64,000 nucleotides of DNA from Pararhodobacter aggregans (GTDB lineage Bacteria > Pseudomonadota > Alphaproteobacteria > Rhodobacterales > Rhodobacteraceae), in NCBI RefSeq assembly GCF_003075525.1, contig NZ_QDDR01000007.1, forward strand, positions 1-64,000, written 5' to 3'. The translations under genes were made by a program, and so were the position numbers. Below are positions 1 through 64,000 of the stretch, piece after piece. Under the pieces are notes generated by a model. That model was given only the letters and a program-made list of their open reading frames with translations, was not told the origin of the DNA and searched no databases. Every line of letters begins with the position of its first letter. Position 1 is the stretch's first letter.

Positions 1-296
1 TCATCGAGGCGCTGGCCGACAAGCTGGGCGCGGCGGTGGGCGCGTCGCGCGCGGCGGTGGATTCGGGCTATGCGCCGAACGACTGGCAGGTCGGCCAGAC
101 CGGCAAGGTGGTGGCCCCGGCGCTCTACGTGGCGGTGGGCATCTCGGGCGCGATCCAGCATCTGGCGGGGATGAAGGATTCCAAGGTGATCGTGGCGATC
201 AACAAGGACGAGGAGGCGCCGATCTTCCAGGTCGCCGATTACGGTCTGGTCGGTGACCTGTTCACCCTCGTCCCGGAACTGACCGCGAAACTGTGA
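1..296 (+). CDS. etfA: Electron transfer flavoprotein subunit alpha, C-terminal part
   Basis: Only the last ~98 codons are in the window; the 5' end lies outside it. The frame reads through [11 protein letters not shown], the Q-V-G-Q-T-G-K segment and the [20 protein letters not shown] stretch, which form the FAD-binding C-terminal domain of EtfA. EtfAB passes electrons from acyl-CoA dehydrogenases to EtfQO and the quinone pool, so this gene serves the several acyl-CoA dehydrogenases found further along. A 3-hydroxybutyryl-CoA dehydrogenase gene follows on the same strand. Ends with TGA at 294-296. Identity is firm; only completeness is limited. Confidence 0.96.
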
Positions 297-302
297 GGGG
301 GT

Positions 303-326
303 GGTGCGTGCAAGCACGCACCCTAC
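303..326 (-). repeat. GTAG-tipped palindromic repeat (REP-like), copy 1
   Basis: Read on the minus strand it is GTAGG followed by TGCGTGC, a short loop and GCACGCA. It sits seven bases after the etfA stop codon, between two convergent genes, and can fold into a hairpin. Same family as the copies near 33.8, 40.4, 52.8-53.0, 55.6, 58.2 and 62.7 kb. Confidence 0.75.
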
Positions 327-380
327 GCAGCCGAGACAGCGGCCCGCCAGAGATGGCGGGCCGTTTGCCCTTGCCGCCCC

Positions 381-1040
381 TCACAGCGCCCCCTGCAGCA
401 GTGCCGCGCGCAGCCGTGCCAGGCCCTCCGCACGATCTTCGGGATCAAGGGCGATCTGGCGCAGCCCTTCCCGCGCCGTCACCGGACGGCGCAGCCAGTC
501 GGGCGCGGGCAAGTCGATCAGCACCCCCCGCGGCGGCAGAACCTCCACCAGCAGCCGCATCCGCGGCACCCAGGCTTCGACCAGCCCCCGGCGCACCAGC
601 GTGAAACGCTCGGGACAGACGGCAGCGAGACTGCCCAGCGCATGGCCGGTGAAGGCGAAGGCCGCGAAATCCACCTCCGGAAACAGGGCCTTGAGCGGCG
701 CCCGCGCGGCCAGAAACCGGTCGTTGCGGCGCGGATGCACGCGGTAGAAAACATTGGACAGATTGCCCAGCGGCGGCAGCACCAGCGCGAAGGCGACCGC
801 CCAGCGCGCCCGCCCCGCCAGCGCCGGGTCAGCCAGATGCAGGTCCACGCCTTCGACCTGCGCGGCGGGCACCAGCAGCCGGTCCAGCACCCGCGTCCCC
901 AGCGGCCCCGCCATCCGGTCCGGCCCCCGCGGCCCGATCAGCATCAGCGCCCGGTGGCGCAGCGCGGCGCAGGCCGGGCTCTGCCCCAGAGGCGGCACGC
1001 CCGCGCGCCCGCGGTCCAGCGGTTGCGGAAAGTGTTGCAT
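381..1040 (-). CDS. Uncharacterised protein, about 219 aa
   Basis: I do not recognise the family. Translation starts at the ATG at 1038-1040, preceded by a good AGGGGAC ribosome site; longer in-frame extensions would run through hbd and were not used. The middle holds a hydrophobic stretch (RWAVAFALVLPPLGNLSNV, about residues 75-93) and the first half has LIGPRGPDRMAG. There is no signal peptide. It lies convergent to etfA and divergent from hbd. Codon use looks like that of its neighbours, so it is probably real. Confidence 0.7.
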   Translation of the reverse strand: MQHFPQPLDRGRAGVPPLGQSPACAALRHRALMLIGPRGPDRMAGPLGTRVLDRLLVPAAQVEGVDLHLADPALAGRARWAVAFALVLPPLGNLSNVFYRVHPRRNDRFLAARAPLKALFPEVDFAAFAFTGHALGSLAAVCPERFTLVRRGLVEAWVPRMRLLVEVLPPRGVLIDLPAPDWLRRPVTAREGLRQIALDPEDRAEGLARLRAALLQGAL

Positions 1041-1184
1041 GGCCCGTCCCCTTTCATCGCCCGCCAGGAATTCTATCCCCGAATGCTTACAATCCCCTAA
1101 CCCCGCCCGGTTTCGCCGCGGGGTAAGACTTGCGCCCCCCGGCGCCGGATGCATAAGGTCGCCGCAATCAACCGGGGACAGGTC

Positions 1185-2060
1185 ATGGACATTCAGAGCG
1201 TGGGGATCGTCGGCGCGGGGCAGATGGGCAACGGGATCGCCCATGTCTTCGCCATGGCCGGCTTCGATGTGGTGCTCAACGACATCTCGGAGGACGCGCT
1301 GAGCCGGGCGCTGGCGCTGATCGACAAGAACCTCGAACGCCAGGTGCAGCGCGGCAAGATCGAGCCGGAGGTCAAGGCCGCCGCCCTCGCCCGGATCCGC
1401 ACCACGACCCGGCTGGCCGATGTCGGCCCGACCGATCTGGTGATCGAGGCCGCGACCGAGCGCGAGATGGTCAAGCAGGCGATCTTCGAGGATCTGCTGC
1501 CGCATCTGAAACCGCATACGATCCTGACCTCGAACACCTCGTCCATCTCGATCACCCGGCTGGCCAGCCGCACCGACCGGCCCGAACGCTTCATGGGTTT
1601 CCATTTCATGAACCCGGTGCCGGTGATGCAACTGGTGGAGCTGATCCGCGGCATCGCCACGGATGACGCGACCTACAAGACCATGCATGCGGTGGTCGAG
1701 AAGCTGGGCAAGACCGCCGCCTCGGCCGAGGATTTCCCGGCCTTCATCGTCAACCGCATCCTGATGCCGATGATCAACGAGGCGGTCTACACGCTTTACG
1801 AGGGCGTGGGCTCGGTCAAATCGATCGACGAATCGCTGAAACTGGGGGCCAACCACCCGATGGGCCCGCTGGAACTGGCGGATTTCATCGGGCTCGACAC
1901 CTGCCTCGCGATCATGAACGTGCTGCATGACGGGCTGGCGGATACCAAGTACCGCCCTTGCCCGCTGCTGACCAAATATGTCGAGGCCGGCTGGCTGGGC
2001 CGCAAGACCCAGCGCGGTTTCTACGATTACCGGGGCGAAGTCCCTGTCCCGACGCGGTGA
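1185..2060 (+). CDS. hbd: 3-hydroxybutyryl-CoA dehydrogenase
   Basis: NAD(P)-dependent interconversion of acetoacetyl-CoA and 3-hydroxybutyryl-CoA, used in butyrate/PHB metabolism and feeding the ethylmalonyl-CoA pathway, whose key enzyme ccr lies at 60 kb. The 291-aa length is normal for the family. The Rossmann motif GIVGAGQMGNGIA is at residues 6-18, the catalytic region GFHFMNPVPVMQLVELI is in the middle, and the C-terminal dimerisation domain has NRILMPMINEA and GANHPMGPLELADFIGLD. The ATG at 1185 follows GGGGAC by six bases; an upstream in-frame ATG at 1149 has no ribosome site. Confidence 0.95.
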   Translation: MDIQSVGIVGAGQMGNGIAHVFAMAGFDVVLNDISEDALSRALALIDKNLERQVQRGKIEPEVKAAALARIRTTTRLADVGPTDLVIEAATEREMVKQAIFEDLLPHLKPHTILTSNTSSISITRLASRTDRPERFMGFHFMNPVPVMQLVELIRGIATDDATYKTMHAVVEKLGKTAASAEDFPAFIVNRILMPMINEAVYTLYEGVGSVKSIDESLKLGANHPMGPLELADFIGLDTCLAIMNVLHDGLADTKYRPCPLLTKYVEAGWLGRKTQRGFYDYRGEVPVPTR

Positions 2061-2320
2061 GACAAAAGGAGGGGGGCCAGCCCCCCTCGGCGCGCGAGGC
2101 GCGCCTCACCCCCCGGGATATTTTCAGAACGAAGATACGAGGTTAAGGAAGGGTTAAGGCCCTTCTTTGCGCCGCAAATATCCTCGGGGGTGAATTGGCT
2201 GAAAGCCAAGAGGGGGCAGAAGGCCCCCTCCCTTCGGCGCCGCGGCACGCGGCGCCGCTGGTCGCCCGAGGAGGGCGCGGCGAAGCCGCTCCCGACGAGG
2301 GCGAAACCCCTCCCCCCTTT
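2061..2320. repeat. Composite intergenic repeat with TTAA-N7-TTAA (copy 1)
   Basis: The gap between convergent hbd and nadK contains a GGGGGGCCAGCCCCCC hairpin (2073-2088), then CCCCCCGGGATATTTT, then two TTAA tetramers exactly seven bases apart (2143-2146 and 2154-2157), then a partial mirror of the GATATTT part (CAAATATCCTCGGGGG). The same order of elements recurs at 33.6-33.75 kb. Several GC-rich stems could end transcription from both sides. No gene is seen here. Confidence 0.65.
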
Positions 2321-3100
2321 TCAGAAGAACTGCTCGCGGATCAGGCGTTCCTCCAGCCCGTGGCCGGGGTCGAAGAGCAGCCGGTGGCGGATCCGGGGTT
2401 CCGAGCGGACCTCGACCGAGACCACGTCGCGCACCGATTGTCCGTCCCCTTCCGCCATCACCGGCCGCTTGCCCGGGTCCAGCACGTCGAAGCGGACCGA
2501 GGCCGCCTTGGGCAGCAGCGCGCCGCGCCAGCGGCGGGGGCGGAAGGCGGCGACTGCCGTCAGGGCCAGCACATCGGCGCCGATCGGCAGGATCGGGCCA
2601 TGGGCCGAGTAGTTGTACGCGGTGGACCCGGCCGGCGTGGCCAAGAGCGCGCCGTCGCAGACCAGTTCCTCCATCCGCACCAGCCCGTCGACGGAAATCC
2701 GAAGCCGCGCCGCCTGCGGCCCGGCGCGCAGGAGCGAGACCTCGTTGATCGCCAGCGCCTCGTGCACCACGCCCTTGCGGTCGGTCGCTTTCATCGCCAG
2801 CGGGTTCAGCACCGTCTCCTGCGCCGCCTCCAGCCGGGCGGGCAGATCCTCGGTCGCGTAATTGTTCATCAGAAAGCCGACCGTGCCCCGGTTCATCCCG
2901 TAGACCGGCACATCGCGGTGCTGGGTGGCGTGCAGCGTCTCCAGCATGAAACCGTCGCCGCCCAGCGCCACGATCACCCCGGCCTGCGCCAGCGGCGCCT
3001 CGCCATAGAGCCCCACCAGTTCCGCGCGGGCGGCCTGCGCCGCCTCGGCATGGCTGGCCAGAAAGACGATGGGGCGTCGGCGGCCCTGCCCTGTGGTCAC
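2321..3100 (-). CDS. nadK: NAD kinase
   Basis: Phosphorylates NAD to NADP with ATP in the cytoplasm. The protein has the family's GGDG motif ([16 protein letters not shown], about residues 43-58), the NE-containing segment [10 protein letters not shown], and the glycine/threonine-rich [21 protein letters not shown] block. At 259 aa it matches alphaproteobacterial NadK. I place the start at the GTG at 3098-3100, behind a GGGAGAG ribosome site; the frame stays open further upstream but has no better start. It is divergent from glyA, with about 170 bp for two promoters. Confidence 0.95.
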
Positions 3101-3274
3101 GTTTCTCTCCCGCTCGTCCCGGCCCGTCAGGTTTCGCAAATGCGGCGCGGGCCCGCAATCGGAAAGGGCAATTCGCATCCGGCGCGCATTGCGGCGTTTT
3201 CAGCGCTTTCCGCACAGGCGGGGCTGCGATAAACAGCGCCACGACAGCCCCCTTGCCTTGCCCCGGAGATGCGC

Positions 3275-4561
3275 ATGACCCCCTCGACCGGCTTCTTCAC
3301 CGAAGACCTCGCCACCCGCGACCCCGAGATCGCCCGGGCCATCGGCCTCGAACTGGGCCGTCAGCGCGACGAGATCGAGCTGATCGCCTCGGAAAACATC
3401 GTGTCCAAGGCGGTGATGCAGGCCCAGGGCTCGGTCATGACGAACAAGTATGCCGAGGGCTATCCGGGCAAGCGCTATTACGGCGGCTGCCAGTATGTCG
3501 ACATCGCCGAGGAACTGGCGATCGAGCGCGCCAAGCAGCTCTTCGGCTGCAACTTCGCCAACGTGCAGCCGAACTCGGGCAGCCAGATGAACCAGGCGGT
3601 GTTCCTGGCGCTCTTGCAGCCCGGCGACACCTTCATGGGCCTCGACCTCAATTCGGGCGGGCACCTGACGCATGGCAGCCCGGTCAACATGTCGGGCAAG
3701 TGGTTCAACGTCGTCTCCTACGGGGTGCGGGCGCAGGACCAGATCCTCGATATGGACGAGGTCCGGGCCAAGGCGCGCGAGCACAAGCCGAAGCTGATCC
3801 TGGCCGGTGGCACTGCCTATTCCCGCGTCTGGGACTGGGCCGCCTTCCGCGAGATCGCCGACGAGGTCGGGGCCTATCTGCACGTCGACATGGCGCATAT
3901 CGCGGGTCTCGTGGCGGGGGGCGTCCATCCCTCGCCGCTGGAGCACGCGCATGTCTGCACCACGACGACCCACAAGTCGCTGCGCGGCCCGCGGGGCGGG
4001 ATGATCCTGTGCAACGACCCGGACATCGCCAAGAAGATCAACTCGGCCGTGTTCCCGGGTCTGCAGGGCGGGCCGCTGATGCATGTGATCGCCGCCAAGG
4101 CCGTGGCCTTCGGCGAGGCGCTGGAGCCCGGCTTCAAGGATTACGCGGCGCAGGTGGTGAAGAACGCGCAGGCGATGGCCGATCAGCTGCTCAAGGGCGG
4201 GATCAACATCGTCTCGGGCGGGACCGACAACCACCTGATGCTGGCCGACCTGCGGCCGAAGAAGGTGACCGGCAAGGCGGCCGAGGCGGCGCTGGGCCGC
4301 GCCCATATCACCTGCAACAAGAACGGCATTCCGTTTGACCCGGAAAAGCCCTTCGTCACCTCGGGCATCCGGCTGGGCACCCCCGCCGGCACCACCCGCG
4401 GCTTCAGCGAGGCCGAGTTCCGCCAGATCGCCGACTGGATCGTCGAGGTGGTGGACGGGCTCGCCGCCCATGGCGAGGGTGGCAATGCCGAGGTCGAGGC
4501 CGCCGTCCGCGCCAAGGTGCAGGCCCTTTGTGACCGCTTCCCGCTCTACCCCGGGCTCTGA
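3275..4561 (+). CDS. glyA: Serine hydroxymethyltransferase
   Basis: PLP enzyme converting serine and tetrahydrofolate to glycine and 5,10-methylene-THF, the main source of one-carbon units. The Schiff-base lysine is in [13 protein letters not shown] (Lys about 234). [11 protein letters not shown] and [12 protein letters not shown] near the N-terminus and GGTDNHLML later are family signatures. Two in-frame ATGs, 3269 and 3275, are possible; the second is preferred because CGGAG lies six bases before it, while it abuts the first. Length 428 aa is typical. I saw no convincing riboswitch in the leader. Confidence 0.97.
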
Positions 4562-4651
4562 GCGCTGGGCGGACGGGCGACACGGCGGCTCGAACGCGCG
4601 TTGGGCGACACGGTCCGCGCGCGCCTGCCGGCTCCGATCGAGGAGCCGGCG

Positions 4652-5419
4652 ATGTTCGTGCTCAAGCATCTCTGGGCCGGGCTCTTCGGCGGCGTGCTGC
4701 TTGTCGCCATCTTGCTGTCGAACCTGCTGTGGGACCCGGCCTGGCCGGTTGCCCGCTATGACGCGCTTTTCCTCGTCGCGCTGCTGACCCAGGCGCTTTT
4801 CCTGCATTACCGGCTGGAATCGCGCGAGGAAGTGGCGGCCCTGGTCGCCTTTTCCGTGCTGGGGCTGGGGATCGAGGGCTACAACACCGCCAGCGGTCAC
4901 TGGTCCTATCCCGAGGAAGGCGCCTTCGCCGTGGCCCATGTGCCGCTCTTCGTCGGCGCCATGTATGCGGCGGTCGGCGTCTGCGTGATCCGCATGATCC
5001 GCATTTTCGACATGACCTTCGCCCCCTATCCGCCGCGCCCCGTGGCCTTTGCCCTGGCCGCGGCGATCTATGCGAATTTCTTCACCCAGCATCTGTGGAT
5101 CGACCTGCGGATCGGCCTTTTCGCGCTGATCCTGCTGACTTTCTGGCGGACGCGAATCTGGTTCACGCCCTGCCCGGGACGGCGCTGGTGGATGCCGATG
5201 CTGCTGTCGCTCGTGCTGTCGGCGCTGGGGGTCTGGCTGGCCGAGAATCTGGGCACCGTCACCGGCACCTGGCTCTATGACGGGCAGGCGGTGCATGAAT
5301 GGGTCAGCCTCGCGACCCTTGGCTCGTGGGTGCTGTTCCTTTATGTCGCGCTCATGGTGGCCCTGGCGGTCCTGCCGGAGGCCACAGCCCGCGCCCCGCT
5401 CACGCCCGTCGAAGATTGA
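4652..5419 (+). CDS. DUF817 family membrane protein
   Basis: A 255-aa protein with about seven or eight hydrophobic helices spread over its length. The motifs GIEGYNTASGHWSYPEEG and ANFFTQHLWIDLRI, together with EWVSLATLGSWVLFLYVALM, fit the DUF817 family of inner-membrane proteins, whose function is unknown. Translation starts at the ATG at 4652, six bases after AGGAG. The alpha/beta hydrolase gene follows after eight bases, so the two are probably co-transcribed, possibly as a tail of the glyA unit. Confidence 0.85.
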   Translation: MFVLKHLWAGLFGGVLLVAILLSNLLWDPAWPVARYDALFLVALLTQALFLHYRLESREEVAALVAFSVLGLGIEGYNTASGHWSYPEEGAFAVAHVPLFVGAMYAAVGVCVIRMIRIFDMTFAPYPPRPVAFALAAAIYANFFTQHLWIDLRIGLFALILLTFWRTRIWFTPCPGRRWWMPMLLSLVLSALGVWLAENLGTVTGTWLYDGQAVHEWVSLATLGSWVLFLYVALMVALAVLPEATARAPLTPVED

Positions 5420-5427
5420 GGTCTGAC

Positions 5428-6201
5428 ATGCCCCTGCTGACCACCCTCCGCCACGGCACGCCGACCGATCTGCCGCCCTTGCTGATCGTGCACGGGCTTT
5501 TCGGCTCGGCCCGCAACTGGGGGGCCATCGCCAAGCGCATCTCCGACAGCCGCGCCGTGGTGGCGGTGGACATGCGCAACCATGCGGGCAGTTTCTGGGA
5601 CGAGGAGCATACCTATCCCGCCATGGCCGCCGACCTCGCCGCGGTGATCGAGGCCGAGGGCCGGCCCATGGACGTGATGGGGCATTCGATGGGTGGCAAG
5701 ACCTCGATGTGGCTGGCCCTGACCCGGCCCGAGCTGGTCAACCGGCTGGTGGTGGCCGATATCGCGCCCGTCGCTTATGGCCACAGCCAGAATCACCTGA
5801 TCGCCGCCATGCGCGGCCTCGACCTGAGCGGGCTCGACAACCGGCGCGAGGCCGATGCGCGGCTGGCCGAGACGGTCAGCGACCCCGGCGTGCGCGCCTT
5901 CCTGCTGCAATCGCTGGATCTGAAGGCCGAGCCGCCCTGCTGGCGGCTCAACCTCGACGCGCTGGAGCGGCAAATGGACCTTATCACCGGCTGGCCGGAC
6001 ACGAGCGGCCTGACGCCCTATACCGGTCCCACGCTGTTCCTGTCCGGCGCGCTGTCCGATTACGTCACGCCCGAGGCCCGCCCGGCGATCCGCGCCCTGT
6101 TCCCGCAGGCGCGTTTCGCCAAACTGCCCGGCGCGGGCCATTGGCTGCATGCCGAAAAGCCGCGCGATTTCGAGGCGACGCTGCGGGTGTTCTTCGACTG
6201 A
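5428..6201 (+). CDS. Alpha/beta-fold hydrolase (YbfF-like esterase family)
   Basis: 257-aa cytoplasmic hydrolase with the nucleophile elbow GHSMGGK (Ser about residue 80), the oxyanion-region HGLFGSARNW near the N-terminus, and a late GHWLHAEKP carrying the presumed catalytic His. This matches the YbfF/acyl-esterase group, which cleaves short acyl esters or acyl-CoA; the physiological substrate cannot be told from sequence. Starts eight bases after the DUF817 stop codon, so it is likely translated from the same message. Confidence 0.88.
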   Translation: MPLLTTLRHGTPTDLPPLLIVHGLFGSARNWGAIAKRISDSRAVVAVDMRNHAGSFWDEEHTYPAMAADLAAVIEAEGRPMDVMGHSMGGKTSMWLALTRPELVNRLVVADIAPVAYGHSQNHLIAAMRGLDLSGLDNRREADARLAETVSDPGVRAFLLQSLDLKAEPPCWRLNLDALERQMDLITGWPDTSGLTPYTGPTLFLSGALSDYVTPEARPAIRALFPQARFAKLPGAGHWLHAEKPRDFEATLRVFFD

Positions 6202-6205
6202 TCCG

Positions 6206-6388
6206 TCAGAGCGATTGCAGCTTGCGCGCCACCAGCCAGCTGACCGGCAGCGCCAGCAACGCGCCGATGACCGCCGCCACGATGATCGACTGGAAGTCGT
6301 ACAGGTTCAGCGACACCGCAACCACGACGCCGATCCCGGCCAGCGTGGTTCCGACGATGGCGTACAGCAGGCTCGTCAGGCGAAACAT
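6206..6388 (-). CDS. Small two-helix membrane protein, 60 aa
   Basis: Sixty residues with two hydrophobic spans (LLYAIVGTTLAGIGVVVAVSL and IIVAAVIGALLALPVSWLVA) and a short basic tail ending VARKLQSL. Close relatives in Rhodobacterales are, as I recall, often labelled CTP synthetase, which cannot be right for a protein this small with no catalytic domain. Two in-frame ATGs occur as ATGACCATG; the inner one (6386-6388) is spaced six bases from GAGGG and is preferred. Function unknown; inner-membrane location inferred. Confidence 0.75.
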   Translation of the reverse strand: MFRLTSLLYAIVGTTLAGIGVVVAVSLNLYDFQSIIVAAVIGALLALPVSWLVARKLQSL

Positions 6389-6474
6389 GGTCATCCCTCT
6401 CGTACTGGTTTCGCCAAGCATAGCGGCGGTGGCGGCGGTGTCCTTGATCTTGCTCAAGTTGTGCCCGGCCGACC

Positions 6475-6777
6475 TCAGCCGCCGCAGTCGAGCCGCGCAT
6501 TCATCACCCCGCTGTCGCCCTGCGCGCTGCCCGCGACCAGCGCGCAGCCGCTGACGGCCTCGGCGGCGCGGGGCATGGCGGCCAGGATCGCCTGGTGCTG
6601 GCCGCGGCGGGCATAGCCAAGGCGGATCACCTGCACCCGGGGCCGCGCCCGGTCACGGTCCACGTAGACCGCATAGTCGCGGCCGTCGAGCGTGACGCGC
6701 CCTTCCTCGGCCCCCCAGAAGGCACGGTCGGGCGAGGCACAGGCGGCAAGCAGCAGAAGGGCAAGGAGCGGGCGCAT
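6475..6777 (-). CDS. Small putative lipoprotein, 100 aa
   Basis: Begins MRPLLALLLLAACASPDRAF, a short signal sequence with a lipobox (LLAAC, Cys 13), so it is probably anchored to the outer or inner membrane. The mature part has VTLDGRDYAVYVDRDR and two further cysteines (SGC and LDCGG) that could form a disulfide. No known domain recognised. The start at 6775-6777 is chosen because it gives a clean signal peptide; the 16 residues before it are not signal-like. A TTAA-N7-TTAA site sits 24-38 bases upstream. Confidence 0.75.
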   Translation of the reverse strand: MRPLLALLLLAACASPDRAFWGAEEGRVTLDGRDYAVYVDRDRARPRVQVIRLGYARRGQHQAILAAMPRAAEAVSGCALVAGSAQGDSGVMNARLDCGG

Positions 6778-6800
6778 CCCGCGAGTGTCGCGCCCCTTGG

Positions 6801-6815
6801 TTAACGCAGGCTTAA
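6801..6815. promoter_or_regulatory. TTAA-N7-TTAA site upstream of the lipoprotein gene (CtrA-box-like)
   Basis: TTAA at 6801-6804 and 6812-6815 are separated by exactly seven bases, and the flanks give GGTTAAC...CTTAAC. This spacing is that of the CtrA consensus in alphaproteobacteria (known family fact). It lies just upstream of the lipoprotein start on the minus strand and about 50 bp upstream of tRNA-Val on the plus strand. Binding is inferred only. Confidence 0.45.
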
Positions 6816-6865
6816 CGCGAGCCACCCTTGCGAGCGGGGGCCCGCTTGCGCTATCAGGGCGGCGC

Positions 6866-6941
6866 GGGTGATTAGCTCAGTTGGTAGAGCGTCTCGTTTA
6901 CACCGAGAATGTCGGCGGTTCGAGTCCGTCATCACCCACCA
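6866..6941 (+). tRNA. tRNA-Val (anticodon TAC)
   Basis: The acceptor stem GGGTGAT (6866-6872) pairs with ATCACCC (6931-6937), followed by A and an encoded CCA (6939-6941). The D-arm TAGCTCAGTTGGTAGAGC, the anticodon stem TCTCG/CGAGA around the loop TTTACAC, and the T-arm with GGTTCGAGTCC are all present. TAC in the loop gives valine. Length is 76 nt including CCA. It stands alone. Confidence 0.97.
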
Positions 6942-6960
6942 TTCCCCGACCACCAGCCAT

Positions 6961-6994
6961 GAAAAAAGCCCCGATCCGCAAGGGACCGGGGCCT
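6961..6994 (-). terminator. Rho-independent terminator of the fasciclin gene
   Basis: On the minus strand an arm GGCCCCGGTCC, a short loop and GGATCGGGGC are followed by CTTTTTTC. It starts about 23 bases after the fasciclin stop codon and may also help end tRNA-Val transcription from the other side. Confidence 0.8.
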
Positions 6995-7016
6995 TCTGCA
7001 ACCGATGGGCCGGATC

Positions 7017-7559
7017 TTACATCGCCGGCAGCAGGACGTGGTCGATCACATGGATCACGCCGTTCGACTGGATCACGTCGGCGGTGGTGACATGGGCCAT
7101 GTTGCCCTGACCGTCTTCGATGGTGATGACGCCATCCACGTTGGTGGCGGTGAATTCGCAGCCGCCCACGGTGGTGAAGGTATGCGAGCCGCCATCGGCC
7201 GAGATCATGCCGTTGATGTCACCCCAAAGCGCGCGGGCCGGGATCACGTGGCAGGTCAGGATGGTCTGCAGGGTCTGCAGGTTTTCCGGCTTCAGCAGGT
7301 CCTCGACGGTGCCCGCGGGCAGCATGGCGAAGGCTTCATCGGTCGGCGCCAGCACGGTGAAGGGGCCCTCGCCCTGCAGCGTGTCCACCAGGCCCGCGGC
7401 CTGAACGGCGGCAACCAGCGTGGTGTGGATCGGCGAGTTCACCGCGTTCTCGATGATGTTCATCGATTCCATCATCGGCGCACCGCCGACGGTCGGATTG
7501 GCCAGCGCGAAGGTCGAGCTGAAGGCGGTGATGGCGGCAGCAGCAAAAAGCGTTTTCAT
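7017..7559 (-). CDS. Secreted fasciclin (FAS1) domain protein
   Basis: 180 aa: a signal peptide (MKTLFAAAAITAFSSTFALA) then one FAS1 domain with the H1 box (GPFTVLAPTDEAFAML) and H2 box (NGVIHVIDHVLLP). FAS1 domains are extracellular or periplasmic adhesion modules. Two cysteines (LTCHVIPA and GGCEFTA) could pair. The ATG at 7557-7559 is preceded by GGGAGA. The gene sits directly downstream, on the same strand, of an ECF sigma / RskA-type anti-sigma pair, which suggests it is a target of that sigma factor, as with SigK/RskA and the fasciclin proteins MPT70/MPT83 in mycobacteria. Confidence 0.92.
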   Translation of the reverse strand: MKTLFAAAAITAFSSTFALANPTVGGAPMMESMNIIENAVNSPIHTTLVAAVQAAGLVDTLQGEGPFTVLAPTDEAFAMLPAGTVEDLLKPENLQTLQTILTCHVIPARALWGDINGMISADGGSHTFTTVGGCEFTATNVDGVITIEDGQGNMAHVTTADVIQSNGVIHVIDHVLLPAM

Positions 7560-7622
7560 GTGGTTTCTCCCTTGGAACCAGATCAGGGGCGTTTCCTTTG
7601 CCCATGACCCAGTTACGAAGCG

Positions 7623-7659
7623 AAAGGCGCGGCAGTTTCCTGCCGCGCCCTTTTTCTTT
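7623..7659. terminator. Strong hairpin with a plus-strand T-run
   Basis: GGCGCGGCAG (7626-7635), loop TTTC and CTGCCGCGCC (7640-7649) form a perfect 10-bp stem followed on the plus strand by TTTTTCTTT. On the minus strand only three Ts follow, yet the genes here are on the minus strand. It probably ends the sigma/anti-sigma message or isolates the fasciclin promoter. Confidence 0.75.
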
Positions 7660-7689
7660 GTCACAGGCTCGTGAGCAGAGCCGCTTGGG

Positions 7690-8367
7690 TCAGAGGCTGG
7701 TGAGCGGCGCCGCGGCCAGAACCGGCCCGGTCGGCAGATCGCCGGGCGATCCGCCCTCGGGCTCCAGCGAGACGGCCAGCGTCACGCCCGGGCCGACGGC
7801 ATCGGTGGCCAGCGCCTCGTGATCGCCCCTGAGCAGGCCCAGCGAGCGCGGCACGCCGTCCTCGCCGATCGCCCAGAGCTGATAGTCCTGCCCCGCGCCC
7901 GCACCCGGGCCGCTGCGGTCGATCTGCAACATCGCGCCGTCGAAGCGGGCCTCGAACACCAGCGCGCCGCCATCCAGCCGGGCGACCAGCTCGGCCGGTT
8001 GCGGCGGGAATTGCGGCCAGATCACCACGGCCAGCGCCAGCACCGCCGCCACCAGCGTCCCGCTCAGCCACAGCCAGCCGAAGCGGCGGCGTCCGGCCGG
8101 GGCCGGGGCCTCGTCCCCCCCGAAGAGCGCCGCCTCGACCCGGGGGAAGACCTCGGGCGAGACGGGGCCATCCTCGTAGGCCGCGTTCAGCAGCGCCAGC
8201 CGGTTCTCCCAGGCGGCGATGCGTTCCTGCAACGCGCCTTCAAGCTCGGCGCGCTTGGCCACCGCCTGCCGCTCGGGCGCGGGCAGCACGCCCAGCACGT
8301 ATTCCGCGGCCAGAAGGTCGTCGCGGTCCTCGGGCGGCCAGGCGTCGGATTGAAAGGTGTCGCTCAT
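7690..8367 (-). CDS. Anti-sigma factor, RskA-like
   Basis: 225 aa. The N-terminal part (LLAAEYVLGVLPAPERQAVA, residues ~19-38, then ENRLALLNAAYE) resembles the cytoplasmic sigma-binding domain of RskA-type anti-sigma factors. One membrane helix follows (GWLWLSGTLVAAVLALAVVI, about residues 95-117), then a periplasmic RskA-like domain (QDYQLWAIGEDGVPRSLG, VSLEPEGGSP). Its ATG overlaps the sigma factor stop codon as ATGA, so the two are translationally coupled. Expected to hold the ECF sigma factor at the membrane until an envelope signal triggers release. Confidence 0.88.
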   Translation of the reverse strand: MSDTFQSDAWPPEDRDDLLAAEYVLGVLPAPERQAVAKRAELEGALQERIAAWENRLALLNAAYEDGPVSPEVFPRVEAALFGGDEAPAPAGRRRFGWLWLSGTLVAAVLALAVVIWPQFPPQPAELVARLDGGALVFEARFDGAMLQIDRSGPGAGAGQDYQLWAIGEDGVPRSLGLLRGDHEALATDAVGPGVTLAVSLEPEGGSPGDLPTGPVLAAAPLTSL

Positions 8368-8933
8368 CTGTCCAGGCACTCCCTCAGGCGCAGCAGGCCC
8401 CGGCGCAACCACGTCCGCATCGTGTTCAGCGGCACGCCGTGGCGTTCGGCGAGGTCTACATATGAGAGCCCTTGCAGATAGGCACCCTTGATCGCAAGGG
8501 CGCGGTCATTTTCCAGCTCGTCGAAGCAATCGACAACGCGCCGCGCCTCGCCCTGGGCGATGAGGCCGGCTTCGGCCCCGACCGCCGTGTCGGCGATACG
8601 GTCCAGCGGGTCCTGCCCGTCCTCGTCGCGCGCGACCTCCTGACGGAACCCGGCGCGTTCGGGCCGGGCCCGCAGCCGGTCCAGCGCGTGATTGCGGGCC
8701 ACGGCAATGAGCCAGCTCATGCCCGCCCCCCGTTCGGGGCGGTACTGGGCGGATCGTTGCCAGACCCTTATGAAAACTTCCTGCATGGCGTCATCCACCT
8801 CGGCTCTGTTGCCGAGGATACGGGTCAGCACGCCGGATAGTTTCGCGGCGGTGGCGGCATAGAGCGCCTCGAAGGCGGAACGGTCCCCCCCGGCGACGCG
8901 TTGCAGCAAAAGGCTGATCTGGTCGACCGTCAC
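8364..8933 (-). CDS. ECF-family RNA polymerase sigma factor
   Basis: 189 aa with sigma region 2 (FEALYAATAAKLSGVLTRIL, DDAMQEVFIRVW, then SWLIAVARNHALDRLR) and region 4 (LQGLSYVDLAERHGVPLN then TMRTWLRRGLLRLRECL). The GTG at 8931-8933 is taken as start because GGAGGAA precedes it; the first AUG further upstream has no ribosome site. It directs polymerase to a small regulon, inferred to include the downstream fasciclin gene. By gene order the closest functional analogy is SigK. CGTAAC occurs upstream of both this gene (9011-9016) and the fasciclin gene (7612-7617), but is too short to call a promoter. Confidence 0.92.
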   Translation of the reverse strand: MTVDQISLLLQRVAGGDRSAFEALYAATAAKLSGVLTRILGNRAEVDDAMQEVFIRVWQRSAQYRPERGAGMSWLIAVARNHALDRLRARPERAGFRQEVARDEDGQDPLDRIADTAVGAEAGLIAQGEARRVVDCFDELENDRALAIKGAYLQGLSYVDLAERHGVPLNTMRTWLRRGLLRLRECLDR

Positions 8934-9062
8934 ATTTCCTCCGTTCTGGCGGCCTCGGCTCGGGCGCCTTGTTCCGGGCATGGCCCGGCTCAAAGCTAGA
9001 GCCCGGCGACGTTACGTCCAGAGGATTTGCCGCTGGACAGCGGGAAGAGTGGCGAGTACCAA

Positions 9063-9098
9063 ATTCCAGATAGAGAATGCCATTCCAAGGGGGGAATG
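9063..9098. promoter_or_regulatory. Clustered ATTC/GAAT half-sites: candidate IclR operator
   Basis: GAATG C CATTC (9075-9085) is a perfect palindrome, and CATTCC (9081-9086) also pairs with GGAATG (9093-9098); a further ATTCC starts at 9063. The sites cover the leader and ribosome site of the iclR gene, so binding would fit autorepression and control of the following operon. Inference from symmetry and position. Confidence 0.55.
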
Positions 9099-9102
9099 CC
9101 GC

Positions 9103-9900
9103 TTGAGCGACGAGGCCGCCTTGCAGCGTCCGGTGGGGGCGCTGGTGCATGCGCTGCGCATCCTGCGGCACCTCTCGGCCCTGGGTCGGCCTGCGGGCGT
9201 CAACGCCATTTCCCGCGCCACCGGCGTCAGCCCCTCCACCTGTTTCAACCTCCTGCGGACCTTGGCGGCCGAGGGGCTGGTGACCTTCGACGCGGGCGAC
9301 AAGACCTATCGCCCCGGTCTGGGGCTGGTCGAACTGGCGGTGGGCGTGCTGGGCACCAACCCCGGCGACCTGATCCGCCCGGAACTGGAACGCCTCGCCC
9401 GTCAGTACCGCGTGCTGATGTGCCTGTGGCACATCACCGGCGACGACCGCATCGTCCTGATCGAACGCGCTTTCGAGCCCGCCGCGACCCGCGTGGACCT
9501 GCCGCTGGGCAAGCGCCTGCCCGCCTATACCGGCGGCGTCGGCCGGGTGCTGGCCGCCCAGCGCGGCCTGCCCGAGGCCGAGATCCGCCGCCATTACGAC
9601 GCGCTGCGCTGGGAAAGCCCGCCGCCCGATTTCGCCGCCTACCGCGCCAGTATCGAGGCCGCGGGCCGCGACGGCTATGCCGAGGATCTGGGCCAGCTCT
9701 ATGTCGGTGTCGATGTGGTCGGCGCGCTGATCGTGGATGCCGCGGGTCAGGCGCGCTATGGTATGTCCAGCATCTCGTTGGCCGGGCAGATGGATGATGA
9801 CGCCCGCCGCGCCATCGGCGAGGATCTGGTCCAGACCTGCCGCCGCATCGGCCATGCGCTATTCGCCGCGCCAGATGGCGCGTTTCCCGTTTCGACCTGA
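9103..9900 (+). CDS. IclR family transcriptional regulator
   Basis: 265 aa. N-terminal winged helix (VHALRILRHLSALG, GVNAISRATGVSPSTCFNLL, then EGLVTFD) followed by the IclR effector domain (YRVLMCLWHITGDDRIVLIE, LPAYTGGVGRVLAA). The start is taken as TTG at 9103, eight bases after an AAGGGGGG ribosome site; the upstream frame overlaps the divergent sigma factor promoter. Its stop lies 12 bases before the fused beta-oxidation gene, so it is probably co-transcribed with and controls that operon, responding to an acyl-CoA or dicarboxylate. Confidence 0.9.
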   Translation: MSDEAALQRPVGALVHALRILRHLSALGRPAGVNAISRATGVSPSTCFNLLRTLAAEGLVTFDAGDKTYRPGLGLVELAVGVLGTNPGDLIRPELERLARQYRVLMCLWHITGDDRIVLIERAFEPAATRVDLPLGKRLPAYTGGVGRVLAAQRGLPEAEIRRHYDALRWESPPPDFAAYRASIEAAGRDGYAEDLGQLYVGVDVVGALIVDAAGQARYGMSSISLAGQMDDDARRAIGEDLVQTCRRIGHALFAAPDGAFPVST

Positions 9901-9912
9901 GAGGAGTCCGTG

Positions 9913-11997
9913 ATGGAAGGTCCCGTCCGCTATGAATCCCACGGCGATATCGCCGTGATCCGCATCGACAACCCGCCGGTGAACGCCACCAGCCACGCGG
10001 TGCGTGAAGGGCTTGTCGCTGCCGCCGCGCACTTCGCCGCCTCGCCCGAGAAGGTCGCGGTGCTGGTGGCCGAGGGGCGCACCTTCATCGCCGGGGCCGA
10101 TATCACCGAATTCGGCAAGACCCCGAAGGAGCCGCATCTGCCCGATGTGATCCACCGGATCGAGGCCAGCGAAAAGCCGGTGGTCTGCGTGATCCACGGC
10201 ACGGCGCTGGGTGGCGGGTTCGAGGTGGCGCTGGGCTGTCATTACCGGGTGATGCTGAAAGGCGCGCGGATCGGCCTGCCCGAGGTCAATCTGGGCCTGC
10301 TGCCCGGCGCCGGCGGTACGCAGCGCCTGCCGCGGCTGATCGGCATCGTGCCCGCGTCCGAGATCTTCACCTCGGCCGCGCAGGTCAAGGCCGAGGATTG
10401 TCTGGCGCTGGGGATCGTCGACGAACTCTCGACCGCCGACCCCTTCGAGGCCGGGATGACCTTCGCTCGCAAGGTTCTGGCCGAGGGCCTGCAGGTGCGC
10501 CGGGTCAGCGAGATGTCGGTGCCGCCGACCGATGCCGAGGCGCTGGCGGCGCTGAAGAAGAAGGTGGCGAAGGCCAACCCCGGCCATGTCTGCCACCTGC
10601 GCGCCATCGACACGGCGGTCGAGGGCACCAGACTGCCCTTCGCCGAGGGGATGAAGCTGGAACGCGCGGCCTTCTGGGACATGATGCAGACCCCCCAGCG
10701 CGCCGCCATGATCCACGCCTTCTTCAGCGAGCGGAAGGTGGCCTCGCTGCCCGAGTTGAAGGGCGTGGAGCCGCGCAAGCTGGCGCAGATCGGCGTGATC
10801 GGCGGCGGCACGATGGGCGGCGGCATCGCCGTCTCCTGCCTGCTGAACGGGCTCTCGGTGGTGCTGATCGAACGCGACGCCGAAGCGGTCGAGAAGGCGC
10901 ATAACGGCATCGCCCGCACGCTCGCGGACAGCGTGAAGCGCGGCAAGCTGGGGGCGGATGCGCGCGACATGCTGCTGGCCGACAAGCTCTTGGTGACCGA
11001 CGATTACGCCAGATTGTCCAACGCCGATCTGGTGATCGAGGCGGTCTTCGAGTCGATGGAGGTGAAGAAGGATGTCTTCACCAAGCTCGATGCCGTCTGC
11101 AAGCCGGGCGCGGTGCTGGCCACGAACACCTCGTATCTGGACGTGGACGAGATCGCCGCCATGACCAAACGCCCCGAGGATGTGATCGGCCTGCATTTCT
11201 TCAGCCCGGCGCATGTCATGCGGCTTTTGGAAATCGTGGTCGCCGCCAAGACCGCCAAGGATGTCGTGGCCACCGGCTTCGCGCTGGCCAAGGCGCTGAA
11301 GAAGGTCCCGGTCCGCGCCGGTGTCTGCGACGGGTTCATCGGCAACCGCATCCTCAAGACCTATCGCACGGCGGCCGATATCATGGTGCTGGAAGGCGCC
11401 TCGCCCTTCCAGGTGGACAAGGCGCTGGAGGATTTCGGCTTCGCCATGGGGCCCTATGCGGTGGCCGACCTTGCGGGCATCGACATCGGCTACCTGACCC
11501 GCAAGCGTCTGGCGCCGACCCGCAAGCCGGGCGAGCGTTGGGGCGAATGGGGCGATGTGCTGTACGAAATGGGCCGGCTGGGTCGCAAGACCGGCCACGG
11601 ACATTATGTTTACGACGAAGCCAGCCCCAAGGGCCGCCCCGACCCCGAGGTCGAGGAGATCATCGCCCGCGAGCGCAACGCCAAGGGGATCACGCCGCGC
11701 AGCTTCACCGACGCGGAGATCGTCGAGCGCTACATGGCGGCGATGATAAACGAGGGCGCCAAGGTGGTGGGCGAGGGGATCGCGCTGCGCCCGCTCGACG
11801 TGGATGTGACCAAGCTCTTCGGCTACGGTTTCCCGCGTTTCCGGGGCGGGCCGATGCATTACGCCGATGCCGTGGGGCTGGACAAGGTGCTGGCCAGCGT
11901 CGAGGCGGCCTATCAGGCGGGCGACGCGATCTTCGAACCCGCGCCGCTGCTGACGAAACTGGTGGCCGAGGGCAAGACCTTCGCCGATCTGAACTGA
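9913..11997 (+). CDS. Bifunctional enoyl-CoA hydratase / 3-hydroxyacyl-CoA dehydrogenase (PimF-like)
   Basis: 694 aa. Residues ~1-190 are a crotonase domain (AGADITEFGK, GTALGGGFEVALGCHYRV, LPEVNLGLLPGAGGTQRLPR with both catalytic glutamate contexts). From about residue 293 comes a 3-hydroxyacyl-CoA dehydrogenase (IGVIGGGTMGGGIA, then GLHFFSPAHVMRLLEIV) with two C-terminal dehydrogenase domains (FIGNRILKTY; GFPRFRGGPMHYAD). It carries out the second and third steps of beta-oxidation. Starts at ATG 9913 six bases after GAGGAG. With the thiolase and two acyl-CoA dehydrogenases behind it, the order matches pimF-B-C-D of dicarboxylate degradation in Rhodopseudomonas. Confidence 0.94.
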   Translation: MEGPVRYESHGDIAVIRIDNPPVNATSHAVREGLVAAAAHFAASPEKVAVLVAEGRTFIAGADITEFGKTPKEPHLPDVIHRIEASEKPVVCVIHGTALGGGFEVALGCHYRVMLKGARIGLPEVNLGLLPGAGGTQRLPRLIGIVPASEIFTSAAQVKAEDCLALGIVDELSTADPFEAGMTFARKVLAEGLQVRRVSEMSVPPTDAEALAALKKKVAKANPGHVCHLRAIDTAVEGTRLPFAEGMKLERAAFWDMMQTPQRAAMIHAFFSERKVASLPELKGVEPRKLAQIGVIGGGTMGGGIAVSCLLNGLSVVLIERDAEAVEKAHNGIARTLADSVKRGKLGADARDMLLADKLLVTDDYARLSNADLVIEAVFESMEVKKDVFTKLDAVCKPGAVLATNTSYLDVDEIAAMTKRPEDVIGLHFFSPAHVMRLLEIVVAAKTAKDVVATGFALAKALKKVPVRAGVCDGFIGNRILKTYRTAADIMVLEGASPFQVDKALEDFGFAMGPYAVADLAGIDIGYLTRKRLAPTRKPGERWGEWGDVLYEMGRLGRKTGHGHYVYDEASPKGRPDPEVEEIIARERNAKGITPRSFTDAEIVERYMAAMINEGAKVVGEGIALRPLDVDVTKLFGYGFPRFRGGPMHYADAVGLDKVLASVEAAYQAGDAIFEPAPLLTKLVAEGKTFADLN

Positions 11998-12051
11998 CCA
12001 ACGGGGCGCGCCCCGCGCGGCGCGCCTTTCCCCCGGGGAGGAGCAAGAACC

Positions 12052-13227
12052 ATGCGTGAAGCCGTCATCGTTTCCACCGCCCGCACCGCCATCGGCAAGG
12101 CCTATCGCGGCGCCTTCAACAAGACCCATGGCGTGACCATCGCCGCCCATGCCGCGCGCCATGCCGTGGACCGCGCGGGGATCGACCCGGCGCTGATCGA
12201 GGATTCGATCTGGGGCTGCGCGCTGCCCGAAAACGTCACCGGCGGCAACATGGCCCGCCAGGTGGTGATCCGCGCCGGCCTGCCGGTCAGCGTGGCGGGC
12301 ACCACGGTGAACCGCTTCTGCGCCAGCGGGTTGCAGGCCATCGCCATGGGCGCCCACATGATAACCCAGGAAAGCGCGCGTGCCATGCTGGTGGGGGGCG
12401 TCGAAAGCATCAGCCTCAACCAGCCGAGCCCCCGGAACGCACCCGAGCCGTGGATCCTCGAACACAAGCCGGAACTCTATCTGCCGATGATCGACACCGC
12501 CGATATCGTCGCCCAGCGCTATGGCGTCAGCCGCGAGGCGCAGGACGAATACGCGCTGCGCTCGCAGCAGCGGATCGCGGCGGCGCAGGCGGGCGGGATC
12601 TTCGCCGATGAAATCGTGCCGATGGACGTGATGATGGGCGTTCAGGACAAGGTGACGAAGGAGATCAGCGAGAAAGCGGTGACGCTGACCCAGGACGAAT
12701 GCAACCGGCCGTCGACCACGCTCGACGGGCTGGCCTCGCTCGACCCCGTGCGCGGCCCCGGCAATTTCGTCACGGCGGGCAACGCCAGCCAGCTTTCGGA
12801 CGGCGCCGCCTCGCTGGTGCTGATGGAAGCCAGGGAGGCCGAGCAACTGGGCCTCGAACCCCTCGGCGCCTTCCGCGGTTTCGCCGTCGCGGGCTGCGAG
12901 CCTGACGAGATGGGCGTGGGGCCGATCTATGCCGTGCCGCGGCTGCTGGACCGGGCGGGGCTGATCGTCGACGACATCGACCTGTGGGAATTGAACGAGG
13001 CCTTCGCCAGCCAGTGCCTTTACTGCCGCGACCAGCTGGGCATCGACCCCGAGAAATACAACGTCAATGGCGGCTCGATCGCCATCGGCCACCCCTACGG
13101 CATGTCGGGGGCGCGGATGGCGGGGCATATCCTGCTGGAAGGCCGCCGCCGCAAGGCGAAATGGGGCGTCGTCACCATGTGCATCGGCGGCGGCGCCGGG
13201 GCCGCGGGCCTGTTCGAGATCTTCTGA
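12052..13227 (+). CDS. Acetyl-CoA acyltransferase (thiolase, PimB-like)
   Basis: 391 aa degradative thiolase. The nucleophilic Cys is in [11 protein letters not shown] (about Cys 89), the second active-site pair lies in [17 protein letters not shown] (His) and [10 protein letters not shown] (Cys), and [10 protein letters not shown] is the conserved NEAF box. It cleaves 3-oxoacyl-CoA to acetyl-CoA and a shortened acyl-CoA. GGGGAGGAG precedes the ATG. A GGCGCGCC-rich hairpin lies in the 54-base gap after the fused gene and may tune or protect the message. Confidence 0.95.
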
Positions 13228-13238
13228 GGGAGGAAGTC

Positions 13239-14429
13239 ATGGACCTGAACTATACCGCCGAGGAAATGGCCTTCCGCGAGGAAGTCCGCGCCTTCCTCAA
13301 GGCCAAGCTCCCGCCCGAGATCGCCGCCAAGGTCGCCTCGGCCACCCAGCTGAGCAAGGCCGATTACGACCTCTGGCATCTGGCGCTGGCCGAGCAGGGC
13401 TATCTCTCCGGTCCCTGGCCGAAGAAATTCGGCGGTCAGGAATGGTCGGCCGTGCAGAAACACATCTTCGAGGAGGAATGCGCACTGGCCCATGCGCCGC
13501 GCATCGTCCCCTTCGGCGTGGCGATGCTGGCCCCGGTGCTGCAGGCCTTCGGCTCGAAGGAGCAGCAGGATTACTACCTGCCCCGTATCCTGTCGGGCGA
13601 GGATTGGTGGTGCCAGGGCTATTCCGAACCCGGCGCGGGCTCGGATCTGGCCTCGCTCAAGACCCGCGCGGTGCGGGAGGGAGATCATTACATCGTCAAC
13701 GGGCAGAAGACCTGGACCACGCTGGGTCAATACGCCAACAAGATCTTCTGCCTCGTGCGCACCGGGACCGAGGGCAAGCCGCAGGAAGGCATCAGCTTCC
13801 TGCTGATCGACATGGAGACCCCCGGGATCGAGGTCCGGCCGATCATCCTGATCGACGGCGAGCATGAGGTGAACGAGGTCTGGTTCACCGATGTGAAGGT
13901 CCCGGTCGAGAACCTGGTCGGCAAGGAGAACGAGGGCTGGACCTATGCCAAATACCTGCTGACCCATGAACGGACCGGCATTGCGGGCGTGGGCGGCACC
14001 AATGCCGGGCTGCAGGCGCTGAAGCGGCTGGCGCATAGCGAGATGCAGCACGGCCGTCCGCTGATCGAGGATCCGCTCTTCGCCGCGCGGCTGGCCCGGT
14101 TCGAGATCGAGCTGATGGCCATGGCCACCTTCAACCTGCGCACCGTGGCGGGCGCCGATGCGGGCAAGGCGCCCGGGGCGGAAAGTTCGATGCTGAAGAT
14201 CAAGGGCTCGATCATGCGCCAGCAGATCAACGATCTGGCCCGGCGCGCGGTGGGCCCCTGGGCCATGCCCTTCGTGTCCGAACAGATGGAGGGGAACCTC
14301 TACCACCCGGGGCCGGACTATTCGGCCAAGGCGTCGAACGTGTACCTCAACAACCGCAAGATCTCGATCTATGGCGGGTCGAACGAGGTGCAGCGCGGGA
14401 TCATTACCAAGGCCATTCTGGGGCTCTGA
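13239..14429 (+). CDS. Acyl-CoA dehydrogenase (PimC-like large subunit)
   Basis: 396 aa FAD enzyme. Visible marks: an N-terminal helical domain starting MDLNYTAEEMAFREEVRAF, the FAD/substrate segment WWCQGYSEPGAGSDLASLKT, the NGQKTWTT beta-domain motif, and C-terminal IYGGSNEVQRGIITKAILGL with the usual glutamate region. The start follows GGGAGGAAG. It oxidises acyl-CoA to 2-enoyl-CoA and passes electrons to EtfAB (etfA is at the window start). Pairing with the following shorter dehydrogenase resembles the two-subunit pimeloyl-CoA dehydrogenase. Confidence 0.94.
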   Translation: MDLNYTAEEMAFREEVRAFLKAKLPPEIAAKVASATQLSKADYDLWHLALAEQGYLSGPWPKKFGGQEWSAVQKHIFEEECALAHAPRIVPFGVAMLAPVLQAFGSKEQQDYYLPRILSGEDWWCQGYSEPGAGSDLASLKTRAVREGDHYIVNGQKTWTTLGQYANKIFCLVRTGTEGKPQEGISFLLIDMETPGIEVRPIILIDGEHEVNEVWFTDVKVPVENLVGKENEGWTYAKYLLTHERTGIAGVGGTNAGLQALKRLAHSEMQHGRPLIEDPLFAARLARFEIELMAMATFNLRTVAGADAGKAPGAESSMLKIKGSIMRQQINDLARRAVGPWAMPFVSEQMEGNLYHPGPDYSAKASNVYLNNRKISIYGGSNEVQRGIITKAILGL

Positions 14430-14444
14430 GGGGGGGGCGGAACC

Positions 14445-15458
14445 ATGGATTTCAACCATACCGAAGAACGCCGGATGCTGGCCGATTCGCTGCGCCGCTC
14501 CTTGGAGCGCGGGGCGGATTGGGCGGCGCTGGCCGAGCTGGGGGTGCTGGGCGCGCTCTTTACCGAGGACGAGGGCGGCTTCGGCGGCCAGGGCTTCGAC
14601 ATCGCCGTGATCTTCGAGGAACTGGGCCGCGCCGGATCGGACGCCCCGGTGCTGGAGGCGGGGCTGGCGGGCGGGCTGATCGCCGACGCGGGCCGTGCCG
14701 ATCTGGTGGAACGGATCATCGGCGGCGACCTCAAGGTCGCGCTGGCCCATGCCGAGCCGGGGATGCGCTATGACCTCGGGCCGGTCTCGGCCTCGGTCCA
14801 TGACGGGCATCTGTCCGGGCGCAAGAGCTTCGCCACCAATGCCGAGGGCGCCGATCTGCTGGTCGTCTCGGCCGTCGCGCAGGGCAAGACCGCGCTCTTC
14901 CTCGTCGATCCGAAAGCGCAGGGCGTGACGCTACACACCACGCCCGCGTTGATGGGCGGCACGATCAGCGAGATCACCTTCGACCGCGCCCCGGCCGAGC
15001 CTCTGGGCGATGCCGGAACGCTGGAGGCCCGTGTCGCCGCCGCCACGCTCGCGGTCTGCGCCGATGCGCTGGGGGCGATGGAGACGGCCAAGGCGATGAC
15101 GCTGGACTACCTGCGCACCCGCAAGCAATTCGGCGTGCCGATCGGCAAGTTCCAGGCGCTGCAACACCGCATGGCCGATGTCGCCATCGAGATCGAGATG
15201 GCGCGCTCGGCGCTCATCAACCTTGCCGGGCACCTGAGCGCCCCGGCGCCGACCCGCGACCGGCATGTGAGCGCCGCGAAGAACCTGATCGGCCGCGTGG
15301 CCAGACTGGTGGCGGAAGAGGCGATCCAGATGCATGGCGGCATCGCCATGACCGAGGAATACGCGCTTTCGGACGTGGCCCGCCGTCTGGTCGCCGTCGA
15401 TCACCGTTTCGGCGACGAGGATTGGCATCTGGCCCGGTTCATGAAGCTTTCGGCATGA
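14445..15458 (+). CDS. Acyl-CoA dehydrogenase, small subunit type (PimD-like)
   Basis: 337 aa, shorter than the usual ~380. The N-terminal helical region between RRSLERGADW and LAELGVLGALFTEDEGGFGG lacks about 20-40 residues seen in relatives. The FAD-binding loop is divergent (HAEPGMRYDLG where ordinary dehydrogenases have a PGAGSD-type motif). The C-terminus keeps RTRKQFGVPIGKFQALQHRM and EAIQMHGGIAMTEEYALS. It probably forms a heteromer with the preceding dehydrogenase, in which one subunit may be structural. Starts 15 bases after it and overlaps the next gene by ATGA. Confidence 0.9.
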   Translation: MDFNHTEERRMLADSLRRSLERGADWAALAELGVLGALFTEDEGGFGGQGFDIAVIFEELGRAGSDAPVLEAGLAGGLIADAGRADLVERIIGGDLKVALAHAEPGMRYDLGPVSASVHDGHLSGRKSFATNAEGADLLVVSAVAQGKTALFLVDPKAQGVTLHTTPALMGGTISEITFDRAPAEPLGDAGTLEARVAAATLAVCADALGAMETAKAMTLDYLRTRKQFGVPIGKFQALQHRMADVAIEIEMARSALINLAGHLSAPAPTRDRHVSAAKNLIGRVARLVAEEAIQMHGGIAMTEEYALSDVARRLVAVDHRFGDEDWHLARFMKLSA

Positions 15459-15850
15459 ATGACGCCCGCGCCCATGGTGTCACCGGCACCGCGCGTCTGC
15501 TGGGCTATACCATCGACCTCGCCCCCGAGGGGGCGACGGTCAGCATGGCCGTGACCGAGGATCACACCAACCGGCAGGGCAACCTGCACGGCGGGCTGAT
15601 CGCGACGCTGCTGGACACGGCGATGGGGGCCACCGCCAGCCATCTGCGGGGCGATGACGGGCGCGTGCCCTTCCTGACGCTCAGCCTGACGGTCAATTTT
15701 CTGGCCCCTGCGCCCCGGGGCCGGGTCAGCGCCACCGGGCGCATCACCGGCGGCGGGCACAAGACCGTGTTTGTCGAGGCCACCGCCCGGGCCGGGGATG
15801 GAACCCCGGTCGCCCATGCCGTGGGAACCTTCAAGCGGGCGGCGGGCTGA
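15455..15850 (+). CDS. Hotdog-fold thioesterase, PaaI family
   Basis: 131 aa hotdog protein. The motif NRQGNLHGGLIATLLDTAMG (about residues 37-56) is the PaaI/YbgC-type helix with the HGG turn, and the strand SLTVNFLAPAPRGRVSATGRI follows. Such enzymes release acids from acyl-CoA, often protecting CoA pools when pathway intermediates stall. Its ATG overlaps the stop of the acyl-CoA dehydrogenase gene (ATGA), tying it to the pim-like operon as the last gene. Confidence 0.9.
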   Translation: MNDARAHGVTGTARLLGYTIDLAPEGATVSMAVTEDHTNRQGNLHGGLIATLLDTAMGATASHLRGDDGRVPFLTLSLTVNFLAPAPRGRVSATGRITGGGHKTVFVEATARAGDGTPVAHAVGTFKRAAG

Positions 15851-16007
15851 GGCTCGCGACCGGCCGGGGGAACCGCCGCGCCATCGGCGACCGGCGCCGC
15901 GGAAGTCTGCAGAATCTTTGAGAATTGCGGGAACTTTCGGAACGCCGCGGCGTTGTCGCAGGATGCTCTCCAAGGGGGAGGGCATTCGACAGAGATAGGC
16001 CCCATCG

Positions 16008-16565
16008 TTGCACCCACCGACTGACGACCCGACCGCCGGGCGAACTTCCTTGCGGGTGCTGCTGCGAACCGCGACCAGCGAGGACCATGCGCGACTGGAT
16101 GCGCATATCTCGCAACTCGACCTGCGCGAGCCGGGCCCGCGCGCGGTCTATTCCCGGATCCTCTACCGCGGGACGCTCAGGGTCGGGCATGCCTGCCAAT
16201 GGCAGGCGGCCGAGGCCACGGCGCTCATGGCGCGGATGGTCGAGGCGCTGGGTCCCGACTTCCCCGACGACAATCCGTCGCACTACGATGTCCCCATCGA
16301 AGCCGATGCCGCCGCCTATGTGCTGCTCGGCTCGCAGATGGGCCTCTCGCTGCTCAGGCAGGGGCTGGCGCCCGCGCAGCGCACCGGCGCACTGGCCATG
16401 ACGCCCGATACCGCCGCCTGGACCGCCTTTTCCCAGCGCATCGCCCGCAGCGCCACCGGGACCGAAGCCGCCCGGCGCATCGTCGACGATGCCCGCCGCG
16501 TCTTTGGCATCTTTCAGGCAGAGGCCGCGACCCTTCTCACGCCCGCCGCGGAACGGACCCCATGA
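16008..16565 (+). CDS. Heme oxygenase-like protein (BphO type)
   Basis: About 185 aa. The N-terminal LRVLLRTATSEDHARLDAHI has the pattern of the heme-oxygenase first helix, with His near residue 27 as the likely proximal heme ligand. Its stop overlaps the start of the bacteriophytochrome gene by ATGA. Heme oxygenase makes biliverdin, the phytochrome chromophore, so the pairing supports the call. The start is uncertain: a TTG at 16008 with a weak GATAGG site is used, and no in-frame ATG lies near. Confidence 0.87.
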   Translation: MHPPTDDPTAGRTSLRVLLRTATSEDHARLDAHISQLDLREPGPRAVYSRILYRGTLRVGHACQWQAAEATALMARMVEALGPDFPDDNPSHYDVPIEADAAAYVLLGSQMGLSLLRQGLAPAQRTGALAMTPDTAAWTAFSQRIARSATGTEAARRIVDDARRVFGIFQAEAATLLTPAAERTP

Positions 16566-19129
16566 ACGACCCTTTCATCTCGACCGACACGCCCGTCGAT
16601 CTGACGAATTGCGACCGCGAGCCGATCCACATTCTGGGCAATGTGCAGAGCTTCGGCGCGCTGATCGCCATTTCGGCCGACTGGATCGTGCAGCACGCCT
16701 CGGAAAACTGCGAGCATGTGCTGGGCCTTGCCGCCGATGCGCTGGTCGGCTGCCCGCTGGGTGACTTCCTGCCCGCCGCCAGCGTCGCCAAGCTGCGCGA
16801 ACGGCTGGGCGGCGCCAGCAACGAGAATGCCGTGGCGCGGCTGTTCGGGTTCGACGTCTTCGGCGACGGGCGGCTCTTCGATATCAGCGCCCATCAGTCG
16901 AACCTGAGCTTCGTCTTCGAATTCGAGGCCAAGTCGCGCGGCACCGACCATGACGAGCTGGCCATCGTCACGCCGATGATGCGCCGCATCTCGGTCGAGA
17001 AGGACATCCTCGGCGTGTCGCAGACCGCGGCCGAGCAACTGCGCAGCCTCGCCGGTTTCGACCGGGTGCTGGTCTATCAGTTCGGCCCCGAAGGCGACGG
17101 CAGCGTCATTGCCGAGGCCAAGGACAGCCAGGATGCCGAGACCTATCTCGGTATGCATTTTCCCGCCTCGGACATTCCCCGCCAGGCGCGCGACCTCTAC
17201 AAGCGCAGCCTGTTGCGGCTGATTTCGGATGTGGACGATCCCGTTTCGCCGATCGTGCCGCAATACAGCCCCGAGGGGCAGCCGCTGGACCTGTCGCTGG
17301 CCGTGACCCGCGCCGTTTCGCCCATCCATCTGGAATACCTGCGCAACATGCGGGTGCGGGCCTCGATGTCGGTCTCCATCGTCATCCGGGGCGAGCTTTG
17401 GGGGCTTTTCGCCTGCCACCACCGCGAACCGCTCTATGTCGATTACGAACGCCGCACCGCCATCGAGCTGCTGGCGCAATTCTACGCCTACGAGCTGGAG
17501 CGGCGCGAGGCCCGGGCGGTCAGCGAGACGGCGGGACGGGCGCAGAAGCTGCACGACCGGCTGATGATGCAGCTCAGCTCGAACGAGGATCTGGAGCACG
17601 GCTTTCAGGGCATCGTGCGCGAGATCGCCAAGGTGATCCGCTTCGACGGCATCGCGCTCTATTCCGACGGCAAATACGTCACCCATGGCAAGACGCCGGG
17701 CTTTCAGGACTTCCAGACCATCGCCCGGTTTCTCAACACCTCGACCGTGTCGCGGGTCTATGCGACCGACCATCTGGTCGCCCGCCTGCCCTCGATGGAG
17801 CATGTGATCGACTGCTGCGCCGGGATCCTGGCCATCCCGATTTCCCGCAAGCCGCGCGATTACATCGTCCTGTTCCGGACCGAGGCCGTGCGGCAGGTCG
17901 CCTGGGCCGGCAATCCGCACAAGCCGGTCGAGGTCGGCGCTTATGGCGCGCGGCTGACGCCCCGCAAGAGCTTCGAGATCTGGAAGGAAGAGATCGGCAG
18001 CCGGTCCGAGCAATGGTCGCCCACCGCGCTCCGCGCCGCCGAGGCGATCCGCGTCACCCTGCTGGAGGTGGTGCTGAAACTGGCCGATGAGGTCAACAGC
18101 GAGCGCAAGCGCGCCCAGGACCAGCAGGAATTGCTGATCGCCGAGCTGAACCACCGGGTGCGCAACATCCTGGGCCTGATCCGCTCGCTGGTGAAGCAAT
18201 CGCGCAAGACCACCGGCTCGATCGAGGAATTCACCGCCGCCATCGACGGGCGCATCCACGCCCTGGCACAGGCCCATGACCAGCTGACCGAGATGGAATG
18301 GAAGCCCGTCGCCTTCCGCGAACTGCTCAGGACCGAGCTGCGCGCCTATCTGGACGGCGACGAACGGCGCCTGATCCTGTCCGGCCCCGAGATCGACCTC
18401 TCGCCCGAGGCCTTCGCCACCATGGCGCTGGTCTTTCACGAACTGGTCACCAATTCGGTCAAATACGGGGCCCTCTCGACCGCGGCGGGTCGGGTCGAGG
18501 TGCAGACCACCTTCCTCGGCGACGGTTTCGTGCGGATCACCTGGACCGAAAGCGGCGGACCGGCCGTGCAGCCCCCCAGCCGCCGCGGATTTGGCACGAC
18601 GATCATCGAAAAGTCGATCCCCTTCGAGCTGGACGGCGCGGCCGAGGTCGATTTCCGCCTGACCGGCCTGCACGCCGACTTCCTGCTGCCCGAACGCTTC
18701 GTCCGAGAGGGCGCGGCGCGGCCGACGGCCGGCAGCAAGCCCGCCCGGATCGAGACGGCCGAGAAACTGGCGCTGTCCGGCGTGGCGCTGGTGGTCGAGG
18801 ACAATCTGATCATCGCCATGGATGCCTCGGACATCCTCAGCGATTTCGGGGCCGAGGTGGTGCATATCGCCTCCTCCGTGGCCGAGGCGTTCCGCGTCGC
18901 CGATGCCAGCACCCTGTCGCTGGCGATCCTGGACATCAACCTCGGCTCGGAAACCAGCCTGCCGGTCGCCAAATACCTGGCCGCGCGCGAGATCCCCTTC
19001 GTGCTGGCCAGCGGCTATGGCAGCCAGTCGGACGCGCTGGCGCAGTTCCCGCCCGCGCCGGTGGTGCAAAAGCCCTATACCGCCGAAACGCTGTCCAAGG
19101 CCCTGATCCGGCTGCGCGAAGGCGGCTGA
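16562..19129 (+). CDS. bphP: Bacteriophytochrome: HWE histidine kinase with fused receiver domain
   Basis: 855 aa red/far-red photoreceptor. The chromophore Cys is at residue 17 in DLTNCDREPIHILG, in the PAS domain; the GAF domain has the FPASDIPRQARDLY motif near residue 200; a PHY domain follows. The kinase is of the HWE type: H-box AELNHRVRNILGLI (His 531), HELVTNSVKYGAL as N-box, and WTESGGP (W-x-E). From about residue 740 a receiver domain (VALVVEDNLIIAMD, phospho-acceptor Asp 791 in LAILDINLG, conserved Lys in VVQKPYT) is fused. Light is thus read out through His-Asp phosphotransfer, perhaps within the same protein. Confidence 0.95.
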   Translation: MNDPFISTDTPVDLTNCDREPIHILGNVQSFGALIAISADWIVQHASENCEHVLGLAADALVGCPLGDFLPAASVAKLRERLGGASNENAVARLFGFDVFGDGRLFDISAHQSNLSFVFEFEAKSRGTDHDELAIVTPMMRRISVEKDILGVSQTAAEQLRSLAGFDRVLVYQFGPEGDGSVIAEAKDSQDAETYLGMHFPASDIPRQARDLYKRSLLRLISDVDDPVSPIVPQYSPEGQPLDLSLAVTRAVSPIHLEYLRNMRVRASMSVSIVIRGELWGLFACHHREPLYVDYERRTAIELLAQFYAYELERREARAVSETAGRAQKLHDRLMMQLSSNEDLEHGFQGIVREIAKVIRFDGIALYSDGKYVTHGKTPGFQDFQTIARFLNTSTVSRVYATDHLVARLPSMEHVIDCCAGILAIPISRKPRDYIVLFRTEAVRQVAWAGNPHKPVEVGAYGARLTPRKSFEIWKEEIGSRSEQWSPTALRAAEAIRVTLLEVVLKLADEVNSERKRAQDQQELLIAELNHRVRNILGLIRSLVKQSRKTTGSIEEFTAAIDGRIHALAQAHDQLTEMEWKPVAFRELLRTELRAYLDGDERRLILSGPEIDLSPEAFATMALVFHELVTNSVKYGALSTAAGRVEVQTTFLGDGFVRITWTESGGPAVQPPSRRGFGTTIIEKSIPFELDGAAEVDFRLTGLHADFLLPERFVREGAARPTAGSKPARIETAEKLALSGVALVVEDNLIIAMDASDILSDFGAEVVHIASSVAEAFRVADASTLSLAILDINLGSETSLPVAKYLAAREIPFVLASGYGSQSDALAQFPPAPVVQKPYTAETLSKALIRLREGG

Positions 19130-19750
19130 TCAGGCCGCCGGAGGCTCTGCCCCGACCAGCGCCTTGAGGTCGCCCATGGCGCGGGCGGCGGCCTGCCCGG
19201 TCTCTTCCAGCGACTGGGCGACGACCTCGGCCCGTTCGGGCGTGACGCCGCGCCGCAGGATGTTCGCGGCCGAAATCGCCGCGGTCGAGAGATTGGCGAT
19301 CGTGTGCAGCGTCTGGGCCAGCGCGGCGGCGGCGTCGCGGCTTTTCAACGCCGCGTCGGCGTCATCGGCCGGGCCGGTCGCGGGCGTCGACAGCAGCAGG
19401 ATGCGCGCGACATTGCCGCCGACCCAATCGCAGGGCACCGCCTCGACCTGCCACGGGCCCTGCCTGCCGGTGGCGATCAGATTGGCGGCAAAGCGGGTGG
19501 CGTGGCCTTCGAAACAGGTGGCCACCGCAGCGGCGGCGCGGGCGCGGTCCTCGCCCTCGCACAGGGTCAGCCAGTCCCTGCCGCAGACCTCGCTCGCGTC
19601 CTGCTCGATCAGCGCCAGACCCGCGCGGTTGACCGCGGCGATCCGCCCCTCGGCGTCGATCAGCATCGCGCAGACGCGGGTGTATTGGGCCAGATAGCCG
19701 ACGATGACCGACAGGGTGCTGGGCGCAATCTGCGCATCTGCGAGAATCAT
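19130..19750 (-). CDS. PAS-domain protein with C-terminal helical region
   Basis: 206 aa. The N-terminal half is a PAS-like fold (AMLIDAEGRIAAVNRAGLAL, CGRDWLTLCEGEDRARA). The C-terminal half (ALAQTLHTIANLSTAAISA, AEVVAQSLEETGQAAARAMG) is alpha-helical, with an H-x-I-x-N segment like a degenerate histidine-kinase dimerisation helix, but no ATPase domain follows. Convergent with the phytochrome gene, with stop codons abutting (19127-19129 and 19130-19132). It could be a phosphotransfer or sensing partner; this is inference from context. Confidence 0.8.
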   Translation of the reverse strand: MILADAQIAPSTLSVIVGYLAQYTRVCAMLIDAEGRIAAVNRAGLALIEQDASEVCGRDWLTLCEGEDRARAAAAVATCFEGHATRFAANLIATGRQGPWQVEAVPCDWVGGNVARILLLSTPATGPADDADAALKSRDAAAALAQTLHTIANLSTAAISAANILRRGVTPERAEVVAQSLEETGQAAARAMGDLKALVGAEPPAA

Positions 19751-20032
19751 GAGCCCCCCGGAGCGCCGAAGTTTCGCCCACCGTACACCGCCGTTTGCTG
19801 GCCGAAAAGTGCCATGCGGATCAGGGGTTTCCGCCGTTCGGACCCGCCCGCCGCCGCATCGGGGCCACCCTGGCACCACGCCCTCGGGTCACGCGGCCTG
19901 CAAGACGTCAAGCATGGCCTGGCTGGCCATCGGGCCCGGCGCGGGCGGCCGTCCCGGCCGCCGAAGCCCGCAGCAACCCGGGCGGAATGCAGGGAACAAC
20001 GGTCCGGCGCCTCACGGAAACGTGATCTCCCG

Positions 20033-21073
20033 TCACTCGGGATCGAACAGCTCCGCCTGCCCCGCCGGACGCGGCGGCGGCAGGCCCAGATGCCGCCAGC
20101 TCGCCTGCGTCAGCATCCGGCCGCGCGGGGTCCGGGCGATCAGCCCCTGCTGCAAGAGGTAAGGCTCGATCACCTCCTCGATGGCATCGCGGCTCTCGCT
20201 CAGCGCGGCGGCGATCGTCTCCACCCCGACCGGACCGCCGCCATAGCTGTCGGCCAGCAGCCGCAGATAGCGCCGGTCCGCGCCATCGAGACCCAGATGA
20301 TCCACCCCCAGCCGGGTCAGCGCATCGTCGGCGAGCCCGCGGTGCAGCGTGCCATCGCCCTCGACCAGCGCGAAATCGACCACCCGGCGCAGCAGCCGCC
20401 CGGCGATCCGCGGCGTGCCCCGCGCCCGCCGCGCGATCTCGCGCACGCCCTCGGCATCGGCGGCGACGCCGAGCAGCCGCGCCCCCCGGGCGACGATCTC
20501 GCACAGCTCGGGCTCGGTATAGAATTGCAGCCGGGTCGGGATCCCGAAACGGTCGCGCAAAGGCGTGGTCAGCAGCCCCAGCCGGGTCGTCGCCCCGACC
20601 AGCGTGAAGGGCTGCAACTCGATCCGCACCGTTCGCGCCGCCGGCCCCTCGCCGATCACCAGATCCAGCTGGAAATCCTCCATCGCCGGATAGAGCACCT
20701 CCTCCACCGCCGGGTTCAGGCGGTGGATCTCGTCGATGAAGAGGACATCGCGCGCCTCCAGATTGGTCAGGATCGCCGCCAGATCCCCCGCCTTGGCCAG
20801 CACCGGGCCCGAGGTCATGCGGAACCCCACGCCCAATTCGCGCGCCATGATCTGCGCCAGCGTGGTCTTGCCCAGACCGGGCGGCCCGTAGAACAGCGTG
20901 TGGTCCATCGCCTCGCCGCGCATCCTGGCCGACTGGATGAAGACCTTGAGATTGGCCCGCGCCTCGTGCTGGCCGATGAATTCGTCCAGCATCTGCGGCC
21001 GCAGCGCGCGGTCGGTATCCTCGGGCTGACGGTCCGGGCGGAGGGTGGGGTCGGGATTGCTCATGTCAGTCAT
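20033..21073 (-). CDS. ruvB: Holliday junction branch migration ATPase RuvB
   Basis: 346 aa AAA+ motor. Walker A is [14 protein letters not shown], Walker B is [10 protein letters not shown], and [19 protein letters not shown] carries sensor 1 and the arginine finger; the C-terminal winged helix includes [14 protein letters not shown]. With RuvA it moves Holliday junctions and RuvC cuts them. It is the last gene of ruvC-ruvA-ruvB. Two in-frame ATGs (21073 and 21064) are possible; neither has a clear ribosome site. Confidence 0.97.
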
Positions 21074-21101
21074 GTCGCGCGGAACGGCGGGCGGCGTCCA
21101 T

Positions 21102-21122
21102 GCGTATTTTCGGCAGAATGAA
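21102..21122 (+). repeat. TATTT...GCAGAATGAA repeat, copy 1 (ruvA-ruvB gap)
   Basis: GCGTATTTTCGGCAGAATGA plus A, lying between ruvA and ruvB about ten bases from the ruvA stop codon. Followed by TACGCGA, which partly mirrors the first bases. Same box as at 24.73, 55.58, 62.79 and 62.89 kb. Confidence 0.65.
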
Positions 21123-21131
21123 TACGCGAGG

Positions 21132-21809
21132 TCACTTCGGCGCCAGCAGTTTCAGGGCGGCGCGGATCAGGGCGGGGGTTTCGCTTTCTTCTTCGGCGGC
21201 GGTGGCGACGGCCTGGGCGGCCTCCGAGGGCGCATAGCCGAGGTTGGTCAGCGCCGAAAGCGCGTCGGCCTGGGCCTGCTGCGCCTGGCGGCGGGCCGAG
21301 GGTTTGGCGGGTTTCGGGGCCGGGGTGGCGGCGGGGGCCTCCTCCACCGGCTCGACCAGCGGCGCGTCCTCGTCCAGATCCGGGGCGGCGCTGCCCATGG
21401 CCATGACGGCGGGCGCCTTGTCCTTCAGCTCCATCACCACGCGGCTGGCGAGCTTCGGCCCGACGCCCGGCGCCTTGCGGATGGCGCCCGCGTCGCCGAT
21501 GGCCAGCGCCCGCGCCACGCCCTCGGGCCCCAGCGTGCCCAGAATGGCCATCGCCGCCTTGGCGCCCACGCCCTGCACCGACATCAACAGGCGGTGCCAT
21601 TCCTTCTCGGCCAGGGTCTGGAAGCCGAAGAGCTGCAGCAGATCCTCGCGCACCAGCAATTCGGTATAGAGCGCGGCCATGCCACCCGGGCCGGGCAGCG
21701 CCATCCGCGTGCGGTCCGAGACATGGACGATATAGCCCACGCCCCGCACGTCGAGCAGCACGTGATCGGTTCCCTTGTAATCGATCCGCCCCGAGAGTTT
21801 GCCGATCAT
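21132..21809 (-). CDS. ruvA: Holliday junction DNA-binding protein RuvA
   Basis: 225 aa. N-terminal OB fold ([21 protein letters not shown]), two helix-hairpin-helix motifs ([37 protein letters not shown]), a long Pro/Ala-rich linker (about residues 140-170), and the C-terminal RuvB-contact domain ([20 protein letters not shown]). Start overlaps the ruvC stop by ATGA. Confidence 0.97.
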
Positions 21810-22312
21810 CCCGCCGCCCTCAGCGCCGCCTGCAGCCGCCCGGCGCTTTGCATGTGGAAGGCATGGCAGATCGCCACGGCCAGCGCATCGGCGGCATCGG
21901 GCCCGTCGATCTGCACGCCCGGCAATTGCATCCGCACCATATGGTCCACCTGCACCTTGGCCGCCTTGCCGACCCCGACCACGGCCTTCTTCACCGCATT
22001 GGGGGCGTATTCGCCGACCACGAGCCCCGCCTGCGCCGGCACCAGCAGCGCCACGGCCCTGGCGTGGCCCAGTTTCAGCGTGGCCACGGCGTCCTTGTTG
22101 ACGAAGGTCTGTTCGACCGCGGCGCAATCGGGGCGCTGCGCCGCCACCACCGCGGTGAGCTGCCGGTGCAGGCCCAGCAGCCGCGTTGCCAGATCCGCCG
22201 TGCCGTCCGAATGCAGGACCCCGTTGGCGACATGTTTCAGGCGGCTGCCGTCCACGTCGATCACCCCCCAGCCGAGGTTGCGCAAACCGGGGTCGATTCC
22301 CATCACACGCAT
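21806..22312 (-). CDS. ruvC: Holliday junction resolvase RuvC
   Basis: 168 aa endonuclease. The acidic metal-binding residues are visible: Asp in [11 protein letters not shown], Glu in [10 protein letters not shown] and the [15 protein letters not shown] cluster at the end. The start at 22312 is chosen because MRVMGIDPG is the normal N-terminus; upstream extension is not conserved-looking. First gene of the ruvCAB operon; no convincing LexA-type site was seen upstream. Confidence 0.97.
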
Positions 22313-22631
22313 CGCAAAGCCCTGCCTGTTCCTGCTGGCACGGTTGCCCCGGCCTTGCCCGCTGACTAGCACGAAAAGTGAACATTGACCAGCGCAAAGG
22401 CGATTCGCCGGCGCGAGGGGTCACAATCCTGTTGCATCCTTCGCAAAGGACCCTAAATTGGTCGCATTCACCCTCAATCCGTCGCGCACGGGGTGGGTCC
22501 CCATGCCACTTGCCATGCTTGGCTTGCATGGCGGGATTGCGCGTTCCCTGTCTTCTCGCTGCACCTGCAAAGAGCTATCTACGGCTCGCAAGCACAATGC
22601 TTTGGCAGTTTTGAAACGACAGGAGCCTCCG
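22313..22631. other. Divergent intergenic region, ruvC / DUF1127 gene
   Basis: 319 bp without a convincing gene. It must hold the minus-strand ruvC promoter and the plus-strand promoter of the DUF1127 gene. The part next to the DUF1127 gene (22560-22630) is less GC-rich than the surroundings, as expected of a promoter. I could not assign -35/-10 boxes with confidence. Confidence 0.5.
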
Positions 22632-22841
22632 ATGGCCTTCTTTACCTCCGCCCGCCCCGTCGCCGACGGCGTGTTCGGCCGCAGCCTCGGGTTCTCGTTC
22701 GCCGATACCTTTGCCCGCGTCGCCGCGTGGAATGACAAGCGTGTCACCCGCCGCGAGCTGGCGAAGCTCTCCGACCGCGAGCTCGATGATATCGGTCTGT
22801 GCCGTGGCGACATCGAGGATGTGGTCGGCGCCCTGCGCTGA
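22632..22841 (+). CDS. DUF1127 small protein, 69 aa
   Basis: The C-terminal motif RRELAKLSDRELDDIGLCRG then DI is the DUF1127 signature, found in small, strongly expressed alphaproteobacterial proteins, some of which affect RNA metabolism and phosphate/stress responses (family knowledge). Starts at ATG 22632, six bases after AGGAG. It has its own terminator, so it is a single-gene unit. Specific role here unknown. Confidence 0.88.
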   Translation: MAFFTSARPVADGVFGRSLGFSFADTFARVAAWNDKRVTRRELAKLSDRELDDIGLCRGDIEDVVGALR

Positions 22842-22864
22842 CCCCGTCCCGCCACAACGACAGC

Positions 22865-22900
22865 AGCGCCGCCCGGGCAACCGGCGCGGCGCTTTGCTTT
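22865..22900 (+). terminator. Rho-independent terminator of the DUF1127 gene
   Basis: AGCGCCGCCCGG and CCGGCGCGGCGCT form an almost perfect stem around GCAA, followed by TTGCTTT. It begins 24 bases after the stop codon. Confidence 0.8.
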
Positions 22901-22911
22901 GGGGACATGGG

Positions 22912-23226
22912 TCAGAGCGTGTCCCGTGCCCCCGGCAGCGGCGCCTGGCGCAGGGCCGCGGCCAGCGTGGCGCTGATCGGATCGGCCCCGGCGAGCCAGT
23001 GATGGAGCTGCGCGGCGATCCCGGCCCCCTCCCCGGGCGGCTCGGCGAAGGCATGGCCGTTATGGGCCACGGCCGCGGCTTTCAGCACGAAGAAGCAGAC
23101 CAGCGTCGCGGCGAAAGCCGACAGGATCGCGGCGGCGCGGCGGGGCTTTTGCTCGCGCGCCTTCACCGCCTCGACACGGGCGGCGAGGACATGGGCCATG
23201 CGGCGGCGGAAATCGGGACTTTGCAT
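22912..23226 (-). CDS. Single-span membrane protein, unknown, about 104 aa
   Basis: A basic N-terminus (FRRRMAHVLAARVEAVKARE), one hydrophobic helix (AAAILSAFAATLVCFFVLKAAAVA, about residues 33-55) and a periplasmic-looking tail. No known family recognised. The start is uncertain between ATG 23226 and a GTG three codons upstream. It lies convergent to the DUF1127 gene and downstream of prmA. Confidence 0.65.
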   Translation of the reverse strand: MQSPDFRRRMAHVLAARVEAVKAREQKPRRAAAILSAFAATLVCFFVLKAAAVAHNGHAFAEPPGEGAGIAAQLHHWLAGADPISATLAAALRQAPLPGARDTL

Positions 23227-23285
23227 CGGGCACACTCGGTATCTTGACCACAGGCGCCGAGGCTAAGGACCGAGTTTGGCGAAAT

Positions 23286-24155
23286 TCAGGCGCGGCGCAG
23301 CACCAGCGTGGTCCAGTCGCCGATTTCCTCGCGCTCCACTTCGGTGAAACCCGCCGCCTGATAGGCCGCCAGCACATCCGCCGCCTGGGTGGTGAGCAGG
23401 CCCGAGAGGATGGCGAGGCTCCCGGCCTCGGTGTGCCGGGCCATATCGGGGGCGATCTGGATCAGCGGACCCTTGAGGATATTGGCGAAAACCAGATCAT
23501 AGGGCGCGCGGGCATGGATCAGGTCATGATCGAAACCCATGGCCTCCAGGCATTCGACGCGACCGTCGAGGCCATTGGCGACGACATTGGCCTCGGCCAC
23601 GTCGACCGCGACCTGGTCGATATCGGTGGCGAGCACCGTCTCGGGCCAGATCTTGGCCGCGCCCATGGCCAGCACCGCCGTGCCGCAGCCGACGTCGATG
23701 ACGTTCTTGCCGTGGAAACCGCTGGTGGCCAGCCGGTCCAGCGCCCTGAGGCAGCCCAGCGTGGTGCCGTGATGGCCGGTGCCGAAGGCCATGGCGGCCT
23801 CGATCAACAGGCCGATGCGGTCGGCGGGCAGCTTCTCGGCATCATGACTGCCATAGACGAAGAAGCGCCCGGCCTCGACCGGCTTCAGCTCGCGGCGGAC
23901 ATGGGCGACCCAGTCGATTTCCGGCAACTCGGAGATCGCGAATTCAGCCGAGCCGAAGGCCGCGGCCATCAGCGTCAGCGCGATGTCGTCGGGAACGTCG
24001 GTGAAATAGGCGCCGACCTCCCACAGGCCCGAGCCGTCCTCCAGCTCGAAGACGCCCACGCCCACCGGCGCCGGATCCAGCTCTTCCAGAGCCTCGCCCA
24101 GGGCCTGGGCGCGGGATTCGTCGGACAGCGTGGTGAGGGCGGTAAAGGTCGGCAT
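23286..24155 (-). CDS. prmA: Ribosomal protein L11 methyltransferase
   Basis: 289 aa class-I SAM methyltransferase. The SAM-binding motif is NVIDVGCGTAVLAMGAAKIW, motif II is ATDIDQVAVDVAEAN, and the catalytic FANILKGPLIQIAP segment carries the N-P-P-like N-I-L-K of PrmA. GTGHHGTT is also typical. It trimethylates ribosomal protein L11 at several sites. About 65 bases separate it from the membrane protein gene behind. Confidence 0.95.
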   Translation of the reverse strand: MPTFTALTTLSDESRAQALGEALEELDPAPVGVGVFELEDGSGLWEVGAYFTDVPDDIALTLMAAAFGSAEFAISELPEIDWVAHVRRELKPVEAGRFFVYGSHDAEKLPADRIGLLIEAAMAFGTGHHGTTLGCLRALDRLATSGFHGKNVIDVGCGTAVLAMGAAKIWPETVLATDIDQVAVDVAEANVVANGLDGRVECLEAMGFDHDLIHARAPYDLVFANILKGPLIQIAPDMARHTEAGSLAILSGLLTTQAADVLAAYQAAGFTEVEREEIGDWTTLVLRRA

Positions 24156-24214
24156 GGGGCCTCCGGGGTTGCATCGCGGGCCTAGCGCGTCCGGCCACGC
24201 AAGGCAAGGCGCCC

Positions 24215-24310
24215 ATCACTTTGTCTCAAATACGCACGGGGTTCCCCAAGGGGCCCGTGGGCCCCTTGGGCGAGGGGGTCCGGGGGGCGAGCAGCCACCC
24301 GGCTCCTCCG
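24215..24310. repeat. Left arm of a ~90-bp inverted repeat around the DUF1491 gene
   Basis: Begins with a degenerate TATTT-box copy (ATCACTTTGTCTCAAATACG), then CACGGGGTTCCCCAAGG, GGCCCGTGGGCCCC, a GGGGGCGAGCAGCC stretch and a mirrored end close to the stop codon. It matches, in inverted orientation and nearly base for base, the segment at 24644-24745. Confidence 0.75.
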
Positions 24311-24646
24311 TCACCCCTCGAACCCCGGCTCGTCCAGAAGCGTGCGCCCCGCCCGATCCTCGACCTCGATCACCCACAGATCCGGGTCCCGCCCCCGCTC
24401 GCGCGCGATCTGGGCGTCGATCTCGGCCTCGGCACCGCGGGCCACCTCGGCCCAGCGGGTCATGTCTTCCATCAGGTCGAACTGGCGGCGGTGCAGGCTG
24501 GCGGAACCGTCGAGCGAGCTTTGCTTGATGAGCACCGAGCCGGCCGTCGCATCGCCCTTCTTCACCACGAAAGCGGGAATATCGGCCAGGCGCAGGCGGG
24601 TCAGATAGGCCTGGACCCAGAAATCGGCCGTGAGCCTGGGGGTCAC
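24311..24646 (-). CDS. DUF1491 family protein, 111 aa
   Basis: Small soluble protein beginning MTPRLTADFWVQAYLTRLRL and containing ADIPAFVVKKGDATAGSVLI and DRAGRTLLDEPGF, the pattern of DUF1491, a family of unknown function common in Rhodobacterales. The start is a GTG at 24644-24646 with no strong ribosome site. The gene is tightly enclosed by a near-perfect inverted repeat (24215-24310 and 24644-24745), and the right arm overlaps its start. Confidence 0.82.
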   Translation of the reverse strand: MTPRLTADFWVQAYLTRLRLADIPAFVVKKGDATAGSVLIKQSSLDGSASLHRRQFDLMEDMTRWAEVARGAEAEIDAQIARERGRDPDLWVIEVEDRAGRTLLDEPGFEG

Positions 24647-24745
24647 GGGCGGAGCGAGGGGGCTGCTCGCCCCCTCGCGCTCCCCTCGCCAAAGGGGCCC
24701 ACCGGCCCCTTTGGAAACCCCGTGCGTATTTCCGGCAGAATGAAG
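24644..24745. repeat. Right arm of the inverted repeat around the DUF1491 gene
   Basis: Read on the minus strand this repeats 24215-24310: AATACGCACGGGGTTTCC, AAAGGGGCCGGTGGGCCC, CTTTGGCGAGGGG and GGGGGCGAGCAGCC. It ends in a good TATTT-box copy (24724-24745) that abuts the era stop codon at 24746. Confidence 0.75.
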
Positions 24746-25678
24746 TCAGCCATCGCCGTCGCGGAAATTGAGGCCCATCTCGCCGTAGCGTTCGGCCTCG
24801 TTCAGCCAGTTCTCCCGCACCCGGACGGTCAGGAACAGGTGCACCTTGCGGCCGAGGAATTCGGCGATCTCGGCGCGGGCCTGCTGGCCGATCGCCTTGA
24901 CCGTCTCGCCCTTGTGGCCCAGCACGATGCCCTTGTGGCCGTCGCGCGCGACGAAGATCACCTGGTCGATGCGGGTCGAGCCGTCCTCGCGGTCCTCCCA
25001 GGCCTCGGTTTCCACGGTCAGCTCGTAGGGCAGTTCCTGGTGCAGCCGGAGGGTGCATTTCTCGCGCGTCATCTCGGCGGCGATCATCCGCATCGGCAGG
25101 TCGGCGATCTGGTCCTCAGGATAAAGCCAGGGCCCTTCGGGCAGCGCGCCCGCCAGCCATTCCTTCAGGTCCTGCGTGCCATGCCCGCGTTCGGCCGAAA
25201 TCAGGAAGGTCTTCTCGAAGGGGAAGGCCTCGTTCAGGCTCTGGGTCAGCTTCAGCAGCGCCTCGGCCTTGACCTTGTCGATCTTGTTGATGGCGAGCGC
25301 GATGCGGCGGCCCTCGGCCCGTTCCCTGAGCGAGGCGAGGATCGCCTCGACCCCCTCGGTCAGGCCGCGATGCGCCTCGATCAGCAGGACCACGATATCG
25401 GCATCCGCCGCGCCGCCCCAGGCGGCCGCGACCATGGCCCGGTCCAGCCTGCGGCGGGGACGGAAGAGCCCGGGCGTGTCGACGAAGACGATCTGCGCCT
25501 CACCTTCCAGGGCGATGCCGCGGATCCGGGCGCGGGTCGTCTGCACCTTATGCGTGACGATCGAGACCTTGGCCCCCACCATCCGGTTCAGGAGCGTCGA
25601 TTTGCCGGCGTTCGGCTCTCCGATCAGGGCGACGAAGCCCGCGCGTGTGGTCATTTTGGGTCCTGTCTCATCCGCCAT
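24746..25678 (-). CDS. era: GTPase Era
   Basis: About 310 aa. G1 is LIGEPNAGKSTLLN, G2 lies in THKVQTTRARIRG, G3 is DTPG, G4 is NKID and G5 is ISAERG; the KH domain contains VIFVARDGHKGIVLGHKGET. Era binds 16S rRNA and assists 30S assembly. Two starts are plausible: ATG 25678 after AAGGGG (used), or ATG 25654 after AGGA, giving MTTRAGFVAL. In many relatives era directly follows rnc; here three features intervene. Confidence 0.96.
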   Translation of the reverse strand: MADETGPKMTTRAGFVALIGEPNAGKSTLLNRMVGAKVSIVTHKVQTTRARIRGIALEGEAQIVFVDTPGLFRPRRRLDRAMVAAAWGGAADADIVVLLIEAHRGLTEGVEAILASLRERAEGRRIALAINKIDKVKAEALLKLTQSLNEAFPFEKTFLISAERGHGTQDLKEWLAGALPEGPWLYPEDQIADLPMRMIAAEMTREKCTLRLHQELPYELTVETEAWEDREDGSTRIDQVIFVARDGHKGIVLGHKGETVKAIGQQARAEIAEFLGRKVHLFLTVRVRENWLNEAERYGEMGLNFRDGDG

Positions 25679-25779
25679 GCCGCCCCTTATACCATGCGCG
25701 GCGCCACTGCCACCAAATGCTGGATTCTTCGAGGCGGGCAAGGCAATCTGGCCATCGTTCACGAGTGAAGGAGTGTTGC

Positions 25780-26322
25780 GTGAGGCTGATAGCCCTGTTG
25801 CGCCGGTTGTTCCGCGGGTCTTCCGCCCCCAGACGTTCCGCCCCGACCTCCGATCCCCGCCATCCGCGCCGCCCGCCGATCCAGCCCCCGGGCGTGCCCC
25901 CGGCACAAAGCGGCGGCGCGATCCTGACGCAGAAGCGGGTTCTGACCGGGCCCTGTTTCGTCATCGACGGCGACCCGATCATCATCGACGGCGTGCGGCT
26001 CAGGCTTTACGGCATCGACGCGCCGGAGATGAACCACCCTTGGGGCAAGCGCGCGAAATGGGCGGTGGTCGAGATGACACGCGGCCACCGGGTCCGGGCC
26101 GAATTGCTGGAAGATGTCAGCTACGACCGCTGCGTGGCGCGCTGTTATCTGCCCGACGGGCGCGACATCGGCGCGGAACTGGTCAGCCAGGGCCTGGCCC
26201 TGGACTGGCCGAAGTTCTCGGGCGGGTGCTACCGGCACCTCGAACCCGAGGGGGTGCGGCGCAAGCTCTGGCGGGCCGATGCGCGCCAAAAGGGTCGCAT
26301 GCCGCCCGAACCCGCCCGCTAG
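25780..26322 (+). CDS. Thermonuclease (SNase) family protein
   Basis: 180 aa. The SNase fold is marked by FVIDGDPIIIDGVRLRLYGI then DAPEMNHPWG and by YDRCVARCYLPDGRDIGAEL plus QGLALDWPKFSGGCY. The usual catalytic pattern (Arg in the RLYGIDAPE strand, Glu/Asp, Arg) appears mostly present. The N-terminal ~40 residues are Arg/Pro-rich with a hydrophobic start (VRLIALLRRLF), perhaps a membrane or export signal. Starts at GTG 25780 after AAGGAG. It is on the opposite strand to era and rnc. Confidence 0.85.
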   Translation: MRLIALLRRLFRGSSAPRRSAPTSDPRHPRRPPIQPPGVPPAQSGGAILTQKRVLTGPCFVIDGDPIIIDGVRLRLYGIDAPEMNHPWGKRAKWAVVEMTRGHRVRAELLEDVSYDRCVARCYLPDGRDIGAELVSQGLALDWPKFSGGCYRHLEPEGVRRKLWRADARQKGRMPPEPAR

Positions 26323-27191
26323 GTCCCGGCCTTGACCCGCCGCGACCGGGCGAGTGTGAACAGGCCCGATCCGACGATCAGCGCCGAGCCCAGCAGCATC
26401 GGCAGGTCCGGGCGTTCGCCGAACACCGCCACGGCGAGGATCAGGGCGAAGACCAGCCGGGTGTAGCGGAAGGGCGTCACGACCGAGACCTCGCCCGTGC
26501 GCATCGCCACCGTCAGCGCGGCATAGGCGATGCAGCCGAAAACCGTGGCGCCGAGGATCGCGCCCACGGCCGCGGGGGGCGGCAGCGCGAGCGGGCTCAG
26601 CGTCACCAGCTGCACCACCAGCCCCGCCAGGAACAGCATGCCCAGCCCCAGCACCCCCAGCTGCGCGTTGGTCACGGTCAGCGGCGCGGCGCGGGTCGCC
26701 AGATCGCGGCCGGCAAAGCCCGCCATGCCGAGGAGCGCAAAGAGCGCGGCGGGTTGCAGCGCCTCGCCCGAGGGCCGCAACACCAGCAGCACGCCGAGGA
26801 AGCCCACCCCGATCGCCGTCCAGCGCCGCCAGCCGACCTTTTCGCCGAAGACCCAGACCGCCCCGGCAATCACCACCAGCGGCGTCGCCTGCAGGATGGC
26901 CGAGGTGGCGCCGAGCCCGGCGAAGGCCAGCGCCAGCGAATAGAAGAGCCGCCCGCCGATCTCGAAGCCCGAGCGGATCGCCAGGCCCCGGGTGATCCGG
27001 GGCAGTGCCGCCTCGCCCCGGAACCGGGCGATCACGGCAAAGACCAGCATGCCTAGCGCGCCGAAGCCCATCATGGCGGTGGCAGGCGGAACCAGCGCGG
27101 TCGCCGCCTTGAGGAAACTGTCCTCGACGGCGAAGGCCGCCATGGCCAGCGTCATAAACAGCGCGCCCTTGCGATTGTCGGCCAGGCTCAC
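26319..27191 (-). CDS. DMT/EamA family exporter
   Basis: 290 aa with about ten hydrophobic helices arranged as two EamA repeats ([20 protein letters not shown] ... [20 protein letters not shown]; then [20 protein letters not shown] ... [18 protein letters not shown]). Such proteins export metabolites or amino acids; the substrate is unknown. The GTG start overlaps the rnc stop (GTGA), so it is translationally coupled to rnc. Confidence 0.9.
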
Positions 27192-27883
27192 GCGGCGCTG
27201 ACCTGATCGAGCAGCATCTTGGCCGCCGCCTGTTCGGCGGCGCGTTTCGACCCGGCCTCGGCCCGGGCGCTGAGCCCGCCCTCGGTGCGGACCTCGATCG
27301 TGAAGACCGGCGCATGCGGCGGGCCCTCGCGGGCGATCTCGACATAGGCGGGGGGCGCCTCGCCCCGGCCCTGCGCCCATTCCTGCAGCGCGGTCTTGGC
27401 GTCGCGGGCGTCGGCGTCGACCTGGTCGATGCGCTGCGCCCAATGGCGCAGGATCACGGCGCGCGCGGCCTCCAGCCCCGCGTCCAGATAGACCGCGGCC
27501 AGAACCGCCTCCATCGCGTCGCCCAGAAGCGCCTCTTTCCGCCGCCCGCCCGAGATCATCTCGGACCGGCCGAGCCGCAGCACGGCGCCCAGGTCGATGG
27601 TCCGCGCGACATCGGCGCAGGTCTCCTTGCGCACCAGCGCGTTGAAGCGGGGCGCCAGCTGCCCCTCGGTCGCCTTGCGGTCGGCCGAGAACAGCGCCTC
27701 GGCCATGACGAGGCCCAGCACGCGGTCGCCCAGAAACTCCAGCCGCTGGTTGTGCGGCCGGACCGGAGAGCCGGCCGAGGCATGGGTGAGCGCCCGGATC
27801 AGAAGCTCGGGCCGCTGGAAGTCGTGTCCCAGCCGCCCGGCGAAGGCGATCATCTCGGCGGAAAGCGAAAGTCCCTTGGCCAT
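27188..27883 (-). CDS. rnc: Ribonuclease III
   Basis: 231 aa. The RNase III signature is [20 protein letters not shown] (usual consensus ERLEFLGDSVL, with Arg in place of Ser here), followed by the catalytic [13 protein letters not shown]. The C-terminal double-stranded RNA-binding domain is [20 protein letters not shown] ... [18 protein letters not shown]. It processes rRNA precursors and double-stranded RNA. Overlaps the signal peptidase stop by one base (TGATG). Confidence 0.96.
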
Positions 27884-28671
27884 CAGTGTACTGCATGCAA
27901 GAAGCGGTCGCCGCGCCAGGTCCAGAAGGCCCAGAGCGACGATCCCGCCGAGGAAAACAGGACCCGGTCGGCGCGGCCGATCAGGTTTTCGAGCGGCACG
28001 AAGCCGACCCCACCCTGCGCCTGCGCAAAGCGTGAGTCGAGCGAGTTGTCACGGTTGTCGCCCAGGACGAAGACATGGCCGGGGGGGACCACGATGTCGT
28101 CGGTCGTATCCCCGCGCGCCCAGTCGGTCAGGTTGAGGATCGCGTAGGAGACGCCGTTGGGCAGCGTCTCGACCGAGCGGTCGACGCGGCATTCCCCGCC
28201 CGGGCGCGGCCGGTTCGCGCAGCGCGGCACGGCGCCGGTGCTGCCCTGGGGCAGGAAGGGCTCGGAGAACTGGCCCGCGGGGCGCTGGTCGACCGGCTGG
28301 CCGTTCAGCTGCAGATGGCCGGCCCGCATCCGCACCCGGTCGCCCGGCAGGCCGATCAGGCGCTTGACGTAATCCTCGCCGGTGACGGGATGGCGGAAAA
28401 CCACGATATCGCCCCGTTCCGGCAGCGCGCCCCAGAGCCTGCCCTCGATCGGGCAGAGACCCCAGGGGCAGGACCAGCGCGACCAGCCATAGGCGAATTT
28501 GTTGACGAAGAGGAAATCGCCGACCAGCAGCGTCTCTTTCATCGAGCCGGAGGGGATCCAGAACGGCTGGATCAGGAAGGTCCGCACCGCCACCGCCATC
28601 AGCAGCGCCACCGAGAAGGTGCGCAGGCTCTCGCCCCAATCGTGCCTGCGATGCGTCTTGGTGCTGGCCAC
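27883..28671 (-). CDS. lepB: Signal peptidase I (second copy in tandem)
   Basis: About 262 aa. One N-terminal membrane helix ([17 protein letters not shown]), then box B with the catalytic serine in [14 protein letters not shown], box D with the general-base Lys ([14 protein letters not shown]), and box [13 protein letters not shown]. Roughly 45-50% identical by eye to the adjacent upstream copy. The start is uncertain: GTG 28671 (used) after GGGGACAG, or TTG 28746. Removes signal peptides at the periplasmic face of the inner membrane. Confidence 0.93.
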
Positions 28672-28801
28672 CGCGCTGCCTGTCCCCGCCTGTTCCTCGC
28701 CAAGCCCCTTGGCAACGGCCGCTTTCTGGGCCTGGGTACAGGCCAAGTCAAGCCGTGCCCACCCCCCGGCCCGGCCGGGAGCGGGGGCTGGCGCCGCGCC
28801 C

Positions 28802-29596
28802 TCAGTCCAGGCGCAGCGCGTGGAAGAAGCGGTCGGGGCGCCAGGTCCAGAAGGCCAGCATCGAGGTCCCGGCCGAGGAGAACATCACCCGGTCCGCCCG
28901 GCCGATCAGGTTCTCGAAGGGCACGAAACCGACGCCGCCGGTCGCCTGCGGGAAGCGGCTGTCGACCGAATTGTCGCGGTTGTCGCCCATGAAGAAGAAA
29001 TGCCCCTCCGGCACGGTGAAGACCGGGGTGTTGTCGGCGAAACCGTTGTCTTCGATGTTGAGGATGTAATGGCTCACGCCATTGGGCAGCGTCTCGATCT
29101 GGCGGCCCTTCAGGCAATCGCCGCCCTGCCCCACCGGCGCATTCTCGCAGCGCGGGTATTGCCCGGCCGAGCCCTGACGCTCGTAGGTCTCGGCGAAATC
29201 GCCGGCGTCTTCCAGCTGGACGGCCTCGTCGTTGATGTAGAGCACGCCCTCGCGCACCTGGATGCGGTCGCCGGGCAGGCCGATCAGCCGCTTGATCAGG
29301 TCATCGCCCGAAACCGGATGGCGGAAGACGACGATATCGCCGCGCTCGGGGTCCGAGGCGAAGATCCGGCCGGTGATCGGGCACAAAGCGAAGGGGCAGG
29401 AATAGCGCGAATAGCCATAGGCCCATTTGTTGACGAAGAGGAAATCGCCGATCAGCAGCGTCTCTTTCATCGAGCCCGAGGGGATCCAGAACGGCTGGAA
29501 AAACAGGGTGCGGAAGACCCCGGCGATGACCAGCGCCCAGAAAACGGTCTTGACCGTTTCCCAGATCCCGTCCTTTTTTTCGGCGGTGGCGGCCAT
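28802..29596 (-). CDS. lepB: Signal peptidase I (first copy in tandem)
   Basis: 264 aa. Membrane helix TVKTVFWALVIAGVFRTLFF, box B Ser in [17 protein letters not shown], box D Lys in [14 protein letters not shown], box E GDNRDNSVDSRF. All catalytic residues are present, as in the copy 130 bases downstream. The N-terminus MAATAEKKDGIWETVKTVFW is what I would expect for the housekeeping Rhodobacterales LepB, so this copy is probably the main enzyme and the other a divergent duplicate. Confidence 0.95.
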   Translation of the reverse strand: MAATAEKKDGIWETVKTVFWALVIAGVFRTLFFQPFWIPSGSMKETLLIGDFLFVNKWAYGYSRYSCPFALCPITGRIFASDPERGDIVVFRHPVSGDDLIKRLIGLPGDRIQVREGVLYINDEAVQLEDAGDFAETYERQGSAGQYPRCENAPVGQGGDCLKGRQIETLPNGVSHYILNIEDNGFADNTPVFTVPEGHFFFMGDNRDNSVDSRFPQATGGVGFVPFENLIGRADRVMFSSAGTSMLAFWTWRPDRFFHALRLD

Positions 29597-29766
29597 GCTC
29601 GTTCCTCGCTCTGCTGCGAGGGGTTTCTGGCCCGCGCCTGCCCGCGTGTCAAGCGATGTGGGGGCGCCTCCGGGCGACGTGATCGGCGCGCTGCCGCGGG
29701 TTCGAACCGGGGTGGCCTTTCGCGTTGCCTGCCGCCATGCTGCAGCGCAGGAACGGGGAGGGGCGG

Positions 29767-30129
29767 ATGCTCGGCATCATCGGTTACGCTCTGGGCATGG
29801 CGGCGCTGCTGGCGGGGCTGGCCGGGGCCGGGCTGCGCCCGATGCCGCCCGTCTGGGGCCGCCCGCGCTTCCTGCCGCTGGCGCTGACGCTCTATGCGCT
29901 GCAACTCTTCGTCTGGTCGCTGGTCCACCGGGGCGACAGCGCCGCCATGGCCCGCGACCGCGAAGGGCAGGACGCCCGCGCGCGGCGCCTGCTGGGGCGC
30001 CTCGGCCATCCCGGGATCGCCGATCTGGACGAGGTGCAGGCGCTGGCCTCGGCCTATTGGCTTTTCGTCGCGGCGCTGGGTCTGGTGCTGATCGCGCTGG
30101 AACTCGCCCTTGGCCTGATCGGCGCCTAG
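29767..30129 (+). CDS. Small membrane protein, unknown, 120 aa
   Basis: Three hydrophobic spans: LGIIGYALGMAALLAGLAGA, LPLALTLYALQLFVWSLVH and YWLFVAALGLVLIALELALG, separated by a charged loop. No family recognised. Starts at ATG 29767 after GGGGAGGGG. Its stop codon overlaps that of convergent ald by two bases. Confidence 0.7.
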   Translation: MLGIIGYALGMAALLAGLAGAGLRPMPPVWGRPRFLPLALTLYALQLFVWSLVHRGDSAAMARDREGQDARARRLLGRLGHPGIADLDEVQALASAYWLFVAALGLVLIALELALGLIGA

Positions 30130-31244
30130 ACCCTCAGCGCCTCGCGCGCGGCCATCACCGGCAGGCCCAGCGCCTTGCCCACCGCGTCATAGGTCAGATG
30201 CCCGGCATGGGTGTTCAGCCCGTTCAGCAGATGCTCGTCCTCGGCGCAGGCCAGCCGCCAGCCCTTGTTGGCCAGCGCCAGCATGAAGGGCAGCGTGGCG
30301 TTGCCCAGAGCCTGGGTCGAGGTTCGCGCCACCGCCCCCGGCATATTGGCCACGCAATAATGCAGGATGCCGTCCACCTCGTAGATCGGGTCGGCATGGG
30401 TGGTGGGGCGCGAGGTCTCGAAACAGCCGCCCTGGTCAATCGCCACATCGACCAGCACCGCGCCCGGCTTCATCGTCGCCAGTTGCGCCCGCGTCACCAG
30501 CTTCGGCGCCGCCGCGCCCGGGATCAGCACCGCGCCGATCACCATATCGGCCTCGGCCACCAGCCGGGCGGTCAGCTCGGCGCTGGCATAGCCGGTCTTG
30601 AACTGGCCGCCGAACATGTCATCCAGCGCCCGCATCCGCGGCAGCGAGCGGTCCAGCACCGTCACATCCGCCCCCATCCCGGCCGCGACCCGCGCCGCAT
30701 GGGTGCCGACCACGCCGCCGCCGATCACCACCACCTTGGCCGGCAGCACCCCCGGCACGCCGCCGATCAGCACGCCCCGCCCGCCATTGGCCTTCTGCAA
30801 GGACCAGGCGCCGACCTGCGGCGCGAGCTTCCCCGCCACCTCGGACATCGGCGCCAGCAGCGGCAGCCCGCCCCAGCGGTCGGTCACCGTCTCATAGGCG
30901 ATGGCGGTGACGCCCGAGGCCAGCAGATCCGCCGTCTGCTCGGGATCGGGCGCCAGATGCAGATAGGTGAACAGCACCTGCCCCGCGCGCAGCTGCCTGC
31001 GCTCGACCGCCTGCGGTTCCTTCACCTTGACCACCAGCTCGGCCGTGGCGAAGATCTCGGCCGCGGTCTCGACGATCGCCGCCCCGGCCGCGCGGTAATC
31101 GGCATCGGTGAAGCCCGCGCCCAGCCCGGCACCGGTCTCGATGATGACCTGATGGCCCGCGGCGACGGCCTCGTGCGCGGCGGCGGGGGTGATCCCGACG
31201 CGGAATTCCTGTGGCTTGATCTCCCGGGGACAACCGATCAGCAT
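30126..31244 (-). CDS. ald: Alanine dehydrogenase
   Basis: 372 aa NAD-dependent enzyme interconverting L-alanine and pyruvate plus ammonia. The substrate-binding Lys is in VVKVKEPQ and the catalytic His in LFTYLHLAPD; the Rossmann motif is VVVIGGGVVGTHAARVAAGM; HYCVANMPGAVARTST follows. It starts at ATG 31244, four bases after GGAGGG. A Lrp-type regulator gene is transcribed divergently 138 bases away, the usual arrangement for alanine-inducible ald. Confidence 0.96.
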   Translation of the reverse strand: MLIGCPREIKPQEFRVGITPAAAHEAVAAGHQVIIETGAGLGAGFTDADYRAAGAAIVETAAEIFATAELVVKVKEPQAVERRQLRAGQVLFTYLHLAPDPEQTADLLASGVTAIAYETVTDRWGGLPLLAPMSEVAGKLAPQVGAWSLQKANGGRGVLIGGVPGVLPAKVVVIGGGVVGTHAARVAAGMGADVTVLDRSLPRMRALDDMFGGQFKTGYASAELTARLVAEADMVIGAVLIPGAAAPKLVTRAQLATMKPGAVLVDVAIDQGGCFETSRPTTHADPIYEVDGILHYCVANMPGAVARTSTQALGNATLPFMLALANKGWRLACAEDEHLLNGLNTHAGHLTYDAVGKALGLPVMAAREALRV

Positions 31245-31269
31245 GATACCCTCCTGCGCTCTGTCCTTG

Positions 31270-31343
31270 GAAGAATTACCCAGATTCCGCCGCGATTGCT
31301 TGATTTCGACAGACAAGCCGCGCGATAAGACGCAAGATTCTTC
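31270..31343. promoter_or_regulatory. Candidate Lrp half-sites between ald and its regulator
   Basis: GAAGAAT (31270-31276) and its exact complement ATTCTTC (31337-31343) lie 60 bases apart in the divergent intergenic region. Lrp proteins bind several helically phased sites and wrap DNA, so distant half-sites are plausible. Inference only. Confidence 0.4.
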
Positions 31344-31382
31344 GAAAGCCCCGCCCCTGACCCCGATGAAAGTTGCGCTGCG

Positions 31383-31841
31383 ATGCAGCTAGACCCCACC
31401 GACCGCCGCATCCTGAAGGTCCTGCAGCACGAGGGCCGGATCTCGAACGCCGACCTGTCCGAGCGCGTCGCCCTCTCGCCCTCGGCCTGCCACCGCCGCG
31501 TGCAGCGGCTGGAAACCGAGGGCTTCATCGCCGGCTATGTGGCGCTGGTCGACCCAAGGCGGATCGGCAAGCCGACCACCGTCTTCGTCGAGATCACCCT
31601 CAACGGCCAGTCGGACGAGGTGCTGGACGGGTTCGAAAAGGCCGTCGCCCGCATCCCCGACGTGCTGGAATGCCACCTGATGGCGGGCAGCGCCGATTAT
31701 CTGCTGAAGCTGGTGGCCGAGGATACCGAGGATTTCGCCCGCATCCACCGCCAATACCTGGCCCGGCTGCCGGGGGTGGCAAAGATGCAGAGTTCGTTCT
31801 CGCTGCGGACCGTGGTCAAGACCACCGCGCTCGACCTCTAG
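31383..31841 (+). CDS. Lrp/AsnC family regulator (likely of ald)
   Basis: 152 aa. The N-terminal helix-turn-helix is LDPTDRRILKVLQHEGRISN and ADLSERVALSPSACHRRVQR; the C-terminal RAM domain includes DVLECHLMAGSADYLLKLVA. By divergent placement it is expected to activate ald in response to alanine or a related amino acid. Confidence 0.92.
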   Translation: MQLDPTDRRILKVLQHEGRISNADLSERVALSPSACHRRVQRLETEGFIAGYVALVDPRRIGKPTTVFVEITLNGQSDEVLDGFEKAVARIPDVLECHLMAGSADYLLKLVAEDTEDFARIHRQYLARLPGVAKMQSSFSLRTVVKTTALDL

Positions 31842-32407
31842 CCCTGCAGGAGCAATGCTTGGCCGTGGGTCGCGGGGTCCTCCAGCGCGGCGAGCATCGC
31901 CTGCGCCACATCCTCCCGCGCGATCCGCGCCAGCCCGCCGACCCGCGCGCCCGGATCGGCCCGCCAGCGACCGCGCCCCTTCCCGTCGGTCAGCCGCACC
32001 GGCCGCACCAGTGTCCAGTCGAGGCCCGAGCCCCTGACCAGAGCCTCGGCCCGCCGCATGTCGGCCAGGATGGCGCCGGGCACCTGGGCCCGGATCAGCC
32101 GGTAGACCAGCCCCAGCCGAGCATCCTCGCCGACCATCGCCCCGCTGACACTTATCAGCCGCCGCGCCCCGGCCCGCTGCATCGCCGCGATGATCCGCGA
32201 CGCGCCCTGCGCGCACAGATCCGCCGGCGAATCGCGCCGCGGCCCGAGGGTCGAGATCACCGCCTCCTGCCGCGCCACGGATCGGGCCAATGCCTCGCCC
32301 GCGAACAGATCGCCCTCGAAGGGCGCGGCATCATGACCCGCCGCGCCTGCCCGGCGCAGGATCACCGCCCCCAGACCGTGATGCGCGCCGATGACCAGAA
32401 CCCGCAT
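31838..32407 (-). CDS. NAD(P)-binding epimerase-like protein
   Basis: 189 aa short SDR-type protein. The dinucleotide motif is MRVLVIGAHHGLGAVIL, a degenerate G-x-x-G-x-x-G; later come ISVSGAMVGEDARLG and SGLDWTLVRPVRLTDG, as in NmrA/YwnB-like NAD(P)H-binding proteins. No catalytic Tyr-x3-Lys is obvious. The start at 32407 lies just behind the rpsU terminator. Its stop overlaps the end of the convergent Lrp gene. Confidence 0.82.
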   Translation of the reverse strand: MRVLVIGAHHGLGAVILRRAGAAGHDAAPFEGDLFAGEALARSVARQEAVISTLGPRRDSPADLCAQGASRIIAAMQRAGARRLISVSGAMVGEDARLGLVYRLIRAQVPGAILADMRRAEALVRGSGLDWTLVRPVRLTDGKGRGRWRADPGARVGGLARIAREDVAQAMLAALEDPATHGQALLLQG

Positions 32408-32421
32408 GCCGCCTCCGCCGC

Positions 32422-32462
32422 GCAAAAAGAAACCCCCGGACCGCGGGGGACCGGGGGTCTTT
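32422..32462 (-). terminator. Rho-independent terminator of rpsU
   Basis: On the minus strand ACCCCCGGTCC and GGTCCGGGGGT form an 11-bp stem followed by TTCTTTTT. It starts about 30 bases after the rpsU stop codon. Confidence 0.85.
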
Positions 32463-32491
32463 TCCGTCACGCCCCCGAAAGGGCGAAAGGT

Positions 32492-32698
32492 TCAGACCAG
32501 ACCTTCACGCTGCGCCTTCTTGCGCGCGAGTTTGCGCGCACGGCGGATCGCCTCGGCCTGTTCACGGGCCTTCTTGACGGAGGGTTTCTCGAAATGCTGC
32601 TTGAGCTTCATTTCGCGAAACACGCCCTCGCGCTGGAGTTTTTTCTTCAGCGCCCGAAGTGCCTGTTCGACGTTGTTGTCGCGAACCGATACCTGCAT
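32492..32698 (-). CDS. rpsU: 30S ribosomal protein bS21
   Basis: 68 aa, highly basic, [20 protein letters not shown] then [20 protein letters not shown] and an Arg/Lys-rich tail. This is standard alphaproteobacterial S21, involved in translation initiation on the 30S subunit. It is monocistronic with its own terminator. Confidence 0.97.
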
Positions 32699-32934
32699 GT
32701 GGTTTTCACCACCTTTCTAAGCTAAAGTGACATAAGTGCAGGAAGCGCCCCCATAGCAAAGCCCGGGCGGCTTGTCCACGCCCCGGCGGGGTGTTTTGCG
32801 GCCGGAAACCGTGGATTCGACCCGTTCCGCTGCGGCGTTTGCGCGCCCCGGGCCGCCGCTCTGTCGCTTCGGGCTTGGCCACCGGCGTCCTGCGTCCTAC
32901 ATGCAGGGTGCGCCCTGAACCGCGAGGCCCCGCG

Positions 32935-33612
32935 ATGACCGACAGCCAAACCTCCGCCGCCGACCGCCTGCTGGAGGCCGCGCTCGCCCATGTCCCCTTC
33001 GACGGCTGGTCCGGGGCGACGCTCGCCGCCGCCGCCGCCGAGACCGGCATCGACCCGGCACTGGCCAAGGCGCTTTATCCCCGCGCCGGGCTCGATCTGG
33101 CGCTGGCCTATCACCGCCAGGGCGACCGCAAGATGCAGGAGGCGCTGGCCACCCGCGACCTCAGCACCCTGAAATTCCGCGAGAAAGTGGCCCTGGCCCT
33201 GCGCCTCAGGCTGGAACAGGCCGACCGCGAGGCGGTGCGCCGCGCCGCCACGCTGCTCGCGCTGCCGCAGAACGCCCCCGAAGCCGCCCGCGCCGTCTGG
33301 AACACCGCCGATACGGTGTGGAACACGCTGGGTGACACCTCGGAGGACGGCAATTGGTATTCCAAACGCGCGATCCTCTCGGCGGTGCATTCGGCGACGG
33401 TGCTCTTCTGGCTGGGCGACACCAGCGAGGGCAGCGCCGAGACCTGGGCCTTCCTCGACCGCCGCATCGAGAATGTGATGCAATTCGAGCAGACCAAGGC
33501 CCGGATCAAGGCCTCGCCGGTGCTGAACCCGGTGCTGGGCCTGCCCTTCCGGCTGCTCGAATCGCTGAAAAAGCCGCAAGCGCCCGGCCCGATGCCCGGC
33601 AGCTGGCGCTGA
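32935..33612 (+). CDS. COQ9 family protein (ubiquinone biosynthesis accessory)
   Basis: 225 aa. An N-terminal TetR-like helical part (RLLEAALAHVPFDGWSGATL) and the COQ9 core (REKVALALRLRLEQADREAV, TADTVWNTLGDTSEDGNWYS, KRAILSAVHSATVLFWLGDT) are recognisable. COQ9 binds lipids and supports the COQ7 hydroxylase step in ubiquinone synthesis. No other ubiquinone gene is nearby; two quinone-reductase-like genes follow. Confidence 0.92.
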   Translation: MTDSQTSAADRLLEAALAHVPFDGWSGATLAAAAAETGIDPALAKALYPRAGLDLALAYHRQGDRKMQEALATRDLSTLKFREKVALALRLRLEQADREAVRRAATLLALPQNAPEAARAVWNTADTVWNTLGDTSEDGNWYSKRAILSAVHSATVLFWLGDTSEGSAETWAFLDRRIENVMQFEQTKARIKASPVLNPVLGLPFRLLESLKKPQAPGPMPGSWR

Positions 33613-33745
33613 ACAGCCGCCCGGGCGCCCGTGGCAGCGCCGGGGGGCCAGCCCCCCGGTCCCCCCGGGATATTTGAAGCGCAAAGAAGGCGGGTTAAGA
33701 AAGGCTTAAGCCCTCTCGTCGTTCGACACATCTCCTCCGGGGGGG
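33613..33745. repeat. Composite intergenic repeat with TTAA-N7-TTAA (copy 2)
   Basis: Follows the COQ9 stop codon. GGGGGGCCAGCCCCCC, then CCCCCCGGGATATTTG, then TTAA (33695-33698) and TTAA (33706-33709) seven bases apart, then CATCTCCTCCGGGGGG. The order matches 2061-2200. Confidence 0.65.
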
Positions 33746-33810
33746 CAGAGTGTCTCGGGAAAGGTCCGGGATGCCCCCCGCCACCCGCGCCGAGGCCCCG
33801 GGGAACGCCC

Positions 33811-33836
33811 GTAGGATGGGCGATTTCGCCCATCCT
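33811..33836 (+). repeat. GTAG-tipped palindromic repeat (REP-like)
   Basis: GTAGGATGGGCGA TTTCGCCCATCCT type: a GTAG tip and two GATGGGCGA/TCGCCCATC arms. It lies 42 bases before the quinone reductase gene. Confidence 0.75.
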
Positions 33837-33878
33837 CTTCTGCGGCTAAGCTGCGCCCGACTCAAGACAGGACGACCG

Positions 33879-34871
33879 ATGACCCAATCCCATACCATGC
33901 GCGTGATCGAGATCTCGAAACCCGGCGGGCCCGAGGTGCTGGTGCCCGCCGAGCGCGCCGTGCCGGTCCCCGGGGCGGGCGAGATCGTGATCCGCGTCGC
34001 CTATGCCGGGGTCAACCGCCCCGATGCCCTGCAGCGCGCGGGCAGCTATGCGCCGCCGCCCGGCGCCTCGGACCTGCCGGGGCTCGAAGCCTCGGGTGTT
34101 GTCGTGGCGCTGGGGGCGGGCGTCACCCGCTGGCGGATCGGCGACGAGGTCTGCGCGCTGCTGCCCGGCGGCGGCTATGCCGAATACGTCGCCACCCCCG
34201 CCGCGCATGCCCTGCCGGTGCCCGCGGGTCTGGGCCTCAGGGCGGCGGCCTGCCTGCCCGAGACCTTCTTCACCGTCTGGACCAATGTTTTCGACCGCGG
34301 GCGCCTGCAGGCGGGCGAGCGCTTCCTGATCCATGGCGGCACCTCCGGCATCGGCACCACCGCCATCCAGCTGGCCGCCGCCCGTGGCGCGCGGGTCTTC
34401 GCCACCGCGGGGTCCGACGACAAGTGTCAGGCCTGTCTCGACCTCGGCGCCGAGCGGGCGATCAACTACCGCAACGAGGATTTCGTGGCCGCGATGCGGG
34501 CCGAGGGCGGGGCCGACCTGATCCTCGACATGGTCGGCGGCGATTACCTGCCGCGCAACGTCAAGGCGCTGGCCGATGACGGGCGGCTGGTGCAGATCGC
34601 CTTCCTCTCCGGTCCCAGTGTCGAGCTGAACTTCGCCCAGGTCATGGTGCGCCGCCTGACCATCACCGGCTCGACCCTGCGGCCGCGTTCGGTCGCCGCC
34701 AAGGCCGCCATCGCCCGGGCGCTGGAGGCCGAGGTCTGGCCGCTGCTGGCCACGGGCCGCGTCGCGCCGGTGATCGACAGCGAATTCCCGCTGGACGAGG
34801 CCGCCGCCGCCCATGCCCGGCTGGAGACCTCGGCCCATATCGGCAAGATCGTCCTGAAGGTCTCGGGCTGA
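33879..34871 (+). CDS. NAD(P)H quinone oxidoreductase, PIG3-like MDR
   Basis: 330 aa zinc-independent medium-chain dehydrogenase/reductase. Marks: RVAYAGVNRPDALQRAGSY near the N-terminus, GLEASGVVVALGAGVTRWRI, and the NADPH-binding LIHGGTSGIGTTAIQLAAAR. The PIG3 family reduces quinones. Starts at ATG 33879. It is convergent with the next MDR gene. Confidence 0.92.
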   Translation: MTQSHTMRVIEISKPGGPEVLVPAERAVPVPGAGEIVIRVAYAGVNRPDALQRAGSYAPPPGASDLPGLEASGVVVALGAGVTRWRIGDEVCALLPGGGYAEYVATPAAHALPVPAGLGLRAAACLPETFFTVWTNVFDRGRLQAGERFLIHGGTSGIGTTAIQLAAARGARVFATAGSDDKCQACLDLGAERAINYRNEDFVAAMRAEGGADLILDMVGGDYLPRNVKALADDGRLVQIAFLSGPSVELNFAQVMVRRLTITGSTLRPRSVAAKAAIARALEAEVWPLLATGRVAPVIDSEFPLDEAAAAHARLETSAHIGKIVLKVSG

Positions 34872-34895
34872 GGCCGCCGACAGATCCGGCCCCGC

Positions 34896-35924
34896 TCAGG
34901 GCCGGATCATCACCTTGCCGTTGCTCCTGCGATAGGCCGGGATCACCCCCTCGATCGCCCGGTCGAGCGGCAGCTCGGCCCCGACCCGCGTCTGCCAGCG
35001 GCCGGTGGCGAAGCGCTCCTGTACCTGCCGGATCACCGCCGCGGCGCGGTCGGGGGGCGCGGCGGGCAGCCAGCGGCTCAGCCAGAAGCCCTCGATCGCC
35101 TTGTCCATGAAGATGAACTGGCCCATGGCGGTAAGCGCGGGCGCCTCGTCCGACATCTTGCCATAGCTGACCCAGCGCGCCCCCGCGGGCATGGCGAAGA
35201 ACAGATCGGCCGTCGCCTGATCGCCCACCGCATCCAGCAGCGCCCGGGGTTTCAGCGCCTTGATCGTCGCCCGCGCCTGCCCGTCGAAATCCGGCGCCGA
35301 GGAGACCAGAACCTCGGCCGCGCCCAGCGCCTTCAGCGCCTCGGCATCGTCCGGGCGGCGGATCACGGCGATGGCGCTCAGACCCTCGTCCTTCGCCAGA
35401 CCCAGGATCAGGCGCCCCAGCTGCGAGCCCGCGGCGTTGACGATGAAGGCGCCCCCGGTCTGCCGCGCGCGTTCGACCAGCGCCACGGCGGTCAGCGGGT
35501 TGACGATCAGCGCCGCCGCATCGGCCTCGGGCACCGCCGGGTGCAGGGGAATGCAGAGCGCGGCGTCCGAGACCGCATGCGCGGCCCAGGCCCCGGTCCC
35601 GGTGCCCAGAAACGAGACGCGCTGCCCGATCAGTTTCTCGCCCTGAGGCCCCCCGGCAGCGATCACCACGCCCACCCCTTCGAACCCCGCCGCCTGGCCC
35701 TGGACCCGGGGCTGGCCGTAGCTGCCCTGCACGAAGAACAGATCCGAAGGGTTCACCGGGCTCAGCCCCACCTCGATCAGCACCTGCCCCGGTTTCAGCG
35801 CCGGCAGCGGCACCTCGCGCAGCTCCAGGAACGGGGCGAGGCTGTCGGGCACCTGCGGCATGGGCGTCGTGGCGAAACCGCCCTCGCGCAGGGCAAGGGC
35901 GCGGGTCGTGGTCGGCGTGGTCAT
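34896..35924 (-). CDS. MDR-type NAD(P)H oxidoreductase
   Basis: 342 aa medium-chain dehydrogenase-like protein: GQVLIEVGLSPVNPSDLFFV, GFEGVGVVIAAGG, and the nucleotide-binding AFIVNAAGSQLGRLILGLAK. Zinc ligands of alcohol dehydrogenases are absent, so it is probably a quinone or enoyl reductase. Two in-frame ATGs occur as ATGACCATG; the inner one (35922-35924) sits six bases after GGGAGG and is used. Confidence 0.88.
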   Translation of the reverse strand: MTTPTTTRALALREGGFATTPMPQVPDSLAPFLELREVPLPALKPGQVLIEVGLSPVNPSDLFFVQGSYGQPRVQGQAAGFEGVGVVIAAGGPQGEKLIGQRVSFLGTGTGAWAAHAVSDAALCIPLHPAVPEADAAALIVNPLTAVALVERARQTGGAFIVNAAGSQLGRLILGLAKDEGLSAIAVIRRPDDAEALKALGAAEVLVSSAPDFDGQARATIKALKPRALLDAVGDQATADLFFAMPAGARWVSYGKMSDEAPALTAMGQFIFMDKAIEGFWLSRWLPAAPPDRAAAVIRQVQERFATGRWQTRVGAELPLDRAIEGVIPAYRRSNGKVMIRP

Positions 35925-36067
35925 GGTCATCCTCCCGTTTGGCCCATGCTAGCCCGCGTCCGGGCCGGGGCATAGCCTCGGCTTGGCGGCGGGCGTCACG
36001 TCACCCGCGCCCCGGCTTGCGGCGGCACCGGCTGCGGGGCAGGATGGCGGTGCAGCGCGGGGGACCC

Positions 36068-36778
36068 ATGGCACGCATCCTTCTCATTCACGGCGCCTGG
36101 GGCAATGGCAGCAGCTGGACCGGCGTGGTTCCCCTGCTGGCCGCACAGGGCCATCAGGTCGAGGCCTTTTCGCTGCCCGGGCACGGGCGCAACGACACGC
36201 CCTCAGGGGACATCGGCCAGCCCGAGTATGTGGCGGCTGTCGAGGCGCGGCTTCTGGCCGGGCCGCCCGCGCTGCTGGTCGGGCATTCCATGGGCGGCAT
36301 GGTCGTGGCGCAGGTGGCGGCGCGGCAGCCGGCGCAGGTCAGCGCCGCGGTCTTCGTCGCCGCGCTGCTGCCCCGGGATGGCGAGAGCCTGCTGGATCTG
36401 GTGCAGCGGCAGGACGCGCCGGGCGTGCGCGATTTCGTCCGCCCCGGCCCGGTCAGGGGCACGACGCTGCTGGATCCGGGCGCGGCGGGGGTGCTGTTCC
36501 CCGATGCCACGCCGCAGGCCGCTGCCGCCGCCATGGCGGTGCTGAGCCCGCAGCCCAACCGCGGGCAGACCGACAAGGCGGTCGTCGGCCCCGGGTTCGC
36601 GGCGGTGCCCAAGGCCTATGTCTTCTGCACCGAAGACCGGGTCGTCACCCATCCCCTGCAACGGGCCATGGTCGCGGCGACCCCCTGCGAGGCGGCATTT
36701 ACGCTGGACTGCGGGCATGTGCCGATGCTGACCCGGCCCAAGGCGCTGGCCGGGATCCTGCTGGGCCTCGCCGCCTGA
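36068..36778 (+). CDS. Alpha/beta hydrolase (RsbQ/methylesterase-like)
   Basis: 236 aa. ILLIHGAWGNGSSWTGVVPL is the oxyanion turn, VGHSMGGMVVAQVAA the nucleophile elbow (Ser about 78), and LDCGHVPMLTRPKAL holds the catalytic His. Small hydrolases of this kind include plant-type methyl esterases and salicylate/pyrethroid esterases. Substrate unknown. Confidence 0.88.
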   Translation: MARILLIHGAWGNGSSWTGVVPLLAAQGHQVEAFSLPGHGRNDTPSGDIGQPEYVAAVEARLLAGPPALLVGHSMGGMVVAQVAARQPAQVSAAVFVAALLPRDGESLLDLVQRQDAPGVRDFVRPGPVRGTTLLDPGAAGVLFPDATPQAAAAAMAVLSPQPNRGQTDKAVVGPGFAAVPKAYVFCTEDRVVTHPLQRAMVAATPCEAAFTLDCGHVPMLTRPKALAGILLGLAA

Positions 36779-36863
36779 CGCAGATGTGCCCGCGGCGGGG
36801 CTGGTCAGGGCCGGACGCAGGGATCATGCTGGGGCCGGTTCTCAGCCTCGAAGGATGCCCGCC

Positions 36864-37250
36864 ATGACCCGCCTGCCGCTCGCCGCCTGCCTCGTCCTTG
36901 CCCTGCCGTCGCTGGCGTTGGCCGATCCGACCCTCGAATGCGACGGCGGCAGCCAGATCGAGATCGGCGCCTGCGTGACCGCGACGCTGGCCTCGGTCGA
37001 CCGCTCGCTCGACTCGGCGCTGGGCTTTGCCCGCTCCAGCGCCGAGGAACTGGACAATGCCACCGGCCGCGGCACCGCCGTGCCCGCCCTCGATGCCGCG
37101 CAGGAGGCCTGGTCGGCCTATCGCGAGGCGCAATGCCATGCGGTGGGCGAGGGTTTCGGCGGCGGCTCGGGCACCGGGATCGCCATCACCGCCTGCCGCA
37201 TCACCCTGGGCCGCGCCCGGGTCGAGGAATTGCTGGCCTCCGTGCGCTGA
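36864..37250 (+). CDS. Secreted LprI/DUF1311 domain protein
   Basis: 128 aa with a signal peptide (MTRLPLAACLVLALPSLALA). The mature part has three cysteines in LECDGG, GACVTATLAS and REAQCHAVGEG plus ITACRITLGRARVEEL, the pattern of the lysozyme-inhibitor LprI-N (DUF1311) family. Periplasmic protection against lysozyme is possible but not shown. An upstream in-frame ATG (36855) abuts AAGG; 36864 is better spaced. Confidence 0.85.
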   Translation: MTRLPLAACLVLALPSLALADPTLECDGGSQIEIGACVTATLASVDRSLDSALGFARSSAEELDNATGRGTAVPALDAAQEAWSAYREAQCHAVGEGFGGGSGTGIAITACRITLGRARVEELLASVR

Positions 37251-37259
37251 GCGCCGCCG

Positions 37260-37320
37260 CCTGAGGCGGGGGGAGGCGCGCGGGGCGGGCGGGTGGGAGC
37301 GTGCCTCCCCCCGCCTCAGG
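37260..37320. terminator. Perfect 18-bp inverted repeat with G-rich loop (bidirectional terminator)
   Basis: CCTGAGGCGGGGGGAGGC (37260-37277) and GCCTCCCCCCGCCTCAGG (37303-37320) are exact complements around a 25-base loop of G-runs. It sits between convergent genes and includes the znuB stop codon (37316-37318). A related G-rich-loop hairpin is at 62906-62956. Confidence 0.8.
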
Positions 37321-38110
37321 TCCTGACCACGCGCCCCAGGCTCAGGGACAGGACGAACAGCCCCGCCGCCGCCGCGACGATGCTCGGCCCGGCGGGCGTG
37401 TCGAACCAGAGCGAGGCCATCAGCCCCAGCACCACGCTCAACCCCGCCACGGCGACCGCGCCCAGCGCCATCCGCTCGGGCGTGCGGGCCATGACCCGGG
37501 CCGTGGCGGGCGGGATGACCAAGAGCGCGCCGATCAGCAGCGCGCCCACCACTTTCAGCGCCACCGCCACCACCAGCGCCAGGGCGAGCGTCAGGATCAG
37601 CCCCTCGCGTTCCGGCTTCAGGCCCAGCGAGCGCGCCAGATCCTCGCTGATCGTCGCGGTCAGCAAGGCCTCCCACCGCCAGAGCATCAGCCCCGTCACC
37701 GCCGCCGTTCCCAGCGCCATGGCGATCAGGTCCGAGGCCTGCACGGTCAGGATGTCGCCGAAGAGGAACGCCTCCAGATCGACCCGGACGCCCTGCAGGA
37801 ACGAGGCCGCGACCAGACCCAGCGCCAGCGCCGAATGCGCCAGAACCCCCAGCGTGGTGTCCATCGCCCAGCCCCGCCCGGCCAGCGCGCTGACCAGAAG
37901 GGCCATGGCGAAGGCGGTGACCAGCGTGCCGGCGAAGATCGAAATGTTGAAGCCCAGCGCCAGCGCCACGCCCAGAATCGCCGCATGCGCCGTGGCATCG
38001 CCGAAATAGGCCATGCGCCGCCAGACCACGAAACAGCCCAGGGGCCCCGTCGCCAGCGCCGCCAGCAGCCCGGCGCCCAAGGCGCGCAGGACGAACGCGT
38101 CAGTGATCAT
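37316..38110 (-). CDS. znuB: Zinc ABC transporter permease ZnuB
   Basis: 264 aa with about eight membrane helices; the ABC-3 family motif is CFVVWRRMAYFGDATAHAAI near the N-terminus and KVVGALLIGALLVIPPATAR near the C-terminus. Starts at ATG 38110, overlapping the znuC end by 11 bases. Works with ZnuA (39.4 kb) and ZnuC in high-affinity zinc uptake under Zur control. Confidence 0.95.
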   Translation of the reverse strand: MITDAFVLRALGAGLLAALATGPLGCFVVWRRMAYFGDATAHAAILGVALALGFNISIFAGTLVTAFAMALLVSALAGRGWAMDTTLGVLAHSALALGLVAASFLQGVRVDLEAFLFGDILTVQASDLIAMALGTAAVTGLMLWRWEALLTATISEDLARSLGLKPEREGLILTLALALVVAVALKVVGALLIGALLVIPPATARVMARTPERMALGAVAVAGLSVVLGLMASLWFDTPAGPSIVAAAAGLFVLSLSLGRVVRT

Positions 38111-38867
38111 GATCGCAGGTCTCGTGGTCGTGGGGATGGTCGGGATGGTCGGCGCCGTGGTCGTGGTGGTGCTGATAGAGCGCCAGCGCCCCCCCGGTGC
38201 CGAGGCCGAACAGCGCCCGGTATTCCGGCGCGTTCGACACGACCGAGGGCGTGCCCTCGCAGCAGACATGCCCGTTCAGGCAGACCACGCGGTCCGAGGC
38301 GCTCATCACCACATGCAGGTCGTGGCTGACGCTGAGGACGGCGCAGCCGATCTCGCGCCGGACATCCTCGATCAGCCGGTAGAAGGCCGCCGTGCCGGGC
38401 TGGTCCAGCCCCTGCGTCGGCTCGTCCAGCACCAGCAGCTGCGGGTTCCCGGCCAGCGCCCGGGCCAGCATCACCCGCTGCAATTGCCCGCCCGACAGCG
38501 TGGCCAGCGCCCGATCCTCCAGCCCCGGGGCGCCGACCCGCGACAGCAGATGCGCGATCTCGTCGCCGCTCAGCCTGCGGTTCAGCCGCAGGAAGCGGGC
38601 GACCGAGAGGGGCAGGTTCGGGTCCAGATGCAGCTTCTGCGGCACATAGCCGACCCTGAGCCCCGGCGCCCGGGTCACGCTGCCCGCGGAACCCGGCACC
38701 ATGCCCAGAAGCGCCCTGAGCAGCGTGGATTTGCCCGATCCGTTGGGGCCGACAATGGTGACGATCTCGCCCGGGCGCAGGGTGAAATCCACATGGCTCA
38801 GCACCGGCGCCGCCGGGCCATAGGCGACCGAGAGGCCGCGCGCCTCGACCAGAACCGGGGCGTTCAT
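38100..38867 (-). CDS. znuC: Zinc ABC transporter ATP-binding protein ZnuC
   Basis: 255 aa. Walker A is IVGPNGSGKSTLLRALLG, the signature is LSGGQLQRVMLARAL, Walker B is LLVLDEPTQGLD, with the H-loop in VLSVSHDLHVVM. The last ~25 residues are rich in His and Asp (HHHDHGADHPDHPHDH), likely a zinc-binding tail. The start overlaps the zur stop by ATGA. Confidence 0.96.
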   Translation of the reverse strand: MNAPVLVEARGLSVAYGPAAPVLSHVDFTLRPGEIVTIVGPNGSGKSTLLRALLGMVPGSAGSVTRAPGLRVGYVPQKLHLDPNLPLSVARFLRLNRRLSGDEIAHLLSRVGAPGLEDRALATLSGGQLQRVMLARALAGNPQLLVLDEPTQGLDQPGTAAFYRLIEDVRREIGCAVLSVSHDLHVVMSASDRVVCLNGHVCCEGTPSVVSNAPEYRALFGLGTGGALALYQHHHDHGADHPDHPHDHETCDHDH

Positions 38868-39367
38868 GCCGCCGCCTCACGGCAGGCAGAGCAGAGGCCC
38901 AGGGCCTCGATCGTCGCCCGCTCGACGCTGAAACCCAGCGCGGCCGCGCCCTCGTCCAGCGATACCCGCAGCGGGTCGGCCGAGACCTCGGCCACGGTGT
39001 GACAGCCGCGGCAGATCAGGAAAGCGGCGTGGTGCGCTTCGCCCGGATGCAGGCAGGCGGCAAAGGCGTTGAGCCGCTGGATGCGGTGCGCCAGCCCGTG
39101 TTCGACCAGGAAATCGAGCGCCCGGTAGGCGACCGGCGGCTGGTGGCCGAACCCGTCCTCGGCCAGCCGTTGCAGGACGTCATAGGCACCCATGGCGCCA
39201 TGCCGCTCCAGCAGGATCTCCAGCGCGCGGCGCCGCACCGGGGTCATGCGCAGGCCCTTGGCACGCACCAGATCCTCGGCCCCGGCCAGTGCGCTTTCGA
39301 CGCAATGGTGGTGGTCGTGCGGCTCGAAGGCCGGTTCGGGGCCGGTCGGGGGGCTGGAGGCGGTCAT
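38864..39367 (-). CDS. zur: Zinc uptake regulator Zur (Fur family)
   Basis: 167 aa. A His-containing N-terminal extension (PHDHHHCVESAL) precedes the winged helix (LRMTPVRRRALEILLERHGA, QPPVAYRALDFLVEHGLAHR). The structural zinc site uses CRGCHTVAEVS and the C-terminal GLCSACREAAA. It represses zur-znuCB and divergent znuA when zinc is plentiful. It starts 26 bases from the palindrome at 39393-39419. Confidence 0.95.
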   Translation of the reverse strand: MTASSPPTGPEPAFEPHDHHHCVESALAGAEDLVRAKGLRMTPVRRRALEILLERHGAMGAYDVLQRLAEDGFGHQPPVAYRALDFLVEHGLAHRIQRLNAFAACLHPGEAHHAAFLICRGCHTVAEVSADPLRVSLDEGAAALGFSVERATIEALGLCSACREAAA

Positions 39368-39392
39368 GAGGGGCCTTGCGGGTGCATATGTT

Positions 39393-39419
39393 ATGTTATA
39401 ACAAGTAACAGTATAACAT
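39393..39419. promoter_or_regulatory. Zur box in the zur/znuA divergent promoter
   Basis: ATGTTATA (39393-39400) and TATAACAT (39412-39419) are exact complements in a strikingly AT-rich island (39388-39422); an overlapping GTTAT...GTAAC symmetry is also present. Position between zur and znuA and resemblance to known TTATAA-centred Zur sites support the call. Confidence 0.8.
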
Positions 39420-39441
39420 TCCTGACAGCCGAGCCAAGCCC

Positions 39442-40377
39442 ATGTCGAGACTTCTTTTCGCGCTTCTCCTCAGCGCCACCCCTGCCCTGGCCGAGGCCCC
39501 GCGGGTGGTGACCGATCTGCCGCTCACCCAGTCGCTGGTGGCCGGGGTGCTGGGCGATGACGCGGGGGTGACGGCGCTGCTGGACCGCGGCGCCGACCCG
39601 CATCACGCGCAGCTGCGCCCCTCGCAGGCGCGGGCGCTGTCGGGCGCTGATCTGGTGGTCTGGATCGGGCCGGGCCTCAGCCCCTGGCTGGCGGGGCCGC
39701 TGGACAGTCTGGCAGGCGGCCGGGTGCTGGATCTGAGCGCGGTGCCGGGCCTCTATACCCAGGACTTCGCCGAGGACGAGCACGACGACCACGGTCATGA
39801 CCATGACCATGACCACGCGCACGACGACCATGACGACCACGGGCACGACCACAGCGGCATGGACCCCCATCTCTGGCTCGAGCCGGGCAATGTGGCGATC
39901 TGGCAGCGGGCGCTGGGGGCGGAACTGGCGGCCGGAGACCCCGAACACGCCGCCGACTACATCGCCCGGGCCGAGGCCGCCGCCGCCGGAACCGAGGCGC
40001 TGAGGGCCGAGATCGAGGCGATCCTCGCCCCGGTCGGCGATGCCGGGCTGGTGATGTTCCACGACGCCTATGGCTATTTCGCCCATGCTTTCGGGCTGAA
40101 CGTGGTGGCGACGATCAGCGGCGGCGATGCCTCGGCCCCGGGGGCGGCGCGGATCGCGGCGCTCAGGGCCGAGTTGCAGCACGATCGGGCCGTGTGCCTC
40201 TTCCCCGAGGCGAACCATCCCGATGATTTCGCCCGGGTGGTGGCCGAGGGGACCACGCTCAGGATCGGCGCGCCGCTCGACCCCGCCGGGATGGAGCTGG
40301 CGCCGGGACCGGACCTTTATGCAAGGCTGCTGCGGGCGCTGGCGCAGAGCATCGCCGATTGCGTCACCGCGGGCTGA
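39442..40377 (+). CDS. znuA: Zinc ABC transporter substrate-binding protein ZnuA
   Basis: 311 aa with signal peptide MSRLLFALLLSATPALA. The metal ligands are in GADPHHAQLRPSQ, DPHLWLEP, FHDAYGYFAHAFG and the final EANHPDDF/GAPLDPAG part. A charged loop of repeated HDD/DHDH (39778-39860, about residues 113-140) is typical of ZnuA and thought to bind zinc. Periplasmic receptor for ZnuBC. No other gene follows closely. Confidence 0.96.
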   Translation: MSRLLFALLLSATPALAEAPRVVTDLPLTQSLVAGVLGDDAGVTALLDRGADPHHAQLRPSQARALSGADLVVWIGPGLSPWLAGPLDSLAGGRVLDLSAVPGLYTQDFAEDEHDDHGHDHDHDHAHDDHDDHGHDHSGMDPHLWLEPGNVAIWQRALGAELAAGDPEHAADYIARAEAAAAGTEALRAEIEAILAPVGDAGLVMFHDAYGYFAHAFGLNVVATISGGDASAPGAARIAALRAELQHDRAVCLFPEANHPDDFARVVAEGTTLRIGAPLDPAGMELAPGPDLYARLLRALAQSIADCVTAG

Positions 40378-40384
40378 GGCCAAA

Positions 40385-40429
40385 GGTGGGCGAACCCGCG
40401 CCGTGACGGCGCGGAACCGCCCACCCTAC
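40385..40429 (-). repeat. GTAG-tipped palindromic repeat (REP-like), long version
   Basis: On the minus strand GTAGGGTGGGCG ... CGCCCACC with a nested CCGCGCCGTCACGGCGCGG stem. It lies between the znuA stop and the end of the convergent RibB-like gene and could end both messages. Confidence 0.7.
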
Positions 40430-40431
40430 GC

Positions 40432-41049
40432 TCAGCCCAGAAGGTCGTTGCAGGCAAAGACCGGCAGATCCAGCGCCGCGGCAAGGCTTTGCAGCCATTC
40501 CCGCCCCGGCGCCGCCCCCGACGGGTCGAGGATCTCGCAGATCACCGCCGCCGGGCGCAGGCCCGCGCGGTCGCAGATCTCGACCGCGGCGCCGGGGATG
40601 CAGCCCCCGGCGCGCGGCCCGTCCCGCTCTACCCGGATCGGGAAGACATGGCCCGGCGTCGCCAGATCCCCCGGCACCGCCCCCGGACGGATCGCCGCCG
40701 CCACCGTCCGCGCCCGGTCCGGCGCCGAAATGCCGGTCGAGACGGCATGCGTCGCCTCGATCGACAGGGTGAAGGGCGTGGCGAAGCGGCGCCGGTTGCT
40801 CTGCGGTTGCAGCGCCAGCTGCAGCCGGTCCACGATCCGGCTGTCCAGCGCCAGACAGACCAGCCCCCGCGCATGGGTCGCCATCCGGTTGATCGCCCCG
40901 GCATCGGCGAAATCGGCCGGGATCATCAGGCAGGGCAGCGCCCCGCCCTCGGGATCGCAGAGGATCATCATCCGGGCCTCACGCGCGCAGTCGACGGGCG
41001 ACAGGGCCAGGGGCTCGACCGGCGGGTCGAAGGTGCAGTGTCGGGTCAT
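40432..41049 (-). CDS. RibB-like (DHBP synthase fold) protein lacking catalytic residues
   Basis: 205 aa. The fold is recognisable by DAGAINRMATHARGLVCLAL, FTLSIEATHAVSTGISAPDR, PGHVFPIRVERDG and AGLRPAAVICEILDPSG. However, the metal/substrate loop DRENEGD of true RibB reads PEGGALPCL here, and the GGHTEA active-site His is replaced (GGCIPGAAVEI); only the ICEI glutamate remains. It is therefore unlikely to make dihydroxybutanone phosphate. Its ATG overlaps the dctM stop by ATGA, so it is expressed with the TRAP transporter. Role unknown. Confidence 0.82.
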   Translation of the reverse strand: MTRHCTFDPPVEPLALSPVDCAREARMMILCDPEGGALPCLMIPADFADAGAINRMATHARGLVCLALDSRIVDRLQLALQPQSNRRRFATPFTLSIEATHAVSTGISAPDRARTVAAAIRPGAVPGDLATPGHVFPIRVERDGPRAGGCIPGAAVEICDRAGLRPAAVICEILDPSGAAPGREWLQSLAAALDLPVFACNDLLG

Positions 41050-42359
41050 GGGCGCATCAACTCCGGGATGATCGTGGCGATCTCGGGGAAGGCGAAGACC
41101 GCGGCGGCTGTCAGGAACTGACAGAGGATGAAGGGGAACACGCCGCGATACATCGCAAGGGTCGAGAAATCGCGCGGCGCTATGCCCTTGAGGTAAAAGA
41201 CCGCAGGCGCCATCGGCGGCGTCAGATACGAGGTCTGCAACATGATGACCGCCAGCACGCCGAACCACATCGGATCCACCCCCGCCGCATGCAGGAAGGG
41301 CAGGAAGATCGGCGTGCAGATCAGCACCGCCGAGATCCAGTCAAGGATCATCCCGGCGATGAAATAGGCAAAGAGCAGCACGATGACCAAGCCGGCAGGC
41401 CCGACATCCAGCGAGGACACCGCCGCATCGACCAGCTCGGCCCCGCCCTGGATCTTGAAGATGCTGGTGAACATGGTGCCGCCCAGCGCGATGAAGATGA
41501 TCATCGACGAGACCGTCGCGGTCTTCACCGTGGCGTTCCAGGTCTCGCGCCAGCTGAAATCGCGGTAGAGGATGTTCAGCAGCACCGCCCCCACCGCCCC
41601 GATGGCCGCGGCTTCGGTCACGGCGGCGATGCCCAGGAGGATCGAGCCGATGACCGAGGTGACCAGCACCAGCGGCGGGAAAAGCGCATAGGCGGTGAAG
41701 CCGAGCTTCCGGCCCAGCGGCATGTCCTGGCCGAAATGGACCCGGGGCGCCGACGCGGGCCAGATCAGCGCATAGACGATGATCCAGATCAGGAAGAAGC
41801 CGACCATCAGGAAGCCCGGCACCAGCACCGCACCGAACAGCGTACCGATCGGGATCTGCGCGACCGAGGCATAGATCACCACGACGATCGAGGGCGGGAT
41901 CATCGTCCCCAGCGAGCCCCCGGCGCAGATCGTGCCCGAAATGATCGACTTGCTGTAGCCCGCCGCCCGCATCGGCCCCATGACCAGCAGGCCGGTCATC
42001 ACCTCGACCGCTCCGACCACGCCGGTTCCGGCGGCGAACAGCGTGCACATCGACAGCGTGGCGATGGCCAGGCCCCCGGGCAGGCGGCCCATCCACATCG
42101 AGAGCGATTCAAAGGCCCGCTTGCCGATGCCCGAACTCTCCAGCACCGCGCCCATGAAGATGAACAGCGGCACCGCGGCCAGCGAGTAATTGGACGAGAC
42201 GCTACCGACGAACTGGTAAAGCTGCAGCCCGGTCAGGCTGCCGAAGACCGGAAAGGCAAAGATCACCGCGACGATGATCAGCGAAAAGGCGACGGGGATG
42301 CCGGCGAAGATCAGCGCGAAGGCGGCCGGGAACATCCAGATGGCGAGATCGGCGTCCAT
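41046..42359 (-). CDS. TRAP transporter large permease (DctM)
   Basis: 437 aa with about 12 hydrophobic segments. Typical DctM features are FAAGTGVVGAVEVMTGLLVM, SKSIISGTICAGGSLGTMIP and PSIVVVIYASVAQIPIGTLF, and near the end VLAVIMLQTSYLTPPMAPAV. It is the sodium-coupled membrane component of a TRAP carboxylate transporter. The small subunit gene ends one base before it. Confidence 0.95.
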   Translation of the reverse strand: MDADLAIWMFPAAFALIFAGIPVAFSLIIVAVIFAFPVFGSLTGLQLYQFVGSVSSNYSLAAVPLFIFMGAVLESSGIGKRAFESLSMWMGRLPGGLAIATLSMCTLFAAGTGVVGAVEVMTGLLVMGPMRAAGYSKSIISGTICAGGSLGTMIPPSIVVVIYASVAQIPIGTLFGAVLVPGFLMVGFFLIWIIVYALIWPASAPRVHFGQDMPLGRKLGFTAYALFPPLVLVTSVIGSILLGIAAVTEAAAIGAVGAVLLNILYRDFSWRETWNATVKTATVSSMIIFIALGGTMFTSIFKIQGGAELVDAAVSSLDVGPAGLVIVLLFAYFIAGMILDWISAVLICTPIFLPFLHAAGVDPMWFGVLAVIMLQTSYLTPPMAPAVFYLKGIAPRDFSTLAMYRGVFPFILCQFLTAAAVFAFPEIATIIPELMRP

Positions 42360-42360
42360 G

Positions 42361-42882
42361 TCAGTGCCCCTCGGCCGGGGTGGTCGGGGTGGCGATCAGG
42401 CGCAGGGCTGAGGCCAGCGTCTTGCTCAGGATCTGCAACCACAGGATCGAGAGGCCCACGGCGATCATCAGCCGGAACGGCCAGAGCACCGGACGCCAGG
42501 GGCTGACCGTCTCGACCGTGCCGTGGACATAGGCGGTCCAGAACTGGCTCCAGGCGATCAGGCTGATGAAGCCCAGCGCGGGCAGCAAGAGCAGGGCGAA
42601 GACCGTGACCTCGATGATCCGCTTGGTCCGCTCGCGGAAGACCTGCGACACGATGTCGATGACGACATGCTGATCCACCTTCATCGCCAGCGCTCCGGCC
42701 AGCATGATGACGGTGCCGTTCAGCATGTAGGAAATGTCGTAGGCCCAGACGGTCGGCGCGTTGAAGAAATAGCGCGAGGTGACCTCGTAGAGGATGACAC
42801 CGATCATCAGCAGGATGCCGAAGGCGGCGACATATCCGGTGATCCGGGTAAGCCAGTCGATGAGTCGAAGAGCGTGTGACAA
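42361..42882 (-). CDS. TRAP transporter small permease (DctQ)
   Basis: 173 aa with four membrane helices: TGYVAAFGILLMIGVILYEV, ISYMLNGTVIMLAGALAMKV, EVTVFALLLLPALGFISLIA and RLMIAVGLSILWLQIL. The RYFFNAPTVWAYDISYM motif is typical of DctQ. The start is uncertain: TTG 42882 gives a normal length, GTG 42942 would add 20 residues. Confidence 0.92.
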   Translation of the reverse strand: MSHALRLIDWLTRITGYVAAFGILLMIGVILYEVTSRYFFNAPTVWAYDISYMLNGTVIMLAGALAMKVDQHVVIDIVSQVFRERTKRIIEVTVFALLLLPALGFISLIAWSQFWTAYVHGTVETVSPWRPVLWPFRLMIAVGLSILWLQILSKTLASALRLIATPTTPAEGH

Positions 42883-42969
42883 CGGGCGGCCCTGCCTGTT
42901 CTGTGGCGACGGGTGGCCGACCGGATGCGTCCGGCCAGCCACCGCTCTCGTGTTTCGGTCGGGACGGGA

Positions 42970-44031
42970 TCAGATGCTGTTCGCCTGCCAGCGATCATGG
43001 AAGCCGTAGTAGGACTCGGTCACCCGGCGCATCCAGTCGTCGCCCGCAGCCGCGCGCTCGGTCGCCTGGGCCTCGGCCCAGTCGCGACCGGCGGCGCGGA
43101 TCGCGTCGATCAGGGATTGGTCCATCTCGATGATCTCGATGCCGCGCTCGCGCATCGTCTCCATCGCCGTGAGGTCCGCCGCCGACCATTCGGTCAGGCA
43201 TTCGACAACCGCTTCCCGCGCCGCGATCTCGATCTTGCGCTGGATGGAGGCGTCGAGCTCGTCCCAGACCTCGGCCCGGATCGCCAGTTCGAGGCAGGCG
43301 GCAGGCGCATGGATCCCCGGCACGATCATGTAGGGCGCGGCGTCCTCCAGCCCCATGATGAGGTTCTCGGAGGGTGTCGACCATTCCGCGGCATCGACCC
43401 CGCGACGCTCCAGCATGGTGAAGACTTCGGACGGGCCCACGGTGGTGGCGGCGCCGCCGAAATATTCGTTGAGGATCGTGGCCCAGGCCCCGGCGGTGCG
43501 GAAGCGCACGCCCTGCAGATCCTCGGGGACGCGGATGATCTTGTGCGAATGCCAGACCTCGGACGGGTTGATGCTCAGCAGCATCGAATGCAGGCCCATC
43601 GTCTCGCGGCGGTGTTCCGCCAGCAGCTCCGAGCCGCCGCCGACGAAGTACCAGTTCAGCAATTCCTCGGCCGCCATGCCGCCGGGATGCCCGCCGAAGA
43701 GGCTGTTCACCGGGTCGAGGTTCACCGCCCAGAGCGGCGGCACCATGCCGGCCTCGGCCAGCCCGTCCTGCACCGCCTGATAGGTCTGCAACGGCGGCGC
43801 GATGGTGCCCCCGGCGAAGACCTGGAACGAGAACGACCCGTCGGTGACGATGTCCAGCACCCGCTGGAACGGGCCGACCGACAATTGATACATCTTCGAG
43901 GATTCCGGCACGATATGCGCGGCACGGATCCGGCTGCGCCCCTGGGCCTGCGCCGTGGTGCCCGCGAAGGCGGCGGCGGCCGATCCCAGGGCGGCGGTCT
44001 GGATGAAAGCTCTTCTCGACGGTTTTTCCAT
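42970..44031 (-). CDS. TRAP transporter substrate-binding protein (DctP, TakP-like)
   Basis: 353 aa. N-terminus MEKPSRRAFIQTAALGSAAA contains a twin-arginine-like export signal (SRRAFIQ). The mature protein has the Arg-containing LQGVRFRTAGAWATIL and RGVDAAEWSTPSENLIMGLE then YMIVPGIHAP, the E-W-x2-P pattern of receptors for monocarboxylate and 2-oxo acids. Of two tandem ATGs (ATGACCATG), the inner at 44031 is six bases from GGGAGA. It brings an unknown carboxylate to DctQM. Confidence 0.92.
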   Translation of the reverse strand: MEKPSRRAFIQTAALGSAAAAFAGTTAQAQGRSRIRAAHIVPESSKMYQLSVGPFQRVLDIVTDGSFSFQVFAGGTIAPPLQTYQAVQDGLAEAGMVPPLWAVNLDPVNSLFGGHPGGMAAEELLNWYFVGGGSELLAEHRRETMGLHSMLLSINPSEVWHSHKIIRVPEDLQGVRFRTAGAWATILNEYFGGAATTVGPSEVFTMLERRGVDAAEWSTPSENLIMGLEDAAPYMIVPGIHAPAACLELAIRAEVWDELDASIQRKIEIAAREAVVECLTEWSAADLTAMETMRERGIEIIEMDQSLIDAIRAAGRDWAEAQATERAAAGDDWMRRVTESYYGFHDRWQANSI

Positions 44032-44060
44032 GGTCATTCTCCCGGTTGGTGGTGGTTATT

Positions 44061-45968
<1,908 letters not shown>

Positions 45969-46001
45969 GGTGTCTCCTGGCCTTGTCATTCGGGAGCTTG
46001 G

Positions 46002-46541
46002 TCATTCGCTTGGGCGCGAGAGCGGGTCAGGCGTGTGATAGGCCGCGCGCAGGTAGATCAGCGGCGGCGCCCCGTCGTCGCAGCGCGTGCCGATGACCTG
46101 ACCCAGGAACATCGTGTGCGACCCCAGCCCGATGCATTCGATCAGCTCGCAATCAATGTTGGCCACGGCCGAGGTCAGCGCGGGCGAGCCGGTGACCAGG
46201 CTGTCCCAGTCCTGCGGTGCGAAGCGGATCGCACCCTTCAGCCCGTTCTGGCCGGAAAAGAGCGCCGCCTCGGGCACATGTCCGGCGGCCAGGACACTGA
46301 CGCAGAAGGCGCCGGTCCCCTTGATGACGTCATGCGCCTCGGCCGATTGGTTGACGAAGACGGCCAGCATCGGCGGGGTCGAGGTGACGGCGGTCACCGC
46401 CGTGACGGTGAGCCCGCGGCGATCCTCGCCCCTGCCGGTGGCGATGATCGAGACGCCACCGGCGAGATTGCGCATCGCCGCGCGGAAGGCCTCGGCCGAG
46501 ACAGGCTCGGAGCGGCCCTGAAGGGGTCGTACCAAAGTCAT
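46002..46541 (-). CDS. Flavin reductase (HpaC-like, NAD(P)H:FMN)
   Basis: 179 aa. FRAAMRNLAGGVSIIATG then GLTVTAVTAVTSTPPMLAVF and GAFCVSVLAAGHVPEAALFS are hallmarks of the flavin-reductase-like FMN-binding family; C-terminal GSHTMFLGQVIG follows. It supplies reduced FMN to a two-component monooxygenase, most likely the luciferase-like oxygenase two genes upstream. A strong hairpin lies just before it. Confidence 0.94.
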   Translation of the reverse strand: MTLVRPLQGRSEPVSAEAFRAAMRNLAGGVSIIATGRGEDRRGLTVTAVTAVTSTPPMLAVFVNQSAEAHDVIKGTGAFCVSVLAAGHVPEAALFSGQNGLKGAIRFAPQDWDSLVTGSPALTSAVANIDCELIECIGLGSHTMFLGQVIGTRCDDGAPPLIYLRAAYHTPDPLSRPSE

Positions 46542-46556
46542 GATGGGATCCTCTGC

Positions 46557-46581
46557 GGCCTTCGCGGGATCCGCGAAGGCC
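46557..46581 (-). other. Perfect intercistronic hairpin
   Basis: GGCCTTCGCGG, loop GAT, CCGCGAAGGCC: an 11-bp perfect stem in the 54-base gap between the crotonase and flavin reductase genes. No T-run follows, so it is more likely an mRNA-stabilising or processing element than a terminator. Confidence 0.6.
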
Positions 46582-46595
46582 GACGGGTGCCGGGG

Positions 46596-47366
46596 TTATT
46601 CGGCGTAGCGCTTCTTCTTGGCGGCGAAGGCGGCAGCGGCCTCGCGCCGTCCGGGCAGATCGAAGGTCAGCGCCTCAAGCGCCAGCCCGATGTCGAGGCC
46701 CAGCTGGACCTGATCCTTGATCAGCTTGTTGACCGCGTATTTGGTCCATTTGATCGCTTCCGGCGGGCCCGAGGCCAGGAGTTCGGCGTAGCGGATCGCC
46801 TCGTCCAGCACCGTGCCCTCGGGAACCAGCTTGGTGACCATGCCGAATTGCAGGGCCTCCTCGGCCGAGAGGAACGCGCCGGTCATCAGGTAATGCTTGG
46901 CCCGGATCGGCCCCATCAGCATCGGCCAGATGACCTGCCCGCCATCGCCCGCCACCACGCCCGCATTCACATGGGTATCGGCGAAGCGCGCGCTGGGCTG
47001 GGCGAAGACCGCATCGCAATAAAGCGCCAGCGTCGCCCCCAGACCCACGGCCACGCCATTGACCGCCGCGATGATCGGCACTTCCAGCTCAAGAATGTTG
47101 CGCACGATATGCCGCCCGCCCCGGGTGACCGAGGGCATGCCGGTATCGACCGCCTTCTGGTCCCCGCCCGAGCAAAAGCCGCGCCCGGCGCCAGTCAGCA
47201 CCACCGCCTTGACCGAAGGGTCCAGGTCGAGGTCGTAAAGCGCCAGCTCGATCTCCTCGTGCATCTGCCAGTTGATGGCATTGAGGATCTCGGGACGGTT
47301 CAGGGTCAGCACCGCCACGCCGTCGCTGCGGTGCTCGATGGTGATGAATTCGGGTTCCTTACGCAT
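46596..47366 (-). CDS. Crotonase-fold protein lacking the two hydratase glutamates
   Basis: 256 aa. The CoA-binding oxyanion motif GRGFCSGGDQKAVD and AVNGVAVGLGATLALYCDAV are intact. At the first catalytic Glu position of hydratases (FGQPEI-type) this protein reads FADTHVNAGVV, and at the second (AMEM-type) it reads AKHYLM. It may therefore catalyse a crotonase reaction other than simple hydration (hydrolysis, retro-Claisen, isomerisation). Overlaps the oxygenase gene by eight bases. Confidence 0.88.
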   Translation of the reverse strand: MRKEPEFITIEHRSDGVAVLTLNRPEILNAINWQMHEEIELALYDLDLDPSVKAVVLTGAGRGFCSGGDQKAVDTGMPSVTRGGRHIVRNILELEVPIIAAVNGVAVGLGATLALYCDAVFAQPSARFADTHVNAGVVAGDGGQVIWPMLMGPIRAKHYLMTGAFLSAEEALQFGMVTKLVPEGTVLDEAIRYAELLASGPPEAIKWTKYAVNKLIKDQVQLGLDIGLALEALTFDLPGRREAAAAFAAKKKRYAE

Positions 47367-48486
47367 CGCGCATCCCCCGGATGGTGTTGAGGATCTCGTC
47401 GGTCGGCCGCACCACGTTGTTGCGGTCGTTGAAATGCGGGATGATGTATTTGCCCACCATGTCGATGGCGTCCATGATCATCTCATGCGGGACGGAATCG
47501 AGGTGGAACAGCACCTCGTCCACGCCCATGTCGACGATCCGCTCCAGCTGCCGGATCACCGTATCGGGGCTGCCGCAGAGCGTGGTCCCGGAGTCGTTGA
47601 CCAGATAATCCCAGTCGGTCGCCGCACGCTGCAGCCCTTCCAGCCCCTCGGAGAAGTAATTGTAATCGTCGGCGATCTTGGCCAGCCGCGGATAGGCGTC
47701 GGTCGAGATCCTGGCGTAGTTCATCAGCGGTTCGGCGTAATTGTCCTTTGCCTCCTGATCGGTCTTGCCGATGCCCAGAAACAGCGGAATGCCAAGGCTG
47801 GGACGGGTCAGCGGCCCGTTTTCGTCGCGCTTCCAATTGTCCTTGTAGAGGGCGATGTATTCCGCCTGCTTCTCCCAGCCCGAATAGAAATTGTTCGACA
47901 GGCAGGCCATGCCCTGTTCGGCGGCATAGACGTGGCTGCGGGGGCTGGTCGCGGCGATGCCCATGATCGGATAGGGCTTTTGCAGCGGCTTCGGCACCAG
48001 CATGCGCGGCGGGACGTTGTAATGCTTGCCGCTGAACTTGAAGATGTCCTTCGACATCGCCTCCTTCATCAGCGCCAGCCCCTCTTCCATCTGCGAGAGG
48101 GTCTCGGCCGCCTCGACGTTGAAGGCCCGCATGGCGATGGTGGTGTTCGAGCGACCGGCGAAGAATTCCATCCGTCCGTTCGACAGGATGTCGGTGACCG
48201 CCAGCCGCTCGGCCGAGCGCAGGGCGTGGTTGAAGTTCTTGGGCATCAGCGTGACCGCCGGGCGCAACCGGATGCGCGAGGTCTTCGCCGCCAGATAGCC
48301 ATAGACCACCTCGGGCGCCGAGCTGGAAATGCCGCCCAGCGCCACATGCTGTTCCGAGAGCGAGACGAAGTCGAAGCCCATCTTCTCGGCGAAGACCGCC
48401 TCGTCGACCAGTTCATGCAGCCGCCGCGCGTAGCTATGGCCGACCTGCGTCTCCTGCTCTGACCAGAAACCGAATTTTAGCGTCAT
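47359..48486 (-). CDS. Luciferase-like (LLM) flavin-dependent monooxygenase
   Basis: 375 aa TIM-barrel bacterial-luciferase family. FVSLSEQHVALGGISSSAPE, RIRLRPAVTLMPKNFNHALR, NGRMEFFAGRSNTTIAMRAF and CGSPDTVIRQLERIVDMGVD are characteristic. These enzymes use FMNH2 and oxygen to oxidise diverse substrates (alkanes, sulfonates, cyclic ketones); partner flavin reductase is in the same operon. The starting ATG at 48486 is preceded by an inverted repeat at 48495-48517. First gene of the presumed operon. Confidence 0.93.
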   Translation of the reverse strand: MTLKFGFWSEQETQVGHSYARRLHELVDEAVFAEKMGFDFVSLSEQHVALGGISSSAPEVVYGYLAAKTSRIRLRPAVTLMPKNFNHALRSAERLAVTDILSNGRMEFFAGRSNTTIAMRAFNVEAAETLSQMEEGLALMKEAMSKDIFKFSGKHYNVPPRMLVPKPLQKPYPIMGIAATSPRSHVYAAEQGMACLSNNFYSGWEKQAEYIALYKDNWKRDENGPLTRPSLGIPLFLGIGKTDQEAKDNYAEPLMNYARISTDAYPRLAKIADDYNYFSEGLEGLQRAATDWDYLVNDSGTTLCGSPDTVIRQLERIVDMGVDEVLFHLDSVPHEMIMDAIDMVGKYIIPHFNDRNNVVRPTDEILNTIRGMRDA

Positions 48487-48494
48487 GGCACACC

Positions 48495-48517
48495 TTCCAA
48501 GCGTTATTCCCTTGGAA
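48495..48517. promoter_or_regulatory. TTCCAAG-N9-CTTGGAA palindrome upstream of the LLM gene
   Basis: Perfect 7-bp arms (48495-48501, 48511-48517) with a nine-base spacer directly upstream of the start codon of the first operon gene. The arrangement looks like an operator for a local regulator (AraC at 48.7 or Lrp at 51.3 kb), though neither family is known to need this exact pattern. Confidence 0.55.
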
Positions 48518-48639
48518 AGATGCTACGCCCGAGCGCGCCGCAGGTGCTGCCGAACTGCCCGCCGGACCGGACGGGCCGCAGCACAAAAAAGGGCCGGGCG
48601 CGGGGGGTCGAGTGGATTGTACCGGGGCCCCGGAACAGG

Positions 48640-48663
48640 CCTGCGGCAGGGCCTGCGGCAGGG
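48640..48663. repeat. Tandem 12-bp palindromic repeat
   Basis: CCTGCGGCAGGG occurs twice in a row (48640-48651, 48652-48663); each unit contains the palindrome CCTGC-G-GCAGG. It lies in the 243-bp gap between the AraC gene and the LLM operon, near where the AraC transcript should end. Confidence 0.5.
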
Positions 48664-48729
48664 CGAATCGGCCGGTCGGGACCGCGGCTCGTGACGGAAA
48701 GAACAGGGGTCAGTCGGGGGCGCCGTGCC

Positions 48730-49614
48730 TCAGGCGAAAGGCGTGCTGCCGCCCAGTTCGCCGGTCGCCTCGATGCGCCGCAGGTAGCGACGCGGGGAAT
48801 CGCCGAACACCTTCTTGAACATGGTGATGAAGGCGCTGGTCGATTCGTAGCCCAGATCCTGGGCGATGATCTGCACGCTGCTGCCCGCCGACAACCGCTC
48901 CAGCGCGACCAGCCCGTGCAGCTGGCGCCGCCACTGGCCGAAGGTCAGCCCGGTCTCGCGCACCACCCAGCGGGCGAAGCTGCGCTCGCTCATCGCCAGT
49001 TCGGCCGCCCATTCCGCCACCGTCCGCCGGTCGGCGGGATCGGCGAGCAGATGCTCGGCCACCGCCAGCAGCCGCGGATCGGACGAGATCGGCAGATGCT
49101 GGTCGCTGGTCGGCGCCTTGGCGAATTCATCCATCAATACCTGCGCCAGACGGCCCGAAGGGCTGTCCGGCGTGTAGCGGACCGAGCGCTGGGTCAGCGC
49201 CTCGGTGATGACCCGCATCAGGGGCGTCACACCCAGCGTGCAGCATTTCCGCGGCAGGCCCGAGACCTCGCCATCGACAAAGACGCAGATCACACTGCCA
49301 TTGGGCGAGACGGAATTGGAATGGGCGATGCCACCCGGCACCCAGAAGGCGCCGAAGGTCGGCACCATCCAGATCCCGTTCTCGACCCGGCAGGTGACCG
49401 AGCCGTTTTCGGCGATGACCAGCTGGCCCTTGCGATGGCTGTGCAGCGGCAATTCGTCATCGGCCGGACCGCGCCCCAGACGGATGGCGAAAACCGGGGT
49501 GTCGATGCGGTCGGGGTCGACATTGGGATAGCTGAGGGTGAGCGCCGGGTTGCGCTCTCGCAGGGACCAGACATGATTCTCATGCTCGATCTCCTGTTGC
49601 TGGTAGCTGTCCAT
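48730..49614 (-). CDS. AraC family transcriptional regulator
   Basis: 294 aa. N-terminal cupin-like sensory domain (ELPLHSHRKGQLVIAENG, MVPTFGAFWVPGGIAHSNSV) and C-terminal double helix-turn-helix (TVAEWAAELAMSERSFARWV; SVQIIAQDLGYESTSAFITM, FKKVFGDSPRRYLR). Likely activates the neighbouring catabolic operon when its substrate is present. It is on the same strand as that operon, so control of its own and adjacent promoters is plausible. Confidence 0.92.
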   Translation of the reverse strand: MDSYQQQEIEHENHVWSLRERNPALTLSYPNVDPDRIDTPVFAIRLGRGPADDELPLHSHRKGQLVIAENGSVTCRVENGIWMVPTFGAFWVPGGIAHSNSVSPNGSVICVFVDGEVSGLPRKCCTLGVTPLMRVITEALTQRSVRYTPDSPSGRLAQVLMDEFAKAPTSDQHLPISSDPRLLAVAEHLLADPADRRTVAEWAAELAMSERSFARWVVRETGLTFGQWRRQLHGLVALERLSAGSSVQIIAQDLGYESTSAFITMFKKVFGDSPRRYLRRIEATGELGGSTPFA

Positions 49615-49726
49615 CGGGCGACCTCCGAAGGTTGGCCTAGGGGACGCGTCCTCTGCCGCTGCGCCCCTCCTTGTAGCACAGGCAGGCCCGGTCGGTCGAT
49701 CATCCGCCGCGCGCGGCCTCGCCCGA

Positions 49727-50485
49727 TCAGGCCCTCGCCGTGAAATCCGCCAGGATCAGCCCGGCAATGGCCGTCAGACAGGCGGCGCCGATCCCGGCGC
49801 TGGCACCGCGGGCGTCGCCCAGAATGCCGTTGGGGCTGACCGCGGGCAGACCGTCGCGCCACATGACCTCCAGCTCGGCCCGGGTCATCAGGCCCGGGCG
49901 CCCGGCCTCGATCCGCGAGGGGCGCACCGCTTCGGGCCTGATATGCAGCATGAGCGAGGTTTCGGCGATATCGGCGTGCCCGCCGACGCTGGCAGCGGAT
50001 CCCCCGGCGGCGGCGACCGCCTCGGCCCAGCAGGTGAGCCAGGCGGTCGCGTCGGTAAAGGCCTCGACCCGCGCCCCGGGCACCGCCTGCCGCAACCCCG
50101 GCAGGGCGTTTTCCAGCACCGGGAAATTGCCGACATGCCCGGAATAGAAGAAGATTTCCGTGATGCCGTGCCGCAGCAGGCTGGTGCAATAGTCGCGGCA
50201 GATCGCGGTGAACGTGGCCTCGGACAAGGAGATCGTGCCGCTGAACGCAAGGTGATGGCTGGAACAGCCCACGGCGATGCTCGGCGCGATGAAGGCACCG
50301 CCCAGCCCCTTGGCGATCAGCGGCGCCAGCGCCTCGGCATGGTCGGTATCCATGCGCAGCGCCATATGCGGGCCGTGCTGCTCGATGGCGCCGCAGGGCA
50401 CCAGCGCCCGGGTGCAACCGGCAGCGATCGCCGCGGCAATCTCGGGCGAGGTCAGGCGTTCGAGAAAATGGACCGGCGCCTCCAT
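49727..50485 (-). CDS. Creatininase family amidohydrolase
   Basis: 252 aa. Metal ligands of the family are visible: Glu/His in AIEQHGPHMALRMDTDHAEA, His in FFYSGHVGNFPVL and a Glu in GGHADIAETSLMLHI. Members include creatininase, the deazaflavin-pathway enzyme ArfB and the mycofactocin peptidase MftE, so hydrolysis of a cyclic amide or peptide-like bond is expected but the substrate is not determinable. Followed after the AraC gene by the LLM operon. Confidence 0.9.
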   Translation of the reverse strand: MEAPVHFLERLTSPEIAAAIAAGCTRALVPCGAIEQHGPHMALRMDTDHAEALAPLIAKGLGGAFIAPSIAVGCSSHHLAFSGTISLSEATFTAICRDYCTSLLRHGITEIFFYSGHVGNFPVLENALPGLRQAVPGARVEAFTDATAWLTCWAEAVAAAGGSAASVGGHADIAETSLMLHIRPEAVRPSRIEAGRPGLMTRAELEVMWRDGLPAVSPNGILGDARGASAGIGAACLTAIAGLILADFTARA

Positions 50486-50488
50486 GGC

Positions 50489-51262
50489 TCAGACCCTGTC
50501 CCTGGCGAGGAACCGCGCCCGCGCCTCGACCGCCGCCGGCCGGTTGAGGATCTTGCGGAACTCGGTCAGCGTCCGGCGGCGCATCGCCTCGGCCTCGGCG
50601 GGATCTGCGCCCTGCACCGCGCGTTTCATGATCCCCAGGATCAGCGGATCCTTCGCCGCCAGCCCCGTCGCCGCCTCGGTGGCGCGGGCCAGGACCAAGG
50701 CATCGGGAACCACGCTTTGCGCCAGCCCCAGCGCCCGCGCCTCGGGCGCGGTCAGGAAACGCCCGCTCGACAACAGGTCGAAGGCCGCCTGCCGCCCGAG
50801 GATCGCCACCGCGCGGCGGATCCCGGTGATGGCGGGCATCAGGCCGTTGTTGATCTCGGGAAAGCCGAACCTCGCCCCCTCGCCCGCGATCACCACATCG
50901 CCCATCAGTGCCAGTTCCAGCCCGCCCCCGGCGGCATAGCCCCGGATTGCGACGACGATGGCCGAGGGATAGGCGCCCAGCGCCAGCAGCATGTGGTGGA
51001 ATTTCTCCATCCGGGCGAGGGCGTGGTCAGGCTCGGTCCCGTCCAGCTCCCTGATGTCGCCGCCCGCGCAGAAGAAGCGCTCGCCCTCGGCGGACAGCAG
51101 GACGACAGGCGGCTCGGACCGCTGGGCGAGGTCACGGAAGGTGGCGGTGATCGCCGCGATCAGGTCGCTGGTCAGGGCATTGGCGGGCGGACGGTCGAGG
51201 GTCAGCGCGGTCAGCCGGGGCGACAGGTCCTCGACCCGCAGGGAGGGGTGCTGGGCATTCAT
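50489..51262 (-). CDS. Enoyl-CoA hydratase/isomerase family protein
   Basis: 257 aa crotonase. Oxyanion hole ERFFCAGGDIRELDG and IRGYAAGGGLELALMGDVVI; the first catalytic Glu is kept (ARFGFPEINNGLMP), while the second position reads AAFDLLSSG (Asp instead of Glu). This fits a hydratase or isomerase. Three bases separate it from the creatininase-family gene, so they are co-transcribed. Confidence 0.9.
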   Translation of the reverse strand: MNAQHPSLRVEDLSPRLTALTLDRPPANALTSDLIAAITATFRDLAQRSEPPVVLLSAEGERFFCAGGDIRELDGTEPDHALARMEKFHHMLLALGAYPSAIVVAIRGYAAGGGLELALMGDVVIAGEGARFGFPEINNGLMPAITGIRRAVAILGRQAAFDLLSSGRFLTAPEARALGLAQSVVPDALVLARATEAATGLAAKDPLILGIMKRAVQGADPAEAEAMRRRTLTEFRKILNRPAAVEARARFLARDRV

Positions 51263-51268
51263 GGCGGA

Positions 51269-51790
51269 TCAATAGGCCGCGCGCGGGTAGCTGTCCGATA
51301 CCATGGTCAGATCGGCCGCGGTGCGATGGATCGGCAGCGCGGTCTTGTGACGCTGCTTGCGCAGGACGATATCGGTCTTCACCTGCTCCACCCCCTCGAT
51401 CCGCGAGACGCGGGCGGTGGCGAAACGCTCCAGCGCGTCGATATCGCGCATCATGACCCGCAGCACATAATCGAAATCGGACATGAGATAGAGCTCCATC
51501 ACCTCGTCCATGTCGCTGATCGCGGCGGCGAAGCGCTCCACCACATCGGTGCTGTGCCGCGACAGCCGCACCCGGACGAAGGCATTGACGCTCAGCCCCA
51601 GCGCCTGCGGGTTCAGCAGCGCCACGCGCCGCTCGATCACGCCGTTCTGTTCCAGGAATTTCACCCGCGACAGGCAGGGCGAGGGCGACAGGTGAATGCG
51701 CGAGGCCAGTTCGACATTGGTCAGCGATGCGTCTTGCTGAAGCTGGTTCAGGATACGGATGTTGGTGGCATCCAATGGCACGGCTGTCAT
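51269..51790 (-). CDS. Lrp/AsnC family regulator
   Basis: 173 aa. Helix-turn-helix LDATNIRILNQLQQDASLTN and VELASRIHLSPSPCLSRVKF, then RAM domain (EVMELYLMSDFDYVLRVMMR). Six bases before the crotonase gene; it may be the first gene of an operon with crotonase and creatininase and control both. The 250 bp upstream are AT-richer near 51.88-51.95 kb and probably hold its promoter. Confidence 0.92.
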   Translation of the reverse strand: MTAVPLDATNIRILNQLQQDASLTNVELASRIHLSPSPCLSRVKFLEQNGVIERRVALLNPQALGLSVNAFVRVRLSRHSTDVVERFAAAISDMDEVMELYLMSDFDYVLRVMMRDIDALERFATARVSRIEGVEQVKTDIVLRKQRHKTALPIHRTAADLTMVSDSYPRAAY

Positions 51791-52040
51791 GGCGTCATTC
51801 CCCGATGATGGTGGACCCTTGCGCCCCTGTCATTCGGCCCCGGCGAGGGGCTGGCGGGCGCTTCCCTTGGGCTTGTCGTGAAAATGTAACATCGAAGATG
51901 CGGCATTGGATTATGCCAACGCGGACAAAAAAGTGCTAAAAACTGCCATTCCCGCCGCAGCTGGCACCGGACGCCGAAGCGCCGCGCGCCCTGAGGCCGC
52001 GCACGGGTCTCGAAGGGGAATCGGGCGGGCGTCGGCGGGG

Positions 52041-52757
52041 TCAGCCCCGCAGCGCCATCACCCGTGCATAGAGGTCATCGACATAGGGATCGCTGACGCC
52101 CAGCCCCGCCAGCTGTGCCCGCGTACCCGCCAGATAATCGAAATTGCTGCCCAGAAAGCCCGAGGCCGAGGCGATCATCCGCGCCTTTTCCGCCATCGGG
52201 ATGCCGGTGACGATATGTTCGGTCCCGTGGTCGGCGACGAAGCCCAGAGCCTCGATCGGCCCCGGTCCGGTCTCCAGCGGCAGCATCACCGGGCGATAGG
52301 CCGGCGCGATCATCTCGCGCCGCCAGAGCACGAAGGTCTCGCCGTCCAGCACCGCGGCGTCGATGCGAAAGGCCAGCCCCTCGCAGCCCGCCCCCTCGTC
52401 CAGCGCCAGTTGCAGCCCCGGCTGCGCCGCCGAGCCCCGGCCGCCCTGATCGACCAGGCAGAAGCTGCGGGCATAGACCGGGGTGAAGGCACGGCGCACC
52501 TCGGTAAAGTCGACGCCCGGGTCCCACATCAGCGAACCATAGGCGAAAACCCACAGATCCCGCCCGCGCCGTTCCTGCAGAAAGGCCGCCCGCGCCGCCT
52601 CGCGCTGGTCGTCCGGCGTGCGCCAGTCGGCGGGCATCCCCGCCGCCACCGCCCGCGCGTCGAAATCCGCCACGTCCAGGGTGCGGAACACACTCTCCGC
52701 GGCGGGGCGGATCTTGCCCCTGAGGCCGGGGTGGTGGCGATAGGGATCGTCGGACAT
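52041..52757 (-). CDS. chaC: Glutathione-specific gamma-glutamylcyclotransferase (ChaC)
   Basis: 238 aa. WVFAYGSLMWDPGVDFTEVR is the substrate-binding P-loop-like turn, YARSFCLVDQGGRGSAAQPG follows, and LDEGAGCEGLAFRI carries the likely catalytic Glu. ChaC enzymes break glutathione to 5-oxoproline and Cys-Gly. Starts at ATG 52757. A cluster of palindromic repeats lies upstream of it. Confidence 0.92.
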   Translation of the reverse strand: MSDDPYRHHPGLRGKIRPAAESVFRTLDVADFDARAVAAGMPADWRTPDDQREAARAAFLQERRGRDLWVFAYGSLMWDPGVDFTEVRRAFTPVYARSFCLVDQGGRGSAAQPGLQLALDEGAGCEGLAFRIDAAVLDGETFVLWRREMIAPAYRPVMLPLETGPGPIEALGFVADHGTEHIVTGIPMAEKARMIASASGFLGSNFDYLAGTRAQLAGLGVSDPYVDDLYARVMALRG

Positions 52758-52833
52758 GAGGCCTCGCTTCTGGACCCCGCCAGCAAGCCACCCGGGGCGG
52801 CCAAGGTCAACCGACCCCTCTGTGCGCCACCCC

Positions 52834-52857
52834 GGAGGCTGCGTGCTTGCACGCACC
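52834..52857 (+). repeat. GTAG-type palindromic repeat, degenerate copy (cluster member 1)
   Basis: GGAGGCTGCGTGC TT GCACGCACC: the hairpin is intact but the tip reads GGAGG instead of GTAGG. First of five copies between chaC and the monooxygenase gene. Confidence 0.6.
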
Positions 52858-52901
52858 ATCGCCGCCGCGGACGCGCCAATCTCACGTCCTCCCCACCTCC
52901 C

Positions 52902-52925
52902 GTGGGGCGCGTGCCCGCACGCTCC
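52902..52925 (+). repeat. GTAG-type palindromic repeat, degenerate copy (cluster member 2)
   Basis: GTGGGGCGCGTGC CC GCACGCTCC: recognisable arms with one mismatch, tip altered to GTGG. Confidence 0.5.
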
Positions 52926-52932
52926 ATCCCCC

Positions 52933-52955
52933 GTAGGATGGGATTTCATCCAACC
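52933..52955 (+). repeat. GTAG-tipped palindromic repeat (cluster member 3)
   Basis: GTAGGATGGGATTTCATCCA plus AC: the TGGGAT/ATCCA arms around TTTC. Same subfamily as member 5. Confidence 0.6.
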
Positions 52956-52967
52956 CGGCGCCGCCCC

Positions 52968-52991
52968 GTAGGGTGCGTGCTCGCACGCACC
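52968..52991 (+). repeat. GTAG-tipped palindromic repeat (cluster member 4)
   Basis: GTAGGGTGCGTGC TC GCACGCACC, a perfect hairpin identical over its length to the copy at 55608-55631. Confidence 0.75.
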
Positions 52992-53003
52992 GTCCCCCGC
53001 CCC

Positions 53004-53026
53004 GTAGGGTGGGATTTCATCCCACC
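53004..53026 (+). repeat. GTAG-tipped palindromic repeat (cluster member 5)
   Basis: GTAGGGTGGGAT TT CATCCCACC: a perfect GGTGGGAT/ATCCCACC hairpin ending eight bases before the monooxygenase stop codon (53034). Confidence 0.75.
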
Positions 53027-53033
53027 TTGCGCC

Positions 53034-54926
53034 TCACACCAGGAACCCGCCGAAGAACGCGGTCAGCTCCTCCCGCGCCGAGAGCGGCAAGACCTGCGCC
53101 ACGTATTGATCGGGCCGCACCACCACCAGACAGCCCCGCGCCTTGTCGATGCCCCGCGCGTCATAGATATTGACGCCCCGCTTGTGGTCGACGCAGAACA
53201 CCTTCTCGTAATCCCTGAGCCCCAGCGCCCCGCCCTGCGGCCTGAGCAGCGCGGGCATTGCCCCGTAGTCCAGCTCGCGGAACCCCGGCTGGAACACCGC
53301 CCGGACGTCGATCACCGCATCGATATCGTCACCCTCCCGCCGGTGGCGCAGCACGGGCGAGGCCGGATCCTGCTCCAGCCAGTCGCAGAGCGAGGCGACC
53401 GGCCCGCCCGGCTGCCCGACATCCCCCTCGGGCGCGAAGACGAAGAGCCGCCAGCGCGCGTCCGCCTCGATGCAATGGCCCAGCTCCATGGGCTTGGCAT
53501 CCGCCAGCCGGATCACCGGCGCCGAGTGGAACCGCTTGCCCAGATCGAAGCCCGGCGCCAGCGCCTGATGCGCCGCGCCGCCGGTCAGGGCCGAGGGCGC
53601 GTATTGAATGGTCAAGCCGCAGGTGAAAGGCAGGTTGTGGACGAAGGCCTGCGCCACCACCGGCAATTCGCCCGCCTTGTCATCATGCGTCTTCGCCCCG
53701 ACGATCCGCGCCCATTCATGGTCGAAATCCACCAGCCCCTTGGCCGCCGCCCGCCGCTCCTCGGTATAGGAATGCAGGAGCGAGGGCGCCGCCCGCCCGG
53801 TCAGCACATGGCGCAGCTTCCAGCCCATGTTGAACGTGTCGCCCATCGACACGTTCATCCCCTGCCCGGCCTTGGGGCTGTGCGTGTGGCAGGCGTCGCC
53901 GGCCAGCATCACCCGGGGCGCACGCGTCGCGACCTCACCCTGCGGCACGTCGTCGAACTTGTCGGTCAGCCGGTGGCCCACCTCATAGATCGACCACCAG
54001 ACGACCTCTTTCACGTCCAGCCGATAGGGCGCGAAGATGCGCTGCGCCTTGGCGATGATATGGCTGTCGTCCATCCCCCGGTCGGCGGCGCGCTCATCCT
54101 CGCCCAGCCGGTCGAGTTCCACGTAAAGCCGCACCAGATGCCCGCCCTCGCGCGGCAGGACCATCAGCGTGCCCTCGGCCTCCGAGCGCACGAAGGCCTT
54201 CATCCGCCAATCGGGGAAATCGGTGACCGCCAGCAGGTCGATGACCCCCCAGGCATGATGCGCCGCGTCCCCGTGCAGCGCCCCGCCGATCGCCCGGCGG
54301 ACCGAGGAGCGCGCCCCGTCACAGCCCACCACATATTTGGCGCGCACCACCTCCGTCTCGCCCTCGCGGCCGGGCGCGGTGTGTTCCAGCGTCACCGTGA
54401 CCGGGTACTCGCCCTCGGTGCCGACCACCAGATCCGCGACCCTCAGCCCGTAATCCGGCACCAGCCGGGTCGGCGAGTTCTTCATGATATCCAGATACAT
54501 GTCGTGGATCCGCGCCTGATTGATCAGGACATGCGGCATTTCGGACATGCCATCCGGCACGTCCTGCACCCGCGCCACCCGCTGGATCCCCGCGCCGCCC
54601 GGCGTCCAGAAGGTCGTCTCGTTGATCCAGACCGCTTCCCGGCTGATCTTCTCGGCAAAGCCGAAAGCGCCGAACATCTCCATCGAGCGGACCGAGATCC
54701 CGTCCGCCTGCCCCTTCTCGATCGGCCCCGGCTTCGGCTCGACGATCATCGTGTGGATGCCGGGCTCCAGCGCCAGTTGCGCCGCCAGACACAGGCCAGC
54801 CGGACCGCAACCGGCGATCAGCACATCCACCGCGCGCGGCAGACCGGCGCTGCGGTCATGCACCCGCGGCCCCGGGGCCAGAATGTCGGGATCGCCGGCG
54901 CGGAATCCGTTGCGGTGGTACTGCAT
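53034..54926 (-). CDS. FAD-dependent aromatic hydroxylase (3-hydroxybenzoate 4-monooxygenase-like)
   Basis: 630 aa. FAD motifs: VDVLIAGCGPAGLCLAAQLA (GxGxxG, residues ~32-55), CDGARSSVRRAIGG (DG motif) and VMLAGDACHTHSPKAGQGMN (GD motif), plus a C-terminal thioredoxin-like domain (FCVDHKRGVNIYDARG, VVVRPDQYVAQVLPL) as in phenol 2-monooxygenase and MobA. GGGAGAG precedes the ATG at 54926. A MarR regulator is divergent, as with mobA-mobR of 3-hydroxybenzoate degradation. Phenolic ring hydroxylation is likely; exact substrate inferred. Confidence 0.9.
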   Translation of the reverse strand: MQYHRNGFRAGDPDILAPGPRVHDRSAGLPRAVDVLIAGCGPAGLCLAAQLALEPGIHTMIVEPKPGPIEKGQADGISVRSMEMFGAFGFAEKISREAVWINETTFWTPGGAGIQRVARVQDVPDGMSEMPHVLINQARIHDMYLDIMKNSPTRLVPDYGLRVADLVVGTEGEYPVTVTLEHTAPGREGETEVVRAKYVVGCDGARSSVRRAIGGALHGDAAHHAWGVIDLLAVTDFPDWRMKAFVRSEAEGTLMVLPREGGHLVRLYVELDRLGEDERAADRGMDDSHIIAKAQRIFAPYRLDVKEVVWWSIYEVGHRLTDKFDDVPQGEVATRAPRVMLAGDACHTHSPKAGQGMNVSMGDTFNMGWKLRHVLTGRAAPSLLHSYTEERRAAAKGLVDFDHEWARIVGAKTHDDKAGELPVVAQAFVHNLPFTCGLTIQYAPSALTGGAAHQALAPGFDLGKRFHSAPVIRLADAKPMELGHCIEADARWRLFVFAPEGDVGQPGGPVASLCDWLEQDPASPVLRHRREGDDIDAVIDVRAVFQPGFRELDYGAMPALLRPQGGALGLRDYEKVFCVDHKRGVNIYDARGIDKARGCLVVVRPDQYVAQVLPLSAREELTAFFGGFLV

Positions 54927-54971
54927 GTCTCTCTCCCTCGGCGCCCGAACGGCGATGAAGGAATTAATAGC

Positions 54972-55009
54972 TATACATATCATTTCCGGCAAGGAAAAAG
55001 ATATGTGTA
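54972..55009. promoter_or_regulatory. Candidate MarR operator in an AT-rich divergent promoter
   Basis: TATACATATC (54972-54981) and GATATGTGTA (55000-55009) are complementary at nine of ten positions, 18 bases apart, in a distinctly AT-rich tract (54955-55020). They lie between the hydroxylase and marR starts, where both promoters must be. Confidence 0.6.
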
Positions 55010-55067
55010 CATTCTATTTGCCGCAAACTACTGTTCGGACAGGCAAACCGGGAGGAAAGCACGCGGG

Positions 55068-55505
55068 ATGGAAGCCTATGCCATGGCCGGGCACCTGATC
55101 CGGCGCCTGCATCAGCAATCGACTCAGGTCTTCGGCCAGCACGCGCGCGAGGCGGGTTTCGACGTGACCTCGGTGCAATTCGCGGCGATGGACGCCATCC
55201 GCAGCCATCCCGGCATCGACCAGGCGGGGGTCGCGGCGCTCATTGCCTATGACCGGGCGACGATCGGCGGGGTGATCGACCGGCTGATCGGCAAGGGCTG
55301 GGTGGCCCGCAGCATCAGCGCCCGCGACCGCCGCGCCCGCGAGGTCCGCCTGACCCCCGGGGGCGAGGCGGTCTTCGCCGCCCTCCTGCCTTTGGTCCGC
55401 GCCCTTCAGGACGAGATCCTCGGCCCCCTCTCGCCCGGGGAACGCGCCGCCTTCCTGTCCCTCGCCCGCAAGGCCCTCGCCGTCGATCCCGTGCAGGACG
55501 CCTGA
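55068..55505 (+). CDS. MarR family regulator (MobR-like)
   Basis: 145 aa winged-helix protein: VTSVQFAAMDAIRSHPGIDQ, AGVAALIAYDRATIGGVIDR (recognition helix) and RSISARDRRAREVRLTPGGE (wing). Divergent from the aromatic hydroxylase; expected to repress it until a hydroxybenzoate-like ligand binds. ATG 55068 follows GGGAGGAAAG; 55083 is an alternative. Confidence 0.92.
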   Translation: MEAYAMAGHLIRRLHQQSTQVFGQHAREAGFDVTSVQFAAMDAIRSHPGIDQAGVAALIAYDRATIGGVIDRLIGKGWVARSISARDRRAREVRLTPGGEAVFAALLPLVRALQDEILGPLSPGERAAFLSLARKALAVDPVQDA

Positions 55506-55570
55506 CCGCTCACCGGCCGCGCCCGCACCGTGCCGCAAAGACGCCCCGCCCTCAGGCCCGGCGCCCGCCC

Positions 55571-55592
55571 CTTCATTCTGCCAAAAATACGC
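55571..55592 (-). repeat. TATTT...GCAGAATGAA repeat (copy near osmC)
   Basis: On the minus strand GCGTATTTTTGGCAGAATGA plus AG. It lies between the convergent marR and osmC genes, 16 bases before a GTAG-tipped palindrome. Confidence 0.6.
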
Positions 55593-55607
55593 TCTTCTCC
55601 GCCGCCC

Positions 55608-55631
55608 GTAGGGTGCGTGCTCGCACGCACC
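55608..55631 (+). repeat. GTAG-tipped palindromic repeat (REP-like)
   Basis: Same sequence as 52968-52991: GTAGG plus TGCGTGC/GCACGCA arms. Ends five bases before the osmC stop codon. Confidence 0.75.
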
Positions 55632-55636
55632 GCCCC

Positions 55637-56107
55637 CTACCCCTCGATGACGAATTCCGCCTCGATCTCGACCGGGAAGGCCACCGAGCGGGCGATGAAA
55701 CAGACCTCGTGGATGCGGTGATGGATCGCCTCGGCCTCGGCCAGATCCGCCCCCGGCTGCACCACGATCCGCGGCCGCAGCACCGCCCTGACGAAGCGCC
55801 CGGCGCCGCCGTGCCCGACCTCGCCGATCCCCTCGGGGCTGTCCTCATAGGCCGTCACCACGATCCCCGCCTCCGAGGCCAGATGCAGATACCACAGCAT
55901 GTGACACCCGGCCAAAGCGCTGAGCAGCAAATCCTCGGGGTTCATCAACCCCTTGTTGCCGCCCAGCAAGGGATCGTTGGAACAGGGGATCACCGGCTTG
56001 CCCGGCACCGCCACTTCCCAGTCGCGGGCATAGGCGCGGTAATGCGCCGTGCCCTCGCCGGTGTTGCCGGTCCAGCGGATTGCGCTGGTGTAGCTGTGGT
56101 CACCCAT
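55637..56107 (-). CDS. OsmC family protein
   Basis: 156 aa. The peroxidatic Cys is in LSALAGCHMLWYLHLASEAG and the second conserved Cys in HEVCFIARSVAFPVEIEAEF, both typical of OsmC/Ohr-type thiol peroxidases. NPEDLLLSALAGC is the family motif. Reduces organic hydroperoxides or related compounds. It is followed by the lysE gene after nine bases on the same strand (transcribed after lysE). Confidence 0.92.
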   Translation of the reverse strand: MGDHSYTSAIRWTGNTGEGTAHYRAYARDWEVAVPGKPVIPCSNDPLLGGNKGLMNPEDLLLSALAGCHMLWYLHLASEAGIVVTAYEDSPEGIGEVGHGGAGRFVRAVLRPRIVVQPGADLAEAEAIHHRIHEVCFIARSVAFPVEIEAEFVIEG

Positions 56108-56116
56108 TCCGTCCTC

Positions 56117-56725
56117 CTACAGAGCCTGCACCAGCAGGCTCGCCGCAATCATCCACATCACCGCCCCGATCAGCGCCTCGACCGCCACCCAGGCGCCCGG
56201 CCGCGCCAGCACCGGCGCCAGCAGCCGCGCGCCATAGCCCAGCGCGGCGAAGAAACTGACCGAGGCCAGCACGGCCCCCGCCCCGAACCAACCCTCGAAC
56301 GGCGCGTAGTGCGAGGACAGCGCCCCCAGCAGCGCCAGCGTATCGAGGTAGACATGCGGGTTCAGCCAGGTCAGTGCCAGACAGGTCAGCACCACCCGCC
56401 TGAGCGGCACCGCCCCGCCCCCGGCGACCGACAGCCCCTCGCCCCCGCGCAGCGCGGCGCGAAACCGCAGCGCGCCGTAGACCATGAGGAACACCACCCC
56501 GCCCCACAGCATCACCGGTTCCAGCCAGGGCAACCGCTCGGCCATGCTGTTGAACCCCGCCACCCCGGCGACGATCAGCAGCGCGTCGGACAGCGCGCAC
56601 AGCGCCACCACCACGCCGACATGCTCGCGCCTGAGGCCCTGCCGCAGCACGAAGGCATTCTGCGCACCGATGGCCGCGATCAGGGACAGGCCGGTCAGGA
56701 ACCCGGCGACGAAGGGCGTCATCAT
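56117..56725 (-). CDS. LysE/ArgO family amino-acid exporter
   Basis: About 202 aa with six hydrophobic helices. FVAGFLTGLSLIAAIGAQNA then FVLRQGLRREH is the LysE signature, and TCLALTWLNPHVYLDTLALL includes the conserved NPHVYLDT motif of ArgO. Exports basic amino acids. Start uncertain between ATG 56725 and GTG 56740. Confidence 0.93.
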   Translation of the reverse strand: MMTPFVAGFLTGLSLIAAIGAQNAFVLRQGLRREHVGVVVALCALSDALLIVAGVAGFNSMAERLPWLEPVMLWGGVVFLMVYGALRFRAALRGGEGLSVAGGGAVPLRRVVLTCLALTWLNPHVYLDTLALLGALSSHYAPFEGWFGAGAVLASVSFFAALGYGARLLAPVLARPGAWVAVEALIGAVMWMIAASLLVQAL

Positions 56726-56751
56726 GCCGCTTTTGGACACCGGCCACGCGG

Positions 56752-56800
56752 CAAAGTAAAGCCGCCGGATCCGGGCTCGGACACCCGGGATCCGGCGGCG
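56752..56800 (-). terminator. Rho-independent terminator of the small secreted protein gene
   Basis: GCCGCCGGATCCGGG and CCCGGGATCCGGCGGC pair over 15 bp with one bulge; on the minus strand TTTACTTTG follows. It lies 17 bases after the stop codon at 56817 and just before lysE. Confidence 0.85.
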
Positions 56801-56816
56801 CGAGACTTCCCTGCGA

Positions 56817-57128
56817 TCAGCGCGTCACGCGCATGGTCCGCGCCCCGGCCAGCAGGCGCTCGAAGGTGCGCGGCGGCACGACGGGACCATTGCGCAGATA
56901 GGCGCGCGCGGGGGTCGAGGCCGTCTGGTTGCCGAATTCCTCGTCGCAATCGTCCAGCCCCGAGGAACTGCCGCATTGATCGGCATGGTCGGGGAAGGTC
57001 TCGTTGCACCAGTTGATGACGGCGGTATAGCATTGTTCCAGCGTGGTAATCGGCGCGGCATGGGCAGCGCTGACACCGGTGGAAATGCCGAGGGTGAGGG
57101 TGGTGGCGATGGCAATGTAACGAATCAT
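56817..57128 (-). CDS. Small secreted cysteine-containing protein, 103 aa
   Basis: A signal peptide (MIRYIAIATTLTLGISTGVSAAHA) precedes a mature part of ~79 residues with four cysteines (LEQCYTAVINWCNETF, HADQCGSS, DDCDEEFG), enough for two disulfides. The C-terminal half is basic (RTFERLLAGARTMRVTR). No family recognised. AAGGAT lies upstream of the ATG and a strong terminator downstream, so it is monocistronic. Confidence 0.78.
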   Translation of the reverse strand: MIRYIAIATTLTLGISTGVSAAHAAPITTLEQCYTAVINWCNETFPDHADQCGSSSGLDDCDEEFGNQTASTPARAYLRNGPVVPPRTFERLLAGARTMRVTR

Positions 57129-57260
57129 GCAAAGTATCCTTGGTTTGAAATGAAACCCACAACGTGGGTGCTCTTGGGTCGCCCCGGCCCGCTGCATGGT
57201 TCAATCGCCCGTCAACTTCCGCCCGGCCCCGGCAGATCCCCGCCCCCCCCCTGCCTGTGC

Positions 57261-58112
57261 CTAGGACGGCCCGGAAACCCGGCGTGGCGGGCGGGTGTCC
57301 GACATCAGCGCGGTCAGTTCCCGGCCCGACATGGCCTCGTCGGCATAGCCGAACGTGCCCGCGCCCAGCACCTCTTCGGCGGCGCGGCGCAACCCGCCAA
57401 AGGCCGCCCGGGCAAAGGAGCCGCCAACGCTGATCCGCCGCACCCCGGCCCCGGCCAGTTCCGCCACCGAATAGCGCGGGCCGGAGAGGCCCATCACCAC
57501 ATTGACCGGCCTGTCCACCTCGGCGCAGACCGTCCTGATCGCCGCCAGATCCGGCAGGCCCGGGGCATAGAGCACATCCGCCCCGGCCTCGGAAAAGGCC
57601 TGCAACCGGGCGATGGTGTCGCCCAGATCCGCCCGGCCCCAGAGGAAATTCTCGGCCCGCGCGGTCAGCAGGAAGGGCAGGCCCCGCGCCGCTTCGGCCG
57701 CCGCCTGCACCCGCGCCACGGCGAGGCCGAGGTCGAAGATCGGCACCTCGGGATCGCCCGTCGCATCCTCGATCGAGCCGCCGACCAGCCCGATGCCTGC
57801 CGCCAGCCGGATCGTCTCGGCGCAGGTGTCGGGCGCGGGGCCGAAGCCGTCCTCCAGATCGGCGCTGACCGGCAAGTCGCAGGAATCGACGATCTGCCGG
57901 GCGTTTTCCAGCAATTCGTCGCGGCTGAGCCCGGCGAAGGAATCGCGCCGCCCGACCGAAAAGGCGTAACCCGCGCTGGTCGTCGCCAGCGCCTCGAACC
58001 CCAGATGGGCCAGCACCCGGGCCGATCCCGCATCCCAGGGATTGCCCAGGACGAAGGCGCCCTCGCGCGCGTGCAGCGCCTTGAACGTCTCGAATTTCGC
58101 GCGTTGGTCCAT
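57261..58112 (-). CDS. Isocitrate lyase / PEP mutase family enzyme
   Basis: 283 aa TIM-barrel enzyme. FVLGNPWDAGSARVLAHLGF, LPVSADLEDGFGPAPDTCAE (Mg-binding Asp/Glu), GGSIEDATGDPEVP and FLLTARAENFLWG are typical of the PEP-mutase/isocitrate lyase superfamily, close to 2-methylisocitrate lyase and oxaloacetate hydrolase-like proteins. A lyase acting on a C-C or C-P bond is likely; the KKCGH loop of true isocitrate lyase is absent. Confidence 0.9.
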   Translation of the reverse strand: MDQRAKFETFKALHAREGAFVLGNPWDAGSARVLAHLGFEALATTSAGYAFSVGRRDSFAGLSRDELLENARQIVDSCDLPVSADLEDGFGPAPDTCAETIRLAAGIGLVGGSIEDATGDPEVPIFDLGLAVARVQAAAEAARGLPFLLTARAENFLWGRADLGDTIARLQAFSEAGADVLYAPGLPDLAAIRTVCAEVDRPVNVVMGLSGPRYSVAELAGAGVRRISVGGSFARAAFGGLRRAAEEVLGAGTFGYADEAMSGRELTALMSDTRPPRRVSGPS

Positions 58113-58170
58113 GGTTCCCTCCCGTTGATCGGGCCAGCCTAGACCGAACGGAACATAAAGGGAACATGTC

Positions 58171-58194
58171 GTAGGATGGGCGATTCGCCCATCC
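58171..58194 (+). repeat. GTAG-tipped palindromic repeat (REP-like)
   Basis: GTAGGATGGGCG A TT CGCCCATCC. Immediately adjoins the stop codon (58195) of the amine-oxidase-like gene; nearly identical to 33811-33836 and the inverse of 62722-62745. Confidence 0.75.
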
Positions 58195-59454
58195 TCAGCG
58201 CCGCTCGCGCCACCAATCCTGAACCTGCAGCGCCCAATAGGTGCCCTGCGCCGCCATCAGCCCGGCGGCCCCCCCGGCCCAGTCCAGCCCGAAGGGCGCG
58301 AACAGCGCCAGCCGGTCGCTTTGCCCCAGCATCGCCTCGGCCAGCACCGTGCCGCCGATCGCCGTGGTGTTCAGCCCGTGCCCGCCGAAACCGTAGCAAT
58401 GCCAGAGCCCGGGTCCCAGCCGCCCGACCATCGGCATCCGGTGGCGGGCATAGGACATGAGGCCGGACCACGCGACCTCGGTCTTCAGCCCCGCCAGCTG
58501 CGGATAGGCGCCGGTCATCTCGGCCCTCAGTTGCCGGACGATCCCCGGCACATCCGCCGCCCGCGTGGTGATCCGCCCGCCCCACAAGAGCCGTGCGCCA
58601 CCCTCCACCAGCCGGTAATAATCCCCCGCCCGCCGGTCGTCGCCGATGCCCATCGGCGTGCGGATGGCGCTGGCCAGCAGCGCAGGCGCCGGTTCCGAGG
58701 CCATGACATAGGTGGCAATCGGCAGCATCGCCCGCCGCAGCGCCGGGACCAGCCCCCCGCTATAGCCGCCGGTGGCGATCACCACCGCGCGCGCCTCGAT
58801 CCGGCCTTCGGCGGTGGTCAGGTGCTTCACCGGGCCGCCGAGGTCGCAGCCGGTCACACGGCTCGCCTCATGGATCACGCCGCCCGCGCGTTCGACCTCG
58901 GCGGCAAGGCCCCGCAGCACGTTCAGCGGATGGAGGTGAAAGGCCAGCCGCTCCTCCAGCCCGTGGCGGTAGCGGCTTGAAACCAGACGCTTTTCGATGG
59001 CGGCGCGGTCCAGATAGGCCAGATCCGGCCCGGCCTGCGCCGCCAGATCCGCGCCCCGGTCGAATCGGCGCAGCCGCAGCAGCCCGTCGACCTTGGCCGC
59101 GCCCGGGACCTGCCCGCCCGCGACCAGCGCGCGCATGATCTCCACCCCCTCGGCCGAGAGGTCCTGCAGCGCCGCCGCATGGGCCGCTCCGACCCGGCGG
59201 CGGATCGAGGCATCGCCCGCCGCGAAGCCGTCGCTGACAAAGCCGCCGTTGCGGCCCGAGGCGCCGAAACCGACCGCTTCCGCCTCCAGCACCGCCACCC
59301 GCATCCCACCCCGGGCCAGCGCCCGGGCGGTGAAGAGCCCGGCAAAACCCCCGCCCACCACCGCGCAATCGACGGCGAGCCGCCCTTTCAGCGCCGGACG
59401 CTCGCGACGCTCGGCCAGGGTGCGGAAATAATAGGTATCGGGATAGCGCAGCAC
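58195..59454 (-). CDS. FAD-dependent oxidoreductase, DAO/PuuB-like
   Basis: 419 aa. FAD motif CAVVGGGFAGLFTARALARG (GxGxxG), ATGGYSGGLVPALRR in the middle and LWHCYGFGGHGLNTTAIGGT then VLAEAML at the end. This matches the D-amino-acid oxidase/gamma-glutamylputrescine oxidase group, which oxidises amines or amino acids. Starts at GTG 59454 six bases after GAGGG. A small unknown gene and ccr lie upstream on the same strand. Confidence 0.9.
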   Translation of the reverse strand: MLRYPDTYYFRTLAERRERPALKGRLAVDCAVVGGGFAGLFTARALARGGMRVAVLEAEAVGFGASGRNGGFVSDGFAAGDASIRRRVGAAHAAALQDLSAEGVEIMRALVAGGQVPGAAKVDGLLRLRRFDRGADLAAQAGPDLAYLDRAAIEKRLVSSRYRHGLEERLAFHLHPLNVLRGLAAEVERAGGVIHEASRVTGCDLGGPVKHLTTAEGRIEARAVVIATGGYSGGLVPALRRAMLPIATYVMASEPAPALLASAIRTPMGIGDDRRAGDYYRLVEGGARLLWGGRITTRAADVPGIVRQLRAEMTGAYPQLAGLKTEVAWSGLMSYARHRMPMVGRLGPGLWHCYGFGGHGLNTTAIGGTVLAEAMLGQSDRLALFAPFGLDWAGGAAGLMAAQGTYWALQVQDWWRERR

Positions 59455-59538
59455 GTCAGGCCCTCGGGTCGGTTGCGCCCGCAGGCTATGCCCAGCCCGG
59501 CGCCGCCGCAATCCGCCGCCACCCCGACCGCGCCGCCC

Positions 59539-59745
59539 TCAATGCCGGGGGCCCTGCGCCCCGGCCTCCTCCCGCCGGTTGGCGATTTCGGTCATCGCCA
59601 GCAGCACCGCCTGATCCAGATGCTCGGCCAGCGCCGGCAGCCCGTTCTCGCGGGCATAGAGCCGCAGGACCTCAAGATCCCGAATCATCCGTTCGTGCGT
59701 CACCCCGGCGCTCCTTTCCGCGTCCGGAGCAGGTTGGGCAGACAT
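59539..59745 (-). CDS. Small protein, unknown, 68 aa
   Basis: MSAQPAPDAERSAGVTHERM then a helical part (IRDLEVLRLYARENGLPALA, EHLDQAVLLAMTEIANRREE). Amphipathic helices and high charge suggest a small cytoplasmic helical protein. No family recognised. Lies ~100 bases downstream of ccr on the same strand; an upstream in-frame start (59793) lacks a ribosome site. Confidence 0.65.
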   Translation of the reverse strand: MSAQPAPDAERSAGVTHERMIRDLEVLRLYARENGLPALAEHLDQAVLLAMTEIANRREEAGAQGPRH

Positions 59746-59844
59746 GGTTGAGAAATCGTTGCACCACACCCGTCCCCCCGCGGAAACGGGCAACGGGGCC
59801 GCCCCTTTCAGGGCAGCCCCGTCTCCCGCGCGCGCTGCGAGGGA

Positions 59845-61134
59845 TCAGCGGCGGCTGGCTTCCAGCGTATCCTCGAAGGTCCTGAGCCCCGTGTGCGGCG
59901 CCTGCACCAGCACCGCCATGTTGCCCGGCTTGTGCTGGTTCTTGCGCATCTTCACATGCGCCTGCGGGATCTCGGCCCAGGGAAAGACCTCGGACATGGC
60001 GGGGTCGATCCGGCGCTCGATCATCAGGCGGTTGGCGGCCGAAGCCTGCTTGAGATGCGCGAAATGCGAGCCCTGCAGACGCTTCTGGTGCATCCACATG
60101 TAGCGCACGTCGAAAGTGCAGTTGAAGCCCGAGGTGCCGGCGCAGATCACCACCATGCCGCCCTTCTTGCAGACCAGCGCCGAGACCGGGAAGGTCGATT
60201 CGCCCGGATGCTCGAACACCATGTCGACGCTGACACCCTTGCCGGTGATGTCCCAGATCGCCTTGCCGAACTTGCGCGCTTCCTTCAGCCAGTCGTTGTA
60301 TTCCGGGCTGTTGACCGTCGGCAGCTGGCCCCAGCACTTGAAATCGTTGCGGTTGATGACGCCCTTGGCGCCCAGCGCCATGACGAAGTCGCGCTTCGAT
60401 TCGTCCGAGATGACGCCGACCGCATTGGCCCCCGCCGCGTTGATGAGCTGGATGGCAAAGGACCCCAGCCCGCCCGAGGCGCCCCAGACCAGCACGTTCT
60501 GCCCGGGCTTCAGCTCATGCGGATGATGGCCGAAAAGCATGCGGTAGGCGGTGGCCAGCGTCAGCGTGTAGCAGGCCGATTCCTCCCAGGTCAGATGCTT
60601 CGGCCGCGGCATCAATTGCTGCGCCTGCACCCGGGTGAACTGGGCGAAGGAGCCGTCCGGCGTCTCGTAGCCCCAGATCCGCTGCGAGGGCGAGAACATC
60701 GGATCGCCGCCGTTGCATTCCTCGTCGTTGCCGTCGTCCTGGTTGCAATGGATCACGACCTCGTCGCCGACCTTCCAGGTCTTCACCTTGTCGCCGACCT
60801 TCCAGACGATCCCCGAGGCATCGGAGCCGGCGATGTGATAGGGCTGCTTGTGGCCGTCGAAGGGGCTGATCGGCACGCCGAGACCGGCCCAGACGCCGTT
60901 GTAATTTACGCCCGCCGCCATCACCAGGACCAGCACCTCGTTGCTGTCGATCTCCCAGGTATCGACGACCTCGACCTCGAAGGACTTGTCCGGCTCGCCG
61001 TGACGCTCGCGGCGGATCGCCCAAGCGTACATTTTCGGCGGCACATAGCCCAGGGGCGGCATCTCGCCGATCTCGTAGAGGTCTTTCTCGGGGGCGTCGT
61101 ATTTCACGATTCCGGCGTTCACATCGAGGGCCAT
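59845..61134 (-). CDS. ccr: Crotonyl-CoA carboxylase/reductase
   Basis: 429 aa MDR-superfamily enzyme converting crotonyl-CoA and CO2 with NADPH to ethylmalonyl-CoA, the signature reaction of the ethylmalonyl-CoA pathway for acetyl-CoA assimilation. Marks: the conserved Asn in AAGVNYNGVWAGLG, TWEESACYTLTLATAYRMLF, LVWGASGGLGSFAIQLINAA (NADPH) and FDVRYMWMHQKRLQGSHFAH with the active-site His. AGGAGA precedes the ATG at 61134. The 108-bp upstream gap contains AAATTGTAATTTTA, a likely promoter. A glycerol-3-phosphate acyltransferase-like gene lies upstream on the same strand. Confidence 0.96.
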   Translation of the reverse strand: MALDVNAGIVKYDAPEKDLYEIGEMPPLGYVPPKMYAWAIRRERHGEPDKSFEVEVVDTWEIDSNEVLVLVMAAGVNYNGVWAGLGVPISPFDGHKQPYHIAGSDASGIVWKVGDKVKTWKVGDEVVIHCNQDDGNDEECNGGDPMFSPSQRIWGYETPDGSFAQFTRVQAQQLMPRPKHLTWEESACYTLTLATAYRMLFGHHPHELKPGQNVLVWGASGGLGSFAIQLINAAGANAVGVISDESKRDFVMALGAKGVINRNDFKCWGQLPTVNSPEYNDWLKEARKFGKAIWDITGKGVSVDMVFEHPGESTFPVSALVCKKGGMVVICAGTSGFNCTFDVRYMWMHQKRLQGSHFAHLKQASAANRLMIERRIDPAMSEVFPWAEIPQAHVKMRKNQHKPGNMAVLVQAPHTGLRTFEDTLEASRR

Positions 61135-61242
61135 CTGTCTCTCCTGATCATGCCGCCGCAACGCAGAAAGAATGCGGCAGTTGCAGCATCAATAGAATCG
61201 GCCACGCAACAATGCAATCCCCTGAGTTCTGAAATTGTAATT

Positions 61243-62673
61243 TTATGTCTCGGTCACTTCAGGCAGCGTCAGGCTGACCGTCCCTGTGACGGGTGTTTCG
61301 CCCGATTCTCCCAGCCTTTGCAGGACCGAGGCCGCGTAATAGCCCAGCATCGCCTCCTGTCCGGGGGCGATGCGGAACCCGTCGCCCTCGCGCAGCACGA
61401 TACCATGGCGGACCAGCGCCTCGGTCGCGAATCGCACCGATCCCTCGGCGCTGGCCCCCGGCAGATGCAGATTTGCCCCCTTGGCGCGCGCCTCGGCCAC
61501 CAGCGCCGCCACCCCTGCCTCAAGATCGGGCGCGGGCAACGCGCCGCCCGCCCGAACCAGCGCCGCCGCGACCAGAGGCACCGGCAGGATCGGCACCGCC
61601 GCCCGGATCCGGCCCATCAGATCCGCAGCCAGCGTCTCGGTCGAGGCGCCGGGCTGGCCGGTGACATACTGGCGCAGCGACAGGGGCTCGCCGTAGCAGA
61701 CCGCAGCATGGCCATAGGTCGAGCGCCGCCGCATCAGCTTCTGGCCGATGATCCAGAAGAACCAGCCCGCCGCCTCGGTCAGTTTCAGCCGGAAGCGCCG
61801 GTCGCCGGTCTGGCCCGCCTTGACCAGCACCTCGTCCTCCAGCACCCGGTCGTAGTTCAGCGCCACGGGGACGAAGACCACGTCCTGCTCGCCCGCCACC
61901 TCGAAATCGCGGACGATGTAATGCAGAAGGCCCTTCTTGGCCGGCCCCACCGCCCCGTTCAGGCTGAGCCCGCCCTCGGGGAAGATGGCCTGCGTCACGC
62001 CCTCGGCGATCGACATCTGCACATAGCGCGCCAGCACCGCCCGATAGAGCGCGCTGGAGTACCGCCGCCGGATGAAATAGGCCCCCATCGCCCGGATCAG
62101 CGCCCTGAGCGGCCAGACCCGCGCCCATTCCCCCACCGCATAGCTCAACGCCGAGCGGTCGGCAGCCAGCCAGGTGACCAGCACATAATCCATGTTCGAA
62201 CGGTGGTTCATGACGAAGACCACCGCCGATTTCGGGTCGATGCCGCGCAGGGTGCGGGCCTCGGCCGGACCCAGCCGCACCTCGTAGAACAGGCGGCTCA
62301 GTCCCCGCGCCACCTTGATGGCAAAGCCGAAATAGGTGGCGGTCGAGAAACTCGGCACGATCTCGCGCGCATAGGCGCGGGCGCGTTCAAAGGCGACAGA
62401 GCGGGGGATCTTCTCGTCCCGGGCGTAATCGGCAACCGCCTGCATGACCTCGGGGTCATAGACCAGCCGGATGATCTGGTCGTGGCGGCGCATCAGCTTG
62501 AAGGGCTGGATCGGGCGCTCCAGACGCTTGTTCAGCTCCTCGACCGCGCGCTCCATCCGGCGGCGCAGGAACCAGCGGACCGAGGGGAACAGGAAATGCG
62601 ACAGGAAAGCCACTGCCGCGAAGAGCACGATGAGGATCAGAAGCCACAGAGGCAGTTCGACGCGCTGGAACAT
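61243..62673 (-). CDS. Glycerol-3-phosphate acyltransferase-like (PlsB/LPLAT family)
   Basis: 476 aa. One N-terminal membrane helix (ELPLWLLILIVLFAAVAFLS). The acyltransferase HX4D motif is FVMNHRSNMDYVLVTW (about residues 153-168) and FPEGGLSLNGAVGPAKKGLL is the substrate-binding block; ARYVQMSIAEGVTQAIFPEG connects them. PlsB-type enzymes acylate glycerol-3-phosphate in phospholipid synthesis. It is shorter than E. coli PlsB (about 800 aa), so a related LPLAT is possible. Confidence 0.88.
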   Translation of the reverse strand: MFQRVELPLWLLILIVLFAAVAFLSHFLFPSVRWFLRRRMERAVEELNKRLERPIQPFKLMRRHDQIIRLVYDPEVMQAVADYARDEKIPRSVAFERARAYAREIVPSFSTATYFGFAIKVARGLSRLFYEVRLGPAEARTLRGIDPKSAVVFVMNHRSNMDYVLVTWLAADRSALSYAVGEWARVWPLRALIRAMGAYFIRRRYSSALYRAVLARYVQMSIAEGVTQAIFPEGGLSLNGAVGPAKKGLLHYIVRDFEVAGEQDVVFVPVALNYDRVLEDEVLVKAGQTGDRRFRLKLTEAAGWFFWIIGQKLMRRRSTYGHAAVCYGEPLSLRQYVTGQPGASTETLAADLMGRIRAAVPILPVPLVAAALVRAGGALPAPDLEAGVAALVAEARAKGANLHLPGASAEGSVRFATEALVRHGIVLREGDGFRIAPGQEAMLGYYAASVLQRLGESGETPVTGTVSLTLPEVTET

Positions 62674-62721
62674 GGCCTCTATGTGGCACCCCCGTCGCCG
62701 TTGGGCAAGGACAGGCGCCGG

Positions 62722-62745
62722 GGATGGGCGAATCGCCCATCCTAC
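62722..62745 (-). repeat. GTAG-tipped palindromic repeat (REP-like)
   Basis: On the minus strand GTAGGATGGGCG ATT CGCCCATCC, almost identical to 58171-58194 in opposite orientation. It lies upstream of the plsB-like gene. Confidence 0.75.
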
Positions 62746-62785
62746 GCAAGACCCGCGACCTCATGCCGGGCCAGGACGCCCGCCT

Positions 62786-62807
62786 CATCACTCTGCCGGA
62801 AATACGC
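62786..62807 (-). repeat. TATTT...GCAGAATGAA repeat (left of facing pair)
   Basis: On the minus strand GCGTATTTCCGGCAGAGTGA plus TG; faces the copy at 62884-62905. Together they bound a ~120-bp unit. Confidence 0.65.
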
Positions 62808-62883
62808 CCTTCGGGGCACGGCTGCCTCCCGCGTACCGCTCGGATGACGCCGTCCGGCCGGTGGGGATGCCGGCTCCAAAAGG

Positions 62884-62905
62884 GCGTATTTCCGGCAGAA
62901 TGAAA
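62884..62905 (+). repeat. TATTT...GCAGAATGAA repeat (right of facing pair)
   Basis: GCGTATTTCCGGCAGAATGA plus AA; perfect over 20 bases with the copy at 24724-24745. Confidence 0.65.
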
Positions 62906-62956
62906 GGGCTGGGAACGCACGCGGGGTGGGCGGGCGGGAGCGTGCTTTCCCAGCCC
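62906..62956. terminator. G-rich-loop hairpin near the DUF4336 gene end
   Basis: GGGCTGGGAACGCACGC (62906-62922) and GCGTGCTTTCCCAGCCC (62940-62956) pair with one mismatch around GGGGTGGGCGGGCGGGA. The loop resembles that at 37278-37302. T-rich sequence follows on both strands, so it may stop transcription either way. Confidence 0.6.
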
Positions 62957-63079
62957 TGTTTTATCGGCCTGTTTTATCGGCCCGGGCAACCCAGGGGGCA
63001 ATGTTGACGCAAGATGAACGGGAGGTCTCAACCCCTTGGACTCTCCGGGGTCGACGGGCTGTCCCACGCGTGGGACAGG

Positions 63080-63760
63080 TCAGCCGATCCCGCCCAGGGC
63101 CCGCCGCAGGAACGCCTGACCGCCCGTCGACACCGGCGTCCCATGGGCCACCACGACCCGCTCGGCCGGCCAGTCCCGCACCCGCTGCAGGGCCGGTCCC
63201 GCCCCCCGGCTGGCCAGCCGGAACTTCCGCGGCATGGCTGGTTCCGGGCCGACCATCCGGTCGAGCCGGGCGACCAGCCCGCGCCAGCCGTGAAACCAGT
63301 CCATCGCCATGTTCTGCAACAGGTCGCAGATCAGCACCGTGCGGCTTTCCCGGTGGAAGAGGACCACTTCGGGGGCAATGGAATTGTCGACCAGCACCCC
63401 CTCGATCTGCCCGGCCCACGCGTCCGGCAACCCCTCGCCGATCTCGGCCGTGATGCTCAGATCCGGCCGTTTCGCCGCCAAGCCCGGCGCGGCAAGGACC
63501 GCGGCCTGCGGAAAGGCCGCCGCCCAGTCGCCGAGGAAGCTGTGATGCAGCCGGTTCGGCGCGACCAGCGCCCGCACCGGCCCCAGCGCCCCCACCGCCG
63601 CCACCAGCCCGGGCGCGGCCTGAACCGGCGACCACAGCACCAGCCCGCCATCCCCCAGCCTGAGCACCGCCATGCGGATCGGGAAGCGGAACCCCGCCGC
63701 CCCGGTCACCGGCGCGCCCTCGGCCAGCCAGAGCCCCGGACCGAAGTCTTGCAAGGCCAT
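63080..63760 (-). CDS. DUF4336 domain protein (metallo-beta-lactamase-like fold)
   Basis: 226 aa. MALQDFGPGLWLAEGAPVTG at the N-terminus, NRLHHSFLGDWAAAFP with adjacent histidines, and VVVAHGTPVSTGGQAFLRRA at the end match DUF4336, proteins related to the metallo-hydrolase fold but with altered metal ligands. Function unknown. Divergent from the DksA/TraR-type gene. Confidence 0.85.
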   Translation of the reverse strand: MALQDFGPGLWLAEGAPVTGAAGFRFPIRMAVLRLGDGGLVLWSPVQAAPGLVAAVGALGPVRALVAPNRLHHSFLGDWAAAFPQAAVLAAPGLAAKRPDLSITAEIGEGLPDAWAGQIEGVLVDNSIAPEVVLFHRESRTVLICDLLQNMAMDWFHGWRGLVARLDRMVGPEPAMPRKFRLASRGAGPALQRVRDWPAERVVVAHGTPVSTGGQAFLRRALGGIG

Positions 63761-63814
63761 GTCCTGTCTCCCTACATTCGGGGCAGGCTAGGCCCGTCGG
63801 GGCAGGAGGACAAC

Positions 63815-64000
63815 ATGGCAGGCGGCTGGGCGAAGGACGGCGCGGTCAATGAGCAGATCGAGGCTTCGATCGGCGAGGAACTGGCCCGCCTCAGGCTGCG
63901 CAACCGGGCGGGGGGCGAAAGCCGCAGCCATTGCGTCGAGTGCGACGAGCCGATCCCCGAAGCCCGGCGCGAGGCGATCCCCGGCGTCACCCTCTGCCGC
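63815..64000 (+). CDS. DksA/TraR-type C4 zinc-finger protein, 5' part
   Basis: The first 62 codons are in the window and the gene runs off the right edge. MAGGWAKDGAVNEQIEASIG is followed by CVECDEPIPEARREAIPGVT then LCR, the first half of the Cys4 zinc finger of small DksA/TraR family proteins (YbiI type). GGAGGA precedes the ATG at 63815. The rest, including the last cysteine, lies outside. Confidence 0.88.
   Translation, partial: MAGGWAKDGAVNEQIEASIGEELARLRLRNRAGGESRSHCVECDEPIPEARREAIPGVTLCR

What the first reader, a model, noticed from the sequence alone, without database searches (positions are those of the whole stretch)
40432..51790. Candidate undescribed catabolic system: LLM monooxygenase, TRAP importer, CoA ligase, crotonases, creatininase-family enzyme and a dead RibB
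Up to twelve genes run on one strand with short gaps or overlaps: Lrp, crotonase, creatininase-family protein, AraC, LLM oxygenase, atypical crotonase, flavin reductase, acyl-CoA synthetase, DctP, DctQ, DctM and a RibB-like protein. Import, CoA activation, flavin-dependent oxygenation, CoA-ester cleavage and amide hydrolysis would form a full pathway for an unknown, perhaps nitrogen-containing cyclic carboxylate. I do not know a described pathway with this set. That the RibB-like protein and the creatininase homologue recall flavin and deazaflavin metabolism is a lead only.
Basis: partly seen in the sequence, partly recalled or inferred. Interest (0 to 1): 0.85.

Follow-up and report, generated by a model that had tools for sequence, protein, structure and literature searches.

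The report
Candidate nitrogen-ring acid breakdown cluster
A set of about nine enzyme and regulator genes that recurs together in distantly related bacteria probably lets them open and eat a nitrogen-containing ring acid, possibly the fungal toxin fusaric acid, but the exact food has not been shown.

Summary
The twelve genes are there, on one strand, tightly packed, and they form a conserved, patchily spread catabolic cluster. Relatives of nine (Lrp, AraC, crotonase 1, creatininase homologue, LLM, crotonase 2, CoA ligase, RibB, flavin reductase) lie together in Tistrella, Azospirillum, Bradyrhizobium, Paraburkholderia and Burkholderia, and eight of them in each of three Sphingomonadales loci. 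In 45 Azospirillum genomes LLM and creatininase homologue occur in the same 8. The TRAP importer is exchangeable. The LLM groups (93/97) with LLMs of presumed N-heterocycle loci, labels partly recalled, apart from presumed progesterone Baeyer-Villiger LLMs; 6 of those 7 loci carry an amide hydrolase. Best reading: CoA-activation of an N-heteroaromatic carboxylate, FMNH2-dependent ring opening, amide hydrolysis by the creatininase homologue, crotonase-led chain breakdown. A fusaric-acid-resistance-family pump orthologue is in 8 of 8 Azospirillum carriers and 4 of 37 others, so fusaric acid or a related alkylpicolinate is the leading, unproven substrate. The "dead RibB" is a motif-less relative of an intact RibB in other clusters, under purifying selection; intact RibB probably boosts flavin supply. 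New variant of a known kind.

The parts
51269..51790 (-). Lrp/AsnC-family regulator (173 aa)
   Evidence: Pfam HTH_24 / AsnC_trans_reg; relative in 10 of 16 genus labels; Lrp genes also near LLM in pYKAM101 and A. crystallopoietes
50489..51262 (-). Crotonase 1 (Cro1), hydratase-type: keeps both Glu motifs (GGGLELAL, FPEINNG)
   Evidence: ECH_1 135.6 bits; sequence; roles of the Glu recalled
49727..50485 (-). Creatininase-family amide hydrolase (reaction inferred)
   Evidence: PF02633 208 bits; below cut-offs of creatininase (101.8 vs 235) and MftE (131 vs 172); EQHGxH, a following Asp, (G/A)HxGN and GGHADxAExS conserved in the 12 sequences aligned, one of which (L026) is cut by its stretch; same 8 of 45 Azospirillum genomes as the LLM
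48730..49614 (-). AraC-family regulator
   Evidence: HTH_18; relative in 10 of 16 genus labels
48538..48552 (.). Palindromic operator-like site CGGCAGN3CTGCCG (one mismatch) 52-66 nt upstream of the LLM start; a second one-mismatch site at 48644-48658
   Evidence: a site with 0-1 mismatch lies in the last 90 nt before the LLM match in L010, L012, L015-L026 and L034 (one mismatch in L010, L015, L018, L022, L024); none there in L035, L036, L037, L050, L013, L014. Function not tested
47359..48486 (-). LLM: luciferase-like two-component flavin monooxygenase
   Evidence: PF00296 158.5 bits; orthologues at 69-78%, 99% in L015; tree; dN/dS 0.02 against L015
46596..47366 (-). Crotonase 2 (Cro2), atypical: T112/H132 in place of the hydratase Glu pair, conserved D141; start overlaps the LLM stop
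   Evidence: nearest solved structures EchA15-type
46002..46541 (-). Flavin reductase (HpaC/RutF-like), presumed source of reduced flavin
   Evidence: PF01613 121.7 bits; RutF 114.7 vs cut-off 254.75
44061..45989 (-). AMP-forming acyl-CoA ligase (FadD11-like)
   Evidence: PF00501 + PF23562; FadD11 315.7 vs cut-off 950; relative in 13 of 16 genus labels
42970..44037 (-). TRAP importer DctP solute-binding protein (accessory)
   Evidence: PF03480; best plasmid relatives 40-41%, one of the two examined lies in a 4-hydroxyproline operon of Ruegeria pomeroyi
42361..42942 (-). TRAP importer DctQ (accessory)
   Evidence: PF04290
41046..42359 (-). TRAP importer DctM (accessory)
   Evidence: PF06808, TIGR00786 above cut-off
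40432..41049 (-). RibB-like protein lacking the catalytic motifs; relative of the cluster RibB(A) of other genera
   Evidence: PF00926 140 bits; RibB cut-off not met, 104.7 vs 177.45; alignment; dN/dS 0.153, bootstrap 0.085-0.259

Best explanation
The cluster encodes a horizontally spread aerobic pathway for an N-heteroaromatic carboxylate (pyridine-carboxylate type). Proposed order: a transporter (here TRAP) imports the acid; the CoA ligase makes the thioester; the LLM, fed FMNH2 by the flavin reductase, opens the ring next to nitrogen and leaves an N-acyl (formamide-like) enamine; the creatininase-family enzyme hydrolyses that amide; spontaneous or genome-encoded deamination gives an oxo-acyl-CoA, which the two crotonases (one canonical hydratase, one atypical His/Asp enzyme) prepare for thiolysis or C-C cleavage. 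Lrp and AraC regulate it, perhaps through the palindrome before the LLM. RibB in the cluster raises flavin supply; in the window lineage it has lost its catalytic motifs and is kept for an unknown, perhaps regulatory or binding, role. Leading substrate: fusaric acid (5-butylpicolinate) or a related alkylpicolinate. Shown: gene content, conservation, co-occurrence, LLM kinship, loss of RibB motifs, purifying selection. Inferred: every reaction, their order, the regulation, and the substrate.
For: Nine-gene core conserved, with order changes, in other genera. LLM and creatininase homologue in the same 8 of 45 Azospirillum genomes, 178-247 bp apart. The LLM joins the 40-46% set (99/97) and then LLMs of presumed N-heterocycle loci (93/97, just under the starring threshold), with presumed progesterone LLMs in another starred group. 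Of the 7 presumed N-heterocycle loci, 6 show a flavin reductase (none in the R. pyridinivorans stretch) and 6 an amide hydrolase (none named in the pYKAM101 stretch): amidase next to a tpdB-annotated gene, amidase, amidohydrolase, deformylases, amidase + amidohydrolase + RidA. In the closer 41-43% actinobacterial set: amidase + RidA + aldehyde dehydrogenase with crotonase and ligase, and creatininase homologue-LLM-crotonase-crotonase-flavin reductase-ligase in Streptomyces sp. SAT1. Ring opening of trigonelline by TgnA/TgnB is stated in PMC8269262 (passage). A DctP relative at 41% sits with 4-hydroxyproline genes, a ring amine 2-carboxylate. FUSC pump association.
Against: No substrate, product or expression data. 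TgnA was not in the tree; TpdA and PicA labels rest on an annotated neighbour (tpdB) and on recall; the presumed N-heterocycle rows hold together only weakly (80/47), the tree is rooted at its midpoint and warns of long branches. No RidA or aldehyde dehydrogenase among the twelve genes. LLM enzymes also do Baeyer-Villiger chemistry (PMC12239570; probably PMC9836352; passages). Creatininase-family enzymes have other substrates. Whether CoA activation precedes or follows ring opening is not shown. FUSC-family pumps export other aromatic acids too (weak AaeB match), no FUSC relative was found in the non-Azospirillum loci, and at the search threshold 36 of 45 Azospirillum genomes have some FUSC homologue. 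The other examined DctP relative has no catabolic genes beside it. The two 45-46% LLM loci (L013, L014) showed no creatininase homologue, Lrp, AraC or RibB. Changing transporters may mean different substrates. The motif-less RibB fits flavin supply poorly in this lineage.
Confidence: 0.6

Rival explanations
1. Specific form of the best reading: this is the fusaric acid (5-butylpicolinate) pathway. Ring opening next to the butyl-bearing carbon would release a five-carbon (valeryl) fragment, hence propionyl-CoA, and a 2-oxo acid for the 2-oxoacid dehydrogenase genes seen beside some copies.
For: PF04632 pump with DUF1656 and HlyD just upstream in Azospirillum oryzae L034, FUSC and HlyD relatives upstream in four more Azospirillum loci; its orthologue (>=68% identity, a cut set after seeing the gap down to 39%) in 8 of 8 LLM carriers and 4 of 37 non-carriers, within 5 kb in 5 of the 8; carriers recorded from soil, root nodule or onion; 2-oxoacid dehydrogenase genes near the Bradyrhizobium, Paraburkholderia and B. 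cepacia copies, an acyl-CoA carboxylase gene in Bradyrhizobium; B. ambifaria T16 and Burkholderia sp. IMCC1007 degrade fusaric acid (passages of PMC10728271 and PMC10293998).
Against: The Azospirillum carriers may be one lineage, so the association is not phylogenetically corrected; 36 of 45 genomes have some FUSC homologue; FUSC proteins also export other acids; the authors of PMC10293998 point to nic genes instead; the T16 genes were not seen; no FUSC relative in the window stretch searched or in the non-Azospirillum loci.
Confidence: 0.3
2. Type II Baeyer-Villiger pathway: the LLM inserts oxygen into an alicyclic or side-chain ketone carried as a CoA ester, and crotonase 2 acts as a beta-diketone or lactone hydrolase.
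For: An LLM does this for progesterone (PMC12239570, passages) and probably for anthraquinone (PMC9836352, passages); three cluster hosts are Sphingomonadales; 6-oxocamphor hydrolase and a beta-diketone hydrolase are among the crotonase 2 matches.
Against: The LLM lies apart from the presumed pdc LLMs; those hydrolases rank about 40th and lower, below EchA15-type and many hydratase entries; an amide hydrolase in the core and RidA in actinobacterial relatives have no evident role in this chemistry.
Confidence: 0.15
3. The cluster acts in flavin or deazaflavin metabolism (degradation of a flavin or a side product).
For: RibB-like and creatininase-family genes together; RibB domain intact in other genera.
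Against: CoA ligase and two crotonases are core; RibB is also found near LLM genes of other gene sets; the creatininase homologue fails the MftE and creatininase cut-offs.
Confidence: 0.05
4. The genes are separate units that happen to lie together.
For: Order varies; transporter, AraC, Lrp and RibB positions move between genera.
Against: Recurrence of the set across genera and perfect co-occurrence of LLM and creatininase homologue in Azospirillum.
Confidence: 0.02

Closest known systems
LLM-type N-heterocycle ring-opening pathways (trigonelline Tgn, pyridine Pyr, 2-methylpyridine Pic, tetramethylpyrazine Tpd; names except TgnA/TgnB and TpdB recalled)
   Same: Two-component flavin monooxygenase grouping with presumed TpdA/PicA-type LLMs (93/97), own flavin reductase, amide hydrolase partner in most loci examined, extra flavin genes in some
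   Different: CoA ligase and crotonases in the core; hydrolase is of the creatininase family; no RidA or aldehyde dehydrogenase among the twelve window genes
Fusaric acid degradation in Burkholderia ambifaria T16 (Vinacour et al. 2023; citation seen, content not seen)
   Same: Possible: Burkholderia carriers of the cluster; FUSC pump linked to it in Azospirillum
   Different: Cannot be judged; paper not held
Aerobic CoA-dependent hybrid aromatic pathways (benzoyl-CoA box, phenylacetyl-CoA paa; recalled)
   Same: CoA ligase + oxygenase + crotonase logic; crotonase 2 matches PaaG at 155.6 bits
   Different: LLM instead of a diiron epoxidase; PaaG cut-off 345.15 not met; substrate thought to be an N-heterocycle
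pdc progesterone cluster (PMC12239570, passages)
   Same: LLM monooxygenase; the paper discusses related genes in Croceicoccus estronivorus, a carrier of the present cluster
   Different: Different LLM group: the N. aromaticivorans plasmid LLM, taken by inference as the pdc one, is 29.7% identical; no ligase, crotonases or creatininase homologue in the passages seen

Membership tests
LLM-type N-heterocycle ring-opening pathway | LLM monooxygenase groups with N-heterocycle LLMs | tested here: inconclusive
   26-row group 93/97 (not starred), the presumed N-heterocycle rows themselves 80/47, inner 18-row group 99/97 starred; TgnA not available for the tree; labels partly recalled
LLM-type N-heterocycle ring-opening pathway | Dedicated flavin reductase | tested here: met
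   PF01613 gene at 46002-46541
LLM-type N-heterocycle ring-opening pathway | Amide hydrolase for the ring-opened N-acyl product | tested here: inconclusive
   Creatininase-family gene conserved with the LLM; its substrate is unknown
LLM-type N-heterocycle ring-opening pathway | Oxygen-dependent ring opening of an N-heterocycle | not testable with these tools
   Needs enzymology
Fusaric acid catabolic cluster of B. ambifaria T16 | Homology to the T16 genes | not testable with these tools
   Paper not held; T16 genome not reached
Aerobic hybrid CoA pathway (box/paa) | PaaG-type crotonase | tested here: not met
   Crotonase 2: PaaG TIGR02280 155.6 bits, cut-off 345.15
Creatininase (creatinine amidohydrolase) | NCBIfam TIGR04448 cut-off | tested here: not met
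   101.8 vs 235 bits; HYE of creatininase is HVG here
MftE mycofactocin peptidase | NCBIfam TIGR03964 cut-off | tested here: not met
   131 vs 172 bits
RibB (DHBP synthase) | Acidic DDEDRENEGD loop and GHTEA histidine | tested here: not met
   DPEGGALPC and GGCIPGA instead; loop (with small variants) and GHTEA present in the own-genome copies L044 and L045 and in the other cluster copies aligned, except L015, which shares the loss; TIGR00506 104.7 vs 177.45
Type II BVMO (progesterone pdc LLM) | LLM in the pdc group | tested here: not met
   Presumed pdc LLMs (N. aromaticivorans, Sphingobium TomMM15; labels inferred) in a separate starred 5-row group

The most novel reading that the evidence does not exclude
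The cluster is an aerobic 'hybrid' pathway for pyridine carboxylates: the acid is first turned into a CoA thioester and a luciferase-type monooxygenase then opens the N-heteroaromatic acyl-CoA, with crotonases finishing the chain. It would be the N-heterocycle counterpart of the box/paa strategy, shared by horizontal transfer among Alpha- and Betaproteobacteria with relatives in Actinomycetota, with flavin synthesis carried in the cluster and, in one lineage, a RibB turned into a selected non-enzyme.
Probability: 0.3. Interest if true: 0.75.

Novelty: new variant of a known kind. Interest (0 to 1): 0.5.

Why it matters
It turns a list of twelve guessed genes into one conserved, transferable pathway with a clear test substrate. 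If it degrades fusaric acid or similar pyridine acids, the genes would mark detoxifying rhizosphere bacteria and supply an enzyme set for breaking N-heteroaromatic acids. The repeated RibB-LLM neighbours suggest that catabolic islands can carry their own flavin supply, and the selected but motif-less RibB of the window lineage is a defined case for studying how an enzyme becomes a non-enzyme.

Tried and rejected
AlphaFold models of crotonase 2 (pLDDT 51) and of the RibB-like protein (pLDDT 48) were too poor with 9 and 7 sequences and were not used for any fold search. A 6-oxocamphor-hydrolase-type His/Asp pair in crotonase 2 was considered from memory; in the PDB profile search that enzyme ranks about 40th, so it stays a lead. 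The flavin/deazaflavin idea and the Baeyer-Villiger idea were weighed and set low (see rivals). A clean empty site in the same-genus genome G603 was sought: both flanks exist but on two contigs, and the inner side of each (8.2 and 9.0 kb) has no match to the window above 35 bits except the end of the phenol-hydroxylase-type gene, so the insertion is not resolved. Paper searches listed no title or abstract start that names this gene set; I read passages of ten papers and no whole paper. The one likely source, Vinacour et al. 2023, is not held. The palindrome was found after looking at the alignment, so its chance figure (4.6e-6 for the window) is only a guide. The identity cut for the FUSC orthologue was also set after seeing the list.

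Full report
WHAT IS THERE. All twelve genes lie on the minus strand and match the families named. Spacing allows one transcript; the longest gap, 243 nt, is before the LLM. The RibB-like frame most likely starts at 41049, overlapping the dctM stop. Promoter-like (2, shuffles 1.3) and terminator-like (4, shuffles 4.2) sites do not exceed chance.

IS IT A REAL UNIT. With the LLM as query, 6 of 385 genomes of the class match at 1e-100: the window genome, three of one genus at 77-78%, two at 45-46%. In the own family 1 of 394 (the window genome itself; a genome of the same genus, G603, has none) and in a phylum sample 1 of 398 (again the window genome) match at 1e-80, so it is rare and patchy. The named-genome scan returned 19 loci, of which I analysed the 12 at 69% or more (L015-L026) and used two of the seven at 24-26% only in the tree. 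Plasmid searches gave 24 records at 1e-40 and 61 at 1e-20; I opened 22 of these neighbourhoods, two of which (R. opacus VOC-14, Rhodococcus sp. USK10) carry no annotation there.

The core recurs. Creatininase homologue, LLM, crotonase 2, ligase, RibB, AraC and Lrp were found in every Tistrella, Azospirillum, Sphingosinicella, Sphingomonas, Croceicoccus, Bradyrhizobium, Paraburkholderia and B. cepacia locus. Crotonase 1 was not found in L024 and L026 (both cut by the end of the stored stretch) and the flavin reductase not in L025. Streptomyces sp. SAT1 carries creatininase homologue, LLM, two crotonases, flavin reductase and AMP-binding protein side by side.

As a test inside one genus, 45 Azospirillum genomes were searched: LLM in 8, creatininase homologue at 1e-30 in exactly the same 8, 178-247 bp from the LLM (Fisher P 4.6e-9, uncorrected for kinship).

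WHAT VARIES. The transporter: TRAP in the window and L015, MFS in Tistrella, Azospirillum and the Sphingomonadales loci (with a TonB receptor in L024 and relatives of it in L025 and L026), ABC in Bradyrhizobium, porin plus MFS nearby in Paraburkholderia, none named in the B. cepacia stretch. L015, a MAG with 99% LLM identity, shares the flanking genes too, so the acquisition probably predates that split; in G603 the two flanks lie on different contigs.

WHAT THE LLM IS. In the tree of 41 rows the 12 orthologues form one group (100/100); with the 40-46% set 99/97; with 8 rows from 7 presumed N-heterocycle loci 93/97. Those are R. opacus 1CP (next to a gene annotated tpdB of the tetramethylpyrazine oxygenase), R. 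pyridinivorans SB3094, Arthrobacter sp. 68b plasmid p2MP (PicA by recall), pYKAM101, A. crystallopoietes, Aminobacter and Variovorax. An N-heterocycle role is not demonstrated here for any of them: the group name is partly recall, partly inferred from neighbours, and the eight rows hold together only at 80/47. The tree is rooted at its midpoint and warns of long branches. An amide hydrolase is annotated in 6 of the 7 loci (not pYKAM101) and a flavin reductase in 6 of 7 (not R. pyridinivorans). The presumed pdc-type progesterone LLMs fall in another starred group. PMC8269262 (passage) states that trigonelline breakdown begins with ring opening by TgnA/TgnB.

OTHER ENZYMES. Crotonase 1 keeps the two hydratase Glu motifs. 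Crotonase 2 does not and has invariant T112, H132 and D141 in the nine sequences. The creatininase homologue keeps conserved His/Asp/Glu motifs (metal roles recalled) but fails creatininase and MftE cut-offs. The ligase is FadD11-like at a third of that cut-off. The start of crotonase 2 overlaps the LLM stop by 8 nt, which fits, without proving, that the LLM product is already a CoA ester.

RIBB. In other genera the cluster gene has a RibB domain with the motifs, small variants apart, in Tistrella fused to a GTP-cyclohydrolase-II-like domain; the window and L015 copies are RibB alone, without the acidic loop and the GHTEA histidine. Between window and L015 the dN/dS is 0.153 (bootstrap 0.085-0.259; neutral P 6.5e-12), within the range of its neighbours (0.02-0.38): not a decaying pseudogene on this pair. 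The genome has two other RibB genes with the motifs (L044, L045). RibB near an LLM was also seen in Rhodococcus ZPP, pYKAM101, Pseudosulfitobacter P7, Sphingobium AntQ-1 and Novosphingobium EMRT-2 and at C16 of this genome; no LLM was annotated near RibB in Croceicoccus marinus (flavin reductase only) or Novosphingobium ES2-1, and Niveispirillum is unannotated. These were picked, so no rate is claimed.

SUBSTRATE. A full-length PF04632 pump (573 bits) with DUF1656 and HlyD precedes the cluster in L034; FUSC and HlyD relatives also in L016, L017, L022, L023 and a FUSC remnant in L021, not in L019 or L020. Over 45 genomes 36 have some FUSC homologue at 1e-60; the close orthologue (>=68% identity; the next is 39%) is in 8 of 8 carriers and 4 of 37 others (P 2.3e-6), within 5 kb of the LLM in 5 of 8. 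Kinship is not corrected. 2-oxoacid dehydrogenase genes lie near three copies. Fusaric acid would fit these, but no experiment or paper seen here shows it. What Vinacour et al. 2023 found is unknown to me beyond the title.

REGULATION. A palindrome CGGCAGN3CTGCCG with 0-1 mismatch lies in the last 90 nt before the LLM match in L010, L012, L015-L026 and L034 and twice in the window gap, not in the Bradyrhizobium, Paraburkholderia, B. cepacia or Streptomyces loci or in L013 and L014.

VERDICT. A CoA-linked LLM pathway for an N-heteroaromatic carboxylate is the best reading (0.6); fusaric acid is the best single substrate (0.3).

Noticed in passing
L064 (G000:C16:74000-92000), 3666-11881: A second module in the same genome: LLM (7394-8647, -), RibB with intact motifs (8535-9182, -), and, judged by eye from the translations, a flavin-reductase-like protein (9883-10488, +), an alpha/beta hydrolase (10976-11881, +) and a sugar-type ABC importer.
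   Followed up: partly
L067 (Pseudosulfitobacter plasmid P7), 815-9975: Conjugative plasmid with TAXI-TRAP importer, CoA ester lyase, CoA transferase, LLM, flavin reductase, RibB and IclR: a different catabolic cassette with the same LLM-reductase-RibB trio.
   Followed up: no
L082 (Sphingobium AntQ-1 pl4) and L083 (Novosphingobium EMRT-2): RibB genes within a few kb of LLM genes on plasmids.
   Followed up: no
L034 22398-25119: In Azospirillum oryzae the Lrp gene is followed by cytochrome c, 2Fe-2S and molybdopterin-binding protein genes, possibly a further N-heterocycle or aldehyde hydroxylase.
   Followed up: no
window 53034-54932: Phenol 2-monooxygenase-type flavoprotein (946 bits vs cut-off 560) upstream of the cluster, also in L015 and, at 80%, in G603 without the cluster, so probably separate; a MarR-like frame, judged by eye, lies beside it on the other strand.
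   Followed up: partly
window 42970-44037: DctP relatives at 40-41% are found on roseobacter plasmids; the one in Ruegeria pomeroyi lies with 4-hydroxyproline epimerase and a dihydrodipicolinate-synthase-family gene, the one in Sulfitobacter faviae with no catabolic genes.
   Followed up: partly
   Followed up: partly
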